Shown here: piece by piece, positions 1-64,000 of the stretch
How the letters are laid out: the number at the start of each line of letters is the position of its first letter
How positions within the stretch are numbered: the first letter of the stretch is position 1
Origin: Streptomyces sp. TN58
GTDB taxonomy: Bacteria; Actinomycetota; Actinomycetes; Streptomycetales; Streptomycetaceae
Length of the DNA stretch: 64,000 bases
Reading direction: 5' to 3'
NCBI RefSeq assembly: GCF_001941845.1
Contig: NZ_CP018870.1
Span: 3,876,501-3,940,500 of the forward strand
Notes under the pieces: model-generated
The model's input: only the letters and a program-made list of their open reading frames with translations
Database searches by the model: none
What the model was told of the DNA's origin: nothing
Position numbers and translations under genes: made by a program

Positions 1-644
1 TCGGCACGAAGGGCCGCTCGGCCCTTCTGACCCTGCTGGCCACCGGCCTCTCACGGGAACAGGTGGTCGTCGTCGACCCCAGCGCCAAGGTCATCGACAT
101 GGCCAACGCCGAGGGGTTCACGGGTGTGGTGGGCGACGCCACCCGCTCGGACGTCCTGCTCCGCGCCGAGCTCCAGAAGGCCCGTCAGGTCGTCATCGCC
201 ACCCAGCGCGACGACACCGCGGTCCTGGTCACGCTGACCGCCCGGCAGCTCAACCGCGGAGCGAAGATCGTCGCCGCGGTGCGCGAGGAGGAGAACGCCC
301 CCCTGCTGCGCCAGTCCGGGGCCGACGCGGTCATCACGAGCGCGAGCGCCGCCGGCCGGCTGCTGGGCCTGTCGGTGCTCAGCCCCAGCGCGGGCACCGT
401 GATGGAGGACCTGATCCAGCAGGGCAGCGGCCTGGACCTCATCGAACGGCCCGTCCGCAAGGCCGAGGTCGGCAAGTCGGTGCGCGACACCGACGACCTG
501 GTCGTGAACGTCCTCCGCGGCCATCGGCTGCTCCCGTACGACGACCCGCACGCCAGCCCCCTCCAGCTGACGGACCGTCTCATCACCATCGTGCGGGCGG
601 TTCCGTCCACCGCCGCGAGGACGATACTGGGTCCTGCCGAGTAG
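1..644 (+). CDS. TrkA-N/RCK potassium-channel regulatory protein (5' end cut by window)
   Basis: The gene enters from the left edge: the reading frame is open from base 3 and shows no start in the window. The translation opens with the end of a Rossmann glycine motif (GTKGRS), then an acidic strand end (VVVVDPS) and a GDATR segment, the order of a TrkA-N (RCK) domain that binds NAD(H) or nucleotide and gates K+ transport. The C-terminal ~80 residues resemble an RCK-C-like segment. In actinomycetes this arrangement is usually the cytoplasmic half of a K+ channel with an N-terminal pore, but no membrane segment lies inside the window, so the pore is an inference. A stand-alone TrkA subunit is the alternative. 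Confidence 0.8.
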   Translation, partial: GTKGRSALLTLLATGLSREQVVVVDPSAKVIDMANAEGFTGVVGDATRSDVLLRAELQKARQVVIATQRDDTAVLVTLTARQLNRGAKIVAAVREEENAPLLRQSGADAVITSASAAGRLLGLSVLSPSAGTVMEDLIQQGSGLDLIERPVRKAEVGKSVRDTDDLVVNVLRGHRLLPYDDPHASPLQLTDRLITIVRAVPSTAARTILGPAE

Positions 645-670
645 CCGCGCCGTGGCGTAGCCTCCGGGCC

Positions 671-1648
671 ATGCATGCGATCACCATCGAGCAGCCCGGC
701 GGCCCCGAAGCCCTCGTCTGGGCCGACGTTCCCGATCCGGTACCGGGCGAGGGCGAGGTCCTCGTCGAGGTCGCGGCAAGCGCCGTGAACCGCGCCGACG
801 TCCTCCAGCGGCAGGGCTTCTACGATCCGCCGCCGGGCGCCTCGCGCCTTCCGGGGCTGGAGTGCTCCGGGCGGATCGCCGCCGTCGGGGCGGGGGTCTC
901 GGGCTGGGCGGTGGGCGACGAGGTCTGCGCCCTGCTGGCCGGCGGCGGCTACGCGCAGCGGGTAGCGGTGCCGGCCGGGCAGCTGCTGCCGGTCCCTCCG
1001 GGGGTGGACCTGGTGACGGCCGCGGCGCTGCCCGAGGTCGTCACGACGGTGTGGTCCAACGTGTTCATGGTGGCCGGGCTGCGCCCCGGCGAAACCCTGC
1101 TGGTGCACGGCGGGGCCAGCGGCATCGGGACGATGGCGATCCAGCTGGGCAAGGCGGTGGGCGCGACGGTCGCCGTCACGGCCGGCGGCCCGGACAAGCT
1201 GGCCCGCTGCAAGGAGTTGGGCGCGGACGTCCTCGTCGACTACCGCGAGCAGGACTTCGTCGCCGCGGTACGGGACGCTACGGGTGGGGCCGGGGCGGAC
1301 GTGATCCTGGACATCATGGGCGCCAAGTACCTTTCGCGGAACGTGGACGCCCTCGCCGTGAACGGCCGGCTCGCGGTGATCGGGCTCCAGGGCGGGGTGA
1401 AGGGCGAGCTGAACCTGGGCGCGCTGCTGGCGAAGCGGGCGGCGATCACGGCCACGTCGCTGCGGGCGCGGCCGCTGGAGGAGAAGGCGGCGATCGTGGC
1501 CGCCGTGCGCGAGCACGTGTGGCCGCTCGTGGCCGCCGGCCGGGTGCGGCCGGTGGTCCACGCGGCGTTCCCGATGCGGGACGCCGCCGAGGCCCACCGG
1601 GTCATGGAGGCGGGCACGCACGTGGGCAAACTGCTGCTCACGGTGTGA
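671..1648 (+). CDS. NAD(P)H:quinone oxidoreductase, zinc-free MDR family
   Basis: 325 residues, usual length for quinone oxidoreductases of the medium-chain dehydrogenase/reductase superfamily. The N-terminal GroES-like fold contains the QOR pattern SAVNRADVLQRQGFY. A Rossmann motif HGGASGIGTMAIQLGK follows at about residues 147-162. The structural and catalytic zinc ligands of alcohol dehydrogenases are absent, which fits the zinc-independent QOR branch. The predicted role is NADPH-dependent reduction of quinones or other alpha,beta-unsaturated carbonyls in the cytoplasm; the substrate cannot be read from sequence. It is transcribed towards the bkd operon, with a strong hairpin between the two 3' ends. 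Confidence 0.88.
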   Translation: MHAITIEQPGGPEALVWADVPDPVPGEGEVLVEVAASAVNRADVLQRQGFYDPPPGASRLPGLECSGRIAAVGAGVSGWAVGDEVCALLAGGGYAQRVAVPAGQLLPVPPGVDLVTAAALPEVVTTVWSNVFMVAGLRPGETLLVHGGASGIGTMAIQLGKAVGATVAVTAGGPDKLARCKELGADVLVDYREQDFVAAVRDATGGAGADVILDIMGAKYLSRNVDALAVNGRLAVIGLQGGVKGELNLGALLAKRAAITATSLRARPLEEKAAIVAAVREHVWPLVAAGRVRPVVHAAFPMRDAAEAHRVMEAGTHVGKLLLTV

Positions 1649-1675
1649 GCGCGAGCGGCGGGCGGCACCGCTGCG

Positions 1676-1702
1676 GGCCCCGGGGCACTTGGCCCCGGGG
1701 CC
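1676..1702. terminator. Bidirectional hairpin between convergent genes
   Basis: An 11-bp GC-rich inverted repeat (GGCCCCGGGGC / GCCCCGGGGCC) with a 5-nt loop lies between the stop codons of the quinone oxidoreductase and the E2 gene. There is no clear U tract, which is common for Streptomyces terminators. Confidence 0.6.
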
Positions 1703-1709
1703 GCCACGG

Positions 1710-3080
1710 CTACAGCGTGCGCAGCAGTACCGCCGGGGACTCCACGCAGTCCGCGACGTAGCGGAGGAAGCCGCCCGCCGTGCCGCCGTCGCAGACCCGG
1801 TGGTCGAAGGTCAGCGACAGCTGGACGACCTTGCGCACCGCCAGCTGCCCCTCGTGGACCCACGGCTTGTCGATGATCCGGCCGACGCCGAGCATCGCCG
1901 CTTCCGGGTGGTTGATGATCGGCGTGGAGCCGTCGACCCCGAAGACCCCGTAGTTGTTCAGGGTGAAAGTGCCGCCCGTCAGGTCCGCCGGGGCCAGCTT
2001 GCCCGCGCGGGCGAGCTCGGTCAGCCGTGCGAACTCCGCCGACAGCGACTCCGGATTGCGGCCCTGGGCGTCCCGGACGACCGGGACCACCAGACCCCGC
2101 TCGGTCTGCGCGGCGAAGCCGAGGTGCACCGAGGGGAGCCGGACGATCTCCTTGGCCGCCAGGTCCACGGTGGAGTTCAGCTCCGGGTACTTGGCCAGCG
2201 CGGCCGTGCAGATCCGGGCCAGCAGCGCGAGGACCGAGATCTTGGGGCCATCCACGGCGTTCATCGCGGCCCGGGCCGCCATCAGCTCGGTGGCGTCCGC
2301 GTCGACCCAGCAGGTGGCGTCCGGGATCTCGCGGCGGCTGCGCGACAGCTTCTCGGCGACCGCGCCGCGCAGCCCCTTGAGCGGGATCCGCTCACCCTGC
2401 GCCGCCACCGCGACCGCCGCGGGGGCGGGAGCGGCGGCCGGGGCGGGCTCGCGCAGTGCGGCCAGGGCCGCCTCGACGTCGGCGCGCAGGATCAGGCCCT
2501 CCGGGCCCGAGCCGTGCAGCGCGCGCAGGTCCACCCCGTGGTCCTTGGCGAGCTTGCGCACCAGCGGCGAGATGACGGGCACCGGCCCGGCGTGAACGGC
2601 CGGAGCGGCAGGAACGACCGGAGCGGCCGGAGCGGCAGCGGCGGCCGGAGCCGCCGCTGCGGGCGCGGGGGCCGCGACCGGCGCCGACACCGCGGCGGTG
2701 ACGGGTCGCACCCGTCGCCGGCGCGCCGGGCGCGAGTGGTCCGAGCCGTAGCCGATCAGCGGCCGGGGAGCCTCGCCGGAGCCTTCGGACTCGGCGGCCT
2801 CGGCCGCCTCCGCGGCCCCGGCGGGCATCGACTGCGCACCCACCGCCACAGTGATCAGCGGGGCGCCGACCGGCAGTTCCTCGCCCTCCTCCCCGAAGCG
2901 GGCGGTGACCACTCCGCCGTACGGGCAGGGCACCTCCACCATCGCCTTGGCCGTCTCGACCTCGACGACCGGCTGGTCGATGGCGACGACATCGCCCACC
3001 GCCACCAGCCAGCGCACGATCTCGGCCTCGGTCAGACCCTCACCGAGGTCGGGCAGCTTGAATTCCATGACCTGCGGCAT
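1710..3080 (-). CDS. bkdC: Branched-chain 2-oxoacid dehydrogenase E2 (dihydrolipoyl acyltransferase)
   Basis: 456 residues. An N-terminal lipoyl domain carries the lipoylation motif ETAKA (Lys about 45). A long Ala/Pro-rich linker follows, then a peripheral subunit-binding domain around residues 165-200, and a C-terminal catalytic domain with HRVCDG, the HxxxDG acyltransferase signature, near residue 427. It moves the acyl group from E1 to CoA. The ATG overlaps the E1beta stop (TGATG), implying translational coupling. The E1alpha/E1beta/E2 gene order, together with the Lrp regulator next door, favours branched-chain oxoacid over pyruvate dehydrogenase, because actinomycete PDH normally uses a homodimeric AceE-type E1. 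Products would feed branched-chain fatty acid and polyketide starter units. No E3 gene is present in the window. Confidence 0.9.
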   Translation of the reverse strand: MPQVMEFKLPDLGEGLTEAEIVRWLVAVGDVVAIDQPVVEVETAKAMVEVPCPYGGVVTARFGEEGEELPVGAPLITVAVGAQSMPAGAAEAAEAAESEGSGEAPRPLIGYGSDHSRPARRRRVRPVTAAVSAPVAAPAPAAAAPAAAAAPAAPVVPAAPAVHAGPVPVISPLVRKLAKDHGVDLRALHGSGPEGLILRADVEAALAALREPAPAAAPAPAAVAVAAQGERIPLKGLRGAVAEKLSRSRREIPDATCWVDADATELMAARAAMNAVDGPKISVLALLARICTAALAKYPELNSTVDLAAKEIVRLPSVHLGFAAQTERGLVVPVVRDAQGRNPESLSAEFARLTELARAGKLAPADLTGGTFTLNNYGVFGVDGSTPIINHPEAAMLGVGRIIDKPWVHEGQLAVRKVVQLSLTFDHRVCDGGTAGGFLRYVADCVESPAVLLRTL

Positions 3081-4099
3081 CAGTTCTCCCACTGCAGGCG
3101 GGCCACGGCGTCGAGGATCCGTTCGACACCGGGCAGGTGGTGCTTCTCCAGCATCGGCGGCGGGTAGGGGATGTCGAAGCCCGTCACCCGCAGCACCGGG
3201 GCCTCCAGGTGGTGGAAGCACCGCTCGGTGACCCGGGCGGCGATCTCCGCGCCCGGCCCGCCGAAGCCGCCGGCCTCGTGGACGACGACCGCGCGCCCGG
3301 TGCGGCGTACGGATGCCACGACCGTCTCCTCGTCGAAGGGGACCAGGGAGCGCAGGTCCACGACCTCCAGGTCCCAGCCCTCCTCCCGGGCCGCCTCGGC
3401 CGCCTCCAGGCAGACCGGCAGCGACGGGCCGTAGGTGATCAGGGTGGCGCTCGTACCCGTCCGGCGGACGAGGGCCTTGCCGATGCCCGGGACGGCCGCC
3501 GGCGCCTGCGGCGACCAGTCGGCCTTCGACCAGTACAGCCGCTTCGGCTCCAGGAAGACCACCGGGTCGTCGCTCGCGATCGACGCGCGCAGCAGCCCGT
3601 AGGCGTCCTCGACGGTCGCCGGGGTGACCACCGTCAGGCCGGGCGTCGCCACGTAGTACGCCTCGGAGGAGTCGCAGTGGTGCTCCACGCCGCCGATGCC
3701 GCCGCCGTACGGCACGCGGATGGTGATCGGCAGCGGCATGGCGCCGCGGGTGCGGTTGCGCATCTTCGCCACGTGCGAGATCAGCTGCTCGAAAGCCGGA
3801 TAGGCGAAGGCGTCGAACTGCATCTCCACCACAGGCCGCAGCCCGTACATGGCCATGCCGACCGCCGTACCCAGGATCCCGGCCTCGGCGAGGGGGGTGT
3901 CCGTGCAGCGGTCCTCGCCGAACTCCTTGGCCAGGCCGTCCGTGATGCGGAAGACGCCGCCGAGTGTGCCGACGTCCTCGCCCATGACGTGGACCGTCGG
4001 GTCCTCGGCCATCGCGTCGCGCATCGCCCGCGTCAGGGCCTGCGCCATCGTCGCGGGCTTGGCCCCCGTCTTCGCGGACTTCGCCGCCACCGTCGTCAC
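3080..4099 (-). CDS. bkdB: Branched-chain 2-oxoacid dehydrogenase E1 beta subunit
   Basis: 339 residues from a GTG that overlaps the E1alpha stop (GTGA). Longer in-frame extensions run inside the E1alpha gene and were rejected. It shows transketolase-family pyrimidine-binding features (MGEDVGTLGGVFR near residue 40 and an EAGILGTAVGMAMYG segment) followed by a transketolase C domain. Beta subunits pair with alpha to form the alpha2beta2 thiamine-diphosphate E1 that decarboxylates the oxoacid and acylates the lipoyl arm. It is translationally coupled on both sides, consistent with fixed stoichiometry in the complex. Confidence 0.92.
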   Translation of the reverse strand: MTTVAAKSAKTGAKPATMAQALTRAMRDAMAEDPTVHVMGEDVGTLGGVFRITDGLAKEFGEDRCTDTPLAEAGILGTAVGMAMYGLRPVVEMQFDAFAYPAFEQLISHVAKMRNRTRGAMPLPITIRVPYGGGIGGVEHHCDSSEAYYVATPGLTVVTPATVEDAYGLLRASIASDDPVVFLEPKRLYWSKADWSPQAPAAVPGIGKALVRRTGTSATLITYGPSLPVCLEAAEAAREEGWDLEVVDLRSLVPFDEETVVASVRRTGRAVVVHEAGGFGGPGAEIAARVTERCFHHLEAPVLRVTGFDIPYPPPMLEKHHLPGVERILDAVARLQWEN

Positions 4100-5232
4100 G
4101 CCTGGTCCTCGGCTTCCAGCTCGGCACGGAGCATGGCCGCCTGCTCGCGCAGGCGGTCCGTCTGCTCCGCGTAGACATGCGCGAACAGGTCCATCGGATC
4201 CACCACCGGATCGGCGTTCATCCCGTCGCGCAGGGACGCCGCCATCGCCTCGGCCTCGTCGCGCGCGGCCGTGATGCCCGCCTCGTCGAGGATTCCGCGC
4301 GCGGTCAGCTCGCGCTCCAGCAGGACGATCGGGTCGTGTGCCTTCCACGCCTCGACCTCCGCGTCACCGCGGTAGCGCGTCGCGTCGTCGGCGTTGGTGT
4401 GCGCCTCCATGCGGTACGTGACGGCCTCGATCAGCGTCGGGCCGCCGCCGGAGCGGGCCCGCCGGACGGCCTCGGACAGCACCTCGTGCATCGCGGCGAT
4501 GTCGTTGCCGTCGACCAGCCGGCCCGGCATGCCGTATCCGACGGCCTTGTGGGCCAGCGTCGGGGCGGCGGTCTGCTTGGCGAGCGGGACGGAGATCGCG
4601 AAGCCGTTGTTCTGCACGAGGAAGACCACGGGGGCCTTCCACACGGCGGCGAAGTTCAGCGCCTCGTGGAAGTCGCCCTCACTGGTGCCGCCGTCGCCGA
4701 CCATGGCGAGGGCGACGACGTCGTCGCCGCGCAGCCGCGCCGCGTGCGCCAGGCCCACCGCGTGCGGCAGCTGGGTGGCGAGCGGGGTCGAGAGGGGGGC
4801 TATGCGGTGCTCGCGCGGGTCGTAGCCGGTGTGCCAGTCGCCGCGCAGCAGGGTCAGCGCCTGTACGGGGTCCAGTCCGCGCGCCACGGCCGCCAGGGTG
4901 TCGCGGTAGCTCGGGAAGAGCCAGTCCTGCTCTTCCAGGACCATCGCGGCGGCGATCTCGCAGGCCTCCTGGCCGACGGTGGAGGGGTACACGGCGAGCC
5001 GGCCCTGCTTGGTGAGCGCCGTGGCCTGGGCGTTGTAGCGACGGCCGCGGACCAGCTCGGCGTAGCACCGGCGCATCAGCGCGGGGTCGAGGCGGTCGGC
5101 CGCCTCGGTGCCCAGCACGCGGTAGGGCTCGGCGTCCGGAAGCAGCGGGGCGGCGTCCGTACGGGGCCTCCAGGCGGGCGGCGGGGTGGGACGGTGGGAC
5201 GCACCGGCACCGGGCAGCTCTTGGACCGTCAT
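4096..5232 (-). CDS. bkdA: Branched-chain 2-oxoacid dehydrogenase E1 alpha subunit
   Basis: 378 residues from an ATG preceded by GAGGAGG at good spacing; an in-frame GTG 12 bases upstream overlaps that ribosome site and was rejected. The thiamine-diphosphate fingerprint is present: GDGGTSEGDFHEALNF through to QNN, the classic GDG...NN spacing. A serine- and threonine-rich phosphorylation-loop-like region follows downstream. It is the first gene of a three-gene operon E1alpha-E1beta-E2, transcribed away from a divergent Lrp/AsnC regulator. A short inverted repeat in the shared promoter region (ACCGA-N4-TCGGT) resembles the operator of the nearby paa genes. Confidence 0.92.
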   Translation of the reverse strand: MTVQELPGAGASHRPTPPPAWRPRTDAAPLLPDAEPYRVLGTEAADRLDPALMRRCYAELVRGRRYNAQATALTKQGRLAVYPSTVGQEACEIAAAMVLEEQDWLFPSYRDTLAAVARGLDPVQALTLLRGDWHTGYDPREHRIAPLSTPLATQLPHAVGLAHAARLRGDDVVALAMVGDGGTSEGDFHEALNFAAVWKAPVVFLVQNNGFAISVPLAKQTAAPTLAHKAVGYGMPGRLVDGNDIAAMHEVLSEAVRRARSGGGPTLIEAVTYRMEAHTNADDATRYRGDAEVEAWKAHDPIVLLERELTARGILDEAGITAARDEAEAMAASLRDGMNADPVVDPMDLFAHVYAEQTDRLREQAAMLRAELEAEDQA

Positions 5233-5295
5233 GGCGGCGTACACCTCCTCGTGGGAAGCGGGCAGGGGTGGCCCCGGATGTGAGGCCCCTCACCT

Positions 5296-5309
5296 ACCGA
5301 TTGTTCGGT
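5296..5309. promoter_or_regulatory. Inverted repeat ACCGA-N4-TCGGT in the bkd divergent promoter
   Basis: ACCGATTGTTCGGT has 5-bp arms identical to those of the operator found before paaN/paaH and before paaA, with a different 4-base centre (TTGT versus TCGT). It lies 64 bases upstream of the E1alpha start and about 100 bases upstream of the Lrp-type gene. The arms match, but the flanking bases conserved between the two paa sites do not. Confidence 0.45.
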
Positions 5310-5410
5310 TGCCTGCGCATTTTGGCTACAGGCGGCTCCAGGCTGTGGACAAACTGGCGCCGGGGCCCTGGGATGGATGCAGGACGTCCAGGAGAGGGAG
5401 GCATCGGGCA

Positions 5411-5983
5411 ATGCCGGATGAACAAATGGCCGCGGCCGGTTCCGCACCGGTTCCACCTGGGGGCGCACCGGGAGCCTCCGCGGCCCCTCCCGTCGCACCA
5501 CGGCCCCTGGACCCGATCGACCGGTCGATCATGCGGCTGCTGCAGGCGGACGGCCGGGCCTCCATACGCTCCGTGGCCGAGCAGGTCCACGTCTCGCGGG
5601 CGAACGCGTACGCGCGGATCAACCGGCTCATCGACGACGGGGTGATCCGCGGCTTCACTGCACGCGTCAACCACGAGCGCGCGGGCCAGGGCGCCTCCGC
5701 CTACATCACCCTGAAGATCGTCCAGAACTCCTGGCGAACGGTCCGCGAACAGCTGCGCGAGCTCCCCGGCGCCGCGCACATCGCCCTGGTCAGCGGCGAC
5801 TTCGACGTCCTGCTCCTCGTGCACACCCCGGACAACCGGACCCTGCGCGAGCTGGTCCTGACCCGCCTCCAGGCCATCCCGGAGGTCCTGTCGACGCGCA
5901 CCCTGCTGGTCTTCGAGGAAACCGACCTCCTCGCCCCCGGCCCGGGCCCCTCGGGCGGCCCGGCGGCAATCGCCGAGGAGTAG
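5411..5983 (+). CDS. bkdR: Lrp/AsnC-family transcriptional regulator of the bkd operon
   Basis: 190 residues from an ATG with GGGAGG about 10 bases upstream. After a ~35-residue Ala/Pro-rich leader, an AsnC-type winged helix starts at LDPIDRSIMRLLQADGR and includes a recognition helix HVSRANAYARINRLIDDGVI. A RAM (ligand-binding) domain follows. It is divergent from the E1alpha gene, as BkdR-type Lrp regulators of branched-chain oxoacid dehydrogenases commonly are. The inferred role is control of the bkd operon in response to branched-chain amino acids or their oxoacids; no ligand is visible in the sequence. Confidence 0.85.
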   Translation: MPDEQMAAAGSAPVPPGGAPGASAAPPVAPRPLDPIDRSIMRLLQADGRASIRSVAEQVHVSRANAYARINRLIDDGVIRGFTARVNHERAGQGASAYITLKIVQNSWRTVREQLRELPGAAHIALVSGDFDVLLLVHTPDNRTLRELVLTRLQAIPEVLSTRTLLVFEETDLLAPGPGPSGGPAAIAEE

Positions 5984-6027
5984 GGGGCGTCCGGGTGACA
6001 GGGCGGCGCGGTGCGACCGTTTGCGCC

Positions 6028-6064
6028 GGTCCGGGAGCGGGCCGACACGGCCGGCACCCGGACC
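6028..6064. terminator. Possible bidirectional terminator
   Basis: An 8-bp inverted repeat (GGTCCGGG / CCCGGACC) encloses a second small stem, between the convergent Lrp and TetR genes. It is plausible but weaker than the other hairpins here. Confidence 0.4.
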
Positions 6065-6096
6065 GCCGGTGTGGCTGTCGGGCGGCCGGCGGGTGG

Positions 6097-6684
6097 TCAG
6101 CGGGTGGTGCGCAGGCCGTCGAAGGCCATGTGGACGACCGCGTCCGCCAGCTGTTCGGGGCCGGTGCCCGGGTGTGGGCGGTACCACTCGACCAGCGAGT
6201 TCACCATGCCGAAGAGGAGGCGGGTGGCGAGGCGGATGTCCACGTCCGCCCGCAGGTCGCCGTCCGCGGCGGCGGCCTTCAGCAGCTCCGCCACCTGGTG
6301 GTCGAACTCCCGGCGGCGCTCAAGCGCCCACCTCTCGGTGCGGGTGTTGCCCCGGACCCGCAGCAGCAGCGTCACGTACGGCAGCTCGCCGACCAGCACC
6401 TCGACCGTGCGGCGCGTGACGTACTCGACGCGCTCGACGGCCCGGCCGCGGACCGCCCCCGGCTCCTCCAGCACCGCGAAGAGCCCGTCGAGGGCCCGGC
6501 TGACGGCTCGCCGCAGCAGCTCCTCCTTGCCCGTGACGTGGTGGTAGATCGAGGACTTCGAGATGCCCGCGGCCTTGGACAGGTGCTCCATCGAGGTGCC
6601 GTCGTAGCCGCGCTCGTTGAAGACCTGCACGGCCACGGACAGCAGCGTCTCGGGGGTGTAGGTGTCGCGCTTGACCGTGGTCAC
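6097..6684 (-). CDS. TetR-family regulator, probable PaaR of phenylacetate catabolism
   Basis: 195 residues from a GTG overlapping the paaH stop (GTGA), so it is co-translated with paaH. A TetR N-terminal helix-turn-helix lies at about residues 10-55, ending in SKAAGISKSSIYHHVTGKEELL. The C-terminal ligand domain is helical and unremarkable. Its position in the paaH transcript, and an identical 18-bp operator at the paaH/paaN and paaA promoters, suggest it is the local repressor of the phenylacetate genes, released by phenylacetyl-CoA as for other PaaR proteins. The ligand and the operator assignment are inferences. Confidence 0.82.
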   Translation of the reverse strand: MTTVKRDTYTPETLLSVAVQVFNERGYDGTSMEHLSKAAGISKSSIYHHVTGKEELLRRAVSRALDGLFAVLEEPGAVRGRAVERVEYVTRRTVEVLVGELPYVTLLLRVRGNTRTERWALERRREFDHQVAELLKAAAADGDLRADVDIRLATRLLFGMVNSLVEWYRPHPGTGPEQLADAVVHMAFDGLRTTR

Positions 6685-8192
6685 AGCGTGCCCTCCTCGT
6701 CGCCCGCCGCGTAGCCCAGCTTGAACAGCGCCAGCGAGGGCGCGTACCGGCCGCCGGGGCAGCGCTCGTCGAGGTGGTGCAGCAGGTCGTAGGCCCAGTC
6801 CCGGCCGAGCCGGTCGTGCCATTCGGAGGGGCCCAGCGGGTAGTTGACGCCGAGCCGCATCGCGGTGTCGATGTCCTCGGCGGAGGCCACGCCCCGGGCC
6901 ACGGCGTCGGCGGTGAGGTCGATCAGCATCGCCACGGTCCGGGCGACGATCATGCCGGGGACGTCGCCGATGACGGAGACCTGCTTGCCGAGCTTCTGGA
7001 AGAGGCCGATCGCCTCGGCGAGGGTGCGCTCGCTGGTGTCCTCGCTCGCGGAGAGGGCGATCCGGGTGGCGCCCCGGTAGTCGAGCGCGAGGTCGAAGTA
7101 GACGACGTCGGCGAACTCGACGGAGGTCTTGCCGTCCGCGAGGACGAGCTGGCCCTCGCCGGGCAGCTGGATGTACGGGCCGCCCTGCTCGGCGGCCGTG
7201 ACCGCGATCCCGGCCTCCTGGAGCAGGTCGGCCAGTTCGGCGGCGGGGCCGAGGTCGCCGACGACGGTCACCTTGTCGGGGGCCTCCTCGGGCCCGGCGG
7301 TGTGCGGCTGCGCGGCGACCGCGTCGGGGCCGTACGGGAACCAGCCGTGCCCCGACTTGCGGCCCAGGCGGCCCGACTGGACCAGCCGGCGCTGCGCGAG
7401 CGACGGGGTGAACTTGGGGCTGCGGAAGAAGGACTCCCACACGGAGCGGGTCACGGCCTCGTTGACGTCCTGGCCGATCAGGTCGGTCAGGGCGAAGGGC
7501 CCCATCTTGAAGCCGCCGCTCTCGCGGAGCACGGCGTCGATGGTGGCCGGGTCGGCGCCCTGCTCCTCGTACACCGCGAAGGCCTCGGCGTAGAAGGGGC
7601 GGGCGATCCGGTTGACGATGAAGCCGGGGGTGTCGGCGCAGCGCACCGGCGTCTTGCCCCAGCCGAGGACCGTGCGGTAGGCGCGCTCGGCGGCGTCCGG
7701 GTCGGTCGCGGAGCCGCTGACCACCTCGACGAGCGGGAGCAGCGGGGCCGGGTTGAAGAAGTGCAGGCCGAGGAAGCGGCCGGGGTGTGCGAGACCGGCG
7801 GCGAGCTCGGTGACGGAGAGGGAGGAGGTGTTCGTGGCGAGCAGCGCGTCCGGCTCCAGCACGTCTTCGAGCGCGGCGAAGAGGGTCTGCTTGATCCCGA
7901 CGTTCTCGACGACGGCCTCGATGACGAGGGCGGCCCCGGCGAGGTCGGCGAGGGCCCCGGCGGGGGCGATCCGGCCGACCGCCTCCGCGGCCTCGGCCCG
8001 GTCCAGACGGCCCTTCGCGGCCATCCGCTCGACACGGTCCTGCACGATGGCGACGCCGCCGGAGGCGAGCGCGGCATCGATGTCGTAGATCAGCACACGG
8101 TGGCCGGCGAGAAGGGCCACCTGGGCGATGCCCTGGCCCATCGTGCCCGCTCCGACGACCGCCACAGTGCGGGACCGCTCGATTGCTGTCAT
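6681..8192 (-). CDS. paaH: 3-hydroxyacyl-CoA dehydrogenase (3-hydroxyadipyl-CoA), PaaH/PaaC type
   Basis: 503 residues, the length of the phenylacetate-pathway two-domain family rather than the ~280-residue single-domain HBDH. The NAD+ Rossmann motif VVGAGTMGQGIAQ sits near residue 13. A first C-terminal helical domain follows, then a second degenerate copy ending with the ARTVAMLIDLTADAV segment. GGAGG lies 8 bases before the ATG. It oxidises 3-hydroxyadipyl-CoA to 3-oxoadipyl-CoA, late in phenylacetate degradation. The upstream region shared with divergent paaN contains the probable TetR operator. Confidence 0.88.
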   Translation of the reverse strand: MTAIERSRTVAVVGAGTMGQGIAQVALLAGHRVLIYDIDAALASGGVAIVQDRVERMAAKGRLDRAEAAEAVGRIAPAGALADLAGAALVIEAVVENVGIKQTLFAALEDVLEPDALLATNTSSLSVTELAAGLAHPGRFLGLHFFNPAPLLPLVEVVSGSATDPDAAERAYRTVLGWGKTPVRCADTPGFIVNRIARPFYAEAFAVYEEQGADPATIDAVLRESGGFKMGPFALTDLIGQDVNEAVTRSVWESFFRSPKFTPSLAQRRLVQSGRLGRKSGHGWFPYGPDAVAAQPHTAGPEEAPDKVTVVGDLGPAAELADLLQEAGIAVTAAEQGGPYIQLPGEGQLVLADGKTSVEFADVVYFDLALDYRGATRIALSASEDTSERTLAEAIGLFQKLGKQVSVIGDVPGMIVARTVAMLIDLTADAVARGVASAEDIDTAMRLGVNYPLGPSEWHDRLGRDWAYDLLHHLDERCPGGRYAPSLALFKLGYAAGDEEGTL

Positions 8193-8244
8193 GTCCTGAT
8201 CCTCCCGCACCGACTTTTCCACAGGCCCGCCGGGCCCTCTTGTC

Positions 8245-8262
8245 CCGACCGATCGTTCGGTT
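8245..8262. promoter_or_regulatory. Putative PaaR operator between paaH and paaN
   Basis: The 18 bases CCGACCGATCGTTCGGTT are the exact reverse complement of bases 13239-13256, upstream of paaA. The core ACCGA-TCGT-TCGGT is a near-palindrome, as expected for a TetR dimer. It lies 53 bases before paaH and 55 before paaN, so it could control both. Confidence 0.7.
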
Positions 8263-8316
8263 ACTCTAACTCCAGTCTGCTCTCCTTCGCCCGGCTCAAC
8301 GAGGAGTTGGTCCCTG

Positions 8317-9999
8317 ATGGCCGCCGAGCTCACCGTCCCCCAGCTGTCCGCCAAGCACCGGCCCACCCTGGACCAGGCCCTGTCGGCGATCCGCAGCCGC
8401 GCCTACTGGTCCCCGCATCCCGAACACCCCAAGGCGTACGGCGAGACCGCCCCGGCCGACGGGCTGGCCGCCTTCGAAGCGCTCCGCGGCACCCGGCTGG
8501 ACCTCGGCCAGCCCGGCACCGACGGCTTCACGGGCGCGGAGAAGTCCCCGTACGGCCTGGACCTCGGCGTCGAGTACCCGCACGTGGACGTGGACATGCT
8601 GCTGCCCGCGATGAAGGCCGGCATGGCCGCCTGGCGCGACGCGGGTCCGGAGGCACGCGCCCTGGTCTGCATCGAGATCCTGGCCCGCATCTCGGCCCGC
8701 ACCCACGAGTTCGCGCACGCGGTCATGCACACCAGCGGCCAGGCCTTCATGATGGCGTTCCAGGCGGGCGGCCCCCACGCGCAGGACCGCGGCCTGGAGG
8801 CCGTGGCGTACGCGTACGAGGAGCAGACCCGGGTCCCGGGGCAGGCCGACTGGTCGAAGCCGCAGGGCAAGAAGGACCCGCTGGAGCTCGGAAAGACCTT
8901 CACCGCGGTCCCCCGCGGCATCGCCCTCATGATCGGCTGCAACACCTTCCCGACCTGGAACGGCTACCCGGGCCTGTTCGCCTCGCTGGCCACCGGCAAC
9001 CCGGTGCTGGTCAAGCCGCACCCGCGGGCCGTGCTGCCGCTCGCGCTGACCGTGCAGGTGGCGCGCGAGGTCCTGGCGGAGACGGGCTTCGACCCGAACC
9101 TGGTCGCGCTCGCGGTCGAGCGCCCGGGCGAGGGCATCGCCAAGGACCTCGCCGTCCGCCCCGAGATCAAGCTGATCGACTACACGGGCTCCACGGAGTT
9201 CGGCGACTGGCTGGAGGCCAACGCCCGCCAGGCGCAGGTCTACACGGAGAAGGCGGGCGTCAACACCGTCGTCCTGGACTCCACCGACAACTACAAGGGG
9301 ATGCTGGCCAACCTGGCCTTCTCCCTGTCGCTCTACAGCGGCCAGATGTGCACCACCCCGCAGAACCTGCTCATCCCGCGCGACGGCATCGCCACGGACG
9401 CCGGCCACAAGTCCTACGACGAGGTCGTGGCCGACCTGGCGGCCTCGGTGGGCGGCCTGCTCGGCGACGACGCCCGGGCCAACGCGCTGCTCGGCGCCCT
9501 GGTCAACCCGGACGTCAAGGCCCGCCTGGAGGCGGCGGCCGAGCTCGGCGAGGTCGCGCTGGCCTCCCGCGAGGTCGCCAACCCCGAGTTCCCGGACGCG
9601 GTGGTCCGTACGCCGGTGATGGTCAAGCTGGACGCCGGCAAGCCGGACGCGGACGCGCCCTTCCTGTCCGAGTGCTTCGGCCCGGTCTCCTTCGCGGTGG
9701 CCGTCGACTCCACGGCGGACGCGCTGGAGCTGCTGCGCCGCACCGTGCGGGAGAAGGGCGCCATGACGGTGGGCGCCTACACCACCTCCGCGGACACCGA
9801 GCGGGCGGTCGAGGAGGTCTGCCTGGAGGAGTCCGCGCAGCTCTCCCTGAACCTGACGGGCGGGGTCTACGTCAACCAGACGGCGGCCTTCTCGGACTTC
9901 CATGGCTCCGGCGGCAACCCCGCGGCCAACGCCGCGCTGTGCGACGGCGCCTTCGTCGCGAACCGCTTCCGCGTGGTGGAGGTCCGCCGCCAGGCGTAG
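8317..9999 (+). CDS. paaN: PaaN, phenylacetate-pathway aldehyde dehydrogenase
   Basis: 560 residues. It belongs to the PaaN (PaaZ-like) branch of aldehyde dehydrogenases. The catalytic cysteine appears in SGQMCTTPQ (Cys345) and a general-base glutamate in YTEKAGVN. There is no C-terminal MaoC-type hydratase domain, so unlike the ~680-residue bifunctional PaaZ this protein could only oxidise the ring-opened semialdehyde and would need a separate hydratase. It is divergent from paaH and likely shares its operator. The bases between this stop and the convergent methyltransferase stop are too few for a separate terminator. Confidence 0.85.
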   Translation: MAAELTVPQLSAKHRPTLDQALSAIRSRAYWSPHPEHPKAYGETAPADGLAAFEALRGTRLDLGQPGTDGFTGAEKSPYGLDLGVEYPHVDVDMLLPAMKAGMAAWRDAGPEARALVCIEILARISARTHEFAHAVMHTSGQAFMMAFQAGGPHAQDRGLEAVAYAYEEQTRVPGQADWSKPQGKKDPLELGKTFTAVPRGIALMIGCNTFPTWNGYPGLFASLATGNPVLVKPHPRAVLPLALTVQVAREVLAETGFDPNLVALAVERPGEGIAKDLAVRPEIKLIDYTGSTEFGDWLEANARQAQVYTEKAGVNTVVLDSTDNYKGMLANLAFSLSLYSGQMCTTPQNLLIPRDGIATDAGHKSYDEVVADLAASVGGLLGDDARANALLGALVNPDVKARLEAAAELGEVALASREVANPEFPDAVVRTPVMVKLDAGKPDADAPFLSECFGPVSFAVAVDSTADALELLRRTVREKGAMTVGAYTTSADTERAVEEVCLEESAQLSLNLTGGVYVNQTAAFSDFHGSGGNPAANAALCDGAFVANRFRVVEVRRQA

Positions 10000-10014
10000 C
10001 CGGTGCGCCCCCGC

Positions 10015-10785
10015 TCAGGCGTCGGAGGCGCCGGGCGGGGGTCCGCCCCAGTGGAAGAGGGCCATGGCCACGCTGGTGGCGAGGTTGTAGCTGGAGACCT
10101 GGGGCCGCATCGGCAGCGACACCAGGTGGTCGGCCCGCGCGCGCAGCTCGGGGGAGATCCCGTGCCGCTCCGAGCCGAAGGCCAGCAGCGCGTCGTCCGG
10201 GAGGGTGAGGCCGCGGATGTCCCCGCCCTCCGGGTCGAGCGCGTACAGCGGCCCCGGCGGCAGCTCGTCGAGGGCGAGGCGCTCGACGGTGGTGGCGTAG
10301 TGCAGTCCGGCGCCGGCCCGGACGACGTTCGGGTGCCAGGGGTCGAGATCGCCCCGGGTCACCACCCCGGTGGCGCCGAAACCGGCGGCGAGGCGGACGA
10401 CGGCTCCGACGTTGCCGAGGTTGCGCGGGTTGTCGAGGACGACGACGGGCGCGGGCCTGGGCGTCCGCCGCAGGCCCGCGAGGCCCGCGGCGCGGTCGGG
10501 CCGTACGGCGAGGGCCGCGACGCCGGTGGGGTGGACGCGGGGCAGCAGTTCCCTGAGCACGGCCGGCCGTACCAGGCGGACCACGTCGGCCTCCACGTCG
10601 GGCGCCAGCTCCCGGGCCAGTGCCCGTACGGCGCCGGGATCGTCGGCGACGGCCATGCGCACGTCCGCTCCGAAGCGCAGGGCGTGCTTGAGCGCGTGGA
10701 ACCCGTCGAGGAGCACGAGGTCCCCGCGCCCGACGCCCTCCCGCCACTGCCGCACCGTCTCGTCCCCACCCACCCGCTCAGTCAC
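10015..10785 (-). CDS. TrmH/SpoU-family RNA 2'-O-methyltransferase
   Basis: 256 residues. The SPOUT knot motifs are present in order: an N-terminal substrate-binding region, VVVLDNPRNLGNVGAVVR (motif 1, with the conserved asparagine and arginine), LLAFGSERHGIS (motif 2) and RPQVSSYNLATSVAMALFHW (motif 3). It would methylate ribose 2'-OH in rRNA or tRNA using S-adenosylmethionine. In Streptomyces, relatives of this family include autoresistance methyltransferases such as Tsr, but nothing here indicates resistance. It starts just after a long tandem-repeat block. Confidence 0.88.
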   Translation of the reverse strand: MTERVGGDETVRQWREGVGRGDLVLLDGFHALKHALRFGADVRMAVADDPGAVRALARELAPDVEADVVRLVRPAVLRELLPRVHPTGVAALAVRPDRAAGLAGLRRTPRPAPVVVLDNPRNLGNVGAVVRLAAGFGATGVVTRGDLDPWHPNVVRAGAGLHYATTVERLALDELPPGPLYALDPEGGDIRGLTLPDDALLAFGSERHGISPELRARADHLVSLPMRPQVSSYNLATSVAMALFHWGGPPPGASDA

Positions 10786-10806
10786 CCCCCGACCCTACGC
10801 CCGGTC

Positions 10807-11262
10807 CCAGCCCCGTCGGCGTTCGAGTCGCGGGAGCCCGCCCATCAGCCCCCACCGGCGCCCGAAGCGCGGCAGCCCGCACACCAGCCCCCACCGGCGC
10901 CCGAAGCGCGGAAGTCCGCACACCAGCCCCCGCCGGCGCCCGACGCACCGAAGCCCGCACACCAGCCCCACCGGCACCCATCGCACGGAAGCCCGCACAT
11001 CAGCCCCACCGGCACCCATCGCACGCAAGCCCGCACATCAGCCCCCACCGGCACCCATCGCACGGAAGCCCGCACACCAGCCCCGCCGGCACCCATCGCA
11101 CGGAAGCCCGCACACCAGCCCCGCCGGCACCCATCGCACGGAAGCCCGCACATCAGCCCCCACCGGCACCCGCCGCAAGGGGACCGCACATCAGCCCCCG
11201 CCGGCGCCCGAAGCGCGGGAGCCCGCACATGCAGCCTCGCCGGCGTTTGAGGCGCGGGGGTA
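10807..11262. repeat. Tandem repeat, about 11-12 copies of a 38/39-bp unit
   Basis: A conserved GCACAC/GCACAT (GCCCAT in the first unit) landmark recurs at 10840, 10879, 10918, 10957, 10995, 11033, 11072, 11110, 11148, 11186 and 11225, a spacing of 38 or 39 bases throughout. The unit reads roughly CAGCCCC(C)RCCGGC, a variable ~10 bases, then CGGAAGCCCGCACAY. The outermost copies approach the common Streptomyces intergenic motif CCGGCGTTTGAGGCGCGGG, so the array looks like an expansion of that motif. It fills the 499 bases between the HTTM gene and the methyltransferase gene. Mixed 38/39-base units break any reading frame, so it is not a repeat protein. Confidence 0.92.
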
Positions 11263-11279
11263 CGGGGGCGGAGCCCCCG
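11263..11279. terminator. Hairpin at the end of the HTTM gene
   Basis: CGGGGGC-GGA-GCCCCCG, a 7-bp stem with a 3-base loop, lies directly before the HTTM stop codon side and adjoins the tandem repeat. It is the usual partner of the GGCGTTTGAGGC intergenic motif in Streptomyces and may terminate the DUF5819-HTTM transcript. Confidence 0.55.
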
Positions 11280-11284
11280 GTCTT

Positions 11285-12496
11285 TCAGCCCGTCCGGGGC
11301 GCGAGGGCCGGATCCGGGTCCGGATCGGGGTCCGGGTCCGGGCGGGGCCCGGTTGCGGGAAGGCGCGGGGCGGGGGAAGGCACCGCAGGGCCCCGCCGGA
11401 ACCGCCGCCCGACCACCCTCGCCCCGAGCCACACCAGGAACCCGGTCGGCAGGAACACCGCATCGGCGGCGATCATCGCCAGCGAGAAGAACGGCAGCCC
11501 CAGCAGCACCGCGATCCCCGCGTGCTCCAGCATCATCAGGACCAGCAGCACGTTCTTGATCCGCCGGTTGAAGAGCGTGAACGGGAAGGCCACCTGCACC
11601 GCCACCGTTCCGTACGACAGCAGCATCACCAGGGTCCCGCTGCCCGCCAGCAGCGCCGACAGCGCCGGCCACGGGCTGAAGTAGTCCAGCGCCAGGGGGT
11701 AGTACAGCGCCGTGCCGTCCTGCCACCGCGAGCCCTGGATCTTGTACCAGCCGGCCGTCGCGTAGATCAGGCAGACCTCCGCCATGATCACCAGCATGCC
11801 CGCGTTGTGCAGCAGGTTGGCCAGGACGTCCAGGACCGCCCGGCCCTCGCCCTCCGGCTCGTAGCGGTCGACCAGCCACCACAGCCCGCAGAGCACCCAC
11901 ACCGCGGCGAATCCCGCGAGCCAGCCGTCGCTGAACCGCCCGGTGGCCGCTCCGTAGGCGAAGACCGCCGCCAGCACACACCACAGCACCGGTCCGGCCC
12001 GCCCCGCCGACGCGGAGCCCCGCGTACGCGCCCTGCGCGCGTCCAGCGACCACACCTGCGCGCACCGGGTCAGCACCAGGTAGATCGCCATCAGGTGGAT
12101 GACGTTGTCGCCGCCGTCGCCCATGAACACGCTGCGGTTCTGCAGGGAGAGCACGCCCACCATGAACACCGTGGACGTGGCGCGCGTCCGCCAGCCCAGC
12201 AGCAGGGCGGCGCTCGCCAGCACGGCCACCGCGTAGACGGTCTCGAACCACAGGGTCGAGCCGGACCAGGTCGCGACGGTGAAGGCGCCGTTGGAGTCGA
12301 GCAGCCGCTTCGCCAGGCCCTGGCTCCACGGCCCGTCCGGGCCGTACAGCTCGGCGCGGTGGGGGAACTCCCGCAGCAGGAAGAAGAGCCAGGTGCCGGC
12401 GAAGCCGATGCGTACGACGGCGCTCTGGTACGGCCCGAGCGCCTGCCCGCTGACCTTGGCGACGGCCCGGGCCAGTGCGGCGCGGGTCCGTCTCAC
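11285..12496 (-). CDS. HTTM-domain membrane protein (vitamin K carboxylase-like fold)
   Basis: 403 residues from a GTG overlapping the upstream gene's stop (GTGA). Repeated hydrophobic helices spread over residues ~20-330 and the segment SVFMGDGGDNVIHLMAIYLVL match the horizontally transferred transmembrane (HTTM) family, the membrane part shared with vitamin K-dependent gamma-carboxylase. The bacterial function is unknown; quinone-linked carboxylation or oxidation is only a family-level guess. The C-terminus ends in a run of Asp-Pro dipeptides encoded by a GGTCCG/GGATCC-like microsatellite, which may vary in length between strains. It is coupled to a DUF5819-type partner. Confidence 0.75.
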   Translation of the reverse strand: MRRTRAALARAVAKVSGQALGPYQSAVVRIGFAGTWLFFLLREFPHRAELYGPDGPWSQGLAKRLLDSNGAFTVATWSGSTLWFETVYAVAVLASAALLLGWRTRATSTVFMVGVLSLQNRSVFMGDGGDNVIHLMAIYLVLTRCAQVWSLDARRARTRGSASAGRAGPVLWCVLAAVFAYGAATGRFSDGWLAGFAAVWVLCGLWWLVDRYEPEGEGRAVLDVLANLLHNAGMLVIMAEVCLIYATAGWYKIQGSRWQDGTALYYPLALDYFSPWPALSALLAGSGTLVMLLSYGTVAVQVAFPFTLFNRRIKNVLLVLMMLEHAGIAVLLGLPFFSLAMIAADAVFLPTGFLVWLGARVVGRRFRRGPAVPSPAPRLPATGPRPDPDPDPDPDPALAPRTG

Positions 12497-13155
12497 ACCT
12501 TCCACCACGGCAGCTCCCGGTAGTAGGTCTGGGTGTCGGTGGTCTCGGTGCTCCACTTCGGGGCGGGTACGGCCGTCGTCGCCGAGCGCAACTGGATCCG
12601 CAGGACGTGCCCGCCGCGGTGGTCGGGGGCGATCCGGTTCGTCGCGATGCGCCGCAGGTACTCCTCGGACAGCTCGCCGCGCTCGCCGACGGGCTTGTCG
12701 TCCTCGTCGTGCGAGCCGGTGTAGAAGTCCCAGGCCCGGCGCAGCTCGTTCTGCTCCGTGTGGCTCGGCAGGAGGCTGTGCCGGATCGCCGCCGCGTCCT
12801 CGGCGCTCAGGTCCCGCCAGCCCGTGGTGATCAGCTCGCCACCGGCGGTCCGCACCTCGGCGCGCACCTCCACGGCGATGTTCTGCTGGAGCGGGTTGGG
12901 CGCGAACAGCTTCCAGTTCTGTTCGAACTCGGGGTAGACCCAGGCGTCGATCGCCCCGGCGTGCTGCTTGCTCAGCGTGTTGGACGGGGCCACGTGCAGG
13001 AAGACCAGGCCGAGGTGCGCGCACACGGCCAGGCCGACGACGCCCAGGGCCAGGGCCGCCACGATCCGGTACGGGGTGGAGAGACCGACGATTCCGGGCG
13101 CCCTGGGGGAGGGCGGAGCGGCCGCTTCGGCGAGCTTGAGCCCGTTCGAATCCAT
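12493..13155 (-). CDS. DUF5819-like single-span membrane protein, partner of HTTM
   Basis: 220 residues from the ATG of MDSNGLKL; upstream in-frame starts lack support. One membrane helix near residues 30-55 (IVAALALGVVGLAVCAHLGL) is followed by an extracytoplasmic domain with the pattern FEQNWKLFAPNPLQQNIAVEV. That pattern is typical of small proteins that travel with HTTM genes in Streptomyces. Its stop overlaps the HTTM start, so the pair is co-translated and probably forms a complex. The DUF number is from memory and moderately certain; the pairing is seen directly. Confidence 0.65.
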   Translation of the reverse strand: MDSNGLKLAEAAAPPSPRAPGIVGLSTPYRIVAALALGVVGLAVCAHLGLVFLHVAPSNTLSKQHAGAIDAWVYPEFEQNWKLFAPNPLQQNIAVEVRAEVRTAGGELITTGWRDLSAEDAAAIRHSLLPSHTEQNELRRAWDFYTGSHDEDDKPVGERGELSEEYLRRIATNRIAPDHRGGHVLRIQLRSATTAVPAPKWSTETTDTQTYYRELPWWKV

Positions 13156-13238
13156 CCCGCCCCGATCGTCCGGCGTCCACAGGGTTGACCACAGAGGTTG
13201 ACACCCTACGGGCCGCCGTCTCACCATTGAAGCGAAGG

Positions 13239-13256
13239 AACCGAACGATCGGTCGG
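13239..13256. promoter_or_regulatory. Putative PaaR operator upstream of paaABCDE
   Basis: AACCGAACGATCGGTCGG, the exact reverse complement of bases 8245-8262 in the paaH/paaN promoter. The core ACCGA-ACGA-TCGGT is palindromic. It lies 43 bases before the paaA start, a good place for repression. Confidence 0.72.
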
Positions 13257-13298
13257 TCGGGTGGACGGACGACCGGCAAACACTGACAAGGGGCCGGA

Positions 13299-14348
13299 AT
13301 GGTGGCAGTGACCCCGGAAACGGGCCCGGACGCGGCCCTGGGGACAGACGAGACGGACGGGACGGGCATGACGGCTGACCTGGGCGCCCAGCTCGCGGCG
13401 GCGTTCGACGCCGCCGTGGCGGCGGACGAGCGCGTGGAACCGCGCGACTGGATGCCGGAGCAGTACCGCGCCTCCCTGGTCCGGCAGATGGCGCAGCACG
13501 CCCACTCCGAGATCATCGGCATGCAGCCCGAGGCCAACTGGATCACCCGCGCGCCCTCGCTGCGCCGCAAGGCCATCCTGATGGCCAAGGTCCAGGACGA
13601 GGCGGGCCACGGCCTGTATCTCTACAGCGCCGCCGAAACCCTCGGCACCAGCCGCGACGAGCTCCTCGACAAGCTCCACTCGGGGAAGCAGAAGTACTCC
13701 TCGATCTTCAACTACCCGACCCTGACCTGGGCGGACGTCGGCGCCATCGGCTGGCTCGTGGACGGCGCGGCGATCACCAACCAGGTGCCGATCTGCCGCT
13801 GCTCCTACGGTCCCTACGCCCGTGCCATGGTCCGCATCTGCAAGGAGGAGTCCTTCCACCAGCGCCAGGGCTTCGAGCTCCTCATGGCCCTGTCCAAGGG
13901 CACCGAGGAGCAGCACGCCATGGCGCAGGACGCGGTGAACCGCTGGTGGTGGCCCTCGCTGATGATGTTCGGCCCGCCGGACGACGAGTCCGCGCACTCG
14001 GCGCAGTCGATGGCCTGGCGCATCAAGCGCCACTCGAACGACGAGCTGCGCCAGCGGTTCGTGGACATCGCCGTCCCCCAGGCCGAAGCCCTCGGCCTGA
14101 CCCTGCCCGACCCGGACCTGAAGTGGAACGAGGAGCGCGGGCACCACGACTTCGGCGCCATCGACTGGGCCGAGTTCTGGGACGTGCTCAAGGGCAACGG
14201 CCCCTGCAACGAGCAGCGGATCGGCCAGCGCCGCAGGGCTCACGAGGAAGGCGCCTGGGTGCGCGACGCGGCCGCCGCGTACGCACAGAAGCAGGCGGCA
14301 CAGCAGCCGGCGAAGCCCGCCGGACAGAACGAGGAGGCACGGGTATGA
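13299..14348 (+). CDS. paaA: Phenylacetyl-CoA epoxidase catalytic subunit
   Basis: 349 residues. The diiron ligands of the family are visible: Glu71 in HAHSEIIG, Glu101/His104 in DEAGH, and a second ExxH at Glu184-His187 in KEESFHQ. PaaA with PaaC forms the oxygenase that epoxidises the aromatic ring of phenylacetyl-CoA. It is first in a tightly overlapping paaABCDE operon and sits just downstream of the probable TetR operator. An Ala/Asp-rich ~25-residue leader precedes the conserved region, so translation might instead begin at the internal Met24. Confidence 0.95.
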
Positions 14349-14629
14349 CGCAGAACTGGCCCCTGTGGGAGGTGTTCGTGCGCTCGCGCCGCGGCCTCTC
14401 GCACACGCACGCGGGAAGCCTGCACGCCCCCGACGCGGAGATGGCCCTGCGCAACGCCCGCGACCTCTACACCCGGCGCAACGAGGGCATCTCGATCTGG
14501 GTGGTCCCCTCCACCGCGATCACCGCATCCTCGCCGGACGAGCGGGACCCCTTCTTCGCCCCGTCCGCCGACAAGCCCTACCGGCACCCCACCTTCTACG
14601 ACATCCCGGAGGGGGTGAGCCACCTGTGA
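14345..14629 (+). CDS. paaB: Phenylacetyl-CoA epoxidase subunit B
   Basis: 94 residues, normal for PaaB. It starts with [22 protein letters not shown], shortened here as [10 protein letters not shown] and [11 protein letters not shown], which is diagnostic of the family. The ATG overlaps the paaA stop (ATGA) and its own stop overlaps the paaC GTG. PaaB bridges the PaaAC oxygenase and is required for activity in vivo. Confidence 0.95.
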
Positions 14630-15372
14630 CCGGCATCGACACCACCGCCACCACCGCCGACGCCACCACCGCGGCGGCCCTCGCCCTCGGCGACGACGCG
14701 CTGATCCTCTCCCACCGCCTCGGCGAGTGGGCGGGGCACGCCCCCGTCCTGGAGGAGGAGGTCGCCCTCGCCAACATCGCGCTCGACCTGCTCGGCCAGG
14801 CCCGCATCCTGCTGTCCATGGTCGGCGACGAGGACGAGCTGGCGTTCCTGCGCGAGGAGCGGTCCTTCCGCAACCTGCAGCTGGTCGAGCAGCCGAACGG
14901 CGACTTCGCCCACACCATCGCCCGCCAGCTCTACTTCTCCGTCCACCAGCACGAGCTGTACGCGGAACTCGCCCGCGGGGAAGGCCCGTTCGCGCCGCTC
15001 GCGGCCAAGGCCGTCAAGGAGACGGCGTACCACCGCGACCACGCCGAGCAGTGGACCCTGCGGCTCGGCGACGGCACCGAGGAGAGCCACGCCCGCATGC
15101 AGGCGGCGCTGCAGGCGCTGTGGAAGTTCACCGGGGAGCTCTTCCAGCCGGTCGAGGGCCTCGACGGCGTGGACTGGGCCGCGCTCGAAGAGCGCTGGCT
15201 GGCCGCGCTGACCGATGTCGTGGAGCGGGCCGGGCTCACCCTGCCCGAAGGACCGCGCACCGGCGCCTGGGCGGCCGGAGCCGGCCGCCAGGGCCTGCAC
15301 ACCGAGTCCTTCGGCCGGATGCTGGCCGAGATGCAGCATCTGCACCGCAGCCACCCGGGGGCGTCATGGTGA
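14626..15372 (+). CDS. paaC: Phenylacetyl-CoA epoxidase structural subunit
   Basis: 248 residues from a GTG overlapping the paaB stop. It is a ferritin-like all-helical protein related to PaaA but without a full diiron ligand set; the region LGDDALILSHRLGEWAGHAP is characteristic (given here as LSHRLGEWAGHAP). It supports PaaA structurally and in substrate CoA binding. It overlaps paaD by seven bases. Confidence 0.94.
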   Translation: MTGIDTTATTADATTAAALALGDDALILSHRLGEWAGHAPVLEEEVALANIALDLLGQARILLSMVGDEDELAFLREERSFRNLQLVEQPNGDFAHTIARQLYFSVHQHELYAELARGEGPFAPLAAKAVKETAYHRDHAEQWTLRLGDGTEESHARMQAALQALWKFTGELFQPVEGLDGVDWAALEERWLAALTDVVERAGLTLPEGPRTGAWAAGAGRQGLHTESFGRMLAEMQHLHRSHPGASW

Positions 15373-15875
15373 CCGGCGCCGACGTCGCGACGACCCGCCT
15401 GGAGGCCGAGCTGGCCGAGCTGGCCGGCTCCGTCCCCGACCCCGAGCTGCCCGTGCTCACCCTCGGCGAGCTGGGCGTGGTGCGCGGCGTGCGGATGCAC
15501 GACGACGGCCACGCCGAGGTCACCCTGACCCCCACCTACACCGGCTGCCCGGCCATCGAGGCCATGTCGGCCGACATCGAGCGGGTCCTGACCGGCCACG
15601 GCATCCCCGACGTCCGGGTGACCACCGTGCTGGCACCGGCCTGGTCGACGGACGACATCAGCGCCGAGGGCCGCCGCAAGCTGGCCGAGTTCGGCATCGC
15701 CCCGCCCCGGCCGCACGCGGCCGGCGGGCCGGTCCCGGTGTCCCTGTCCGTCCGCTGCCCGAACTGCGGATCGACCGACACCGAGCTGCTCAGCCGCTTC
15801 TCCTCCACCGCGTGCAAGGCGCTGCGCCGCTGCACCTCCTGCCGCGAACCGTTCGACCACTTCAAGGAGCTGTAG
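15366..15875 (+). CDS. paaD: Phenylacetate pathway protein, MIP18/DUF59 type
   Basis: 169 residues. The N-terminal DUF59 domain (DPELPVLTLGELGVVRGV) is related to Fe-S assembly factors. The C-terminus has a zinc-ribbon-like set of cysteines, CPNCGSTDTE and CTSCREPF, with one more Cys between. PaaD is thought to mature the iron-sulphur or diiron centre of the epoxidase. The ATG at 15366 is used; a GTG three bases later overlaps the paaC stop and is an alternative. Confidence 0.92.
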   Translation: MVTGADVATTRLEAELAELAGSVPDPELPVLTLGELGVVRGVRMHDDGHAEVTLTPTYTGCPAIEAMSADIERVLTGHGIPDVRVTTVLAPAWSTDDISAEGRRKLAEFGIAPPRPHAAGGPVPVSLSVRCPNCGSTDTELLSRFSSTACKALRRCTSCREPFDHFKEL

Positions 15876-16982
15876 ATGGCCGCCCCCCGCCACGGCGCGT
15901 TCCACCCGCTGACGGTGGCGGAAGTCGACCGGCTCACCGACGACTCGGTGGCGCTGACCCTCCGGGTCCCCGAGGACCTGCGCGAGGACTACCGGCACGC
16001 CCCCGGCCAGCACCTGACGCTGCGCCGCACCGCCCCGGAGGGCGGCACCGAGGTCCGCCGCACCTACTCGATCTGCTCGCCCGCCCCCACGGCGGACGGC
16101 CCGGGCCCCGCCCACCTGCGCGTCGGGGTGCGGCTGGTGGAGGGCGGGGAGTTCTCCACCTTCGCGCACAAGGAGATCGCGGCCGGCGACGTGCTGGACG
16201 TGATGGTCCCGGCCGGGCGCTTCGTGCTGGATCCCGCCGCGGCCCCCGCCGCCGGGCACTACGCCGCGATCGTCGGCGGCAGCGGCATCACGCCCGTGCT
16301 GTCGATCGCCGCGAGCCTCCTGGCCGCGCGGGCCGACGCCCGTTTCTGCCTGGTGCGCAGCGACCGTACGGCCGCCTCGACGATGTTCCTGGAGGAGGTC
16401 GCCGACCTCAAGGACCGCTATCCCTCGCGGTTCCAGCTGGTCACGGTCCTCTCCCGGGAGGAGCAGGAGTCCGGGCTGCCCTCCGGCCGGCTGGACGAGG
16501 CGCGGCTGACGTCGCTGCTGCCCGCGCTGCTGCCGGTGGCCGAGGTGACCGGCTGGTTCCTGTGCGGGCCCTACGGCCTGGTGCAGGGCGCCGAGCGGGC
16601 CCTGCACGGCCTCGGCATCGCCCGGACCCGGGTGCACGAGGAGATCTTCCACGTCGAGGACACCATCCCCGCGCCGGTCCGCTCGGCGGCCTCCGCCGCG
16701 GCTGCGGCCGGCCGGGTCACCGCACGGCTCGACGGGCGCTCCGGTACCTGGCCCGTCCAGGAGGGCGAGTCCCTGCTGGACGCGGTGCTCCGCAACCGCG
16801 CGGACGCCCCGTACGCCTGCAAGGGCGGCGTCTGCGGCACGTGCCGGGCGTTCGTGGTGTCCGGCGAGGTCCGGATGGACCGGAACTTCGCCCTGGAGGC
16901 GGAGGAGACGGACGCGGGCTTCGTCCTGGCCTGCCAGTCGCACCCCGTCACCGAGGAAGTGGAGATCGACTTCGACCGCTAG
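15876..16982 (+). CDS. paaE: Phenylacetyl-CoA epoxidase reductase
   Basis: 368 residues. The order is FAD-binding ferredoxin reductase domain (RRTYSICSP near residue 65), NAD(P) domain (AAIVGGSGITPVLSI near residue 130), and a C-terminal plant-type 2Fe-2S ferredoxin with cysteines in ACKGGVCGTCRAF and LACQSHP. It transfers electrons from NADPH to the PaaAC diiron site. The ATG follows the paaD stop directly. It closes the paaABCDE operon; no hairpin is obvious before the acyl-CoA dehydrogenase. Confidence 0.95.
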   Translation: MAAPRHGAFHPLTVAEVDRLTDDSVALTLRVPEDLREDYRHAPGQHLTLRRTAPEGGTEVRRTYSICSPAPTADGPGPAHLRVGVRLVEGGEFSTFAHKEIAAGDVLDVMVPAGRFVLDPAAAPAAGHYAAIVGGSGITPVLSIAASLLAARADARFCLVRSDRTAASTMFLEEVADLKDRYPSRFQLVTVLSREEQESGLPSGRLDEARLTSLLPALLPVAEVTGWFLCGPYGLVQGAERALHGLGIARTRVHEEIFHVEDTIPAPVRSAASAAAAAGRVTARLDGRSGTWPVQEGESLLDAVLRNRADAPYACKGGVCGTCRAFVVSGEVRMDRNFALEAEETDAGFVLACQSHPVTEEVEIDFDR

Positions 16983-17017
16983 GCCCTGCCGGCCGCTGTC
17001 CTCCCCTGTCCATTTTC

Positions 17018-17031
17018 AGGAACGTGTTCTA
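17018..17031. promoter_or_regulatory. KstR-like inverted repeat before the acyl-CoA dehydrogenase
   Basis: AGGAACGTGTTCTA fits TNNAACNNGTTNNA, the KstR/KstR2-type TetR operator, at every defined position except the first base. It lies 39 bases before the GTG start. It is unlike the paa operators, so the gene may belong to a different lipid or sterol-like regulon. Confidence 0.45.
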
Positions 17032-17069
17032 TCTTGACGCCCCGTCAGGTCGGAACGGGAGGACAGGCA

Positions 17070-18212
17070 GTGGACTTCACCTTCACCGAGGAACAGCGGG
17101 CCGCCGTCGAGGCGGCCAAGGCCGTGTTCGCGGATGTCGTACCCGACGGCGTGCCCAGCCCCGCTCTCACCCCGGGTGCCGTCGCCGAGGACTTCGACCG
17201 CCCCCTGTGGGCCAAGCTCGCCGCGTCCGACCTCCTCGGCCTCGTCCTCGCCGAGGAGTACGGCGGCGCGGGCCTGGACACCATCGCCCTGTGCCTCGTC
17301 CTGCGCGAGGCCGGCCGGGTGCTGGCCCGTGTCCCGCTGCTGGAACACTGCGCGACCGCCATGGCCGTACAGGCGTACGGCAGCCCCGAACTGGCCGCCG
17401 CCCTGCTGCCCGGCGCCGGGCACGGCACGCTCGTCCTGACCGCCGCCGCGCACGGCCGCTCCGGCCACGACCCGGCCGAACTCGCCGTCACCGCACGCCT
17501 CGACGGCGAGGCGTGGATCCTGGAGGGCACCCAGACCGCCGTCCCCTGGGCACACACCGCCGACTGGATCGCCGTACCCGCCCACACCGGCGAGGGCGAC
17601 GCCGTCCTCGCGCTGGTCCCGCGCACCGCCGCGGGCCTCGCCCTCGCCGAGCAGGTCTCCACCACCGGGGAGCGCCTCGCCGAACTCGCCCTGGACGGCG
17701 TACGGGTGGAGCGGACCCACCTGATCGACACCCGGGCAGCCTGGGAACGGCTCCACCAGGTGCTCACCACCGGCACCTGCGCCCTGGCCCTCGGGCTGGG
17801 CGAGGCCGTCCTCGGCATGACGAGCGGGTACACAGGCAAGCGCGAGCAGTTCGGCTTCCCGGTGGCCACCTTCCAGGCGGTCGCCGTCCAGACCGCCGAC
17901 CGCTACATCGACCTGCGCGCCATGGAGGTCACGCTCTGGCAGGCCGCCTGGCGGCTCGACGCCGCGACGGGCGGCGCCGGCGGTCCGCTGCCGGTCGCCG
18001 GTGACGTGGCGGTCGCCAAGATCTGGGCCTCGGAGGGCGTACGCAGGGTCGTACAGACCGCCCAGCACCTGCACGGCGGCTTCGGCGCCGACACGGACTA
18101 CCCGCTGCACCGCTACCACGCCTGGGCCAAGCAGCTGGAGCTCCAGCTGGGTCCGGCGGCCGCGCACGAGGAGGCCCTGGGCGACCTGCTGGCCGCCCAC
18201 CCCCTCGGCTGA
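17070..18212 (+). CDS. Acyl-CoA dehydrogenase (FadE type)
   Basis: 380 residues from a GTG with GGGAGG 7 bases upstream. It is a full-length acyl-CoA dehydrogenase: N-terminal helical domain, a beta middle domain, and a C-terminal FAD domain with TGKREQFGFPVATFQAVA and HLHGGFGADTDYPLHR. The typical base glutamate position is not obvious in the last third, as in many FadE proteins of actinomycete heterotetramers. The substrate is unknown. It has its own promoter region with a KstR-like repeat, so it is probably separate from the paa operon. Confidence 0.85.
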   Translation: MDFTFTEEQRAAVEAAKAVFADVVPDGVPSPALTPGAVAEDFDRPLWAKLAASDLLGLVLAEEYGGAGLDTIALCLVLREAGRVLARVPLLEHCATAMAVQAYGSPELAAALLPGAGHGTLVLTAAAHGRSGHDPAELAVTARLDGEAWILEGTQTAVPWAHTADWIAVPAHTGEGDAVLALVPRTAAGLALAEQVSTTGERLAELALDGVRVERTHLIDTRAAWERLHQVLTTGTCALALGLGEAVLGMTSGYTGKREQFGFPVATFQAVAVQTADRYIDLRAMEVTLWQAAWRLDAATGGAGGPLPVAGDVAVAKIWASEGVRRVVQTAQHLHGGFGADTDYPLHRYHAWAKQLELQLGPAAAHEEALGDLLAAHPLG

Positions 18213-18234
18213 GCCCGCAGGCTCGGCGCAGGGC

Positions 18235-18579
18235 TCAGAGGACGAAGGCCGGGCTTCCGTTGTCCGTCACCATCGGCCGGCCGGCACCGTCCCAGGCCTG
18301 CATCCCGCCGTCGACGTTCACGGCGTCGATGTCCTGGCGCACCAGGTACTGGGTGACCTGCGCGGAACGCCCGCCGACCCGGCACATCACGTACACGCGG
18401 CGGCCGTCCTCGACGGCCTCCGTCAGCTCGCCGAAGCGGGCCACGAAGTCGCTCATCGGGATGTGCAGAGCGCCCTCGACGTGCCCGGCCGCCCATTCGT
18501 CGTCCTCACGGACGTCGAGGACGAAGCCTTCGGAGGGCACCGCGGCGGCGTCCACCGAAGGAAGCGGTCCGAAGTTCAT
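18235..18579 (-). CDS. Single-domain rhodanese-like protein
   Basis: 114 residues. The rhodanese active loop CRVGGRS begins at Cys66, preceded by the LDVREDDEWAAGHVEGA strand typical of GlpE/PspE-type domains (shortened here as LDVREDDEW). It would accept or donate sulfane sulphur in the cytoplasm. The gene is convergent with the acyl-CoA dehydrogenase and shows no operon partner. Confidence 0.88.
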   Translation of the reverse strand: MNFGPLPSVDAAAVPSEGFVLDVREDDEWAAGHVEGALHIPMSDFVARFGELTEAVEDGRRVYVMCRVGGRSAQVTQYLVRQDIDAVNVDGGMQAWDGAGRPMVTDNGSPAFVL

Positions 18580-18662
18580 AACTGTCGCCTTCTCTCTTCA
18601 CAGGTCTGCGGCCAACCTATCCGACCCGCGGCCCCGGCCACGTCCGTGCGCAGGCCCCGCCC

Positions 18663-19514
18663 TCACTCGGCGGCGAGCTCGGCCGCCAGCTGCGCCTCGC
18701 GCTCGGAGACCTGCGCCAGCAGCTGCTCCGCGATCTCCTCCAGCAGCCGGTCCGGGTCGTCGGGAGCCATCCGCAGCATCGACCCGATCGCGCTCTCCTC
18801 CAGCTCCTTCGCCACGAGCGCCAGCAGCTCCTTGCGGCGCGCCAGCCACTCCAGCCGGGCGTACAGCTCGTCGCTCTCGCCGGGCGCGGAGGCCTCGGGC
18901 GCCGGCCCGGCCGCCCACTCCTCGGCCAACTCTCGCAGCAGCCCCTCGTCACCCCGCCCGTACGCGGCGTTGACCCGGGCGATGAACGCGTCGCGGCGCT
19001 CCCGCTCGCCCTCCTCCTGGGCCAGGTCGGGGTGGGCCTGGCGGACCAGCTCGCGGTAGAGGCGGCGGACCTCCTCCGAGGGCCTGACCCGCTCCGGCGG
19101 CCGCACGGGCCGGTCGGTGAGCATCGCCGCGGCGTCGTCGGAGATGCCGTCCGAGTCCAGCCAGTCGTGGAACAGCTCGTCCACGCCGGGCATCGGCATG
19201 ACCAGCGAGCGCGCGTCCTGGGCCCGCCGCAGGTCCTCGGCATCACCGGTGCGCGCCGCCTTCGCCTCGGCGATCAGCGCGTCCAGCTCGTCCAGCCGCG
19301 TGTACATGGGGCCGAGCTTCTGGTGGTGCAGGCGGGAGAAGTTCTCCACCTCCACACGGAAGGTCTCCACCGCGATCTCGAACTCGATCAGCGCCTGCTC
19401 GGCGGCTCGTACGGCCCGCTCCAGGCGCGCCTCGGGGCGCTCCTCGCCGGCGGCGGAGGAGTCGCCGGGCGCACCGGGGACTGTCTGCTCAGGGTGCTCG
19501 GTCTGCTCGCTCAC
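18663..19514 (-). CDS. J-domain protein with long coiled coil
   Basis: 283 residues from GTG (SEQTEHPEQ). The N-terminal 25 residues are disordered, followed by a helical, probably coiled-coil segment (residues 30-95). A DnaJ-like domain has the signature RQAHPDLA near residue 165, then come more acidic helices. There is no G/F-rich or zinc-finger region, so it is a specialised co-chaperone rather than DnaJ. A longer start at 19580 would read through a perfect parS site and is unlikely. Its target is unknown. Confidence 0.6.
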   Translation of the reverse strand: MSEQTEHPEQTVPGAPGDSSAAGEERPEARLERAVRAAEQALIEFEIAVETFRVEVENFSRLHHQKLGPMYTRLDELDALIAEAKAARTGDAEDLRRAQDARSLVMPMPGVDELFHDWLDSDGISDDAAAMLTDRPVRPPERVRPSEEVRRLYRELVRQAHPDLAQEEGERERRDAFIARVNAAYGRGDEGLLRELAEEWAAGPAPEASAPGESDELYARLEWLARRKELLALVAKELEESAIGSMLRMAPDDPDRLLEEIAEQLLAQVSEREAQLAAELAAE

Positions 19515-19547
19515 CCGGCCAGGGTACGGGCCCGCCCGCGCGGGCGA

Positions 19548-19563
19548 TGTTTCACGTGAAACA
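19548..19563. other. parS centromere site (ParB binding)
   Basis: TGTTTCACGTGAAACA is a perfect 16-bp palindrome and an exact match to the bacterial/Streptomyces parS consensus. It lies between the J-domain and DUF2252 genes, about 40 kb left of gyrA. Such sites cluster around oriC in Streptomyces. No second exact copy was noticed in the window. Confidence 0.93.
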
Positions 19564-19614
19564 CCGCTCACGCAAAACACCGCCCGTCGCGCGGCGGCCG
19601 CGCGACCGCGCGTC

Positions 19615-21030
19615 CTACACCCCGGTCTCGGCGGCGATCCGGCCGGACCGCACCGCGGCCACGAGGTCGGCGTGGTCGGCCTCGGTGCGGTCCGCGTAGG
19701 CCACCGCGAAGGCCGCCATCGCCTCCTCCAGCTCCTCGTTCTTGCCGCAGTAGCCGGCCAGCAGCCGGGGATCGACGCTGTGCGCGTGCGCCCGGGCCAG
19801 CAGGGCCCCGGTCATGCGCCCGTAGTCGTCGATCTGGTCGGGAGCCAGCGCCCCCGGGTCCACGCTGCCCTTGCGGTTGCGGAACTGGCGGACCTGGTAC
19901 GGGCGCCCCTCCACCGTGGTCCAGCCCAGCATGATGTCGGAGACCACCTGCATCCGCTTCTGCCCGGCCACCACCCGGCGGCCCTCGTGCTCCTCCGGCT
20001 CGGAGGTGAAGCCCACCCCCGGCAGGTGCGGCAGCAGCACCGACGGCCGGGCCTCCTTCACCTGGAGCACCAGCGGTTCGCCCCGGTGGTCGAGCAGCAG
20101 GACCACGTACGAGCGGGTGCCGACACTCCCGGTGCCCACCACGCGGAAGGCCACGTCGTGGATCGCGTACCGGGCCAGCAGCGGCAGCCGGTCGCCCTGC
20201 AGGGTCTGCAGGTACGGCCCGAGCGAGGCCGCCACGGCCGCCGCCTCGGCGTCCGTGACGCGCCGCAGTACGGGCAGCGCGTCGACGAAGCGGCGGCCGC
20301 CGTCCGGTCCGACCTCGGTCGACCTGGTGGCGAACCGGGCCGAGGTGTTGTTGCGGGCCTTCTCCGAGACCCGCTCCAGGGTGCCCAGCAGATCGTGGGC
20401 GTCGGCGTGCGAGACCAGTTCCTCGTCGGCGATGGCGTTCCACGCGTCGAGCGCGGGAAGCCTGGCCAGCAGCCGCATGGTCCGCCGGTAGGCGCCCACG
20501 GCGTCGAAAGCGGCCGCCCGGCAGGTGACCTCGTCCGCGCCGACCACCCGGCCGGCCAGGACCAGTGAGGCGGCCAGCCGCTTCACGTCCCACTCCCACG
20601 GACCGAACACGGTCTCGTCGAAGTCGTTCAGGTCGATGACGAGCCGGCCCCGCGCATCCCCGTAGAGGCCGAAGTTCGCCGCGTGCGCGTCGCCGCAGAT
20701 CTGCGCGCCGACGCCCGTCACCGGTCCGCCGGACAGGTCGTGTGCCATCAGCCCGGCCGCCCCGCGCAGGAACGCGAAGGGGTTGGCGGCCATCCGGCCG
20801 ACCCGTATCGGCGTCAGTTCCGCCACCCGCCCGGCGTTGGACTCCTCCACCGCCCGCACCGCGTCCGGCCGTCCGGCCGGCACCTCGAAGCCGGCGTGCG
20901 CCGCCCTCGGCAGGCGGGCGCGCAGCGCCTTGCCCGCCTCCTTCGGAGAGTCCGCCGCCACGCGCGGCGCGAACCCCGCCACGTCCGGAATCCGCTGTCC
21001 CGCCACCACCGCCATCGGCGCCGCCCCCAC
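19615..21030 (-). CDS. DUF2252 family protein (kinase-like fold)
   Basis: 471 residues. Motifs of DUF2252 are clear: MAANPFAFLRGAA, ICGDAHAANFGLYGD and DLNDFDETVFGPWEWDVKRL (quoted here as DLNDFDETVFGPW). The HGD-like GDAHAANFG and the DFD resemble the catalytic loop and metal-binding Asp of aminoglycoside-phosphotransferase-like kinases, so a small-molecule kinase role is possible. No substrate is known to me. It starts from GTG at 21030 or ATG at 21015; neither has a strong ribosome site. It stands alone. Confidence 0.8.
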   Translation of the reverse strand: MGAAPMAVVAGQRIPDVAGFAPRVAADSPKEAGKALRARLPRAAHAGFEVPAGRPDAVRAVEESNAGRVAELTPIRVGRMAANPFAFLRGAAGLMAHDLSGGPVTGVGAQICGDAHAANFGLYGDARGRLVIDLNDFDETVFGPWEWDVKRLAASLVLAGRVVGADEVTCRAAAFDAVGAYRRTMRLLARLPALDAWNAIADEELVSHADAHDLLGTLERVSEKARNNTSARFATRSTEVGPDGGRRFVDALPVLRRVTDAEAAAVAASLGPYLQTLQGDRLPLLARYAIHDVAFRVVGTGSVGTRSYVVLLLDHRGEPLVLQVKEARPSVLLPHLPGVGFTSEPEEHEGRRVVAGQKRMQVVSDIMLGWTTVEGRPYQVRQFRNRKGSVDPGALAPDQIDDYGRMTGALLARAHAHSVDPRLLAGYCGKNEELEEAMAAFAVAYADRTEADHADLVAAVRSGRIAAETGV

Positions 21031-21229
21031 CCGTTCATCTGATCGCTTCGAGAACGCGCTGACCGTACCTAGTGCTGCGACCGTAAGGGTTCACCGGGTC
21101 GCGGCGCCCGGTACGGCACCTCGCCGCGTTGTCGGACCACGCACGTACGTCCGGTACGAGCCGTGGCCCTCCGCCTTGCGATGCACCGCACCGGACGCGG
21201 CGCCCCGGCCAGCCTTCCCGGCCACAGCA

Positions 21230-21889
21230 CTACAGTCCGGCGTCCCTGGCCAGCAGTGCCGCCTGGACCCGGTTCTCGCAGCCCAGCTTCGCCAGGATCC
21301 GGCTCACGTACGTCTTCACGGTGGCCTCGCTCATGTGCAGGCGCCGGCCCGCGTCCGCGTTGGACAGTCCCTCGCCGAGCAGCGCCAGGACCCCCCGCTC
21401 CCGCTCGCTCAACTCGGCGACCTGGCGGCGGGCCTCCTCACCGCGCGCGGCCGCCCTCCCGGACGCCAGCTGGTCCACCACGTGCCGGGTGGCCCCCGGC
21501 GAGAGGTAGGCGTCCCCCGCCGCGGCGGCGCGGACCGCCCCGATCAGCTCGCCCGGCGCCGAGTCCTTGAGCAGGAACCCCGCCCCGCCCTGGCCCAGCG
21601 CCCGCAGCACGTTCTCCTTCTCGCCGAAGGTTGTCAGGATCAGCGCCCGCACCTCCGGCGCGGCCCGACGCAGCTCGCCCAGCGCGCTCAGGCCGTCCAG
21701 CACCGGCATCTGGATGTCGAGCAGCATCACCGCGGGGGTGTGGGCGAGGGCCAGATCCACCGCTTCCCGGCCGTTCGCCGCCTCCGCGACGACCTCGATG
21801 TCCGGCGCCGAGGTCAGGATCATCCTGATCCCGGCCCGGATCAGCGGCTCGTCGTCTGCGATCACCACTCTGATCACTTCGGCTGTCAC
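21230..21889 (-). CDS. NarL/LuxR-family response regulator
   Basis: 219 residues from GTG with GGAG 7 bases upstream, 8 bases after the kinase stop. The receiver domain has the acidic pocket ADDE, phosphoacceptor Asp58 in LLDIQMP, and conserved Lys in GAGFLLKDSAP. A LuxR-type helix-turn-helix (ELSERERGVLALLGEGLSN, quoted as SERERGVLALLGEG) occupies residues ~150-215. It is partnered with the histidine kinase immediately upstream. Target genes are unknown. Confidence 0.92.
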   Translation of the reverse strand: MTAEVIRVVIADDEPLIRAGIRMILTSAPDIEVVAEAANGREAVDLALAHTPAVMLLDIQMPVLDGLSALGELRRAAPEVRALILTTFGEKENVLRALGQGGAGFLLKDSAPGELIGAVRAAAAGDAYLSPGATRHVVDQLASGRAAARGEEARRQVAELSERERGVLALLGEGLSNADAGRRLHMSEATVKTYVSRILAKLGCENRVQAALLARDAGL

Positions 21890-21897
21890 CCGTGCTC

Positions 21898-23586
21898 CTA
21901 CTGCTTGACCTCGTACGCCTGCTTGTCCACGAGCTTGCCGTCCTGGAAGCAGAACCGGAACACCAGGTCCGTGGTCAGTGAGTCGGTGGGCTGGTCGTCG
22001 GCCAGCAGCGCCAGGCACTCCGAACCCTGCGGCCGGGGCGGCCCCTTCCGGTCGGCTCCCGCGGTCAGGAAGCTCTCGCCGCTCGGCAGCCGGTCCCGGA
22101 CCGCCTGCTCGGCCTCGCCGACCTGCACGGCGTCGTACTCGTCCCGGCTGATCATCGCGTCGCCCACGGAGTCCAGCAGCAGCAGCACCGCGGCGATCAC
22201 GACGATCACCAGCACCACCACCGCCGCGAAGGCGATTCCGCAGCCCACGGCGATGCCTCCGCTGCGGCTGGGCACCCGTACGGCCAGCTCCCGGTCGACC
22301 GCCGCCCAGTCCATCGGCTGCTGCTCGCCGCGCCGCCCCCGCGTGAGCTTCTGGGCCTGCGCCTGCTGCCCGAAGTCGTCCGCCACGTCCTGGGCGCCGG
22401 CCGGCTCCGCGCCGTACGGCAGCACGCCCGCCACCCGGAACCCGCCGCCCGCGGCGGGACCCGCGTGCACCATGCCGCCGACCAGCCGGGCCCGCTCCCG
22501 CAGCCCCGTCAGACCCTGCCCGCCCGACACCACACCCTCGCCCGGACCGGCCGAGGGCCCGTTCGCTATCTCCACCACCAGCGAGTCGTCCTCGTAGCGC
22601 AGCTCGACGGTGATCGCCGCCCCCGGAGCGTGCTTGTAGGCGTTCGTCAGGGCCTCCTGCACGATCCTGTACGCGGCGTGGTCGCACGCCGCGACCAGCG
22701 GCCTCGGCCGCCCGGAGGTGGTCATCCGCACCTCGGTCCCGGCTCCCCGGGCCGCCTCCACCACCCCCGCGATCCCGGCCACGCCGCGCGCCGCGGGCTG
22801 GGCCTCCTCCACCGGGGGCGGCGCCTCCACGCCGTCGCGCAGGATGCCGACGACCTCGCGCAGTTCGTGCATCGCGGACACCGAGGCCTGGCGCAGCACG
22901 CCGACGGCCTCCTTCTGACGGTCGGTGAGCACGGGATCCACCTCCAGCGCACCCGTGTGCACGGAGATCAACGCCAGCTGGTGGCCGAGGCTGTCGTGCA
23001 TGTCCTGGGCTATGCGCTGCCGCTCGCGCAGCCGCGCCTGCCCGGCGACCATGGCCCGCTCGCGCAGCAGCTGGCCGTTGCGCTCGTGCAGCGCGGCCAG
23101 CAGCGTGCGGCGCTGCGACCAGTACCGGCTGGCCAGACCCGGCATCACGGTGACCGCGAGGAACATCAGGGTGGAGAACACGATCACCAGGAGCGGTCGC
23201 ATCTGCGACCACTGCGCCACCACGCTCAGGCCGATCGACGCGACGAAGGCCAGCGTGAAGGCACCGAGCGCCCGGCCCACGCCGACGATCCGCCGCCCGG
23301 ACGACCAGCCCAGCAGCGGCAGGACGAAGAACAGCCCCGGGAGGACGGCGCTCAGCGCCGAGCCCGACACGAGCGCCGCCGCCGGCAGCCGCCTGCGCAG
23401 CAGGGTCAGCGCCACCACGACCACGGCGCCCAGCAGCATCCGCCGCCCGGACCCACCGTCGAGTTCCTCCACCCCCAGTCCGAGGATGGCCAGCACACCG
23501 GCGAGAGCGAGGTCCCCCGCCAGCATCCGCCGCGTCCACGGGTCGGGCCCCCTGAGCCAGTCCCAGCCCGCACGTGTCTTCGCCAT
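21898..23586 (-). CDS. HisKA_3 sensor kinase with an extra C-terminal extracytoplasmic domain
   Basis: 562 residues from ATG (MAKTRAG); two in-frame GTGs lie just upstream. Membrane helices fill residues ~20-150. The dimerisation/phosphoacceptor helix has His197 in QDMHDSLGH. An HATPase_c domain spans ~295-395 with N315 in EALTNAYKHA and GQGLTGLRERA. Unusually, a basic/Gln-rich linker and a second strong membrane helix (~444-472) follow, ending in a ~90-residue domain with two cysteines (524, 546) that must be outside if the ATPase is inside. Standard NarL-type kinases stop after the ATPase. It forms an operon with its response regulator. Confidence 0.88.
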   Translation of the reverse strand: MAKTRAGWDWLRGPDPWTRRMLAGDLALAGVLAILGLGVEELDGGSGRRMLLGAVVVVALTLLRRRLPAAALVSGSALSAVLPGLFFVLPLLGWSSGRRIVGVGRALGAFTLAFVASIGLSVVAQWSQMRPLLVIVFSTLMFLAVTVMPGLASRYWSQRRTLLAALHERNGQLLRERAMVAGQARLRERQRIAQDMHDSLGHQLALISVHTGALEVDPVLTDRQKEAVGVLRQASVSAMHELREVVGILRDGVEAPPPVEEAQPAARGVAGIAGVVEAARGAGTEVRMTTSGRPRPLVAACDHAAYRIVQEALTNAYKHAPGAAITVELRYEDDSLVVEIANGPSAGPGEGVVSGGQGLTGLRERARLVGGMVHAGPAAGGGFRVAGVLPYGAEPAGAQDVADDFGQQAQAQKLTRGRRGEQQPMDWAAVDRELAVRVPSRSGGIAVGCGIAFAAVVVLVIVVIAAVLLLLDSVGDAMISRDEYDAVQVGEAEQAVRDRLPSGESFLTAGADRKGPPRPQGSECLALLADDQPTDSLTTDLVFRFCFQDGKLVDKQAYEVKQ

Positions 23587-23800
23587 CACATCCACGCGGC
23601 CGACCCTAGACAGCCGCCCCCGTCCCCGGCTGCCCTCTTTCGTCTCGTCCGCCGCGACGAAAGTCGGATCGGGCGGGAGCAGTTGGAGCGGTCCGCGCCT
23701 GCGGCCGCCCCGCCGTGACCGACGCCACACCGCGGGCACCGGTTGACCGGAGACGGCCGTGCGGTGGGTCACGCGCACGCGACCGTCGCGGGGCAATGCG

Positions 23801-23833
23801 AAACGGCCGCCACCGCTTTCGCGGTGACGACCG
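23801..23833 (-). terminator. Intrinsic terminator of tRNA-Leu
   Basis: Read on the minus strand: a 13-bp stem (with two G-U pairs) closed by a GAAA tetraloop, followed by UUU. It lies 12 bases after the tRNA 3' end. Confidence 0.75.
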
Positions 23834-23844
23834 TCTCGTCGATG

Positions 23845-23927
23845 TGGGCGAGGGGGGATTTGAACCCCCACGTCCCGAAGGACACTGGCACCTGAAGCCA
23901 GCGCGTCTGCCGTTCCGCCACTCGCCC
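23845..23927 (-). tRNA. tRNA-Leu (anticodon CAG)
   Basis: 83 nt without CCA. Acceptor arms GGGCGAG/CTCGCCC, discriminator A, a T arm GGGGG-TTCAAAT-CCCCC, a long class II variable arm with a UUCG-type loop, and an anticodon stem-loop CTGGC-TTCAGGT-GCCAG placing CAG at positions 34-36. The long variable arm confirms leucine. Confidence 0.95.
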
Positions 23928-24219
23928 GAGCAGCGTCCCAGTGGTCTTCCCTTTCGGGCCGTTCCCCTGGCGACGTCGAAACATTAGCACGTAGAACGGG
24001 GTGGATTCACATCGCTTTCCCCGGGGGCACACGCCCTGGCACGGACTGCCCCTCCCGCACTCCGCTCCCGGTGCGGGACACTGTTCCCGGAGCGCCCCTA
24101 CGATCGCTTGTGAGGACCAACACTCGTCCCCACAGGAGCGATGGGGAACCACCCGAATCCGCCACGCGTGGATACGATCAGTAAGCAGTACAGGGCGACA
24201 ACGACGGAGGAGGTGCCCC

Positions 24220-25038
24220 ATGGGAGTTCTGAAGCGGTTCGAGCAGCGACTCGAAGGTCTGGTGAACGGCACCTTCGCCAAGGTGTTCAAGTCCGAGGTC
24301 CAGCCGGTGGAGATCGCCGGAGCCCTCCAGCGGGAGTGCGACAACAACGCCACCATCTGGAACCGCGAGCGGACCGTCGTCCCCAACGACTTCATCGTGG
24401 AGCTCAGCGCCGGCGACTACGACCGTCTGAGCCCCTACTCCGGGCAGCTCGGCGACGAGCTCGCGGGCCTCGTCCGCGACTACGCCAAGCAGCAGCGGTA
24501 CAGCTTCATGGGTCCCATCAAGGTCCACCTGGAGAAGGCCGAGGACCTGGACACCGGGCTCTACCGGGTCCGCAGCCGCACCCTGGCCTCCAGCACCTCC
24601 CAGCCGCAGGGGGCCCCGCCGTCCCCGGCGAGCGGCTACGGCTACCCGCCGGTCGCCGCACCGCCCATGCCCGCCGGCCCGCCCCCGGGCGGACCCGGTG
24701 CCCGCCGGCCCGCCCCCGGCGGTCCCGGCGCGGCGGCCCCGGTGGGACCGGGCGGCCCCCGGCGGCACTGGATCGAGATCAACGGCACCCGCCACCAGAT
24801 CTCGCGCCCCACGCTCGTACTCGGCCGAAGCACCGAAGCCGACGTGCGGATCGACGACCCCGGCGTATCGCGCCGGCACTGTGAGATCCGGACCGGAACG
24901 CCCTCGACGATCCAGGATCTCGGGTCCACCAACGGCATCGTGGTGGACGGGCAGCACACCACCCGCGCTACGCTCCGCGACGGCTCGCGGATCGTCGTGG
25001 GCAGCACCACCATCATTTACCGGCAAGCCGAAGGGTGA
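24220..25038 (+). CDS. fhaA: FhaA, FHA-domain protein of the cell-wall kinase operon
   Basis: 272 residues from ATG with GGAGGAGG upstream. The N-terminal ~120 residues are the DUF3662 domain (MGVLKRFEQRLEGLVNGTF and so on, quoted as MGVLKRFEQRLEGLVNG). A Pro/Gly-rich linker follows, then a C-terminal FHA domain with GRSTEADVRI, SRRHCEI and LGSTNGIVVDG, which binds phosphothreonine. In mycobacteria FhaA binds the phosphorylated pseudokinase MviN and restrains peptidoglycan synthesis. It is the first gene of fhaA-fhaB-pstP-SEDS-pbpA-pknB. Confidence 0.95.
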   Translation: MGVLKRFEQRLEGLVNGTFAKVFKSEVQPVEIAGALQRECDNNATIWNRERTVVPNDFIVELSAGDYDRLSPYSGQLGDELAGLVRDYAKQQRYSFMGPIKVHLEKAEDLDTGLYRVRSRTLASSTSQPQGAPPSPASGYGYPPVAAPPMPAGPPPGGPGARRPAPGGPGAAAPVGPGGPRRHWIEINGTRHQISRPTLVLGRSTEADVRIDDPGVSRRHCEIRTGTPSTIQDLGSTNGIVVDGQHTTRATLRDGSRIVVGSTTIIYRQAEG

Positions 25039-25048
25039 AGCGGGGGCA

Positions 25049-25546
25049 ATGTCAGAGCTGACCCTGACGGTCATGCGGTTGGGTTTCCTGGCCGTTCTGT
25101 GGCTGTTCGTCATCGTGGCCGTTCAGGTCATCCGCAGCGATCTCTTCGGTACGAGAGTGACCCAGCGCGGCTCCCGCCGCGGCGGCGCCGGCGGCGCCCC
25201 GCAGCAGGGCGGCCGCCAGGCCGCGCCTCCGCAGCAGCGCCAGCGTCGCGGTGCGCCCACCAAGCTCGTCGTCTCCGAGGGCATCCTCACGGGAACCACC
25301 GTGGCCCTCGCCGGACAGACGATCACCCTGGGCCGCGCCCACGACTCCACGATCGTGCTGGACGACGACTACGCGTCCAGCCGCCATGCCAGGATCTACC
25401 CCGACCGTGACGGCCAGTGGATCGTCGAGGATCTCGGGTCCACCAACGGCACGTATCTCGACCGGACCCGGCTGACCACCCCGACGCCCATTCCGCCGGG
25501 CGCACCGATCCGCATCGGCAAGACCGTCATCGAGCTGCGGAAGTAG
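25049..25546 (+). CDS. fhaB: FhaB, membrane-anchored FHA protein
   Basis: 165 residues. One N-terminal membrane helix (VMRLGFLAVLWLFVIVAVQVI, residues ~8-28; quoted as RLGFLAVLWLFVIVAVQV) is followed by a basic Gly/Gln linker and an FHA domain with GRAHDSTIVL, SSRHARI and GSTNGTYLD. It is a phosphothreonine reader near the cell wall synthesis machinery and probably a PknB-pathway adaptor. It begins 10 bases after fhaA. Confidence 0.95.
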   Translation: MSELTLTVMRLGFLAVLWLFVIVAVQVIRSDLFGTRVTQRGSRRGGAGGAPQQGGRQAAPPQQRQRRGAPTKLVVSEGILTGTTVALAGQTITLGRAHDSTIVLDDDYASSRHARIYPDRDGQWIVEDLGSTNGTYLDRTRLTTPTPIPPGAPIRIGKTVIELRK

Positions 25547-25639
25547 TACGAGAATGAGCGAGCGGAGCGAGCGCGCGGCGGTGATCCGTGCCACCGAGGA
25601 CACGGACACGAGCGCGCTCCCGACCGGAGGGTGGGCAGT

Positions 25640-27154
25640 GTGGCTCGTCGAGACCGGTTGTACCCGGAGGAAGCTTCGTCGACAGGGCAGGTGCGCATGA
25701 GTCTGTCCCTGCGGTTCGCCGCCGGATCCCACAAGGGCATGATCCGTGAGGGGAACGAGGACTCCGGCTACGCCGGCCCGCGTCTCCTGGCGATCGCCGA
25801 CGGCATGGGAGGCCAGGCCGCCGGCGAGGTCGCGAGCTCCGAGGTGATCTCCACCCTCGTGCAGCTCGACGACGACGTCCCGGGCTCCGACCTCCTGACC
25901 TCCCTCGCCACCGCCGTGCAGCGCGCCAACGACCAGCTGCGCGTCATGGTGGAGGAGGACCCCCAGCTCGAAGGCATGGGGACCACCCTCACCGCGCTGC
26001 TGTGGACCGGCCAGCGCCTGGGTCTCGTCCACGTCGGCGACTCCCGCGCCTACCTGCTCCGCGACGGCGTCCTCACGCAGATCACCCAGGACCACACGTG
26101 GGTGCAGCGCCTGGTCGACGAGGGCCGCATCACGGAGGAGGAGGCGACGACCCACCCGCAGCGCTCCCTGCTCATGCGCGCGCTGGGCAGCGGCGACATC
26201 GTCGAGCCCGACCTCTCCATCCGCGAGGTCCGCGCCGGCGACCGCTACCTGATCTGCTCCGACGGGCTCTCCGGCGTCGTCTCCCACCAGACCCTGGAGG
26301 AGACCCTCGCCGACTACCACGGCCCCCGCGAGACCGTGCAGTCCCTGATCCAGCTCGCGCTGCGCGGCGGCGGGCCGGACAACATCACCTGCATCGTCGC
26401 GGACGTCCTCGACACCGACAGCGGCGACACCCTCGCCGCCCAGGTCAACGACACCCCGGTGGTCGTCGGCGCGGTCGCCGAGAACCAGCACCAGCTCTTC
26501 GACGGCGGCAACGCCATGCAGTCCGCGGCCGGCCGCGCCGCCGGCCTCGGCCGCCAGGCCCCGCCGCCCGCGGGCTCCTTCGGCCCTCCCGGCAGCGGCG
26601 ACGCCCCCGGCTACGGGTACGGCGACCAGGGCCAGGGCGGCGGCTACGGCACCTTCGGCGAAGCCGACGGCTACGACGGCGACTCCGGCTACGACGACAG
26701 CTACGACCACCCCCGCAGGCGCCGCGGCAAAGGGCGCAAGTGGACCACCCGCACACTGACCCTGCTCGTCGTCGCCGGTGTCATCGGCGGCGGCCTCTAC
26801 GCCGGCTGGCGCTGGACCCAGACCCAGTTCTACGTCGGCGTGAAGGGCGAGCACGTCGCGCTCTTCCGCGGCATCAGCCCGAAGCTCGGACCGCTGGAGC
26901 TCTCCAAGGTGGAGACCGACCGCCCCGACATCGAACTGAAGTACCTGCCGCCCTTCAAGCGCAAGCTGGTCGAGGCCACCATCAGCGAGGGCAGCCTCGA
27001 CGGTGCCCGCAAGAAGCTGGACGACCTCGGCGTCCAGGTCTCAGCCTGCAAGAAGGACGAGGAGCGCCGAGGCGCCGAGGCGCAGAACAGCCAGACACCC
27101 GGCCCCAGCCTGACTCCCGAGGAGCAGCAGCTGGTCGGCCTGTGCGGAAAGTAG
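25640..27154 (+). CDS. pstP: PstP-type PP2C Ser/Thr phosphatase
   Basis: 504 residues from GTG with GGAGG at 9 bases; ATG 25697 (MSLSLRF), where the domain begins, is the main alternative. PP2C metal motifs occur in order: REGNEDSGY, ADGMGGQ, HVGDSRAYLL, CSDGLSGV and GGPDNITCI. A glycine/tyrosine-rich linker and one membrane helix (around TLTLLVVAGVIGGGLYAGW) precede a ~100-residue extracytoplasmic tail. It reverses PknB phosphorylation of cell-division and cell-wall proteins. Confidence 0.93.
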   Translation: MARRDRLYPEEASSTGQVRMSLSLRFAAGSHKGMIREGNEDSGYAGPRLLAIADGMGGQAAGEVASSEVISTLVQLDDDVPGSDLLTSLATAVQRANDQLRVMVEEDPQLEGMGTTLTALLWTGQRLGLVHVGDSRAYLLRDGVLTQITQDHTWVQRLVDEGRITEEEATTHPQRSLLMRALGSGDIVEPDLSIREVRAGDRYLICSDGLSGVVSHQTLEETLADYHGPRETVQSLIQLALRGGGPDNITCIVADVLDTDSGDTLAAQVNDTPVVVGAVAENQHQLFDGGNAMQSAAGRAAGLGRQAPPPAGSFGPPGSGDAPGYGYGDQGQGGGYGTFGEADGYDGDSGYDDSYDHPRRRRGKGRKWTTRTLTLLVVAGVIGGGLYAGWRWTQTQFYVGVKGEHVALFRGISPKLGPLELSKVETDRPDIELKYLPPFKRKLVEATISEGSLDGARKKLDDLGVQVSACKKDEERRGAEAQNSQTPGPSLTPEEQQLVGLCGK

Positions 27155-27182
27155 CCCGCGGGCGCAGGGGGCCTGCCACACC

Positions 27183-28607
27183 ATGAGCGTTGTCACCAAC
27201 ACGACCACCATCGGCGCCATCGAGCTGCCGAGCCGGCGGAACACCGAGCTCGTGCTGCTCGCCTTCGCCGTGGTCATCCCGATCTTCGCCTACGCCAACG
27301 TGGGTCTGGCGATCCACGGCGAGCTGCCCCCCGGCATGTTCGCCTACGGGGCCGGCTTCGCCGTCCTCGCCGGCATAGCGCACTTCGTCGTACGCCGGTA
27401 CGCGAAGTACGCCGACCCGCTGCTGCTGCCGCTCGCCACCCTGCTGAACGGCCTCGGCGTCGTCCTGATCTGGCGCCTGGACCAGTCCGTGCGGCTGCAG
27501 AACCTCGCCAAGCGCAGCTTCGGCGACTTCTCGCCCTCCGCGCCCCGCCAGATGATGTACACGGCGCTGGCGATCGCCCTGTTCGCCGCCGTGCTGCTGA
27601 TCCTGAAGGACCACCGCGTCCTGCAGCGGTTCACGTACATCTCCATGGCCGGCGCGCTGGTGCTGCTGATCCTGCCCGTCGTCCCGGGCCTGGGCGCCGA
27701 CGTCTTCGGCGCCAAGATCTGGATCAGCGTGGGCGGCTTCTCCATCCAGCCCGGCGAGTTCGCCAAGATCGTCATCGCGATCTTCTTCGCCGGCTATCTG
27801 ATGGTGAAGCGCGACGCGCTCGCCCTGGCGAGCCGCCGCTTCATGGGGCTCTACCTGCCGCGCGGCCGCGACCTCGGCCCGATCCTGATGATCTGGGCGA
27901 TGAGCCTGCTGGTCCTGGTCTTCGAGAACGACCTCGGCACCTCGCTGCTCTTCTTCGGCATGTTCGTGATCATGCTGTACGTGGCCACCGAGCGCACCAG
28001 CTGGATCGTCATCGGCCTGCTGATGTCGGTCGGCGGCGCGGTCGTGGTGGCCTCCTTCGCCAGCCACGTCCAGGCCCGCGTCAACGCCTGGCTCGACCCC
28101 TTCGGCTGCTACACCACCTCGGGCGCCTGTGAGCAGGTCGGCCAGTCGATCATGAGCTTCGGCTCCGGCGGCGTCCTCGGCGCCGGCTGGGGGCAGGGCA
28201 ACTCCGACCTGATCGGCTTCGCCGCCAACTCCGACTTCATCTTCTCCACCGTCGGCGAAGAGCTCGGCCTCTCCGGCGTGATGGCCTTCCTCCTGGTCTA
28301 CGGGCTCATCATCGAGCGGGGCGTCCGCACCGCCCTCGCCGCCCGCGACCCCTTCGGCAAGCTGTTCGCCATCGGCCTCTCCGGCGCCTTCGCCCTCCAG
28401 ATCTTCGTCGTCGCCGGCGGAGTCATGGGGCTCATCCCCCTCACCGGCATGACGATGCCCTTCCTCGCGTCCGGCGGTTCCTCCGTCCTCGCGAACTGGA
28501 TCCTCATCGCCGTCCTCATCCGGATCAGCGACACCGCCCGCCGCCCGGCACCGGCTCCCGCCCCGTCCCCCGACTCCGAGATGACCCAGGTGGTCCGCCC
28601 GTCATGA
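27183..28607 (+). CDS. rodA: SEDS glycosyltransferase (FtsW/RodA family)
   Basis: 474 residues with about ten to twelve hydrophobic helices. SEDS signatures include WISVGGFSIQPGEFAKI, FENDLGTSLLFFGMF and GFAANSDFIFSTVGEELG. It polymerises lipid II into glycan together with the penicillin-binding protein encoded next (its stop overlaps the pbpA ATG). Operon position equals mycobacterial rodA between pstP and pbpA. In Streptomyces this oriC-proximal copy is a paralogue separate from the division ftsW. Confidence 0.93.
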   Translation: MSVVTNTTTIGAIELPSRRNTELVLLAFAVVIPIFAYANVGLAIHGELPPGMFAYGAGFAVLAGIAHFVVRRYAKYADPLLLPLATLLNGLGVVLIWRLDQSVRLQNLAKRSFGDFSPSAPRQMMYTALAIALFAAVLLILKDHRVLQRFTYISMAGALVLLILPVVPGLGADVFGAKIWISVGGFSIQPGEFAKIVIAIFFAGYLMVKRDALALASRRFMGLYLPRGRDLGPILMIWAMSLLVLVFENDLGTSLLFFGMFVIMLYVATERTSWIVIGLLMSVGGAVVVASFASHVQARVNAWLDPFGCYTTSGACEQVGQSIMSFGSGGVLGAGWGQGNSDLIGFAANSDFIFSTVGEELGLSGVMAFLLVYGLIIERGVRTALAARDPFGKLFAIGLSGAFALQIFVVAGGVMGLIPLTGMTMPFLASGGSSVLANWILIAVLIRISDTARRPAPAPAPSPDSEMTQVVRPS

Positions 28608-30070
28608 ACAAGCCCCTGCGCCGCATCTCGCTGTTCTGCGGGCTGCTCGTCCTCGCGCTGCTGATCCGGACCAACTGGCTGCAGTACGTCCAGGCCGAGG
28701 AACTCAGCACGCGCAAGGAGAACCGACGGGTCCAGATCGCCCAGTACGCGACCGAGCGCGGCAACATCATCGTCCAGGGCGAGCCGATCACCGGTTCCGC
28801 GGTCACCGACGGCAGCGACTACAAGTACAAGCGCACCTACACCGAAGGGGAGCTCTGGTCCCCGGTCACCGGGTACGCCTCGCAGGCCTTCGGCGCCACC
28901 CAGCTCGAATCGCTTGAGGACGGCATCCTCACCGGCAACGACGACCGGCTGTTCTTCGACCGCACCATCGGCATGTTCACCGGCGAGAAGAAGCAGGGCG
29001 GCAACGTCGTCACCACGCTCAACCGCGCCGCGCAGAAGGCCGCCTTCGAGAAGCTCGGCAACAAGAAGGGTGCGGTCGCCGCGATCGACCCGCGCACCGG
29101 TGCCATCCTCGCGCTGGTCTCCACGCCCTCGTACGACCCGTCGAGCTTCGCCGGCAACTCCAAGGCCGACGAGAAGGCGTGGGTCGAGCTGAAGGACAGC
29201 GAGGACAAGAAGCTCGTCAACCGCGCCCTGCGCGAGACCTACCCGCCCGGCTCCACCTTCAAGGTGGTCACCGCCGCGGCCGCCCTGGAGCACGGCGTGG
29301 TCGACAAGATCGACGACCCGACGGACACCCCCGAGCCGTACATCCTCCCGGGTACCCGGACCCAGCTGCCCAACTCCCACACCGGTTGCGAGAAGGCCAG
29401 CCTCAACGAGGCGCTGCGCATCTCCTGCAACTCCGTCTTCGCGAACCTCGGCGACAAGGTCACCCGCGACAAGATGGTGGAGACGGCGGAGAAGTTCGGC
29501 TTCAACAACGACAAGATCGACACTCCGGTCCGCGCCTTCGCCAGCGTCTACGACAAGAAGATGGGCCGGGACGGCAACGCCCAGAGCGCGATCGGCCAGT
29601 TCAACACCGCCGCCACCCCGCTGCAGATGGCCATGGTCACGGCGGCGATCGCCAACGACGGCAAGCTGATGAAGCCCTACATGGTGGACAACCTCACGGC
29701 TCCCAACCTCGACATCATCGAGAAGCACGAGCCGCAGGAGATGAGCCGGCCGCTGTCCGCGGACAACGCGCAGAAGCTCCAGCAGATGATGGTCAACGTC
29801 GTCGAGAAGGGCACCGGCGAGAAGGCCAAGATCAAGAACGTGACGGTCGGCGGCAAGACCGGTACGGCGCAGCACGGCGAGGGCAACAAGAAGCGCCCGT
29901 ACGCCTGGTTCATCTCCTACGCCGAGAACCCGGACGGCACCTCGCCCGTCGCCGTCGCCGTCGTGATCGAGGACAGCGAGGGCACCGCCCGCGACGACAT
30001 CAGCGGTGGCGGTCTGGCCGCTCCGGTCGCCAAGGCGGTCATGGAAGCGGTGCTGGGCAGCCAGGGGTGA
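28604..30070 (+). CDS. pbpA: Class B penicillin-binding protein (PbpA)
   Basis: 488 residues. A short cytoplasmic tail and one membrane helix are followed by a dimerisation region and a transpeptidase domain with the three catalytic motifs: Ser217-T-F-K, Ser274-C-N and Lys418-T-G. It cross-links peptidoglycan and is the partner of the upstream SEDS protein (overlapping ATGA). An Asn-Asp-rich segment and a GEKKQGG loop precede the catalytic domain. Usual length for the family. Confidence 0.94.
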   Translation: MNKPLRRISLFCGLLVLALLIRTNWLQYVQAEELSTRKENRRVQIAQYATERGNIIVQGEPITGSAVTDGSDYKYKRTYTEGELWSPVTGYASQAFGATQLESLEDGILTGNDDRLFFDRTIGMFTGEKKQGGNVVTTLNRAAQKAAFEKLGNKKGAVAAIDPRTGAILALVSTPSYDPSSFAGNSKADEKAWVELKDSEDKKLVNRALRETYPPGSTFKVVTAAAALEHGVVDKIDDPTDTPEPYILPGTRTQLPNSHTGCEKASLNEALRISCNSVFANLGDKVTRDKMVETAEKFGFNNDKIDTPVRAFASVYDKKMGRDGNAQSAIGQFNTAATPLQMAMVTAAIANDGKLMKPYMVDNLTAPNLDIIEKHEPQEMSRPLSADNAQKLQQMMVNVVEKGTGEKAKIKNVTVGGKTGTAQHGEGNKKRPYAWFISYAENPDGTSPVAVAVVIEDSEGTARDDISGGGLAAPVAKAVMEAVLGSQG

Positions 30071-30264
30071 ACAGGGGATCACGGACCGGAGTACGTGACG
30101 CAGGTCACTGAATCCGGCCGGGATCCGCGCGTACGGTACCGGTCCAGTATCAGCCTGTGGCCACGAACCGATCACGGACGATCGGCCGGTAGCCTTTGCG
30201 CGAACAGCACACCGCCGGACCACACACAGGTGCGGTCGGGACTGACGGAGAGGGCTGCAACGTT

Positions 30265-32298
30265 ATGGAAGAGCCGCGTCGCCTCGGCGGCCGGTACGAG
30301 CTGAGCCACGTGCTCGGCCGCGGTGGCATGGCCGAGGTCTACCTCGGCCACGACACCCGGCTCGGCCGTACCGTCGCCGTCAAGACCCTGCGTGCCGACC
30401 TCGCCCGCGACCCGTCCTTCCAGGCCCGGTTCCGGCGCGAGGCCCAGTCGGCCGCGTCGCTGAACCACCCGGCGATCGTCGCCGTCTACGACACCGGCGA
30501 GGACTACGTCGACAACATCTCCATCCCGTACATCGTGATGGAGTACGTCGACGGTTCGACCCTGCGCGAACTGCTGCACTCGGGTCGCAAGCTGCTGCCG
30601 GAGCGCACGCTGGAGATGTGCATCGGCATCCTCCAGGCGCTTGAGTACTCGCACCGCGCCGGCATCGTGCACCGCGACATCAAGCCCGCCAACGTGATGC
30701 TGACCCGCACCGGCCAGGTCAAGGTCATGGACTTCGGCATCGCCCGCGCCATGGGCGACTCCGGCATGACCATGACGCAGACGGCCGCCGTGATCGGCAC
30801 CGCCCAGTACCTCTCGCCGGAGCAGGCCAAGGGCGAGCAGGTCGACGCACGCTCCGACCTCTACTCCGCGGGCTGCCTCCTCTACGAACTCCTCTGCGTG
30901 CGGCCCCCGTTCGTCGGCGACTCCCCGGTGGCGGTGGCGTACCAGCACGTACGGGAGGAGCCGCAGCCCCCGTCGAACTTCGACCCCGAGATCACGCCCG
31001 AGATGGACGCCATCGTCCTCAAGGCACTGGTCAAGGACCCCGACTACCGCTACCAGTCGGCGGACGAGATGCGCGCCGACATCGAGGCCTGCCTCGACGG
31101 CCAGCCCGTCGCCGCCACCGCCGCCATGGGCGCGGCCGGCTACGGCTACCCGGATCCGGGGCACGGCTACGGCCCGCAGGGCTACGACCAGCCCACCACC
31201 GCCCTGCGCGCCACCGACGCGGGCGCCCAGACGTCGATGATGCCGCCCATGCCCCCGGGCGACGGCGGCTACGGCTACGGCGACCAGGGCCACGGCGGCT
31301 ACGACCAGGGCCCGAACCGCCGCCAGAGCCAGAAGAAGAGCAGGGCGTCCACCGTGCTGCTCGTGGCGGCCGGCCTCCTCGTCCTCGTCGGCGCGATCCT
31401 CATCGGCCGCTCCCTCTTCGGGGACACGGCCGACAACCGCCCCGCCGTGCCCAAGCTCGTGGGCCAGACCCTGGAACAGGCGTCGAAGAGCGGCGAGAAC
31501 GTCGGGCTCAAGGTCGTCAAGGGCGCCGACGCGCCCTGCGACGACCAGCCCAAGGGCAACGTCTGCAAGCAGGACCCGGTGGCCGGGACCAAGGTCGAGG
31601 ACGGGTCGACGGTCACGGTCACGGTGTCCTCGGGCGCCCCGAAGGTGTTGGTCCTCAACGTGCTCGACAGGAAGTTCGAGGACGCCGAGAAGGCGCTGAA
31701 GGAGAAGGGCTTCCAGGTCGACCGCAAGACCCAGGAGTCCGAGCGCACCCCGGGCACCGTCCTGGAGCAGAACCCGGAGCCCGGCTCGGAGGCGGAGAAG
31801 AACAGCGTCGTCACGCTGACGGTCGCCAAGGAGCAGTCCAAGTCCGAGGTCCCCGAGCTCAAGGGCAAGACCAAGGACGAGGCGGAGAAGGCGCTCAAGG
31901 CCGTCAACCTGCGGCTCGGCAGTGTCACCGAGTCCGACCAGCCGGGAGCCGTTCCGGGCACGGTCATCACCCAGCAGTTCGCCGCGGGCCAGCAGCTGGA
32001 GCAGAACAAGACGGTGAACATCACCATCGCCAAGGCCGCGCAGGCCACGGTCGTGCCGAACTTCGCCGGTCGGACCCTGGGCCAGTACAAGAACGAACTC
32101 CAGCGGGCCAACCTGCGGGTCGGCATCGTCGCCGGCCCGTCGGACGACAACGCCATCGTGATCACCACCGACCCGCCGCCGGGCACCCCGGCCGTCTCCG
32201 GCCAGGCGGTCAACCTGGGCACCATCGCGGGACAGCAGGACGGCGGGAACAACGGCGGCATCTTCGGCGGGCTGACCGGCGGCGGAGGCCGCCGCTGA
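30265..32298 (+). CDS. pknB: PknB-type Ser/Thr kinase with PASTA repeats
   Basis: 677 residues from ATG. Kinase motifs: glycine loop LGRGGMAEV, Lys40, HRDIKPAN (Asp138), DFG (Asp156), APE-like SPEQ. A Gly/Tyr-rich juxtamembrane linker leads to a membrane helix (~375-395), then four PASTA domains, each beginning with a PxLxGxT/PNFAGRT-like motif, which bind muropeptide or lipid II outside the cell. It controls growth and division through FhaA/FhaB and is reversed by PstP. The 195 bases after pbpA may hold a promoter; no clear -35/-10 was seen. Confidence 0.95.
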   Translation: MEEPRRLGGRYELSHVLGRGGMAEVYLGHDTRLGRTVAVKTLRADLARDPSFQARFRREAQSAASLNHPAIVAVYDTGEDYVDNISIPYIVMEYVDGSTLRELLHSGRKLLPERTLEMCIGILQALEYSHRAGIVHRDIKPANVMLTRTGQVKVMDFGIARAMGDSGMTMTQTAAVIGTAQYLSPEQAKGEQVDARSDLYSAGCLLYELLCVRPPFVGDSPVAVAYQHVREEPQPPSNFDPEITPEMDAIVLKALVKDPDYRYQSADEMRADIEACLDGQPVAATAAMGAAGYGYPDPGHGYGPQGYDQPTTALRATDAGAQTSMMPPMPPGDGGYGYGDQGHGGYDQGPNRRQSQKKSRASTVLLVAAGLLVLVGAILIGRSLFGDTADNRPAVPKLVGQTLEQASKSGENVGLKVVKGADAPCDDQPKGNVCKQDPVAGTKVEDGSTVTVTVSSGAPKVLVLNVLDRKFEDAEKALKEKGFQVDRKTQESERTPGTVLEQNPEPGSEAEKNSVVTLTVAKEQSKSEVPELKGKTKDEAEKALKAVNLRLGSVTESDQPGAVPGTVITQQFAAGQQLEQNKTVNITIAKAAQATVVPNFAGRTLGQYKNELQRANLRVGIVAGPSDDNAIVITTDPPPGTPAVSGQAVNLGTIAGQQDGGNNGGIFGGLTGGGGRR

Positions 32299-32325
32299 CG
32301 CCGACGGCGTAGCAGCGCAGTGCAG

Positions 32326-32363
32326 AAGGCCCGGCCCTCTCAGGTGAGAGGGACCGGGCCTTT
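32326..32363 (+). terminator. Terminator of the pknB operon
   Basis: AAGGCCCGG...CCGGGCCTT arms with an inner CCTCTC/GAGAGG stem and a trailing TTTCGTT. The stem is about 15 bp including one mismatch. Confidence 0.8.
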
Positions 32364-32508
32364 CGTTCGGCAGGCCCCGGGCGGCGCCACTGGGCCGCCT
32401 GCACGCCGTACGGGACTCCTGAGGTGTTCAGGGGCTCAAAGGGACTCCCGTGGCGTCACAGGGCTCCCTGGGGCCTCCTCGGGCCTCCTGGAGCCCTCCA
32501 GGCCTGTT

Positions 32509-33234
32509 TCAGCGCAGCTCCGCCGGGGGCGTGCGCTCGGCGTCGACCTTCTCCGTACGGACCAGCTCGCCCCACACGATGTACCGGTACTTCGAGGTGT
32601 AGACCGGCGTGCAGGTGGTGAGTGTGATGTACCGGCCGGGGGTGGTCTTCCCGGAGTCCTTGGGGACGGCGTTGATCACGTCGGTGTTGTACTTCGAGGT
32701 CTGGCGCAGCTCCGCGAAGACCTTGTAGACGTACCAGGTGTCCCGGGTCTCGAAGACGACCGCGTCGCCGGCCTTCACCTTGTCGATGTTGTGGAACTTC
32801 GCGCCGTGGCCGTCCCGGTGCGCGGCGAGCGAGAAGTTCCCCTTCTCGTCCCACGGCAGCGCCGACTTCACCGGCTCGGTGTAGTAGCCGGCGACGCCGT
32901 CGTCGAGGACGTCGGGCGCGGTACCCGCCTTGACGAGCACCTCGCCGTTCCGCATCGCCGGGACGTGCAGGAAGCCGACGCCGCCCTGGGTGTCCAGTGC
33001 CCCGGGTCCGGCCTGCGCGGGGGCCGGCTTCTGCCACTGCCGGCGGATCTCGTCGCCCCGCGCGGCGGCCTGCCGGTCCGCGAGCACGTTCGTCCACCAC
33101 AGCGAGTAGGCCACGAACAGGCCCAGCACCAGACCCGTCGTGATCAGGACCTCGCCCAACAGGCTCAGGAACCCCGCGAGCACACTGCGGCTGCCGGCGG
33201 GCGGGGCCGCGGCGCGGCGGCTGGCACGAGACAC
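32509..33234 (-). CDS. Class E sortase (first of three)
   Basis: 241 residues. N-terminal membrane helix (residues ~20-45), a spacer, then a sortase beta-barrel with catalytic His in SLAAHRDGHG, Cys in TLTTC, and Arg in SKYRYIVWGEL. Class E sortases of Streptomyces attach proteins bearing LAXTG-type signals to peptidoglycan, for example chaplins and other long secreted proteins. No substrate gene is in the window. It lies 14 bases downstream of a second sortase. Confidence 0.9.
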   Translation of the reverse strand: MSRASRRAAAPPAGSRSVLAGFLSLLGEVLITTGLVLGLFVAYSLWWTNVLADRQAAARGDEIRRQWQKPAPAQAGPGALDTQGGVGFLHVPAMRNGEVLVKAGTAPDVLDDGVAGYYTEPVKSALPWDEKGNFSLAAHRDGHGAKFHNIDKVKAGDAVVFETRDTWYVYKVFAELRQTSKYNTDVINAVPKDSGKTTPGRYITLTTCTPVYTSKYRYIVWGELVRTEKVDAERTPPAELR

Positions 33235-33248
33235 TGCTTGATTCGTCC

Positions 33249-34070
33249 TTAACTGGTCAGCGCGGGCGGCGGGCCCTGGCTGCGGGGGCGTTCACCGGTC
33301 ATCCTGCCCCATACGATCATCCGGTAGGTGCTGGTGAACTCCGGGGTGCAGGTCGTCAGGGTGATGTACCGGCCCGGGACGGTGAACCCGGAGCCCTCCG
33401 GAACGGGCTTGATCACCCCGACGTTCGTCGGCGGGGTCTGCGCCAGCGACGAGGTCGTCTCGTACGTGTAGTACGCGTCCCGGGTCTCGACCACGACGGG
33501 ATCCCCGGGCACCAGCCGGTTGATGTAGCGGAACGGCTCGCCGTGGGTGTTGCGGTGTCCGGCCACCGCGAAGTTGCCCTGCTTGTCGGCCGGCATGGCG
33601 GTCTTCAGCGCGCCCTCGCCGTAGTGCCCGACCATGCCCTTGTCCAGCACCTTGGGCTTGCTGATGCCCTCGGCGACGGGGACCTTCACGTCCAGTTTGG
33701 GGATGTGGAGGATGGCGAAGCCCTGGCCCGGCTCGAAGGCCGTCACGGGCGGTGCGGCGGCGCCGCCGTCCGGCTGCCGTTCCCAGGTCTGCAGCAGGGA
33801 GCCGGCGGCGCCGTTCGCCGTCCGCTCGGCCAGCAGGTTCGTGTACCAGAGCTGGTAGGCGACGAACAGCAGCATCACCAGGCCCATCGTGATGAAGAGC
33901 TCCCCGCCCAGCCGGCTCGCGATGACCGCCGGGCCGCCGGACGGCGGCCGCTTGCGACGCCGCCCGCCCCGCCTCCGGGTGTTCCTGGCGGCCCGCTTCG
34001 CGGCCTCCTGAGCTGCCCTGCGTCGCGCGGCCCGGCCCTCCGTGGGGGCGGACGGCGCGACGGTCGTCAC
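33249..34070 (-). CDS. Class E sortase (second of three)
   Basis: 273 residues from GTG that overlaps the upstream amidotransferase stop (GTGA). A strongly basic ~45-residue cytoplasmic leader, then a membrane helix and a sortase fold with His in AVAGHRNTHG, Cys in TLTTC and Arg in STYRMIVWG. The charged leader suggests interaction with membrane phospholipid or the Sec machinery. It is coupled to the amidotransferase gene, an odd but widely conserved Streptomyces arrangement. Confidence 0.9.
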   Translation of the reverse strand: MTTVAPSAPTEGRAARRRAAQEAAKRAARNTRRRGGRRRKRPPSGGPAVIASRLGGELFITMGLVMLLFVAYQLWYTNLLAERTANGAAGSLLQTWERQPDGGAAAPPVTAFEPGQGFAILHIPKLDVKVPVAEGISKPKVLDKGMVGHYGEGALKTAMPADKQGNFAVAGHRNTHGEPFRYINRLVPGDPVVVETRDAYYTYETTSSLAQTPPTNVGVIKPVPEGSGFTVPGRYITLTTCTPEFTSTYRMIVWGRMTGERPRSQGPPPALTS

Positions 34071-34705
34071 GCGACGGCCTTGCCCACCACCGGGGCCAGC
34101 CCCACCGAGCGTTCCACCGCGCCCGCGTCACCGCAGCGCACCAGCCAGTTCGCGAGCATCCGGTGGCCCCATTCGGTCAGCACCGACTCCGGGTGGAACT
34201 GCACGCCCTCGACGTCGTGCTCCCGGTGGCGCAGGCCCATGATGATCCCGTCCTCGGTCCTGGCCGTGACCTCCAGGACGTCGGGCAGGGTCCCGGGCTC
34301 GGCGGCGAGGGAGTGGTAGCGGGTCGCCGTGAACGGCGAGGGCAGTCCCTCGAACACGCCCAGGCCCTCGTGCTCCACCGGCGAGGTCTTGCCGTGCAGC
34401 AGCTCGGGCGCCCGCCCCACGACGCCCCCGTAGGCGACCGCCATCGACTGCATGCCGAGGCACACGCCGAAGACGGGGACACCGGTGCCGGCGCAGTGCC
34501 GGACCATGTCGACGCAGACGCCCGCCTCCTCCGGGGTGCCCGGGCCGGGGGAGAGCAGTACGCCGTCGAAGCCGTCCTGCGCGTGGGCGAGGGCGACCTC
34601 GTCGTTGCGCAGCACCTCGCATTCGGCTCCGAGCTGGTACAGGTACTGGACCAGGTTGAAGACGAAGCTGTCGTAGTTGTCTACCACCAGAATGCGTGCG
34701 CTCAC
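34067..34705 (-). CDS. pabA: Glutamine amidotransferase, PabA/TrpG type
   Basis: 212 residues from GTG with GGGAG upstream and overlapping the next gene's stop. Class I GATase: nucleophile Cys82 in GVCLGMQ, catalytic His/Glu in QFHPESVLTEWG, and the oxyanion loop SPGPGTPEEAG. It supplies ammonia from glutamine to an anthranilate or aminodeoxychorismate synthase large subunit encoded elsewhere. The matching gene in M. tuberculosis (trpG next to pknB) is similarly placed. The bifunctional PabA/TrpG assignment is family knowledge. Confidence 0.9.
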   Translation of the reverse strand: MSARILVVDNYDSFVFNLVQYLYQLGAECEVLRNDEVALAHAQDGFDGVLLSPGPGTPEEAGVCVDMVRHCAGTGVPVFGVCLGMQSMAVAYGGVVGRAPELLHGKTSPVEHEGLGVFEGLPSPFTATRYHSLAAEPGTLPDVLEVTARTEDGIIMGLRHREHDVEGVQFHPESVLTEWGHRMLANWLVRCGDAGAVERSVGLAPVVGKAVA

Positions 34706-34878
34706 GGAGTGGCTCCCGATCCCTCGTCCACCGTCACGTCGTTGAACGGAAGGAGCGGCTCGGCCCAGGGGAAGACGTACTGGAACAGCACGAAGACCAC
34801 GGCGAGGACCAGTACGAGTGAGATCAGCGCGCGCACCCACGCGTTGCCCGGCAGATGCCGCCAGATCCAGCCGTACAT
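34702..34878 (-). CDS. Small conserved membrane protein
   Basis: 58 residues from ATG (MYGWIWRHLPGN); an in-frame GTG 24 bases upstream gives a 66-residue form. One membrane helix (VRALISLVLVLAVVFVLFQYV, quoted as ALISLVLVLAVVFVLFQY) is followed by an acidic extracytoplasmic tail. The stop overlaps the amidotransferase start. The sequence looks conserved in type for Streptomyces; its function is unknown. It may help assemble the sortase locus. Confidence 0.75.
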   Translation of the reverse strand: MYGWIWRHLPGNAWVRALISLVLVLAVVFVLFQYVFPWAEPLLPFNDVTVDEGSGATP

Positions 34879-34967
34879 ACCGCCTGATTCCTTTTCGTCC
34901 ACATTCGTTCACCGCACCGCGGGGGCGGTACGCCAACAGACTAAAGCCAGCGGCCCGGCGCGGGGGG

Positions 34968-35720
34968 TCACCTGGACGAACCCCCCGGCCCGCCCTGTCC
35001 GGCGGCGCGCGTCCCGGTCAGTTCCGCCCACACCACCAGCCGGTGGCTGTGCCCCCATTCCGGGTCGCAGGTGGTCAGCGTCAGGTACCGGCCCGGTGCG
35101 GTGAAAGGGGACTTCGGCGGGACCGGGCCGACCACCCCGACGTCGGTCGGCAGAGTGCGCAGGGGCCCGCCGCGGATCGTGTACGTGTACCAGGTGCCGG
35201 CGCCCTTGAGGACCACCTCGTCGCCGGGGCGCAGCTTCGGGAAGTCCTTGAAGGGGTCTCCGTAGGTCCGGCGGTGGCCGGCCACGGAGAAGTTACCGAC
35301 GGCTCCGAGGCGGGCGGTGGAGGGGTAGTGGCCCAGGCCCCTCTTCAGCAGCTCGGCGTCCGTGCCCTCCAGGACGGGCCGCACCCAGTCCGGGCCGAAG
35401 CGCGGTACGTACATCTCGGCGAAGGCCCGGCCGGGGGCGGGGGGCGGCTCCTCCGGGGCGGCGGCCGCGGCCGGCGGGGCAGCCGGGGCGTCCGGGGAGG
35501 CGGCCGGCGGGGCCTGCGCGGCCCAGCGGTCGCGCAGCCGGGCCATCTCCCCGTCCGCGGCCCGGTCCGCCTCTACCCCGGTCCACAGCAGGACGTAGGC
35601 GACGAAGAGCACGATCAGCGTTCCGGCGGTCAGGCACACCTCGCTGAACGTCCGTACCGCCAGGCGCAGTACGACGTCGCGACGGACCCGGTCACGGGGT
35701 GTTGGCCACCGGCTTCGCAT
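34968..35720 (-). CDS. Class E sortase (third of three)
   Basis: 250 residues. Membrane helix ~30-50, an Ala/Pro-rich spacer, and a sortase domain with His in SVAGHRRTYG, Cys in TLTTC and Arg in HSHRLVVWAEL. It is more diverged than the other two near the C-terminal Arg strand. Its start lies 29 bases inside the DUF881 gene, so it is co-transcribed with DUF881. Confidence 0.88.
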   Translation of the reverse strand: MRSRWPTPRDRVRRDVVLRLAVRTFSEVCLTAGTLIVLFVAYVLLWTGVEADRAADGEMARLRDRWAAQAPPAASPDAPAAPPAAAAAPEEPPPAPGRAFAEMYVPRFGPDWVRPVLEGTDAELLKRGLGHYPSTARLGAVGNFSVAGHRRTYGDPFKDFPKLRPGDEVVLKGAGTWYTYTIRGGPLRTLPTDVGVVGPVPPKSPFTAPGRYLTLTTCDPEWGHSHRLVVWAELTGTRAAGQGGPGGSSR

Positions 35721-36489
35721 GGTGGAGGTCCACTGTGCCGGAGTAGCCGGGAAGTGTCATCGCCTTGTGCTCGTCCACTTTCCAGCCCAGGCCGTAGGCG
35801 TTCACGTAGAGCTGGTAGTTCTGCAGGGCCGGGGAGGCCGCGAGGGCCTTCTTCAGCGCCGCCGGGTCGCCGACGGCCGAGATCTTGTACGGCGGCGAGT
35901 AGACGCGGCCCTGGAGGATCAGGGTGTTGCCGACGCAGCGCACCGCGCTGGTGGAGATGAGCCGCTGGTCCATGACCTGGATGCCCTCGGCGCCGCCCTG
36001 CCACAGGGCGTTCACCACGGCCTGGAGGTCCTGCTGGTGGATCACGAGGTCGTTGGGCTGCGGCTCGGGCACGTTGGGGATGCGGGCGGTGGCGTTCGGC
36101 GGGGCGTCGTTGAGGGTGACGGTCAGGCCCCTGCCGGAGAGCTCCTCGGTGCCGGAGGCGGCGCGCAGGGCGGCCAGCCTGGCGTCCTGCGCCTCGGTGC
36201 TGCCGTCGTCGCGGTCGGCGAGGGCGTCCACGCGGCCGCGGGCCGCGGCGGTGCTCTCCTCCAGCTCGGCGTTGTCCTGGCTGCGCTCCTTGATCAGGTC
36301 CGACAGCTTGAGGAGGGAGGCGTCCGTCCGGATGTTCGTACCCTTGGAGGTGTTGAAACTGGTGACGAAGAGCAGCCCGGCCAGGGCGAAGACGGCGGCC
36401 GTCAGCAACCCGATCGGCCTGGCCCGGCGACGGGGACCCGCGGAGGAGTCGTCTGAATTGCTCAACGTACCCTTCTCCTTCAACGCCAC
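35692..36489 (-). CDS. DUF881 family secreted/membrane protein
   Basis: 265 residues from GTG; a TTG 24 bases inside (LSNSDDSS) has AAGGAG at good spacing and may be the true start. Membrane helix near residues 26-45, then a coiled-coil segment (KLSDLIKERSQDNAELEES, quoted as LIKERSQDNAELEES) and the DUF881 domain with GRGLTVTLNDAP and WQGGAEGIQVMDQRL. Homologues sit beside crgA in mycobacteria and are suspected divisome proteins. It overlaps the third sortase by 29 bases. Confidence 0.88.
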   Translation of the reverse strand: MALKEKGTLSNSDDSSAGPRRRARPIGLLTAAVFALAGLLFVTSFNTSKGTNIRTDASLLKLSDLIKERSQDNAELEESTAAARGRVDALADRDDGSTEAQDARLAALRAASGTEELSGRGLTVTLNDAPPNATARIPNVPEPQPNDLVIHQQDLQAVVNALWQGGAEGIQVMDQRLISTSAVRCVGNTLILQGRVYSPPYKISAVGDPAALKKALAASPALQNYQLYVNAYGLGWKVDEHKAMTLPGYSGTVDLHHAKPVANTP

Positions 36490-36556
36490 AGGTCCACTAC
36501 GCTAACGGACGCCCGGGGCAGGCAAGGTCCCCAGCGCATCGACAGGAGAGCCCCTC

Positions 36557-36811
36557 GTGCCGAAGTCACGTATCCGCAAGAAGGACGACTACACGCCGCC
36601 GCCCACGCGGCAGCCGCAGAACATCCGGCTGACGAACCGCAGCTGGGTCGCCCCGGTCATGCTGGCGTTCTTCCTGATCGGTCTCGCGTGGATCGTCGTC
36701 TTCTACGTGACCGAGACCCAGCTGCCGATCGAGGCTCTGGGCAACTGGAACATCGTGGTCGGTTTCGGCTTCATCGCGGCGGGATTCGGCGTTTCCACGC
36801 AGTGGAAGTAG
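36557..36811 (+). CDS. crgA: CrgA, inhibitor/coordinator of cell division
   Basis: 84 residues, the usual size. A basic, proline-rich cytoplasmic head ([16 protein letters not shown]) is followed by two membrane helices separated by a short loop ([14 protein letters not shown]). CrgA binds FtsZ-ring components and, in Streptomyces, delays sporulation septation. It diverges from the DUF881 gene. Directly downstream lies a pair of inverted DnaA boxes. Confidence 0.95.
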
Positions 36812-36844
36812 CACCTCCCGGTCACTGACGGAAGCTCTCCCCAT

Positions 36845-36902
36845 GAGTTATCCACAGCGTCATCCACACCTGAGGAAAAGACAGAAGATCTGTGGATAAC
36901 TC
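36845..36902. other. Inverted pair of perfect DnaA boxes
   Basis: GAGTTATCCACAG (36845-36857) and its exact reverse complement (36890-36902) form a 13-bp inverted repeat 32 bases apart. Each contains TTATCCACA, the strong E. coli DnaA box. Weaker box-like TCATCCACA (36860-36868) lies inside. The stretch is AT-rich against the surroundings and sits between the convergent crgA and rhomboid genes. Confidence 0.7.
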
Positions 36903-36926
36903 TGTGGAGAGTTGACGCCGGTGTGA

Positions 36927-37802
36927 TCAGGTGAGTTCCGCCGTACGGAGCATGATCAGTCCCGCTGCCAGCAGGAACACCACCGCACAGGTGCCCCACT
37001 GGACGAGTGCGCGATGCTTCGCGGCGGTCGGCGCGAGCATGCCCAGCCCGACCAGCGCGCCGGTGACCAGACCGCCGACGTGGGCCTGCCAGGACACGCG
37101 CAGGTATCCGCCGAACGGCACGAAGGTCAGCACCAGCATCAGCACGACCATGATGATCAGCGGCCGCATCTCGTACCGCAGCCGCCGCGCCAGCACCACG
37201 GTCGCGCCGAGCAGCCCGAAGATCGCCCCCGACGCGCCCACGGTCGGGGTGTTCGGCGCGGTCAGGAGATAGACCAGAGCGCTCGCGCCCAGGCCCGAGA
37301 GCAGGTAGACCGCGAGGTACCGGGTCCGGCCGAGGGCAGCTTCCAGCGGGCCGCCGATCACCCACAGCGCGATCATGTTGCTGATGATGTGCCACCACTC
37401 GACGTGCAGGAACACCGAGGTCAGCAGTCGGTCGTACTCGCCGGCGGCGACGCCGTGGACGGGGCCGCCGAGGTAGTCGACGTACTGGCCGAGCAGCTGG
37501 AGCCGCACCACCAGCGCGGGGGCCAGGAGGCCGAGGAAGAAGACCGCGACGTTGATCCCGATGAGGATCCTGGTGACCAGGTGGGGGTCCTCGGCGACGA
37601 CCCCGCCCGCGATGGTGCGAGGCGCGTTGGCGGTGGGCCGGTGTCCGGTCCCGGAGCCCTCGCGGACGCACTCGGGGCACTGGAAGCCCACCGCCGCACT
37701 GATCATGCACTCGGGGCAGATGGGGCGCTCGCAGCGCGTGCAGCTGATCCCCGTGTCGCGGTCCGGGTGGCGGTAGCAGCCGGGCAGACGGTCGGTGTCC
37801 AT
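36927..37802 (-). CDS. Rhomboid intramembrane serine protease with zinc-finger head
   Basis: 291 residues. The N-terminal ~45 residues carry Cys/His pairs (CYRHPDRDTGISCTRC, CPEC repeats) like a B-box or zinc ribbon. Six membrane helices follow, with catalytic Ser in GASGAIFG and His in SWQAHVGG. It would cleave membrane proteins within the bilayer; substrates are unknown. The same order crgA-rhomboid-cyclophilin resembles the oriC-proximal block of other actinobacteria. Confidence 0.9.
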   Translation of the reverse strand: MDTDRLPGCYRHPDRDTGISCTRCERPICPECMISAAVGFQCPECVREGSGTGHRPTANAPRTIAGGVVAEDPHLVTRILIGINVAVFFLGLLAPALVVRLQLLGQYVDYLGGPVHGVAAGEYDRLLTSVFLHVEWWHIISNMIALWVIGGPLEAALGRTRYLAVYLLSGLGASALVYLLTAPNTPTVGASGAIFGLLGATVVLARRLRYEMRPLIIMVVLMLVLTFVPFGGYLRVSWQAHVGGLVTGALVGLGMLAPTAAKHRALVQWGTCAVVFLLAAGLIMLRTAELT

Positions 37803-37940
37803 CGGTCCCCTCGGTCGGCGGCGGCAGGGGGTGCGCCCCGCCGGTGCGGTACGTATCCAGTACGGACGGACGGGGCGGAAAGGTTCCCGGGCGGAGCGGG
37901 GAGCGGTGCGGTGCGGTGTGCTGTGGTGTGGTGCGGTCCG

Positions 37941-38468
37941 TCAGCGCTTCTCGACGACGACGGACTTGATGACCACGTCCGCCAGCGGCCGCTCGGTGCG
38001 CGAGTTGGTGGCGCTGGCGGCGATGGCGTCCACGACCTTCCGGCTCGCGGGGTCGGTGACCTCGCCGAAGATGGTGTGCTTGCGCGTCAGCCAGGCGGTG
38101 GGGGCGACGGTGATGAAGAACTGCGAGCCGTTGGTGCCCGGGCCGGCGTTGGCCATGGCGAGCAGGTACGGCTTGGTGAAGGCCAGGTCGGGGTGGAACT
38201 CGTCCGCGAACGCGTAGCCGGGCCCGCCGGTGCCGTTGCCGAGCGGGTCGCCGCCCTGGATCATGAAGCCGCTGATGACGCGGTGGAAGACGGTGCCGTC
38301 GTAGAGCGGGTCCGTGGTCTTCTGGCCGTCCGTGGGACGGGTCCACTCGCGGGCGCCCGTGGCGAGCTCGACGAAGTTCCGGACGGTCTTCGGAGCGAAG
38401 TTCTCCAGCAGCTCGATCTCGATGTCGCCGTGGGTGGTCTTCAGGGTGGCGTAGAGCTTCTCGGCCAC
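37941..38468 (-). CDS. ppiA: Cyclophilin-type peptidyl-prolyl isomerase
   Basis: 175 residues from GTG with GGAAGG 8 bases upstream; ATG 38483 lacks a ribosome site. The cyclophilin core is complete: FHRVISGFMIQGGDP, a central AMANAGPGTNGSQFFIT, and WLTRKHTIFGEV. It catalyses cis-trans isomerisation of proline bonds in the cytoplasm, probably aiding folding. The genomic position matches mycobacterial ppiA near gyrA. Confidence 0.93.
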   Translation of the reverse strand: MAEKLYATLKTTHGDIEIELLENFAPKTVRNFVELATGAREWTRPTDGQKTTDPLYDGTVFHRVISGFMIQGGDPLGNGTGGPGYAFADEFHPDLAFTKPYLLAMANAGPGTNGSQFFITVAPTAWLTRKHTIFGEVTDPASRKVVDAIAASATNSRTERPLADVVIKSVVVEKR

Positions 38469-38643
38469 GGATCTGCCTTCCATAAGTCATCACTGTCGGT
38501 CCAGATGGTCGCACGGAGGGCTCCGCGGCACTGAAATCCTCCACCCGTATGCCCTGTCACGCATGCCTGTCGTCGCTATGGCAGGCATGATCCGACAAAG
38601 GGTGGAAAGGTGAACTGTGTCCGCCACCGAGGAGGAGGATCCC

Positions 38644-39342
38644 GTGACCGGCAAGGACAGCGCGCGCCTGGCAGCCGAGAGCGCCAGGGAGAGCGTGCGG
38701 TACGCGGCTGAAATGGTGGCGCCGTACGCGGAATCCGCCAGGGACGCTGCGGTGCACTACGCACACGAGGCCAACGAACGGCTGTCGCCGATGGTGTCCC
38801 AGGCTGCCACCGGCGCCGCGCGCCAAGCCCGGATGACCTACGACTGCCATCTGCACCCACGCCTGAAGGCGGCGCGGGCGCACGTGCCGCCACCCGTAGA
38901 CCGGGCCGCGGTGAAGGCGGTCCACCAGACCCGTCTGGCGGCCCGTCATGCGGCCGACTACACACAGCCGAAGATCGAGAGCGCCCTCGCGGCCGCCACG
39001 CCCGTGGCCGAGGAGGCCGCGGCCCGGTCGTCCGCGGCGCTGGCGGCGCTGCGCGGCCAGGTGACCGCGAAGGAAGTACAGAAGCTCGTCCGCAAGCACG
39101 AGCGGGCACAGCGCCGCGGCCGGGTCCTGCGCGGGGCCGCCCTGGTGGGCCTGCTCGCGGCCGGCGCGTATCTGGCGTGGCGGTGGTGGGACCAGCAGTC
39201 GAACCCGGACTGGCTGGTCGAGCCGCCGGCGGCGACCGAGCTGTCGGACCGTGACGCCGCGGCGGCGAACTTCGACGACGAGCTGGCGGAGAAGGAGCGC
39301 GAGGCCGGTTCCTCCGGACCGGAGCCGGGCTCCGGTCACTGA
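38644..39342 (+). CDS. DUF5324-like membrane protein
   Basis: 232 residues from GTG with GAGGAGGA upstream; an earlier GTG (38617) is less likely. The protein begins with amphipathic, Ala-rich repeats (SARESVRYAAEMVAPYAESA and similar, quoted as SARESVRYAAEMVAPYAE) that resemble late-embryogenesis-like 11-mers, then a basic segment, a C-terminal membrane helix (residues ~173-190) and an acidic tail. The DUF number is from memory. Function unknown; lipid association is plausible. Confidence 0.65.
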   Translation: MTGKDSARLAAESARESVRYAAEMVAPYAESARDAAVHYAHEANERLSPMVSQAATGAARQARMTYDCHLHPRLKAARAHVPPPVDRAAVKAVHQTRLAARHAADYTQPKIESALAAATPVAEEAAARSSAALAALRGQVTAKEVQKLVRKHERAQRRGRVLRGAALVGLLAAGAYLAWRWWDQQSNPDWLVEPPAATELSDRDAAAANFDDELAEKEREAGSSGPEPGSGH

Positions 39343-39352
39343 CTTCCGGCAT

Positions 39353-39403
39353 GCGGGAGGGCCCGGACCCCTGGAAGCACCAGGGGGGTCCGGGCCCTCC
39401 CGC
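39353..39403. terminator. Strong bidirectional terminator
   Basis: A perfect 19-bp inverted repeat (GCGGGAGGGCCCGGACCCC and its complement) with a 13-base loop that can pair further. It separates the convergent DUF5324 and LysM genes. Confidence 0.85.
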
Positions 39404-39440
39404 GTCCCCGCGTACGGGGTCACGGGACGGAGCGGGAAGG

Positions 39441-39965
39441 TCAGGACGGGAGGTTCAGGACCGCGCCCGGCGGAACAAGGTCGGGGTTGGCGCCGACGAC
39501 GCCCCTGTTCATGGCGTAGAGCTCGCGCCAGCGGGCCTCGTCGCCCAACTCGCGGCGGGCGATCGCGGCGAGGGTGTCGCCCTGCCGGACGGTGTAGGTG
39601 CGCGTCTTCGCGGTGGGCTGCGGCCTGGCCACGGGCGCCGCGGGGACCGCCTTGTGCGCGGCGGAGTGGGGCGTCGGCGTGTGCGCCGCCCCCGGCCGGG
39701 CGGCCTGCGGCGCGGGCTTCGGCATCGCGGCGGGCCGGGGCTTGGCGGGTACGGCCTTGTGCGCCGCGGAGGCGGGCGTCGGGGTCGCGGGCGCCGGCCC
39801 GGGCGTGGGCGGCGCGGCGGCCGCCATGCGCTCGGCGGCGGCCCTGGTCGCCGAGGCGGCGTCGGCCGCGGCGCTCCTGGAGGAGTCCGCCCCCTTGGCC
39901 GCCCGCTGCTGCACCTGCTCCTGCGCCTGCTTCTTGTCGGACTTGAGGAAGTCGAAGATTCCCAT
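39441..39965 (-). CDS. LysM peptidoglycan-binding protein
   Basis: 174 residues from ATG with GGAGG at 9 bases. A charged N-terminal DFLKSDKKQAQEQ segment, a long Ala/Pro linker with repeated SAAHKAVPA units, and one C-terminal LysM domain (TYTVRQGDTLAAIARRELGD, quoted as YTVRQGDTLAAIARREL) that binds N-acetylglucosamine in peptidoglycan. No signal peptide is evident, which suggests it might act inside or be exported by another route. It is the last gene of the conserved block before the accessory region. Confidence 0.8.
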   Translation of the reverse strand: MGIFDFLKSDKKQAQEQVQQRAAKGADSSRSAAADAASATRAAAERMAAAAPPTPGPAPATPTPASAAHKAVPAKPRPAAMPKPAPQAARPGAAHTPTPHSAAHKAVPAAPVARPQPTAKTRTYTVRQGDTLAAIARRELGDEARWRELYAMNRGVVGANPDLVPPGAVLNLPS

Positions 39966-40151
39966 GTCTGTACGCCTCCGGCGTGAGGGTCCCCCCTGGG
40001 GTGTCGGTGCCTTTCCCCACTGTCCGCCACCCGGCGGCGGCCGGCCCAGCGGCGGGGCCGACCGGGGGACGCGCGGGCACCGGGAACGCGCCGGGAAGGG
40101 ACCGGGAAGACGTGGCACCAGCATCGTGGGACACGATGGAGGAGAAGGACC

Positions 40152-41057
40152 GTGATCATCAGACAGGCCGCCGAGCGCGTGGTTCTGGTCAGGCCCGGGC
40201 CGGGGCTCCTGCACGCCGCGGCCGTGGCGGGCCTGGAGGTCTGGGTGGTGTCGGACCGCGCGGCTCCGCCCCCGGACACCCTTCACTCCTCCGGGCTGGC
40301 GCCGCAGCGGATCCTGCCGGCGGACTTCGACGACGCCGCCGCGCTGGGGGACCTGCTGGCCGACACCGTCCTCCGGCACGGGATCGGCCACGTCCTGTAC
40401 CTCGCGAGTGATCTCGTACAGGGCCTCGGCAGCGCTGCGGCGGCCGCCGCCGAAGACGTGCTGCGGGACCTCGCCGGACAACGACCGCGCCCTGCGGGCG
40501 GACTGCCGGACGCGGTCGCCGTCCGGCGCGTCCTCAACCAGAGCCGGACCTCGGCCGTCCGCGCCGAGGAGGCGGGGACCGTGGCCGAGGCCCGCGCCCT
40601 CGCCGAGGACTTCCCACTGCCCGTGGTCATCAAGTCCGCCGACGCGTCCGGCTGTTGGCGGACCGTACCGGTGCACGACCGGCACGGCCTGGACCGGTGG
40701 GCCGAGCAGGCCCGCGCCGCGCGCCACAGCGCCCCCTACCTCGTGGAGGAGCTGCTGACGGGTGCGAAGTTCCGTGTCGAGACCCTCAGCGTCGACGGCA
40801 TGCACCTGGTCGCGGGGATCACCCCCGAGGGGAGTGCCCCACCGCTGCCCGAGGCGGAGCGGGCCGGGATCCGCGCGACCGTACGGGCCCTGCTGGACCT
40901 GGTCGGCTACGAGTACGGCACCACGCGGACGGACGTGCTGGTCGGGGCACGGGGAACGCGCATCGCCGCGGCCGTGGAGCCCGGCCGGGAGCGGCCGCGC
41001 GAGCGTCCTTCCCGCGCCGCCGCCGCGACCGGTAGCGAGAGGGGAACGGACCGGTAA
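40152..41057 (+). CDS. ATP-grasp-like protein with degenerate active site
   Basis: 301 residues from GTG with GGAGGAGAAGGA upstream. An N-terminal biotin-carboxylase-like Rossmann part (RPGPGLLHAAAVAGLEVWVV) is followed by the ATP-grasp lid (LPVVIKSADASGCWRTVPV) and a YLVEELLTGAKFRVETLS strand. Where active enzymes have the metal-binding Glu and Glu-x-Asn, this protein reads RTDVLV and AAVEPGRE, then a disordered Arg-rich tail. It may be a pseudoenzyme or truncated. A carbon-nitrogen ligase for a peptide is the alternative. Confidence 0.55.
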   Translation: MIIRQAAERVVLVRPGPGLLHAAAVAGLEVWVVSDRAAPPPDTLHSSGLAPQRILPADFDDAAALGDLLADTVLRHGIGHVLYLASDLVQGLGSAAAAAAEDVLRDLAGQRPRPAGGLPDAVAVRRVLNQSRTSAVRAEEAGTVAEARALAEDFPLPVVIKSADASGCWRTVPVHDRHGLDRWAEQARAARHSAPYLVEELLTGAKFRVETLSVDGMHLVAGITPEGSAPPLPEAERAGIRATVRALLDLVGYEYGTTRTDVLVGARGTRIAAAVEPGRERPRERPSRAAAATGSERGTDR

Positions 41058-41145
41058 GGGACTGGGTCAGTCTGTGTCCTGTCGAAAGCGGCAGCCGTCA
41101 CACGGGGGCCGCACACCGGGTACCACGCACCAGGGGGTTCAGCAC

Positions 41146-41307
41146 ATGCGCAGCAAGCTGGTCGGACTGATCGGGATCTTCGCGGTGGCGCTGGTGACCG
41201 GAGCCGCCGTGACGGCGCAGACGGCGGACGCCGGTCAGCCCTCCGGCTACGAGGTGCGCGCGGACGACAAGGGACCGGGCGCCCCCTCCCCGCGCCCCGT
41301 CCCCTGA
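41146..41307 (+). CDS. Small exported peptide of unknown function
   Basis: 53 residues. A positively charged start (MRSK), a hydrophobic core (LVGLIGIFAVALVTGAAV) and an Ala-rich cleavage zone form a signal peptide; the predicted mature part is about 25-30 residues, ending in a proline-rich PSPRPVP. It has no ribosome site stronger than GGGGG at 16 bases, so expression is uncertain. It lies between the ATP-grasp gene and two NB-ARC regulators. A quorum or regulatory peptide is an inference; it may also be a fortuitous frame. Confidence 0.45.
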   Translation: MRSKLVGLIGIFAVALVTGAAVTAQTADAGQPSGYEVRADDKGPGAPSPRPVP

Positions 41308-41460
41308 CCCTGCACGGCGCCTGACCCGGGCCTCGCCTGGCCCGGGACGTCGCCTGACCGGCCCGTCAGCCGCCCGCCACGGCCCGGCGCCGCGCCGGAC
41401 GCCGGCGGTGCCCCGTACCGGATCCGCGGTACGGGGCAGCCGCCCGTGCCGGGCCGGTGG

Positions 41461-44400
41461 TCAGTAGGCCCGGCGGTGCTCCGGCAGCCCCATGGCCTCG
41501 AACAAGCCCTCCGCCGCGGCGCGGTGTCCGGCCGCCGCCGCAGGGTCTCCGAGCGCCTCGGCCGCGTGGGCGAGGCCCACCAGCGCCGCCGCCTCCTCGG
41601 CCCTGAAGCTCATCGGCGACGCGATCCGGTGGGCGTGGGCGTGCAGTTCCCGCGCCGTCCCGTGCTCCCCCCATGCCGCGTGGAGCCGCCCGAGGACGTT
41701 CTCCACCTTCGCGAGCCGGATCGGGGCCCCGCCCGTACGGCCGAGGACCAGGGCCCGCTCGGCGAACGCCCGCGCCGCCAGGCCGTCCTCGCGCTCCTGC
41801 GCGACCCGGGCGGACAGTGCGAGCACCAGGGCGACGTCGCCCGGGGACCTCGTCTCGTCGCACAGGTCCCGGGCCCGCTTCAGCGTGGCGTCCGCATCCG
41901 TGTACTCCTCCAGGCCGACCTGGGCGAAGGCGAGGTCGGTCAGGGCCGCGATCACGTTGCTGCGGTAGCCCAGTTCGCGGCCGATCCCGACCGCCCGGCG
42001 GGCGGCGGCGGCCGCCTCCGGATACCGGCCCCACCGCTCGTACAGCGTGCTGAGCGTGCTCAGTGTCTCGGCCTCCGCCCGGGCGTTGCCCAGCTCCCGG
42101 GCCATCGCGACCGACCGCTCCAGCAGCGGCAGGGCCTGCGCGTACCGCCCGAGCATCGACATCAGCAGCCCGGTGGTGGAGTCGCTGTGCGCCTCGGTGT
42201 GCCGGTCCCCGGCCCGCACCGCCGTCTCGCGCGCCTGCGTGGCCACGTCCAGGCCCTCCTCGAATCGGCCCAGTTTCCAGCAGGCGGCTCCCAGATTGGC
42301 CAGGCTGATGCCCAGCAGGGCCGGGTCGTCGAGGCGGCGGGCCGCGGCGACCGCCAGGTGCCCGACGCTCCAGAACTCGTCGAGCTGGCCCTGCGCGTGC
42401 AGGTGGAAGCCGACGTTGCGGCTCAGGCAGGCCGCGTAGCGGTCGTGGCCGGACCGCTCGGCGAGGGACACCGCCGCGAGCAGCCCGGCCTGTTCCCGGT
42501 CGAACCAGCCCACGGCCTCGTCGGCGCTCCTGAAGGCCGGCCGCTCGCCCCGGTAGGGCGGGATCCCGGTGGGCCGCTGCTCACGGCCCGGGAAGAGCAC
42601 CTCGCAGGCCGCGTCCGAGGTCGTCATGTAGTAGCCGAGGAGCCGTTCGACCGCCGCCGCGTCGTCCTCGGCCGTCGCCGGGCCCCGCAGGCCCTGCGCG
42701 AAGGTCCGCACCAGGTCGTGGAAGGTGTAGAGCCCGATGTCCGGCTGCTGTACGAGGTGGACGTCCAGCAGGAACTCCAGGGCGTCCTCGGCGTCCCGGA
42801 CGGCCGTGCCGAGGAGCGCCGCGGCCGAGTACACGTCGGTACCGGCGCACGGGTACAGGCTGAGGATGCGGAACGCGGTGCGGTACTCCTCGTCCATCGC
42901 CAGGTACGACAGCCGCAGAGTCGCCGCGACGCTGCGCTCCCCCGAACTCAGCTCGTCCATCCTGCGCGTCTCGTCGCGCAGCCGCTCGACGAGGTAACGC
43001 ACCGTCCAGCGCGGCCGGTTGCGCAGGCGGGCCGTCGCGATGCGCAGGGCCAGCGGCAGATGGCCGCACAGCTCGGCCAGTTCGGCGGAGGCCTCCGGCT
43101 CGGCGGCCACCCTGGCCGCGCCCAGCGTCTCGGCCATCAGGCTGGTGCTGTCCCCGGGTTCCATCGTCCCGATGGACACCCACTCGACACCGTCGAGGTC
43201 GAGGAGCCGCCCGCGGCTCGTGATCAGGACGAGGCAGCCCGGCGAGGCCGGCAGCAGCGGCCGGATCTGCGGGGCGGAGACCGCGTTGTCGAGCAGCAGC
43301 AGCACCCGCCGGCCTTCCAGTTTCGCCCGCCACAGGGCGGTGCGCCCCTCAAGGTCCTCCGGAATGCGGTCGCCGGGTGTGCCGAGGGTGCGCAGCAGGC
43401 CGTCGAGCGCGGCGGTGGGCGCGACGGGGCTGCCGCCCGGGGTGAAGCCGCGCAGGTCGATGTGGAGCTGCCCGTCGGGGTAACGGGCGGCCAGCCGGTG
43501 GGCGGCGTGCACGGCGAGGGTGGTCTTCCCCATGCCGCCCATGCCGTCAATGGCGACGATCCGGGAGTACCTCTCGCCGCCCCGGCAGGCTTCCCGGGCG
43601 TAGTCGAGGAGCCGGCCGAGCTCGCGGGCCCGGCCGGTGAAGTCGGAGAGGTCGTACGGAAGGGTGCAGGGGGCGTCGTCCGGCGCGGCCCCGGCCGGTG
43701 CGGGCTCCGGACGCAGCGGCTCCGACGGACGCGGCGGCTGCGGCTCCGCCGGTGACGGCGGCTGTGTCTGCTGCTCGGCCTGTGTCTGCGGCTGCTCGGA
43801 GACCGGTTCCCCGGCGGCCGCGTGGCCGCGCGGCGGGCCTGCCGGGCCCACCGGCGGGCCCGCCTCCGGCTCTGGACCCGCCGGTGGGGGAGCGGCCCGT
43901 ACGGGATCCGGTGCCCCGGGGGCCGCGTCCGCGGAGCCCGGCCGCTGCGGGGCCGCCAGCTCCGGTCCGTCCCGCAGGATCGCCTCGTACAGCCTGGCCA
44001 GTCCGGGGCCGGGGTCGATCCCGAGTTCGTCGACGAGCAGCTCGCGGACCTCCCCGTACTCCTTGAGGGCCTCCGCCTGCCGCCCCGAGCGGTACAGGGC
44101 CAGCATCAGCTGCCCCCGCAGCGTCTCCCTCAGAGGGTGCTGCGTGATGAGGGCGCGCAGGTCCGAGACCAGCTCCCCGCTCCCGCCGAGCGCGAGGGAC
44201 AGGTCGAAGAACTGCTCGGCCGCGGCCAGTCGGCGCTCTTCCAGCGCCGTCGCGGCGGCCTCGATCACCGGCCCGCCCGTGCCGGACAGGACCGCGCCCC
44301 GCCACAGCGCGAGCGCGGACCTCAGGCGCTCGGCGGCCGCCGGGCGGTCACCCTCCCGCAGGGCCTGCGCCGCCGCCCTCGACAGCGCGTCGAACTCCAG

Positions 44401-44754
44401 CAGATCGAGCTGCCGGTCCGTCACCGCGGCCCGGTAGCCGGGCCCGTCGGTGGCGATCACCGCCGTCCCGCCGGGAATGCGCCGGCGCAGGTCGGCGACG
44501 GCCTTGCGGACCTGGTGCGCGGCGGTCGCGGGCGGGTCCTTCTCCCAGGTCGCCTCCACCAGCCGGGCCACCGGCACCACCCGGCCCGATTCGAGCAACA
44601 GCATGCACAGGACGCGTTCCTGGATCGATCCCCCCAGCCGCAGCCGTGCCCCGCCCGCCCAGCCTTCCAGCGAGCCGAGCACGTTGAAGCGCGGAAGGTC
44701 CCCCTCACGCCCCCCGGTGCTTCTCTCCCAGGTCTCCGTATCCGCCCCCGCCAT
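41461..44754 (-). CDS. AfsR/SARP-type regulator with NB-ARC and TPR domains
   Basis: 1097 residues from ATG with a GGGGGG ribosome site; longer forms reach into the divergent gene. Domains in order: OmpR-type winged helix (~20-105), bacterial transcriptional activation domain (~110-265), a long Pro/Ala/Glu linker, NB-ARC ATPase with P-loop GMGGMGKTT (404-412) and Walker B RRVLLLLDN, then TPR repeats to the end. It resembles AfsR, which integrates kinase signals to activate antibiotic regulators. It is divergent from a second NB-ARC regulator. Its targets are probably within this island, as inferred from position. Confidence 0.88.
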   Translation of the reverse strand: MAGADTETWERSTGGREGDLPRFNVLGSLEGWAGGARLRLGGSIQERVLCMLLLESGRVVPVARLVEATWEKDPPATAAHQVRKAVADLRRRIPGGTAVIATDGPGYRAAVTDRQLDLLEFDALSRAAAQALREGDRPAAAERLRSALALWRGAVLSGTGGPVIEAAATALEERRLAAAEQFFDLSLALGGSGELVSDLRALITQHPLRETLRGQLMLALYRSGRQAEALKEYGEVRELLVDELGIDPGPGLARLYEAILRDGPELAAPQRPGSADAAPGAPDPVRAAPPPAGPEPEAGPPVGPAGPPRGHAAAGEPVSEQPQTQAEQQTQPPSPAEPQPPRPSEPLRPEPAPAGAAPDDAPCTLPYDLSDFTGRARELGRLLDYAREACRGGERYSRIVAIDGMGGMGKTTLAVHAAHRLAARYPDGQLHIDLRGFTPGGSPVAPTAALDGLLRTLGTPGDRIPEDLEGRTALWRAKLEGRRVLLLLDNAVSAPQIRPLLPASPGCLVLITSRGRLLDLDGVEWVSIGTMEPGDSTSLMAETLGAARVAAEPEASAELAELCGHLPLALRIATARLRNRPRWTVRYLVERLRDETRRMDELSSGERSVAATLRLSYLAMDEEYRTAFRILSLYPCAGTDVYSAAALLGTAVRDAEDALEFLLDVHLVQQPDIGLYTFHDLVRTFAQGLRGPATAEDDAAAVERLLGYYMTTSDAACEVLFPGREQRPTGIPPYRGERPAFRSADEAVGWFDREQAGLLAAVSLAERSGHDRYAACLSRNVGFHLHAQGQLDEFWSVGHLAVAAARRLDDPALLGISLANLGAACWKLGRFEEGLDVATQARETAVRAGDRHTEAHSDSTTGLLMSMLGRYAQALPLLERSVAMARELGNARAEAETLSTLSTLYERWGRYPEAAAAARRAVGIGRELGYRSNVIAALTDLAFAQVGLEEYTDADATLKRARDLCDETRSPGDVALVLALSARVAQEREDGLAARAFAERALVLGRTGGAPIRLAKVENVLGRLHAAWGEHGTARELHAHAHRIASPMSFRAEEAAALVGLAHAAEALGDPAAAAGHRAAAEGLFEAMGLPEHRRAY

Positions 44755-44925
44755 CGGACATCCCCCCGTCAGCACAGCCCTGACCAGGGCCATGTCAACG
44801 GGATCATAGGTGGTGCCTCCAGCACGCGGTAAGCATCCGGTAGCGGATCGGGAAGCCCCGCGCGGACAGTTCACGACAGGCCCGACAAGGCTGCGGACAA
44901 AGCGAGTTGTGAAAAGGAGACGAGT

Positions 44926-46392
44926 GTGGGAAGACCGGAGCGGCCACTGGCCCCCGACGCCGGACCCGTCACCGCGTTCGCCCGGGAACTGCGCATGCTG
45001 CGGACCGCGGCGGGCAGCCCCGGCTACCGCGAGATGGCCACCCGTGCCATGTTCTCCGCGTCGGTCCTCTCCGAGGCGGCGGCCGGATACCGCCTCCCGA
45101 CCCTCCAGGTCGCCCTCGCCTTCGCCGAAGCCTGCGGCGGGGACCGTGCCTGCTGGGAGCGGCGCTGGCACGAGGCGGCGCGCGCCTGTGGCGACGACGG
45201 CGCCCCCCGCCCCCCGGCCAAGGCCGTGCAGGCGCACCACGAGAACGAACTGCGCGCCGCCGACGTGCGCGCCGTGCTCCCGCCGCCGGCCCAGCTCCCG
45301 ATGGAGCCGCACACCCTGGTGGGACGGTCGGCCCTGCTCCGGCAGGCCCGATCCCTGACCGACCGGTCCCCCGGCGGAGAGCACCAGGTGGCACCGCTGG
45401 TGATCAGCGGTCAGATCGGTGCCGGCAAGTCGGCCTTCGCGCTGCGCCTGGCCCGTGAACTGGCGGCGAACCTGCCCGACGGACAGCTCTACGCGAACCT
45501 GGACCCGGCCGCCGGCGGACACGGCGACGCCGCCGGGATCGCGGGCGGCTTCCTGGAGGCGCTGGGCATCCCCGCCGGCCGCGTCCCCGCCGACCCGGGT
45601 CAGCGCATCGGGCTCTACCGGTCCCTCCTCAACCGCCGCCGGCTGCTCGTCGTACTCGACAACGTGCGCCACGAGCACCAGGTACGGGACCTGCTGACGG
45701 CCGCGCCCGAGAGCCGCGTCCTCATCACCAGCCGCTCCCGGCTGCTCGGCCTGGACGGGGTACGCCGGATACGCGTGCCCGTCCTGGAGCGGAACGAGTC
45801 GATGGAAGTGCTGGCCCGGCTGCTGGGCAGCGACCGGGTCGGTGTCGAACCGCGGGCCTGCCTGCTACTCGCCGACGCCTGCGGTGACCTGCCGCTGGCG
45901 CTGAACCTGGCGGGCCGGCGCATCGCGGCCCGACCGGAGTGGATGCTCCAGCACGCGGTGTCGGACCTGATCGGCGACCGGCGGCGGGACCCCGCCCGCT
46001 TCCTCGGCCGGCTCCGGGTGGGTGACGACGCCCTGGACGCCCGCCTCGACGACGCCTACCGGCAGCTGACGCCGTGGGCCCGCCTGATGCTGCGCCAGTT
46101 CGCCGGCTCGGAGCACCCGCCCTCGGTGGACGACGTCGTGTACGGGTCGGCCGAGGCGCTGGCCGCCCTGGTCGAGCGCTCCGCCCAACCGGTCGAGGAC
46201 CTCCTCGAACGCCTCCTGGACGCCGGCCTCCTCGACCACGGCGGGCTGCCCGGGCAGTACGGTCTGACGCCGATGGCCCGTGCGTTCGCCCTGACCCAGC
46301 CGGACCCCACCCAGGAGCCCCCGCCCGCCGCACCCCGCCCCGGCGCTCCCGCCCTCACGGGCGGCCGACGCCACTTCGACGACACCCCCTAA
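44926..46392 (+). CDS. HTH-NB-ARC regulator, SARP-like STAND ATPase
   Basis: 488 residues from GTG with AAAGGAG at 7 bases. An N-terminal helix-turn-helix-like region (FARELRMLRTAAGSPGYREM) is followed by NB-ARC with P-loop GQIGAGKSA (~162-170), Walker B RLLVVLDN and the sensor TSRSRLLGLDG. The NB-ARC half is clearly homologous to that of the divergent SARP (shared DGQL, LITSR, GLPLAL-type motifs) but the TPR region is absent. It overlaps the next gene's stop by four bases in a tail-to-tail position. Confidence 0.75.
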   Translation: MGRPERPLAPDAGPVTAFARELRMLRTAAGSPGYREMATRAMFSASVLSEAAAGYRLPTLQVALAFAEACGGDRACWERRWHEAARACGDDGAPRPPAKAVQAHHENELRAADVRAVLPPPAQLPMEPHTLVGRSALLRQARSLTDRSPGGEHQVAPLVISGQIGAGKSAFALRLARELAANLPDGQLYANLDPAAGGHGDAAGIAGGFLEALGIPAGRVPADPGQRIGLYRSLLNRRRLLVVLDNVRHEHQVRDLLTAAPESRVLITSRSRLLGLDGVRRIRVPVLERNESMEVLARLLGSDRVGVEPRACLLLADACGDLPLALNLAGRRIAARPEWMLQHAVSDLIGDRRRDPARFLGRLRVGDDALDARLDDAYRQLTPWARLMLRQFAGSEHPPSVDDVVYGSAEALAALVERSAQPVEDLLERLLDAGLLDHGGLPGQYGLTPMARAFALTQPDPTQEPPPAAPRPGAPALTGGRRHFDDTP

Positions 46393-47558
46393 AGGGTCCC
46401 CGGCGACCCGACGCCGGCCAGCCGGTCGGCGAGTGAGCGCGCGACGAGCGGCGCGAACGCGAAGGACGTCCCGCCGTCGGCCGCGTACGCGTATCCCGCG
46501 CCGCCCAGGGCGGCCGGCGCCGTGCCGCCGGCCGGCGCGAAGGCCGCGTGGTAGGAGTCCTCGGCCGCGGTCACCCAGGCCGGGCCGAAGCCGGGCAGCA
46601 GGTCGCCGAACTCCCTCTCCAGGCTGCGCTGCCAGTACGGGTCGGTGGTGTGGTCGGTGATCTCGTCGACCGCCCGGCGGGCGGCGGCCGAGCTGAGCTT
46701 GAGGCCCGTACCGGCCACCGGCGGGACCAGCCGGGCTCCGCCCGGGGTGCCGGGGAAGGCGACGGCCGGGGTGGCCGCCCACGCCCGTGCCTGGTGCGGC
46801 GGCACCCGGCAGTGCAGGAGGGACTGCCGGTAGAGGGTCAGCCGCTCGGCGACGCCCTCCGGCAGGAGTTCACGCGAGCGGGGATCCACCGCCACGAGCA
46901 CCGCGTCACCGTGCACCGCCCGCCCGTCGGCCAGGCGTACGGTGCCGCTCGCGCCGTCGACGGCGGTCACGGCCCGGTGCTCGACCAGTCGGACGCCGCG
47001 CTGCCACTTCAGCCAGCCGGCGCAGGCGGCGAGGACGCGCCCGGCGAGCAGGACGCCGGCCTCCTCCTCCAGTACGGCCCCGAGACCGCCGTCCAGGCGC
47101 AGGTGCGGGTAGCGGTGGGACAGGTCGGCCGCGGTCAGCTCCCTGGCCGTCCCCCCGGCGCTCTCGACCAGGGCCGCGCCCGCCGCGGCCGCGGCGGGCG
47201 GCAGCACGGTGAGCGCTCCGGCCCGCTCGTAGAAGCGCGTCATGAGCAGCTCTTCCAGCTCGACCCAGCGGTGGTGCGCACGCAGCGCCGCCCGCGTCGC
47301 GGACGGGTCCGCGGGATGCAGGGCGCGCAGCACGCGGTGCCGGCCCGGGGAGGCGGCACCGGCGTCCGGGACGGAACCCCGGCCCACGACCGTGACCAGG
47401 TGTCCGTCGAGCACGCACTCGACCGCGGTGAGCAGGGCGACCACCCCGCCGCCCACGACCGTCACCCTCGCCGGCAGCCCGGCCCCCGGCCGGGACGGGG
47501 GCCGCCGGGCCGGGCGGCCGGAAGCCCGGACGGGCCGGGTCGGGGCGGTCGTGGACAC
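46389..47558 (-). CDS. FAD-dependent oxidoreductase, D-amino-acid-oxidase family
   Basis: 389 residues from GTG with AGGAG at 7 bases; the upstream extension is Arg/Pro-rich and unlikely. An FAD-binding GGGVVALLTAVE near residue 35, a second conserved region around TGLKLSSAAARRAVDE and a C-terminal GGTSFAFAPLVARSLAD are typical of DAO-type enzymes, which oxidise amino acids or related amines. The FAD glycine motif reads GGGVVA rather than GxGxxG, an accepted variant. Substrate unknown; it may tailor a compound of the island. Confidence 0.75.
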   Translation of the reverse strand: MSTTAPTRPVRASGRPARRPPSRPGAGLPARVTVVGGGVVALLTAVECVLDGHLVTVVGRGSVPDAGAASPGRHRVLRALHPADPSATRAALRAHHRWVELEELLMTRFYERAGALTVLPPAAAAAGAALVESAGGTARELTAADLSHRYPHLRLDGGLGAVLEEEAGVLLAGRVLAACAGWLKWQRGVRLVEHRAVTAVDGASGTVRLADGRAVHGDAVLVAVDPRSRELLPEGVAERLTLYRQSLLHCRVPPHQARAWAATPAVAFPGTPGGARLVPPVAGTGLKLSSAAARRAVDEITDHTTDPYWQRSLEREFGDLLPGFGPAWVTAAEDSYHAAFAPAGGTAPAALGGAGYAYAADGGTSFAFAPLVARSLADRLAGVGSPGTL

Positions 47559-47778
47559 GGGGGCTCCTGGGAGGTCGGGCTCCGGCGCCGACCGGAACGG
47601 CCCGGTGACGGCACGGCCGGGTGTGCGCCGGCGGGAGGCGGATCGGCGGCCGGCCACACGGCCCCCGTCCCGTCGGGCACGTCCGGTTCCGCGCTGAGCC
47701 GGCTCCGCCCATTGCACGGCCCCGCCCGATTGCCCGGAAGCGAGCCGGGCCCCGGACAATCAAAGCCGTCCCGGATGG

Positions 47779-48090
47779 TCAGGAGTTGGCGCGGATCAGG
47801 TCCAGCAGGCCGGGGAAGCGTTCGTCCAGTTCCGCCCGGCGCAGGGTCGCCGCCCTGCTGTTGCCGCGGTCCACCTGCCCCACCAGGCCCGCCTGGCGCA
47901 GGACCTTGAAGTGGTGGGTGATCGTCGACTTCGAGACGGGCAGGTTGAAGGACGCGCAGGTCCGCGCCGTGCCTTCCGGCTCCTTCAGCAGGGCTGAGAC
48001 GACGGCGTAGCGCAGCGGGTCGGCGAGCGCGCTCAGCACGGCCGGCAGGCTCATCTCCTCGATCGAGGGGTGGCCATCCTCATCGGGCAT
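47779..48090 (-). CDS. ArsR-family regulator without a metal site
   Basis: 103 residues, winged helix with the recognition segment FNLPVSKSTITHHFKVLRQ. There is no ELCVCDL-like metal motif; the only cysteine is in RTCASF. Divergent from an MFS transporter, with an excellent palindrome between them, so it probably represses the transporter in response to an organic ligand. Confidence 0.85.
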   Translation of the reverse strand: MPDEDGHPSIEEMSLPAVLSALADPLRYAVVSALLKEPEGTARTCASFNLPVSKSTITHHFKVLRQAGLVGQVDRGNSRAATLRRAELDERFPGLLDLIRANS

Positions 48091-48147
48091 CGCATGGTCC
48101 TTCCTGAGGTACGGGTTGCATCATACCTCTCTTCTGTGTCAGCTTAA

Positions 48148-48162
48148 GGTTCGATTCGAACC
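48148..48162. promoter_or_regulatory. Palindromic operator of the ArsR/MFS promoter
   Basis: GGTTCGA-T-TCGAACC, a 7-1-7 perfect inverted repeat, 48 bases before the MFS start and 58 before the ArsR start. It is a good dimer-binding site for the ArsR protein. Confidence 0.65.
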
Positions 48163-48209
48163 GTACCTGGTCGCGCCGCCGGCCGGGCCGAGCCTGGAGT
48201 TGTGCCCCC

Positions 48210-49775
48210 ATGAGTACGCAGACCACGTCGTCGGCCGCGCCACCTGTGCAGGCGGAAGGGCAGCCGGGCCGCACCGTCACCCTGGCCGCGGTGCTCCTCG
48301 CGGTGTTCGTCGTCCCCATGTCGATCTCCGGAACCGCCGTCGCACTGTCCGACATCGGCGCCGACACCGACGCCGGCCTCGCCCCCCTGCAGTGGGTGGT
48401 GAACGCCTTCAACGTCGCCTTCGCCTGCTTCACGCTCGTCTGGGGCTCCATCGCCGACATCGTCGGCAGGGTCAAGGCCTTCGCGGCCGGCGCCGCCGTC
48501 TACGCCGTGGCCTCGCTCGCCAGCGCCCTCGCCACCAACGTCCTCTGGCTGGACGGCGCCCGCGCCCTCGCCGGCATCGGCGGCGCGGCGATCTTCTCCT
48601 GCGGCGCGGCGATCATCGCGACCGTCTTCGACGGCCCCGCACGCGCCAAGGCGTTCGCGCTGTTCGGCACCGTCGCGGGCGTCGGCGTGGCGATCGGCCC
48701 GTCGCTGGCCGGCGTACTCGTCCAAGGCCTCGGCTGGCGCTGGGTGTTCGCCGTGCACGCCGTCGCCCTGCTCCTGGTGCTGCTCGCGGTGCCCGCCATC
48801 GCCAAGGCCATGCCCGCCGACGGCGGCAGCGGTGCGAGCATCGACGTCCCCGGCAGCGCGCTGTTCGTCGTCGCCATGGTGCTGCTGACCACCGCCATCG
48901 TGCAGGGCTCCCAGTGGGGCTGGGGCAGCACCGGGGTGCTCGGGCTGTTCGCGGGCGCCGTCGTGGTCCTCGCGGTCTTCGCGGCGGTCGAGAACCGCAG
49001 GGAGCACCCCATGCTGGACCTGAGCGTCCTGCGCAACCGGCGCTTCGTCGGCCTGTGCCTGGTGCCCGTCGCGGCGTCCTTCGGCTTCGTCACGATGCTC
49101 ACCTACCTGCCGAGCTACCTGACCGCGGCCACCGGCCGCGACACCGGCACCGCCGGCCTGATCATGCTGCTGCTCACCGCGCCCGTGCTGGTCTGCCCGA
49201 TGCTCGCCGCGAAGCTCGTCACCCGCGGGGTCTCCGCGCTCACCCTCATCTACGTCAGCCTCGCCTGCCTGGTCGTCGGCGACCTGGCGCTCACGCTCTT
49301 CTCGCCGGACGTGACGATCCTCGTCGTCGCCCTGCCGATGCTCGTCACCGGCGCCGGCATGGGCCTCTCGGCCGGGCTGGTCGACGGCCAGGCGCTGGAA
49401 CTGATCGACCCGGCCAAGGCCGGCATGGCCGCCGGGTTCCTCAACACCCTGCGCCTCGGCAGCGAGGCCATCGCCGTCGCCGTGTACGGGTCCGTCCTCG
49501 CGACCGTCCTCGGCACCCGCATCGAGGACGGCATCGGCGACCACGCCGGCGCCGCGAACGCCGGCCAGGTCGCCGACCAGGCCGCCGGCGGCGACTTCGC
49601 CCGCGCCACCGAGCTGTCCGGCGCCGTGGACACCGAGGGCTTCACCCACTTCCTCGCCCAGTCCTACGACTCCGCCTTCCACACCGTCCTGTGGGGACTC
49701 GCCGCGGTCTGCGTCGTGCTCTGCGCCGTGGTCGCCGCCCTGCTGCGCGGCGGCCCCGCCAAGAGCGCCGCGTGA
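48210..49775 (+). CDS. MFS drug exporter, 14-helix DHA2 family
   Basis: 521 residues with about 14 hydrophobic helices. Family motifs include LQWVVNAFNVAFACFTLVWG, GRVKAF in loop 2, and GPSLAGVLVQGLGWRWVF in helix 5 (quoted in part). It would export drugs or a metabolite of the island by proton antiport. It is controlled by the divergent ArsR protein, judging from the operator. A short hairpin follows. Confidence 0.9.
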   Translation: MSTQTTSSAAPPVQAEGQPGRTVTLAAVLLAVFVVPMSISGTAVALSDIGADTDAGLAPLQWVVNAFNVAFACFTLVWGSIADIVGRVKAFAAGAAVYAVASLASALATNVLWLDGARALAGIGGAAIFSCGAAIIATVFDGPARAKAFALFGTVAGVGVAIGPSLAGVLVQGLGWRWVFAVHAVALLLVLLAVPAIAKAMPADGGSGASIDVPGSALFVVAMVLLTTAIVQGSQWGWGSTGVLGLFAGAVVVLAVFAAVENRREHPMLDLSVLRNRRFVGLCLVPVAASFGFVTMLTYLPSYLTAATGRDTGTAGLIMLLLTAPVLVCPMLAAKLVTRGVSALTLIYVSLACLVVGDLALTLFSPDVTILVVALPMLVTGAGMGLSAGLVDGQALELIDPAKAGMAAGFLNTLRLGSEAIAVAVYGSVLATVLGTRIEDGIGDHAGAANAGQVADQAAGGDFARATELSGAVDTEGFTHFLAQSYDSAFHTVLWGLAAVCVVLCAVVAALLRGGPAKSAA

Positions 49776-49790
49776 CCGTCCGGTGAGCGG

Positions 49791-49813
49791 GGGGAGCGCG
49801 CACCGCGCTCCCC
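49791..49813. terminator. Hairpin after the MFS gene
   Basis: GGGGAGCGCG-CAC-CGCGCTCCCC, a 10-bp stem. No U tract. Confidence 0.55.
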
Positions 49814-49967
49814 TCCCGCACCGCACGACACCCACGAGACCGGCCCGGCGCCCCGATTCCCCCGTCACGGCGCCGGGCCTCCCGCGTTCACCCGCGCCGC
49901 CGCCGCGCTCCACGCGGCACACCGTGCCCGCCCGGCGGGGCGGCACCAGGAAAGGATCCGCGCCCCC

Positions 49968-51479
49968 ATGAACCGTCCCCTCCACGACATCCGCCCCGCC
50001 CCCGCACATGCCCAGGTCCTGGTCGTCGGGGGCGGACCCGTCGGCATGCTCGCAGCCGCCGAACTCGGGCACTACGGCGTCTCCACCGTCGTACTCGAAG
50101 CCGAACCGCGCACCCTCGACCAGCCCAAGGCCGGCACCCTGCACGCCCGCACCGTGCAGGGCCTCGCCCGGCGCGGTCATCTGCCCGCGCACGCCGCGAC
50201 CGAGGACCGGCTGCGGCGCAGTACCGCCGACGCGTTCCACTTCGCGGGCATGCCGGGACTCGTCATCACCGCCCCCGCCACCGAGCCGGGCCCCATCGTC
50301 GGCCGCTCGCAGGCCGATCTGGAGCGGGACTTCGAGCAGCGGGCCCGCGCCAGGGGCGTCAGCGTGCTGCGCGGACACCGGGTGACCGACATCCACCAGG
50401 GGCCCGACTCCGTCGAGGTGACCGCCGAAGGACCCGACGGCGTACGGCGCTTCACCGCCGAGTACGCCATCGGCGCGGACGGCGCCCGCAGCACCGTACG
50501 CGAGCTGCTGGGATGGCCCGAGGACACGCACCCCGCCACCGTCTCCGCCCTGCTCGGCCTGGTGCGGCTGACCGACCCGGACCGCGTGCCGTACGGCTGG
50601 CACCGCACCCCGCGCGGCTGGACGGTGGCGGGCGTCAACCCGTACGGGCACAGCCGGTTCATCACGATCGACTTCCGCGGTCCGCACCCCGACCGGCACT
50701 CCCCGCTCACCCTCGCCGAGCTGCGCCGCGAGGGCGAGCGCATCCTCGGCCAGGACGTGCCGATGGCCGACCCGGCCTTCTTCTCCCGCTTCAGCGACTT
50801 CGCCCGCCTGGTACGCGACTACCGCCAGGGCCGGGTGTTCCTCGCCGGCGACGCCGCCCATGTGCACTTCCCCGTGGGCGGACAGGGCCTCAACCTCGGT
50901 CTGCAGGACGCACTCAACCTCTCCTGGAAACTCGCCCACACCCTGGCGGGCACGGCCGGCAAGGACCTGCTCGACACCTACGACGCCGAACGGCGCCCCG
51001 CCGGACAGCGCGTCATCGACAACACCCGCGCCCAGCTGGCCCTGATGCGGCCGGACCCCGGCCTCGACCCGCTGCGCGACCTCGTCACCGAACTGCTCGG
51101 CCTGGACGAGGTGAAGGGCCGCCTCGGCCACATGATCAGCGCCCAGGAGACGGCGTACCCCCCGGCGGGCGGGCACGGTTCCCGCTGGGAGGGCCGCTTC
51201 CTGCCGAACCTGCCCCTCACCACGGACGACGGCCCGACCGATCTGACCCGGCTGCTGCTCCCGGGCCGTCCCGTACTGGTCCTGCTCGGCGAGGACGGCG
51301 GGGTCCACCGCGAACAGGCCGGGCGCTGGGCCCACGTGGTGCGCACGGTCACCGCGACGACCGCCGTCGCGATGCCGTGGGACGCCGTCCTGGTACGGCC
51401 CGACGGCTATGTCGCCTGGGCACCGGACGGCGGCCCGCTGGCCGACACGCTGCGCCAGTGGTTCGGCGAACCCCGCTGA
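49968..51479 (+). CDS. FAD-dependent aromatic-ring hydroxylase
   Basis: 503 residues from ATG. Class A flavoprotein monooxygenase: N-terminal VVGGGPVGMLAAAELGHYG, the substrate-FAD GADGARST motif, GDAAHVHFPVGGQGLNLG and a C-terminal thioredoxin-like domain. Closest in type to PgaE/RdmE polyketide hydroxylases and rifampicin monooxygenases, so it may tailor or inactivate an aromatic compound. It lies downstream of the MFS gene but separated by 192 bases with a hairpin, so probably its own transcript. Confidence 0.88.
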   Translation: MNRPLHDIRPAPAHAQVLVVGGGPVGMLAAAELGHYGVSTVVLEAEPRTLDQPKAGTLHARTVQGLARRGHLPAHAATEDRLRRSTADAFHFAGMPGLVITAPATEPGPIVGRSQADLERDFEQRARARGVSVLRGHRVTDIHQGPDSVEVTAEGPDGVRRFTAEYAIGADGARSTVRELLGWPEDTHPATVSALLGLVRLTDPDRVPYGWHRTPRGWTVAGVNPYGHSRFITIDFRGPHPDRHSPLTLAELRREGERILGQDVPMADPAFFSRFSDFARLVRDYRQGRVFLAGDAAHVHFPVGGQGLNLGLQDALNLSWKLAHTLAGTAGKDLLDTYDAERRPAGQRVIDNTRAQLALMRPDPGLDPLRDLVTELLGLDEVKGRLGHMISAQETAYPPAGGHGSRWEGRFLPNLPLTTDDGPTDLTRLLLPGRPVLVLLGEDGGVHREQAGRWAHVVRTVTATTAVAMPWDAVLVRPDGYVAWAPDGGPLADTLRQWFGEPR

Positions 51480-51491
51480 CGGGTGCGGCGA

Positions 51492-51521
51492 GGGGCGGGC
51501 ACGGAAGTCCGTGCCCGCCCC
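51492..51521. terminator. Bidirectional terminator between hydroxylase and P450
   Basis: GGGGCGGGCACGGA-AG-TCCGTGCCCGCCCC, a 14-bp perfect stem with a two-base loop between convergent genes. Confidence 0.8.
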
Positions 51522-51556
51522 CGTCCCGGCGCCGCCGCGTCAGCCGGTGCCCCGGT

Positions 51557-52765
51557 TCACCACCGCACGGGCAGCGCCGTCGGCCGCCGCAGCACCGTTC
51601 CGTTGTCCCAGGGCACCTCGGCCGGGTCGACGGCCAGGGCCAGGTCCGGGAACTCCTGGGCCAGCCGCGTCAGTACGGCCACGATCTCCATACGGGCGAG
51701 CGCGGCGCCCATGCAGTGGTGCATCCCGTAGCCGAACTGCAGGTGCCGCTTGGCCGGCGCACGGTCGGGGTCGATGGTCAGCGGGTCCGGGAACGCGTCG
51801 GGATCCCGGTTGGCGGCGAAGGCGTCCGGGTAGACCACGGTGCCCTGCGCCACGACCCCCTCGGTGGTCTCCAGGTCCCGGCCCGCGATCCGGGGGAACG
51901 CGGAGATGGCCCCCAGCGGGATCAGCCGGATCAGCTCCTCCGCGAGACGCGGGGCGATCGCGGGGTCGTCGGCGAGCCGGCGCCACAGCGCGGGCGCCGC
52001 CAGCAGCGCGTACAGCGACTTGGTCAGCACCGACACCACGTTCTGGTCGCCGCCGAGCAGCGAGCCGAAGAAGATGCCGGTGAGCTCGGCGTCGTCCAGC
52101 GGCGGCTCGGCCCGGTCCCGGTCGGCTCGGAAGCGGTCGATCAGGCCTCCGGGCACCGCCGGCCGGACCCCCGTCACCAGGTCCTCCACGTACCCGTACA
52201 ACCGGTAGAAGTGCTGGACCAGGTCCGGCACGTCCTCGTGCGAGGCGATCTGCACGATCCGCGACGACGGGCGGAAGTACGGCACGTCTTCCAGCGGGAA
52301 GCCGAGGAAGTGGGCGTTGACGGTGACCGGGACGGTGTCGAGGAGGTCGGCGAAGAGGTCGGGGGACGCGCTGGAGCGCAGTCGCCGGATGCCCTCGTCC
52401 ACCACCTCGCCGATCACCGGGCGCAGCCGCTCGGTACCCGCGGCGCTGTAGTCCGCGGCGACGAAGCCCCTGATCCGGGCATGGTGCGGGGCGTCCAGGT
52501 TGAGCAGCAGCTCCTTCGGCATCACGGTCGGCAGGAAGCTCGGCCCGTCCTCGACGTTGGTCTCGGCGCGACCGGACGCCGGGTCGGTCAGCACCTTGTG
52601 CACGTCGGCGTAGCGGGTCAGGTGGGCCACCTTGTGGCCGCTCGGCAGCTGGATCAGCGGGACGCCGCCCGGGCCGCGCTCGTCGAGCACGGTGAAGGCC
52701 GGGACGGGGTCGAGGTGGGGGATGTCCGTGACGGTGACGGCCGCGGACGTGGCGGTGGTGGTCAT
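51557..52765 (-). CDS. Cytochrome P450, probable hormone hydroxylase
   Basis: 402 residues. Haem-binding FGYGMHHCMGAALA (Cys351) and the ExxR motif EELIR (277-280) are intact. The I-helix reads GSLLGGDQNV (about 234-243), so the usual acid-alcohol pair (Glu/Asp-Thr) is Gln-Asn, an uncommon variant. It is the last gene of a compact afsA-HAD-P450 operon (27 bases after the HAD gene), a set that recalls S. rochei srrX-srrP-srrO, where the P450 hydroxylates the side chain of a butenolide hormone. The role is inferred from context. Confidence 0.85.
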   Translation of the reverse strand: MTTTATSAAVTVTDIPHLDPVPAFTVLDERGPGGVPLIQLPSGHKVAHLTRYADVHKVLTDPASGRAETNVEDGPSFLPTVMPKELLLNLDAPHHARIRGFVAADYSAAGTERLRPVIGEVVDEGIRRLRSSASPDLFADLLDTVPVTVNAHFLGFPLEDVPYFRPSSRIVQIASHEDVPDLVQHFYRLYGYVEDLVTGVRPAVPGGLIDRFRADRDRAEPPLDDAELTGIFFGSLLGGDQNVVSVLTKSLYALLAAPALWRRLADDPAIAPRLAEELIRLIPLGAISAFPRIAGRDLETTEGVVAQGTVVYPDAFAANRDPDAFPDPLTIDPDRAPAKRHLQFGYGMHHCMGAALARMEIVAVLTRLAQEFPDLALAVDPAEVPWDNGTVLRRPTALPVRW

Positions 52766-52792
52766 GTGTGCTCCGTGGGGAAGAAGGGTGCG

Positions 52793-53449
52793 TCAGACGA
52801 GTGCGGGCAGCCCGGTGAGGCCCGCCAGCTCGCGTACGGTCCGGGCGTTGTTGCGGAAGTGCACCGCGCGCCAGCCGACGGACCGGGCCGCGGCGCAGTT
52901 CTCGGCGAGGTCGTCGATCAGTACGCACTCCGCGGCCGGCACGCCCGCCTCCTTCTCGGCCCGGCGGAAGATCTCCGGGTCGGGCTTGCGGACGCCCACC
53001 ACGCAGGAGTCGACGATGCAGTCGACCTCGCCGACGGGCGCGACGATCGCGCGCCAGTACGGCTCCCACTCGACGACGTTGTTGCTGAGGATCCCGACCC
53101 GGTAGCCGTGGTCCTTGGCGTGCCGGGCCGTGGCCGCCATCACCGGGTTGACGCGGACCCCCTCGAACCACTGCCGGCCGAACTCCTCGAAGCGCGCGCG
53201 GGACAGGTCGATGCCGGGGTCGGCCTCCCTCAGGACGCGGACCATCGCCCGCCCCCACTCGGCCTCGGTGAGCAGGGCCAGTTCGAGGGGTGCCAGAGGC
53301 TCGACACCCAGCTCGGCCGCGACCGCGGCCAGCGCCGTCTTCATCTGACGCGGCGTGATGCCGGTGCGGGCGTGGTACGAGTCGAAGAGCTCGTCGAGCG
53401 GTGGCGAGAGCACGCCGCCGAAGTCGAACCAGATCATGGGCTGGGGCAC
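52793..53449 (-). CDS. HAD-family phosphatase
   Basis: 218 residues from GTG with GGAGAG at 8 bases. HAD motif I is FDFGGVLS, in which the second Asp is replaced by Gly, as in YihX-like phosphatases; motif II is ILSNN; motif III is KPDPEIF with the conserved Lys; motif IV is LIDDLAEN. In the gamma-butyrolactone route an enzyme must remove phosphate from the butenolide phosphate made by AfsA, and this gene sits directly between afsA and the P450. The phosphatase role is an inference from that position. Confidence 0.75.
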   Translation of the reverse strand: MPQPMIWFDFGGVLSPPLDELFDSYHARTGITPRQMKTALAAVAAELGVEPLAPLELALLTEAEWGRAMVRVLREADPGIDLSRARFEEFGRQWFEGVRVNPVMAATARHAKDHGYRVGILSNNVVEWEPYWRAIVAPVGEVDCIVDSCVVGVRKPDPEIFRRAEKEAGVPAAECVLIDDLAENCAAARSVGWRAVHFRNNARTVRELAGLTGLPALV

Positions 53450-53491
53450 TGCGGTCTCTCCTTGTGTCGCCCGGATACGGGACACGGGCTC

Positions 53492-54517
53492 TCAGGCGCC
53501 CGCGCCGGCGGTGGCGGTGGCGTAGGAGGACCGGTTCAGCAGCGCCCCGCCGATGGGGCTGGTCAGCGCGAGGTGCACCCTGGCGCGGGCGATCTGCTCC
53601 TCCTGGGTCATGGTGATCTCGAACGCCACCGTGTCCGGGGTCGGCGATTCCACCACCCGCACCAGGCAGTCCGTGGCCAGCTCGAACTCGCCGAAGCGGG
53701 TGAAGTCCGTCTCCACCCGGGTGAGCAGCAGCCCTTGCGGCGACAGGCCGAAGAGCTCGTGCGCGGCGTGCACCGCCGACTGGCGGAAGCCCTCGAAGAT
53801 CAGCGCACCCGGGATGTGGTCGAGCGGGTGGTCGAAGAGGGCCGGGTTGGCCTGGTCGACGACCACCTGGGTGAGCACCTCGTGTTCGCGGACCTCGGTC
53901 TCGGACAGCACGACGTTGTGCGGGGAGACGCGGCCCACGGCCATCGGGGGCACGCGGCGGCCCGTGTGGTGCGGCCGGGCGGTGTCGAGCGCGAGCGAGG
54001 CCCGGCCCTTCTCCCGCATCCGGTCCCAGGCCCGGCCCGGCATCCACTGGCAGGTGGTGCGCATGGTCGCGGCCTCACGGCCGTCCACCGTGAGGACCAT
54101 GTCGAGCGTGCTGCCGGTGACGACGCCGTCGCGGTGCTTCAGCCCCGCCTGCCGGGCGTGGATCCGCACGTGGCCCGGCCGGGCGCCGATGTGCAGGGCG
54201 GTGATGTCGGTGACGTTCATCTCGCCGCCGTTGAAGATGAACTTCTCGTCGATCGCGGCGTCGAGGAAGGTGTGGGCCGCGTAGATCGACGCCTGGCGGA
54301 AGACCTCGACGAGGAGCAGCGGGTCGTAGACGGCGGGAGTGGTGATCTGGTCGCTGTAGTAGCTGTGCACACGCGGAAGTTGCGCGGCGATGAGGTATTC
54401 GTCCTCGGCCACCCGGACCGAGTCCGTGAGGAACACCTCGCAGACGGCTGCTCGGTGCACAAGGGCCCGCGTCACGGTGCTCGCGTAGCTGAGTTCGGTG
54501 GCCAGGGTCGTGGACAT
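53492..54517 (-). CDS. afsA: AfsA/ScbA-type gamma-butyrolactone biosynthesis enzyme
   Basis: 341 residues, two AfsA hotdog repeats. The first repeat shows YDPLLLVEVFRQASIYAAH (64-82), the second FDHPLDHIPGALIFEGFRQ (228-246) with the family HxxxDHxPG. AfsA couples a beta-keto acyl-ACP to dihydroxyacetone phosphate, the first committed step to gamma-butyrolactones and butenolides, hormones that control antibiotic production. The start ATG is well placed. It heads an operon with a HAD phosphatase and a P450. No receptor or reductase gene is within the window. Confidence 0.92.
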   Translation of the reverse strand: MSTTLATELSYASTVTRALVHRAAVCEVFLTDSVRVAEDEYLIAAQLPRVHSYYSDQITTPAVYDPLLLVEVFRQASIYAAHTFLDAAIDEKFIFNGGEMNVTDITALHIGARPGHVRIHARQAGLKHRDGVVTGSTLDMVLTVDGREAATMRTTCQWMPGRAWDRMREKGRASLALDTARPHHTGRRVPPMAVGRVSPHNVVLSETEVREHEVLTQVVVDQANPALFDHPLDHIPGALIFEGFRQSAVHAAHELFGLSPQGLLLTRVETDFTRFGEFELATDCLVRVVESPTPDTVAFEITMTQEEQIARARVHLALTSPIGGALLNRSSYATATAGAGA

Positions 54518-54535
54518 GGCTGAGTTCCCCCTCTT

Positions 54536-54571
54536 GCATGCAGGTACGTCTCCAAACGGAGGTACGCATGC
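54536..54571. promoter_or_regulatory. Inverted repeat upstream of afsA, candidate autoregulatory element
   Basis: GCATGC (54536-54541) and GCATGC (54566-54571) enclose GTAC and CTCC/GGAG segments in inverted order, with one or two inserted bases. Length and position (19 bases before the afsA start) suit a TetR-type receptor, but it is not a textbook ARE. The 390-base gap it sits in otherwise shows only the tRNA-Ala terminator. Confidence 0.4.
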
Positions 54572-54861
54572 GACCGTACCTTGATCGACGGTCCTCCCAC
54601 CGTGGCGTACGCCACTCCGGCGCCGGTCCGACGCACCGTTTTAGCGAGACTTCAGCCCGGCCAACCCCGCGGGAGGGCGACCGGGTTGCCCGCGCGCGCC
54701 GGTCCCCGCCGATAGGTGTATCCACCATACTTTCGGACAGCGGCCGACCCGGCAACGACATATCCGCGGCCGCACCGAGGAGCCGCACCGCGGACGACCC
54801 CGCACCCCCGGCCGATACCGCGGCCGGGACCGCGGCCGGGACCGCAGCCGTGGCGGGCATG

Positions 54862-54904
54862 AAAAAATGCCCTCCGACCCGCGTTTCCGCAGGTCGGAGG
54901 GCAT
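54862..54904 (-). terminator. Intrinsic terminator of tRNA-Ala
   Basis: On the minus strand: a 13-bp stem (ATGCCCTCCGACC) with a 12-base loop, followed by six U. It ends 7 bases after the tRNA 3' end. Confidence 0.85.
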
Positions 54905-54910
54905 CTGATG

Positions 54911-54983
54911 TGGAGCCTAGGAGATTCGAACTCCTGACATCTGCCTTGCAAAGGCAGCGCTCTACCAACTGAGCTAAGGCCCC
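54911..54983 (-). tRNA. tRNA-Ala (anticodon TGC)
   Basis: 73 nt. Acceptor GGGGCCT/AGGCTCC (one G-U pair), D arm TAGCTCAGTTGGTAGAGC, anticodon stem-loop CTGCC-TTTGCAA-GGCAG giving TGC, T arm AGGAG-TTCGAAT-CTCCT, discriminator A. No integrase or matching direct repeat was found beside it. Confidence 0.96.
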
Positions 54984-55145
54984 ATGGAACCGGACACACG
55001 GGTCCCGCGTGCGGGTTGTGGTCGTTCCGCAGAACAGAGTACCGGGTTTACCCCCTCATCTCGCAAAATGATAGGGACTCCCGCCCTGCGACCACTCTCC
55101 GTAAGATGCTCGCGAGGTTCGCACCAGCGAAGGGGAGTAGTAAGA

Positions 55146-55694
55146 GTGGACGCAGTGCAGCAAGAGGCCACGGCCAGAGCCAGAGAGCTTCAGCGCAGCT
55201 GGTACGGAGAGCCGCTGGGAGCGCTCTTCCGCCGGCTCATAGACGACCTCGGCCTGAACCAGGCCCGTCTCGCTGCCGTACTCGGGCTGTCGGCGCCCAT
55301 GCTGTCCCAGCTGATGAGCGGCCAGCGCGCCAAGATCGGCAACCCTGCCGTGGTCCAGCGCGTCCAGGCCCTCCAGGACCTCGCCGGGCAGGTGGCCGAC
55401 GGCAGCGTCAGCGCGGCGGAGGCGACCGACCGGATGGACGAGATCAAGAAGACCCAGGGGGGATCCGTCCTCAGCAGCAGCGGCCAGACCGCCACCGGTT
55501 CCGGCGCACCCACCGTCAAGCGCGTGGTCCGCGAGATCCAGTCGCTGTTGCGCTCGGTCTCCGCGGCCGGCGACATCATCGACGCGGCGAACAGCCTCGC
55601 TCCCAGCCACCCGGAACTGGCAGAGTTCCTCCGGGTGTACGGAGCGGGCCGCACCGCCGACGCGGTCGCCCACTACGAGGCACACCAGAACTGA
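55146..55694 (+). CDS. HTH DNA-binding protein preceding a Ser/Thr kinase
   Basis: 182 residues from GTG with GGGGAG upstream. An XRE-like helix-turn-helix (FRRLIDDLGLNQARLAAVLG, LSAPMLSQLMSGQ) occupies residues ~28-70. A Gly/Ser linker follows, then a helical C-terminus that could oligomerise. It lies 44 bases before a kinase gene and may be its substrate or regulate its expression. In S. coelicolor similar HTH-kinase pairs occur near gyrA. Target unknown. Confidence 0.72.
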   Translation: MDAVQQEATARARELQRSWYGEPLGALFRRLIDDLGLNQARLAAVLGLSAPMLSQLMSGQRAKIGNPAVVQRVQALQDLAGQVADGSVSAAEATDRMDEIKKTQGGSVLSSSGQTATGSGAPTVKRVVREIQSLLRSVSAAGDIIDAANSLAPSHPELAEFLRVYGAGRTADAVAHYEAHQN

Positions 55695-55738
55695 CACGCA
55701 CGACGGCGGACAACGGACGACGGGGGACGGACACAGCG

Positions 55739-57160
55739 ATGGGTGAGGTCTTCGCCGGCCGGTACGAGCTGATCGATCCGATCGGGCGCGGTGGCGCGGG
55801 CGCCGTATGGCGTGCCTGGGACCACCGCCGTCGCCGGTACGTGGCCGCGAAGGTGCTCCTGCAGAGCGACGCCCACACGCTCCTGCGCTTCGTCCGGGAG
55901 CAGGCGCTGCGGATCGACCACCCGCACGTACTGGCTCCCGCCAGCTGGGCGGCCGACGACGACAAGGTCCTCTTCACCATGGACCTGGTCGGCGGCGGCT
56001 CCCTCGGCCATGTGATCGGGGACTACGGCCCCCTGCCGCCCCGGTTCGTGTGCACCCTGCTCGACCAGCTCCTGTCGGGCCTTGCGGCGGTGCACGCGGA
56101 AGGCGTGGTCCACCGCGACATCAAACCGGCCAACATCCTGCTGGAGGCCACCGGAAGCGGGCGGCCGCACCTGCGGCTGTCCGACTTCGGCATCTCCATG
56201 CGCAAGGGCGAGCCCCGGCTGACCGAGACGAACTACGTGGTCGGCACGCCGGGCTATTTCGCCCCCGAGCAACTCATGGGCGCGGAGCCCGACTTCCAAG
56301 CGGACCTCTATGCCGTGGGACTGGTCGCCCTGTACCTGCTCCAGGGCGCCAAACCCGACTCCCAGGCGCTGGCGGAGCACTTCCTCGCCCACGGCACCCC
56401 CGACGCCCCGCAGGGCGTCCCCGCCGCGCTCTGGGACGTCATCGCGAACCTCCTGCAGCCAGACCCCCAGAGCCGCTTCCGGACGGCCACAGGGGCACGC
56501 AAGGCCCTTGCCGGGGCCGTGGAACTGCTGCCCCCGCCCGCCCCGGCCGAGGATCCGGTGGAGGTGTTCGACCAACTCGGCCCCCTCCCGCCCGGTTTCG
56601 GCCCCGACGGCCCGACGGGACCCGCCCCTTCCGCCCCCGATCCGGCACGCGCGCCGGCATCTGCGGCCGACCGGCCGCCCGCCCACGGCGCGAACACGCG
56701 GGGCGGATCCGCCGCCGTGACGGTGGCCGCGGAACCCACCCGCACCGACCCCCGCGGCGCTTCCGCCACGGCGCCCCTCGTCCCGCAGCAGGCCGCGGCA
56801 GCGGCCCCCGCGCCCTCGTACGGCACCCCGTACGGCACCCCGAACGGCACCCCGAACGGCACCCCGAACGGCACCTCGCGGACGCCGTCACAGACGCCGT
56901 CTCACACGCCGTCTCACACGCCGTCGTACGGGCCCTCCGAGACGGGCAGCTTCCACCTGCCCCCGCCGTCCGCCCCGGCCACCTCGGGGGCGCCGGTGGC
57001 CGCGGGGGCTCCCACGGCGGCGGTTCCCGTCGCGCCCGCTTCCGCGGCGGTCCGTACGCGCGGCGGCATCGCCCCGCCCCCGCCGAAGGCGGTGGCGTCC
57101 CTGCTCGCCGCGGCGCTGCTGTGCCTCGCGGTCGGCGTCTGGGCGCTCACGCAGATGTAG
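55739..57160 (+). CDS. Ser/Thr protein kinase with C-terminal membrane anchor
   Basis: 473 residues. Kinase motifs are complete: GRGGAGAV, Lys38, HRDIKPAN (Asp127), DFG (Asp149) and a PEQL-type APE. The C-terminal ~200 residues are a Pro/Ala/Thr linker with short repeats and end in a single membrane helix (VASLLAAALLCLAVGVWAL) with only four residues outside, so it is tail-anchored and has no external sensor. It probably forms an operon with the upstream HTH protein. Its stop overlaps the following minus-strand gene by 14 bases. Confidence 0.92.
   Translation: MGEVFAGRYELIDPIGRGGAGAVWRAWDHRRRRYVAAKVLLQSDAHTLLRFVREQALRIDHPHVLAPASWAADDDKVLFTMDLVGGGSLGHVIGDYGPLPPRFVCTLLDQLLSGLAAVHAEGVVHRDIKPANILLEATGSGRPHLRLSDFGISMRKGEPRLTETNYVVGTPGYFAPEQLMGAEPDFQADLYAVGLVALYLLQGAKPDSQALAEHFLAHGTPDAPQGVPAALWDVIANLLQPDPQSRFRTATGARKALAGAVELLPPPAPAEDPVEVFDQLGPLPPGFGPDGPTGPAPSAPDPARAPASAADRPPAHGANTRGGSAAVTVAAEPTRTDPRGASATAPLVPQQAAAAAPAPSYGTPYGTPNGTPNGTPNGTSRTPSQTPSHTPSHTPSYGPSETGSFHLPPPSAPATSGAPVAAGAPTAAVPVAPASAAVRTRGGIAPPPPKAVASLLAAALLCLAVGVWALTQM
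56819..56928 (+). repeat. 12-bp minisatellites in the kinase linker
   Basis: Five copies of WACGGCACCCCG (56819-56878; coding for the repeated peptide YGTP/NGTP) are followed by about four copies of CACGCCGTCTCA (56881-56928; peptide TPSH). Both keep the reading frame, so copy-number change would only lengthen or shorten the linker. Confidence 0.8.
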
Positions 57161-58457
57161 CGCCGCGCCCCCGCCGCCCGAGCAGCACCCATCCGCCCAG
57201 CACCGCCAGCAGCAGCCCGCCGGTGCCGAAGCCGGCGCCCGCCACGACGCGCATCAGCGAGCGGGTGCCGGCCGCCTCGGCGGCCTCCGGGGCCGTGAGC
57301 CCCTCCCGCGCCGCCGCCCGGTCGTCCGCCCCGACCGCGAAGCCGCCCGCGGCCGGATCGTCCTGGTACGCGGGAGCCTTGGCCGGGGTGCCGGCCACCT
57401 CCAGCCGCAGCGTCAGCGGTACGGGTACCGCGTCCTCGGTGAAGTCGGCGACCTTCCCGCCCATCGTCACGGCGACGTAGTACCAGCCCGCCACGCTCAC
57501 CGGCTGGACGTCGCGGTCACCGGAGAAGCGGTTCGCGTAGTCGACGGGCGGGGTCTTGTCCAGGGTGATCCCCGCCTGCACCCCGTCGTAGGAGGTGTTC
57601 TCGTCCGCGACCTGGCCCCGGTACGGGTTGTAGACGGTCACGGCAAGTCCGCCCGAGGCGGAGCTGAACTTCTTGGTCACCCGGGCCGCGGACAGCTCGG
57701 CCCCCACACCCAGTTGCTGCCCCCAGTCCAGCGGGACGCGGTACCAGCGGGTCTGCCCGGGCCGCATCTCGTCGCGCCACACGCCCGCGCCCACGGCCCG
57801 CGCGTCGTTGAAGCCGGTGCCGCCGGTGCGGGCCACCGCCTCCGTGCCTGGCAGCGCCGGGGCTCCGGTGGGCAGGCCGCTGGGCGCGGTGGTGGGAACG
57901 CCCGCCCCGCGCCCGGGTTCGCGCTGGACCCTGAGCTCCAGCGGCCAGGGGCTCTGGTCCGAGTCCTTGGCCGAAGTCCGGGTGACCTTCGCGTAGTACA
58001 CGCCGCCGGGCGCGCAGTCGGCGTCCTCGGCCCCCCAGCGGACCCCGGCGGCGGCGAGGGGCACCGCGTCGTAGCCGAAGGTCGCCCGGCCCGTGCCGGA
58101 CGGACAGGAGCGCCCGGCGGTGGTGATGAGCTCCACCTCGATGCCGTCGCTGCCGGAGACCTTGGCGCCCGCCGGCGGCCGGACCACGGCGGAGACGTAG
58201 ACGTTGGAGCCGTCCTTCTCCAGGACGAGCCGGTAGACGCGGTCCCCGGGCCCGATGGTGTCCTCGTAGGTCTTCCCGGCCTCGACGAGCGGGGCGTCCG
58301 CCGTGGAGGGCTTGCCCTCGACCCGCTCGGCGCCGTCGGCGGCGCGGTAGGCCGGCAGGGGCTCCGGCGTGCTCCCCTCGGCCTGCGCCGCAGCGGGCAC
58401 GCCCGCCAGCGCCATGCCGAGGGCCGCCGCCCACACCGTCGTCCGTACCCGACCCAT
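57147..58457 (-). CDS. Secreted, membrane-anchored protein of unknown function
   Basis: 436 residues from ATG (MGRVRTTV); a Leu/Ala signal peptide ends near AQAEG. Two beta-rich regions follow, each with a Tyr-x-Ala-x-Val (VYYAKV, YYVAVT) strand, and a Trp-rich RWYRVPLDWGQQ segment. A C-terminal membrane helix (GGLLLAVLGGWVLL) and RRGR anchor it. No domain family is recognised. It runs tail-to-tail with the kinase, whose stop lies 14 bases inside this gene. Related Streptomyces copies often sit near VWA-domain secreted proteins (family knowledge, weak). Confidence 0.6.
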   Translation of the reverse strand: MGRVRTTVWAAALGMALAGVPAAAQAEGSTPEPLPAYRAADGAERVEGKPSTADAPLVEAGKTYEDTIGPGDRVYRLVLEKDGSNVYVSAVVRPPAGAKVSGSDGIEVELITTAGRSCPSGTGRATFGYDAVPLAAAGVRWGAEDADCAPGGVYYAKVTRTSAKDSDQSPWPLELRVQREPGRGAGVPTTAPSGLPTGAPALPGTEAVARTGGTGFNDARAVGAGVWRDEMRPGQTRWYRVPLDWGQQLGVGAELSAARVTKKFSSASGGLAVTVYNPYRGQVADENTSYDGVQAGITLDKTPPVDYANRFSGDRDVQPVSVAGWYYVAVTMGGKVADFTEDAVPVPLTLRLEVAGTPAKAPAYQDDPAAGGFAVGADDRAAAREGLTAPEAAEAAGTRSLMRVVAGAGFGTGGLLLAVLGGWVLLGRRGRGATSA

Positions 58458-58529
58458 CACACACACCCCGAATTTGCTACCGCAAGCCAAATCTTTGCAA
58501 ATCGCAAGTTTTCGTCACAGAACAGCACA

Positions 58530-58559
58530 AAGCCCCGGCCGCAGCGGCAGCCGGGGCTT
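58530..58559 (-). terminator. Terminator of the DLW-39 gene
   Basis: AAGCCCCGGC / GCCGGGGCTT, a 10-bp stem with a 10-base loop, followed on the minus strand by UUUGUG. Confidence 0.7.
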
Positions 58560-58579
58560 CATGAACTCAGCCTTCGGTC

Positions 58580-58714
58580 TCACACACCGGAACCAGAGGG
58601 CACGGAGTCGGTTGCCTCCGTCCACAGGTCCTGCTCGGCGCGGTCCGCCTGGATCTGGCGGTACACGAGGAGCCCGCCGATGGCGGCCAGTGCGACCAGG
58701 AGCAGCTTCTTCAC
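58580..58714 (-). CDS. DLW-39 family microprotein
   Basis: 44 residues from GTG with GAGG upstream. It is a short N-terminal membrane helix (KKLLLVALAAIGGLLVYRQ) followed by an amphipathic stretch with the family hallmark DLW (AEQDLWTEATD). Small DLW-39 proteins are widespread in Streptomyces next to the tRNA-Ile/gyrA region. Function is unknown. Confidence 0.88.
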   Translation of the reverse strand: MKKLLLVALAAIGGLLVYRQIQADRAEQDLWTEATDSVPSGSGV

Positions 58715-58818
58715 CGCGCGACCTCGTCTTTCGTTGACGTAGGGGACTTCTGGCGCCCAACAATACACACCGACCGATACCGATCGGTGACCTGGCAACC
58801 CACCAACTGGCCCAACGA

Positions 58819-58852
58819 CGAAGACCCCCAGGCCTTGGCCTGGGGGTCTTCG
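58819..58852 (-). terminator. Intrinsic terminator of tRNA-Ile
   Basis: CGAAGACCCCCAGGCC / GGCCTGGGGGTCTTCG, a 16-bp perfect stem closed by two bases. It lies six bases after the tRNA 3' end. Confidence 0.8.
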
Positions 58853-58858
58853 ACACTG

Positions 58859-58932
58859 TGGGGCTAACAGGATTTGAACCTGTGGCCTCATCCTTATCAG
58901 GGATGCGCTCTAACCAACTGAGCTATAGCCCC
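58859..58932 (-). tRNA. tRNA-Ile (anticodon GAT)
   Basis: 74 nt. Acceptor GGGGCTA/TAGCCCC, D arm TAGCTCAGTTGGTTAGAGC, anticodon stem-loop CATCC-CTGATAA-GGATG giving GAT, T arm ACAGG-TTCAAAT-CCTGT, discriminator A. As in mycobacteria it sits close to gyrA. Confidence 0.96.
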
Positions 58933-59050
58933 ATCCGCGCTGCGCGCTGACTCCTGAAGATTAGCGCACAGACCCGGTCAGGCCAAAATCCGTTCCCGGG
59001 GGGCGTCTGCGCAGGTCATCCGACCCCTCGCGGGCACTCCGCCGGAAGGC

Positions 59051-59701
59051 CTACTCGTCCTCGGCGAGGGTGAGCTCGACGCCGCCGACGAAGCCCGCCG
59101 ACAGGTTGTAGATGAACGCGCCCAGCGTCGCCAGCGCCGTCGCCAGCACCACGTCGATCACCGCGATCACCGACGTGAAGATCAGCACGCGCGGCAGCGA
59201 CATGAACGCCTGCAGGTCGAAGCCGTTGCTCTCGTTCGACCCGGTCGCCTCGCTGATGGTGCTGCCCACGGTCGAGAAGACACCCATGGCGTCCATGACC
59301 ATCCACAGCACCGCCGCCGCCACGATCGTGCAGATGCCCAGCGCGATCGACAGCAGGAAGCTGACCTTCATCACCGACCACGGGTCGGCCTTGGCCACCC
59401 GCAGCCGCGCCTTGCGCGTCCTGGGGGTCGTACGGACCGGCGTACGCGGCTTGCGCTGCGGGGCGGGCGCACCGCCCGAGCGCGGCGCGCCCGGGCCGGC
59501 GGGCGCCGCGTAGGCCTGCGGCGGCTGGTACGGCTGCGCCGGCTTGTCGCCGGCCGCGGCCGCGGGGGCCTCGGCCCCGGTCTCCTCCGGCGCCTTCGGT
59601 CCTCGGGTGTCCGTCACGGTTCCCCCCTGGGAGTCCGCGGCGGGGCCACGGGCACCGTTCGCTCCAGTCTTGGCCGGTCCGGCGCCCGTGGCTCCACTCA
59701 C
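59051..59701 (-). CDS. DUF3566 membrane protein downstream of gyrA
   Basis: 216 residues from GTG with GAGGAG at 8 bases (inside the gyrA end). About 100 disordered Pro/Ala/Gly residues precede two membrane helices (~114-137, ~175-200) with the DUF3566 pattern DPWSVMKVSFLLSIALG and ALGAFIYNLSAGFVGG. It is conserved directly after gyrA across actinobacteria, as Rv0007 is in M. tuberculosis. Function unknown. Confidence 0.92.
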   Translation of the reverse strand: MSGATGAGPAKTGANGARGPAADSQGGTVTDTRGPKAPEETGAEAPAAAAGDKPAQPYQPPQAYAAPAGPGAPRSGGAPAPQRKPRTPVRTTPRTRKARLRVAKADPWSVMKVSFLLSIALGICTIVAAAVLWMVMDAMGVFSTVGSTISEATGSNESNGFDLQAFMSLPRVLIFTSVIAVIDVVLATALATLGAFIYNLSAGFVGGVELTLAEDE

Positions 59702-59704
59702 GAC

Positions 59705-62320
<2,616 letters not shown>

Positions 62321-62363
62321 TGCTGGTCAGAAGTCCTTTCAGGCGGCGGTCAGCGGAGCCGAC

Positions 62364-64000
<1,637 letters not shown>

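Follow-up and report, generated by a model that had tools for sequence, protein, structure and literature searches.

The window analysed here (64,000 nucleotides of Streptomyces sp. TN58, contig NZ_CP018870.1) contains a six-gene unit at 47779-54517, one arm of which consists of AfsA, HAD-type phosphatase and cytochrome P450 genes; the initial annotation, which read these three as a butenolide hormone operon, had missed how far the unit extends. The six genes, three candidate operator sites and the surrounding stretch are as follows.

39243..54842, no strand: stretch of about 15.6 kb without a match at the corresponding position of two relatives (blastn pieces >150 bases)
47779..48090, minus strand: RexT-like ArsR-fold regulator of 103 amino acids (PF12840/PF01022), divergent from the exporter
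48107..48128, plus strand: candidate operator site 1, AGGTACGGGTTGCATCATACCT, in the regulator/exporter promoter
48147..48168, plus strand: candidate operator site 2, AGGTTCGATTCGAACCGTACCT
48210..49775, plus strand: MFS exporter, nearest the EmrB/DHA2 kind (PF07690)
49968..51479, plus strand: class A flavin monooxygenase, in the second arm (PF01494, PF21274; nearest solved relatives 4k5r and 3fmw)
51557..52765, minus strand: cytochrome P450 (PF00067, 56.6 bits)
52793..53449, minus strand: HAD-type phosphatase (PF00702, 53.1 bits), GTG start at 53449
53492..54517, minus strand: AfsA, two hotdog domains (Pfam PF03756, 134.8 bits)
54560..54581, plus strand: candidate operator site 3, AGGTACGCATGCGACCGTACCT, 43 bases upstream of the afsA start

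Enzymes, exporter and genomic setting

The three minus-strand reading frames have the order and place first assigned to them, and their Pfam families were confirmed. The gap between phosphatase and P450 genes is indeed 27 bases, and that between afsA and the phosphatase gene is the 42 bases claimed if the latter starts at the GTG at 53449, picked for its preceding AAGGAGA, or 6 bases if the longest open reading frame is used. AfsA, the only such protein found in this genome, scores 209.1 bits against the NCBIfam model NF041195 (ScbA_BarX; cut-off 200) and had no relative among solved structures searched by sequence at E 0.001; E71 is kept in 48 of 49 aligned rows (one gap) and R245 in all 49. 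The phosphatase keeps Asp21, Lys167, Asp191 and Asp192 (longest-frame numbering) in 41/41 rows, in all of which Gly replaces the second Asp of motif I. In the P450 alignment, which includes one extra Nocardia P450 from outside the unit (L022:5338-6474), the ExxR motif is present in 42/42 rows and the haem Cys in 41 (one gap), with Asn242 occupying the usual Thr position in 41/42; the closest solved relative is mycinamicin IV hydroxylase/epoxidase (6.6e-54). In view of these two departures, the Gly in motif I of the phosphatase and the Asn242 of the P450, both activities are treated as predicted.

The exporter's best NCBIfam model, TIGR00711 (efflux_EmrB), matches at 140.1 bits, under its cut-off of 230.2, and the flavin monooxygenase shows below-cut-off similarity to drug-modifying enzymes; two plasmids carry relatives of the latter beside genes for AfsA and ScbR. 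No srrG-type NAD-dependent dehydrogenase occurs among the assigned genes between 46.4 and 54.9 kb, although one may lie elsewhere in the genome, and the unit's six genes include no ene-reductase.

The location near oriC proposed earlier agrees with the presence of gyrA at 59705-62320, on which this placement rests, and with the window's position on the contig, 3.88-3.94 Mb out of 7.585 Mb. An AfsR-type activator, described as lying next to the operon, does exist (41461-45678; BTAD, NB-ARC and TPR domains), yet the description is loose, as about 5.9 kb separate it from the P450 end. Besides the unit, the stretch of about 15.6 kb, which ends beside tRNA-Ala(TGC) (54910-54983), takes in a FAD oxidoreductase and the AfsR-type gene. 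Both recur in the close relative G042, with 83% identity for the oxidoreductase and 85% for the AfsR-type gene, at a distance of some 9-13 kb from the regulator and on that same side of its unit; G233 and G266 have neither within about 14-16 kb of their regulators. The AfsR-type gene was therefore rejected as a unit member and, as judged from these gene neighbourhoods, accompanies the unit in its closest kin alone, the 8-kb flanks used for the other loci being too short to show it on that side.

Distribution across three phyla

Among 79 AfsA loci, 47 were classed as unit loci (L003-L048, L066) and 25 as other AfsA loci, and seven (L075-L081), in which only 49-69 AfsA residues matched, were left out of the AfsA tree and the gene counts. 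The grouping derives from AfsA search ranking and gene content, so that the phosphatase, P450 and exporter counts follow partly by construction; receptor counts played no part in it. With this proviso, a phosphatase gene lies close to AfsA in 45/47 unit loci versus 1/25 others, an exporter in 43/47 versus 0/25 and a P450 in 41/47 versus 0/25, the flavin enzyme accompanying 20/47 versus 1/25. AfsA, phosphatase, P450 and exporter occur jointly at 41 loci (21 Actinomycetota, 17 Pseudomonadota and 3 Campylobacterota), and hosts of the unit include Pseudomonas, enterobacteria, Vibrio and Helicobacter. Of the incomplete loci, two comprise just AfsA with exporter and regulator, and four just AfsA with phosphatase; absences are less sure at seven unit loci (L018, L030, L037, L039, L045-L047), where flanks are shorter than 7 kb on one side or more. 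In the AfsA tree, 51 unit rows share one side of a branch with support 99/98. Within the window's genus, AfsA, phosphatase and P450 are found together in 5/295 genomes, TN58 included. Elsewhere, a phosphatase match on an S. anthocyanicus plasmid has no AfsA gene adjoining.

Since catalytic or diagnostic residues are kept and the AfsA-phosphatase-P450 trio recurs in different phyla, there is good support, as a prediction from sequence, for AfsA-type chemistry with subsequent phosphate removal and P450 oxidation. To this extent the chemistry originally proposed is supported; the hormone and SRB-like parts of that proposal fare differently, as discussed below.

Regulator and predicted operators

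The model of the unit's regulator best matches RexT, an H2O2-sensing ArsR-SmtB regulator of Nostoc (PMC8960804), with which it shares the fold (TM 0.86), 39% identity, the peroxidatic Cys and, in its predicted operators, TTCG/CGAA half-sites. Cys45 aligns with the peroxidatic Cys41 of RexT and Thr44 with its resolving Cys40; unlike RexT (PMC8960804), the unit regulator has no resolving Cys, the position being Thr, His or Ser in its relatives, its predicted half-sites are 8 rather than 15 bases apart, and its predicted target is a unit for biosynthesis and export. Regulators of this type are present in 21/47 unit loci, with the Cys invariant in 21/21; the count is 21 and not 22 because L048 matched only ArsR proteins of a generic kind in which the cysteine motif is missing. 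None was found in the other 26, which include all Pseudomonas loci; for the Helicobacter contigs, which begin just before AfsA, a regulator may lie beyond the sequence covered. Four short reading frames beside regulator-free unit loci match no Pfam family. Seven genomes also contain a paralogous regulator (46-55% identical), which in 5/5 loci read, the G266 and G233 paralogs being left out, keeps the Cys and has an Old Yellow Enzyme gene adjoining. The invariant Cys could be structural, and the DNA affinity of RexT survives mutation of either of its cysteines (PMC8960804).

Both arms of the unit are preceded by a 22-bp palindrome, AGGTWCG-N8-CGWACCT, with an extra half-site, AGGTAC, at 54542 near candidate site 3. 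Regulator-side regions carry TTCG-type half-sites 8 bases apart, with TACG variants, whose operator role is predicted, and in two Betaproteobacteria a nearly intact palindrome of the same type adjoins the regulator. Operator scores reach 13 or 14 of 14 in 17/22 regulator-side regions (10-12 in the others) and are unmatched by any of 300 shuffles in 19/22; 18 control loci, from the 26 unit loci that have no regulator, score 7-9, over 250 bases upstream of AfsA rather than over exporter promoters. The operator was first found in the window and its close kin, which are thus no independent test, and the final consensus was written after the far sites were known; among the latter, Glycomyces, Vibrio and Cedecea are weak at 11/14 and Buttiauxella at 10/14, with 15/300 shuffles equalling the Glycomyces score and 17/300 that of Buttiauxella. 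In the window genome the strict palindrome occurs twice, and nowhere but at the two promoters of the unit; over five unit-bearing genomes 7/8 sites are at the unit, and two unit-free relatives have none. Read backward as a control, the strict pattern had no match in each of six genomes and a single palindromic one in G005. Another candidate, TTCGA-N(0-2)-TCGAA, was discarded, as it lies at the promoter in the window only, whereas the 22-bp form is conserved.

Receptors, product and competing readings

Genes for ScbR/ArpA-type receptors lie within 8 kb of AfsA in 19/25 other AfsA loci and in 0/47 unit loci (seven of them with shorter flanks). The claim that no receptor is in reach thus stands as far as ScbR/ArpA-type genes over cut-off are concerned, although the unit carries a RexT-like regulator of its own. 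The genome search suggested for a lone ArpA-type receptor did return exactly one ScbR-family protein over the family cut-off (203.6 bits), encoded at 444994-445551, 3.48 Mb distant, beside a two-component pair. Unlinked ScbR-family proteins over cut-off are present in 5/5 unit-bearing Streptomyces-type genomes searched, the four other such genomes of the window's genus having one or two each, and in a Rhodococcus unit genome; that of Nocardia falls just under the cut-off. No ScbR-family match was found in 8/14 unit-bearing genomes searched, these being 7/7 Gram-negative genomes and Glycomyces (E 1e-30).

We infer product, target and inducer of the unit. According to the reading that we prefer, and that we consider about evenly poised between right and wrong, the six genes make and export an oxidised AfsA-type lactone, and the RexT-like repressor holds both arms until Cys45 is modified. 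AfsA would condense a beta-ketoacyl chain with dihydroxyacetone phosphate, ring closure would yield a butenolide, the HAD enzyme would strip the phosphate and the P450 would oxidise the lactone or its side chain. With no ene-reductase among the six genes, and barring action by a host enzyme, the ring double bond that makes SRB-type butenolides reactive would remain in the product, which would then not be an A-factor-type butanolide. Export would fall to the MFS pump, and the flavin monooxygenase, in actinobacterial forms only, would further oxidise or inactivate the lactone. The predicted repression of both arms would lift when the electrophilic product or an oxidant reacts with Cys45, and production and export would thereby be self-inducing.

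The closest known parallel, and the one drawn in the initial annotation, is the SRB butenolide pathway of Streptomyces rochei (srrX, srrP, srrO, srrG; PMC7564063, PMC12301235), which likewise brings together AfsA-type synthase, phosphatase and P450 genes for a butenolide without ring reduction. That the unit is such a hormone operon, with the single ScbR-type protein 3.48 Mb away as its receptor, seems unlikely to us. The pairing of srrX, srrP and srrO (PMC7564063) with AfsA, phosphatase and P450, the occurrence of one AfsA and one over-cut-off ScbR-family protein in the window genome and the ScbR-family proteins of the four other unit-bearing genomes of the genus speak for it, and the unlinked receptors of all five Streptomyces-type unit genomes leave room for a hormone role there. 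However, the S. rochei locus also comprises the dehydrogenase srrG, the thioesterase srrH and the repressors srrA and srrB (PMC7564063), none of which has a counterpart among the six genes; compared by gene content, the unit has no dehydrogenase, thioesterase or ArpA-type repressor, carries exporter, flavin-enzyme and ArsR-fold regulator genes in their stead, and spans three phyla. A crude consensus scan of three intergenic regions for ArpA-type sites reached at best 15/22 (14 at the afsA promoter), and such a site at the unit was set aside tentatively; the distant receptor gene neighbours a two-component pair. The SRB-like hormone identity is hence unsupported: SRB neighbours are absent from the six genes, the seven Gram-negative hosts searched and Glycomyces show no ScbR-family match, and the unit has a regulator with likely operators.

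The comparison extends to receptor-linked gamma-butyrolactone loci such as ScbA/ScbR. Another is Rhodococcus gblA/gblR (PMC5735094). Such loci share the AfsA enzyme with the unit, and on two plasmids a FAD-dependent monooxygenase adjoins the ScbR gene; the 25 other AfsA loci differ from the unit in that a ScbR-type gene mostly lies near AfsA, whereas phosphatase, P450 and exporter genes as a rule do not, as counted above.

Somewhat less probable is that the unit makes a furan of the 2-alkyl-4-hydroxymethylfuran-3-carboxylate type, methylenomycin-like, with the flavin enzyme involved and the P450 decorating the product; the genes mmfL, mmfP and mmfH would then presumably correspond to the unit's AfsA, phosphatase and flavin enzyme. 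The flavin enzyme does occur with AfsA and phosphatase in 20/25 actinobacterial unit loci, and Thermobifida L050 pairs them without a P450, but it was seen in 0/22 unit loci from Proteobacteria and Helicobacter. An antagonism cluster, in which the lactone is an antibiotic-like weapon, exporter and flavin enzyme give self-protection and the regulator answers damage, would fit an EmrB-like exporter, the monooxygenase's below-cut-off resemblance to drug-modifying enzymes, the patchy occurrence in the genus and a stretch next to a tRNA gene and missing from two relatives, but is likewise improbable; relatives of the flavin enzyme are also found in receptor-linked lactone loci, for which we know of no weapon role.

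The predicted lactone-producing unit would not be the only case of AfsA-type butenolide chemistry in a Gram-negative bacterium: in gladiostatin/gladiofungin biosynthesis an AfsA-like enzyme reportedly helps to release the polyketide chain, whereas the AfsA of the unit is free-standing and part of a small unit. Gladiostatin/gladiofungin butenolide release is described for Burkholderia gladioli (PMC7756379). Titles and abstract beginnings of open-licence papers contained, among the matches listed, neither an AfsA-phosphatase-P450-exporter unit nor AfsA with an ArsR-type regulator.

A-factor-type lactones are regarded as actinobacterial hormones that are read by TetR-fold receptors. A more speculative extension of the preferred reading, to which we attach a rather low probability, is that lactones made by AfsA can be sensed in a second way beside ArpA/TetR, with the unit's electrophilic butenolide modifying the single reactive cysteine of an ArsR-fold repressor and thereby turning on both synthesis and export, within a self-contained, self-inducing factory that crosses phyla and whose biosynthetic part is found in Pseudomonas and Helicobacter. 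Many unit AfsA proteins are named 'ScbA/BarX family gamma-butyrolactone biosynthesis protein' in public records, which suggests a hormone system where the receptor may be absent. The predicted operator would offer a direct handle on the unit and its product, and an AfsA unit conserved as a block, equipped with an exporter of its own and, in 21/47 loci, a thiol-switch-like regulator, would carry lactone chemistry beyond the actinobacterial hormone frame.

Genes and predicted chemistry of the unit

The AfsA, HAD hydrolase and P450 genes proposed in the initial annotation are present on the minus strand, as judged from reading frames and family matches, and the 42- and 27-base gaps claimed between them are reproduced if the phosphatase starts at a GTG behind AAGGAGA. 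In this single-contig genome of 7.585 Mb, the same unit also includes:

47779-48090, divergent from the exporter: ArsR-fold regulator, 103 aa
48210-49775, plus strand: MFS exporter
49968-51479, plus strand: class A flavin monooxygenase

The plus-strand exporter and flavin monooxygenase genes converge on the P450 gene, with 77 bases between.

Alignment shows that AfsA keeps Glu71 and Arg245, which we take to be the ScbA residues reported essential, and that the HAD protein retains its nucleophile Asp21, Lys167 and the acidic pair 191-192. The second Asp of HAD motif I is Gly in 41/41 rows, as in some HAD phosphatases, and the usual I-helix Thr of the P450 is Asn in 41 of 42 rows, a replacement also carried by the active P450cin. 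Nearest to the flavin enzyme among solved proteins are 4k5r and 3fmw, presumably MtmOIV-type Baeyer-Villiger enzymes; FAD-dependent monooxygenases ~55% identical to the unit's enzyme adjoin ScbR-type genes, near AfsA genes, in the annotation of two Streptomyces plasmids (NZ_CP108530.1 and NZ_CP045549.1; loci L148 and L149). Since none of the six genes encodes an ene-reductase or dehydrogenase, the ring double bond of the product is predicted to be retained. The proposed AfsA-phosphatase-P450 chemistry is supported, and this support covers the chemistry, not the hormone role or the identity with the SRB butenolide of S. rochei. A study of 122 Streptomyces strains reports that butenolides of the SRB type are rare (PMC12301235), and no description of this unit was found among the titles and abstract openings listed from the open-licence literature.

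A gene block conserved across bacteria

With the window AfsA as query, the best 80 of 99 matches gave 79 loci in named genomes, the closest named relatives among the matches listed being from S. virginiae (96%) and Streptomyces sp. NRRL F-2664 (93%). Among these matches, the 47 unit loci have as AfsA neighbours the HAD protein (45), exporter (43), P450 (41), regulator (21, from Streptomyces to Vibrio, by a profile of the small regulator) and flavin monooxygenase (20), the last in 20/25 actinobacterial loci versus 0/22 others. AfsA, HAD, P450 and exporter occur together in 41 of the listed loci: 21 from Actinomycetota (Streptomyces, Kitasatospora, Glycomyces, Nocardia, Rhodococcus, Williamsia, Gordonia, Corynebacterium), 17 from Pseudomonadota (Pseudomonas, Burkholderia, Janthinobacterium, Aquitalea, Cedecea, Vibrio and records named Pantoea and Paucimonas) and three from Helicobacter, where a unit G+C as low as that of its surroundings (34-36% vs 32-35%) speaks against contamination. 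In a tree of 82 AfsA rows, one branch (support 99/98) separates the unit proteins from the rest, and among them the 22 proteobacterial and Helicobacter sequences are a single group (100/98).

Partial versions also occur. Two loci, L007 of S. novaecaesareae and L040 of a Buttiauxella MAG, lack HAD, P450 and flavin enzyme, and there exporter and regulator accompany AfsA, not the P450; three Streptomyces loci (L009, L010, L016) and one from Pseudomonas (L035) have AfsA and HAD without the rest. On an S. goshikiensis plasmid (NZ_CP108058.1; L090:948-9875), an AfsA-HAD pair is accompanied by genes for acyl carrier protein, ketosynthases, acyl-CoA carboxylase and FabG, and by an exporter further along, so that AfsA chemistry is apparently built into a polyketide cluster. 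A Rhodococcus fascians plasmid (hits H2, H3, H49, H50) carries an AfsA 37.7% identical over 82%, ~0.4 kb from a HAD phosphatase match; in Rhodococcus loci gblA adjoins the receptor gene gblR, with no other conserved neighbours reported in the part of the source available (PMC5735094). Eleven mostly Pseudomonas loci (L023, L025, L026, L030, L031, L033, L034, L036, L037, L038, L043) have the unit between an upstream TonB receptor gene and downstream sigma factor/FecR genes, with family names taken from L023, and because the Pantoea and Paucimonas flanks are of the same kind, those records may be misnamed Pseudomonas.

Within its genus the unit is rare: AfsA is matched at E 1e-50 or better in 9/295 genomes, own included, and has HAD and P450 beside it in five. 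Its chromosomal place is common to the window, S. virginiae and NRRL F-2664. In relatives G005 and G015, sequence left of 39.2 kb meets the tRNA-Ala(TGC) flank within ~1 kb, so the window holds ~15.6 kb extra, through either gain here or loss there. In G012, a nearer relative by the neighbouring gene, the tRNA gene and right flank are present, and the 19.5 kb read contains no part of the unit; all three relatives lack an AfsA match at E 1e-50 in the 295-genome search. As the unmatched ~15.6 kb (within window 38.5-54.9 kb) ends beside this tRNA gene, where G012 has different DNA, the site resembles a place prone to insertions. Near relative G042 retains this stretch's AfsR-type gene and FAD oxidoreductase at a greater distance, and near the units of G233 and G266 neither was seen. 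A tRNA-Ala(GGC) predicted at 44244-44337, inside the AfsR-type reading frame, is probably a false call. Matches at mirror positions of the contig (176995 and 7408019; 115081 and 7469406) point to terminal inverted repeats 177 kb or more in length.

Receptor linkage

The initial annotation placed no receptor in reach, which holds for a linked ScbR-type gene; the unit does carry a regulator of its own, the ArsR-fold protein. Probing 8 kb around AfsA with the window genome's ScbR-family protein found such a gene, among the matches listed, in 0/47 unit loci (seven with short flanks) versus 19 of 25 other AfsA loci (Fisher 1.5e-12, too strong a figure given kinship among loci). The suggested genome search for a lone ArpA-type receptor did return a single ScbR-family protein exceeding the family's cut-off, at 444994-445551 of the window's contig (G000:C1; L092:8995-9552), adjoining a histidine kinase and a LuxR-type response regulator, with no AfsA in the 20 kb around. 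Upstream of it, the minus strand reads AAAACCAGTCGGCAGGTACTT, somewhat resembling a receptor site.

A whole-genome survey of 14 further unit-bearing genomes cuts both ways. Proteins over the cut-off occur in the window's four relatives and Rhodococcus, and a match just below it in Nocardia; in Streptomyces an unlinked ScbR-type receptor is at hand, such receptors being present in many Streptomyces anyway. The whole genomes of Pseudomonas (two), Aquitalea, Vibrio, Cedecea, Helicobacter (two) and Glycomyces have no match at E 1e-30, and there the unit thus exists without any ScbR-type receptor.

A RexT-like regulator and candidate operators

By sequence, the best solved relative of the regulator is 7txm, the H2O2-sensing RexT of Nostoc (9e-18; profile 1.2e-23). 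Its predicted model (mean pLDDT 79) matches the same protein, with TM up to 0.86 at 39% identity, and no other of the 50 entries listed is above 0.66 over the model. RexT detects H2O2 through a disulfide between resolving Cys40 and peroxidatic Cys41, as its report describes (PMC8960804). In the alignment, Cys45 of the unit regulator, present in 21/21 loci among the matches listed, corresponds to Cys41, and Thr44 replaces Cys40 (allowing for a shift of two in the chain numbering, as Arg26 and the Cys pair indicate). A second RexT-like family member lies elsewhere in 7/7 Streptomyces-type genomes searched; the five loci read (G000:C1:844130-844405, L144; also L141, L142, L143, L145) all show a single cysteine and an adjoining Old Yellow Enzyme gene. 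Because Old Yellow Enzymes reduce alpha,beta-unsaturated carbonyls, this fits a regulator family tuned to electrophiles.

When the intergenic regions between regulator and exporter (ten loci) and the afsA promoters (seven loci) were aligned, their shared blocks formed one 22-bp palindrome, with these candidate operator sites in the window:

48107-48128
48147-48168
54560-54581

A palindromic pattern allowing at most three mismatches is matched 7 times in the window, where 1.81 matches are expected. Against AGGTWCG-N8-CGWACCT (14 positions), 17/22 regulator-side regions score 13 or 14, and in 19/22 none of 300 shuffles reaches the score; of the 26 unit loci without regulator, the 18 scored give 7-9. 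Janthinobacterium scores 12 and Aquitalea 13 against a consensus that is that of the Streptomyces sites but was written after both had been seen; scores are weak in Glycomyces, Vibrio and Cedecea (11) and Buttiauxella (10). Over seven whole genomes, the strict palindrome occurs twice in that of the window, both within the unit, and of 8 sites in the five unit-bearing genomes 7 lie at the unit; the two unit-free relatives have none. With a looser pattern, the window genome has three more matching places, of which two duplicate each other; the same pattern reversed also gives three.

The data show the genes, their conservation as a block, the lack of a linked receptor, the regulator and its candidate sites; we infer product, repression, signal and purpose. 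On the better reading, the genes form a portable unit for production and export, controlled by a RexT-like cysteine repressor private to it, for which the unit's own product may be the signal.
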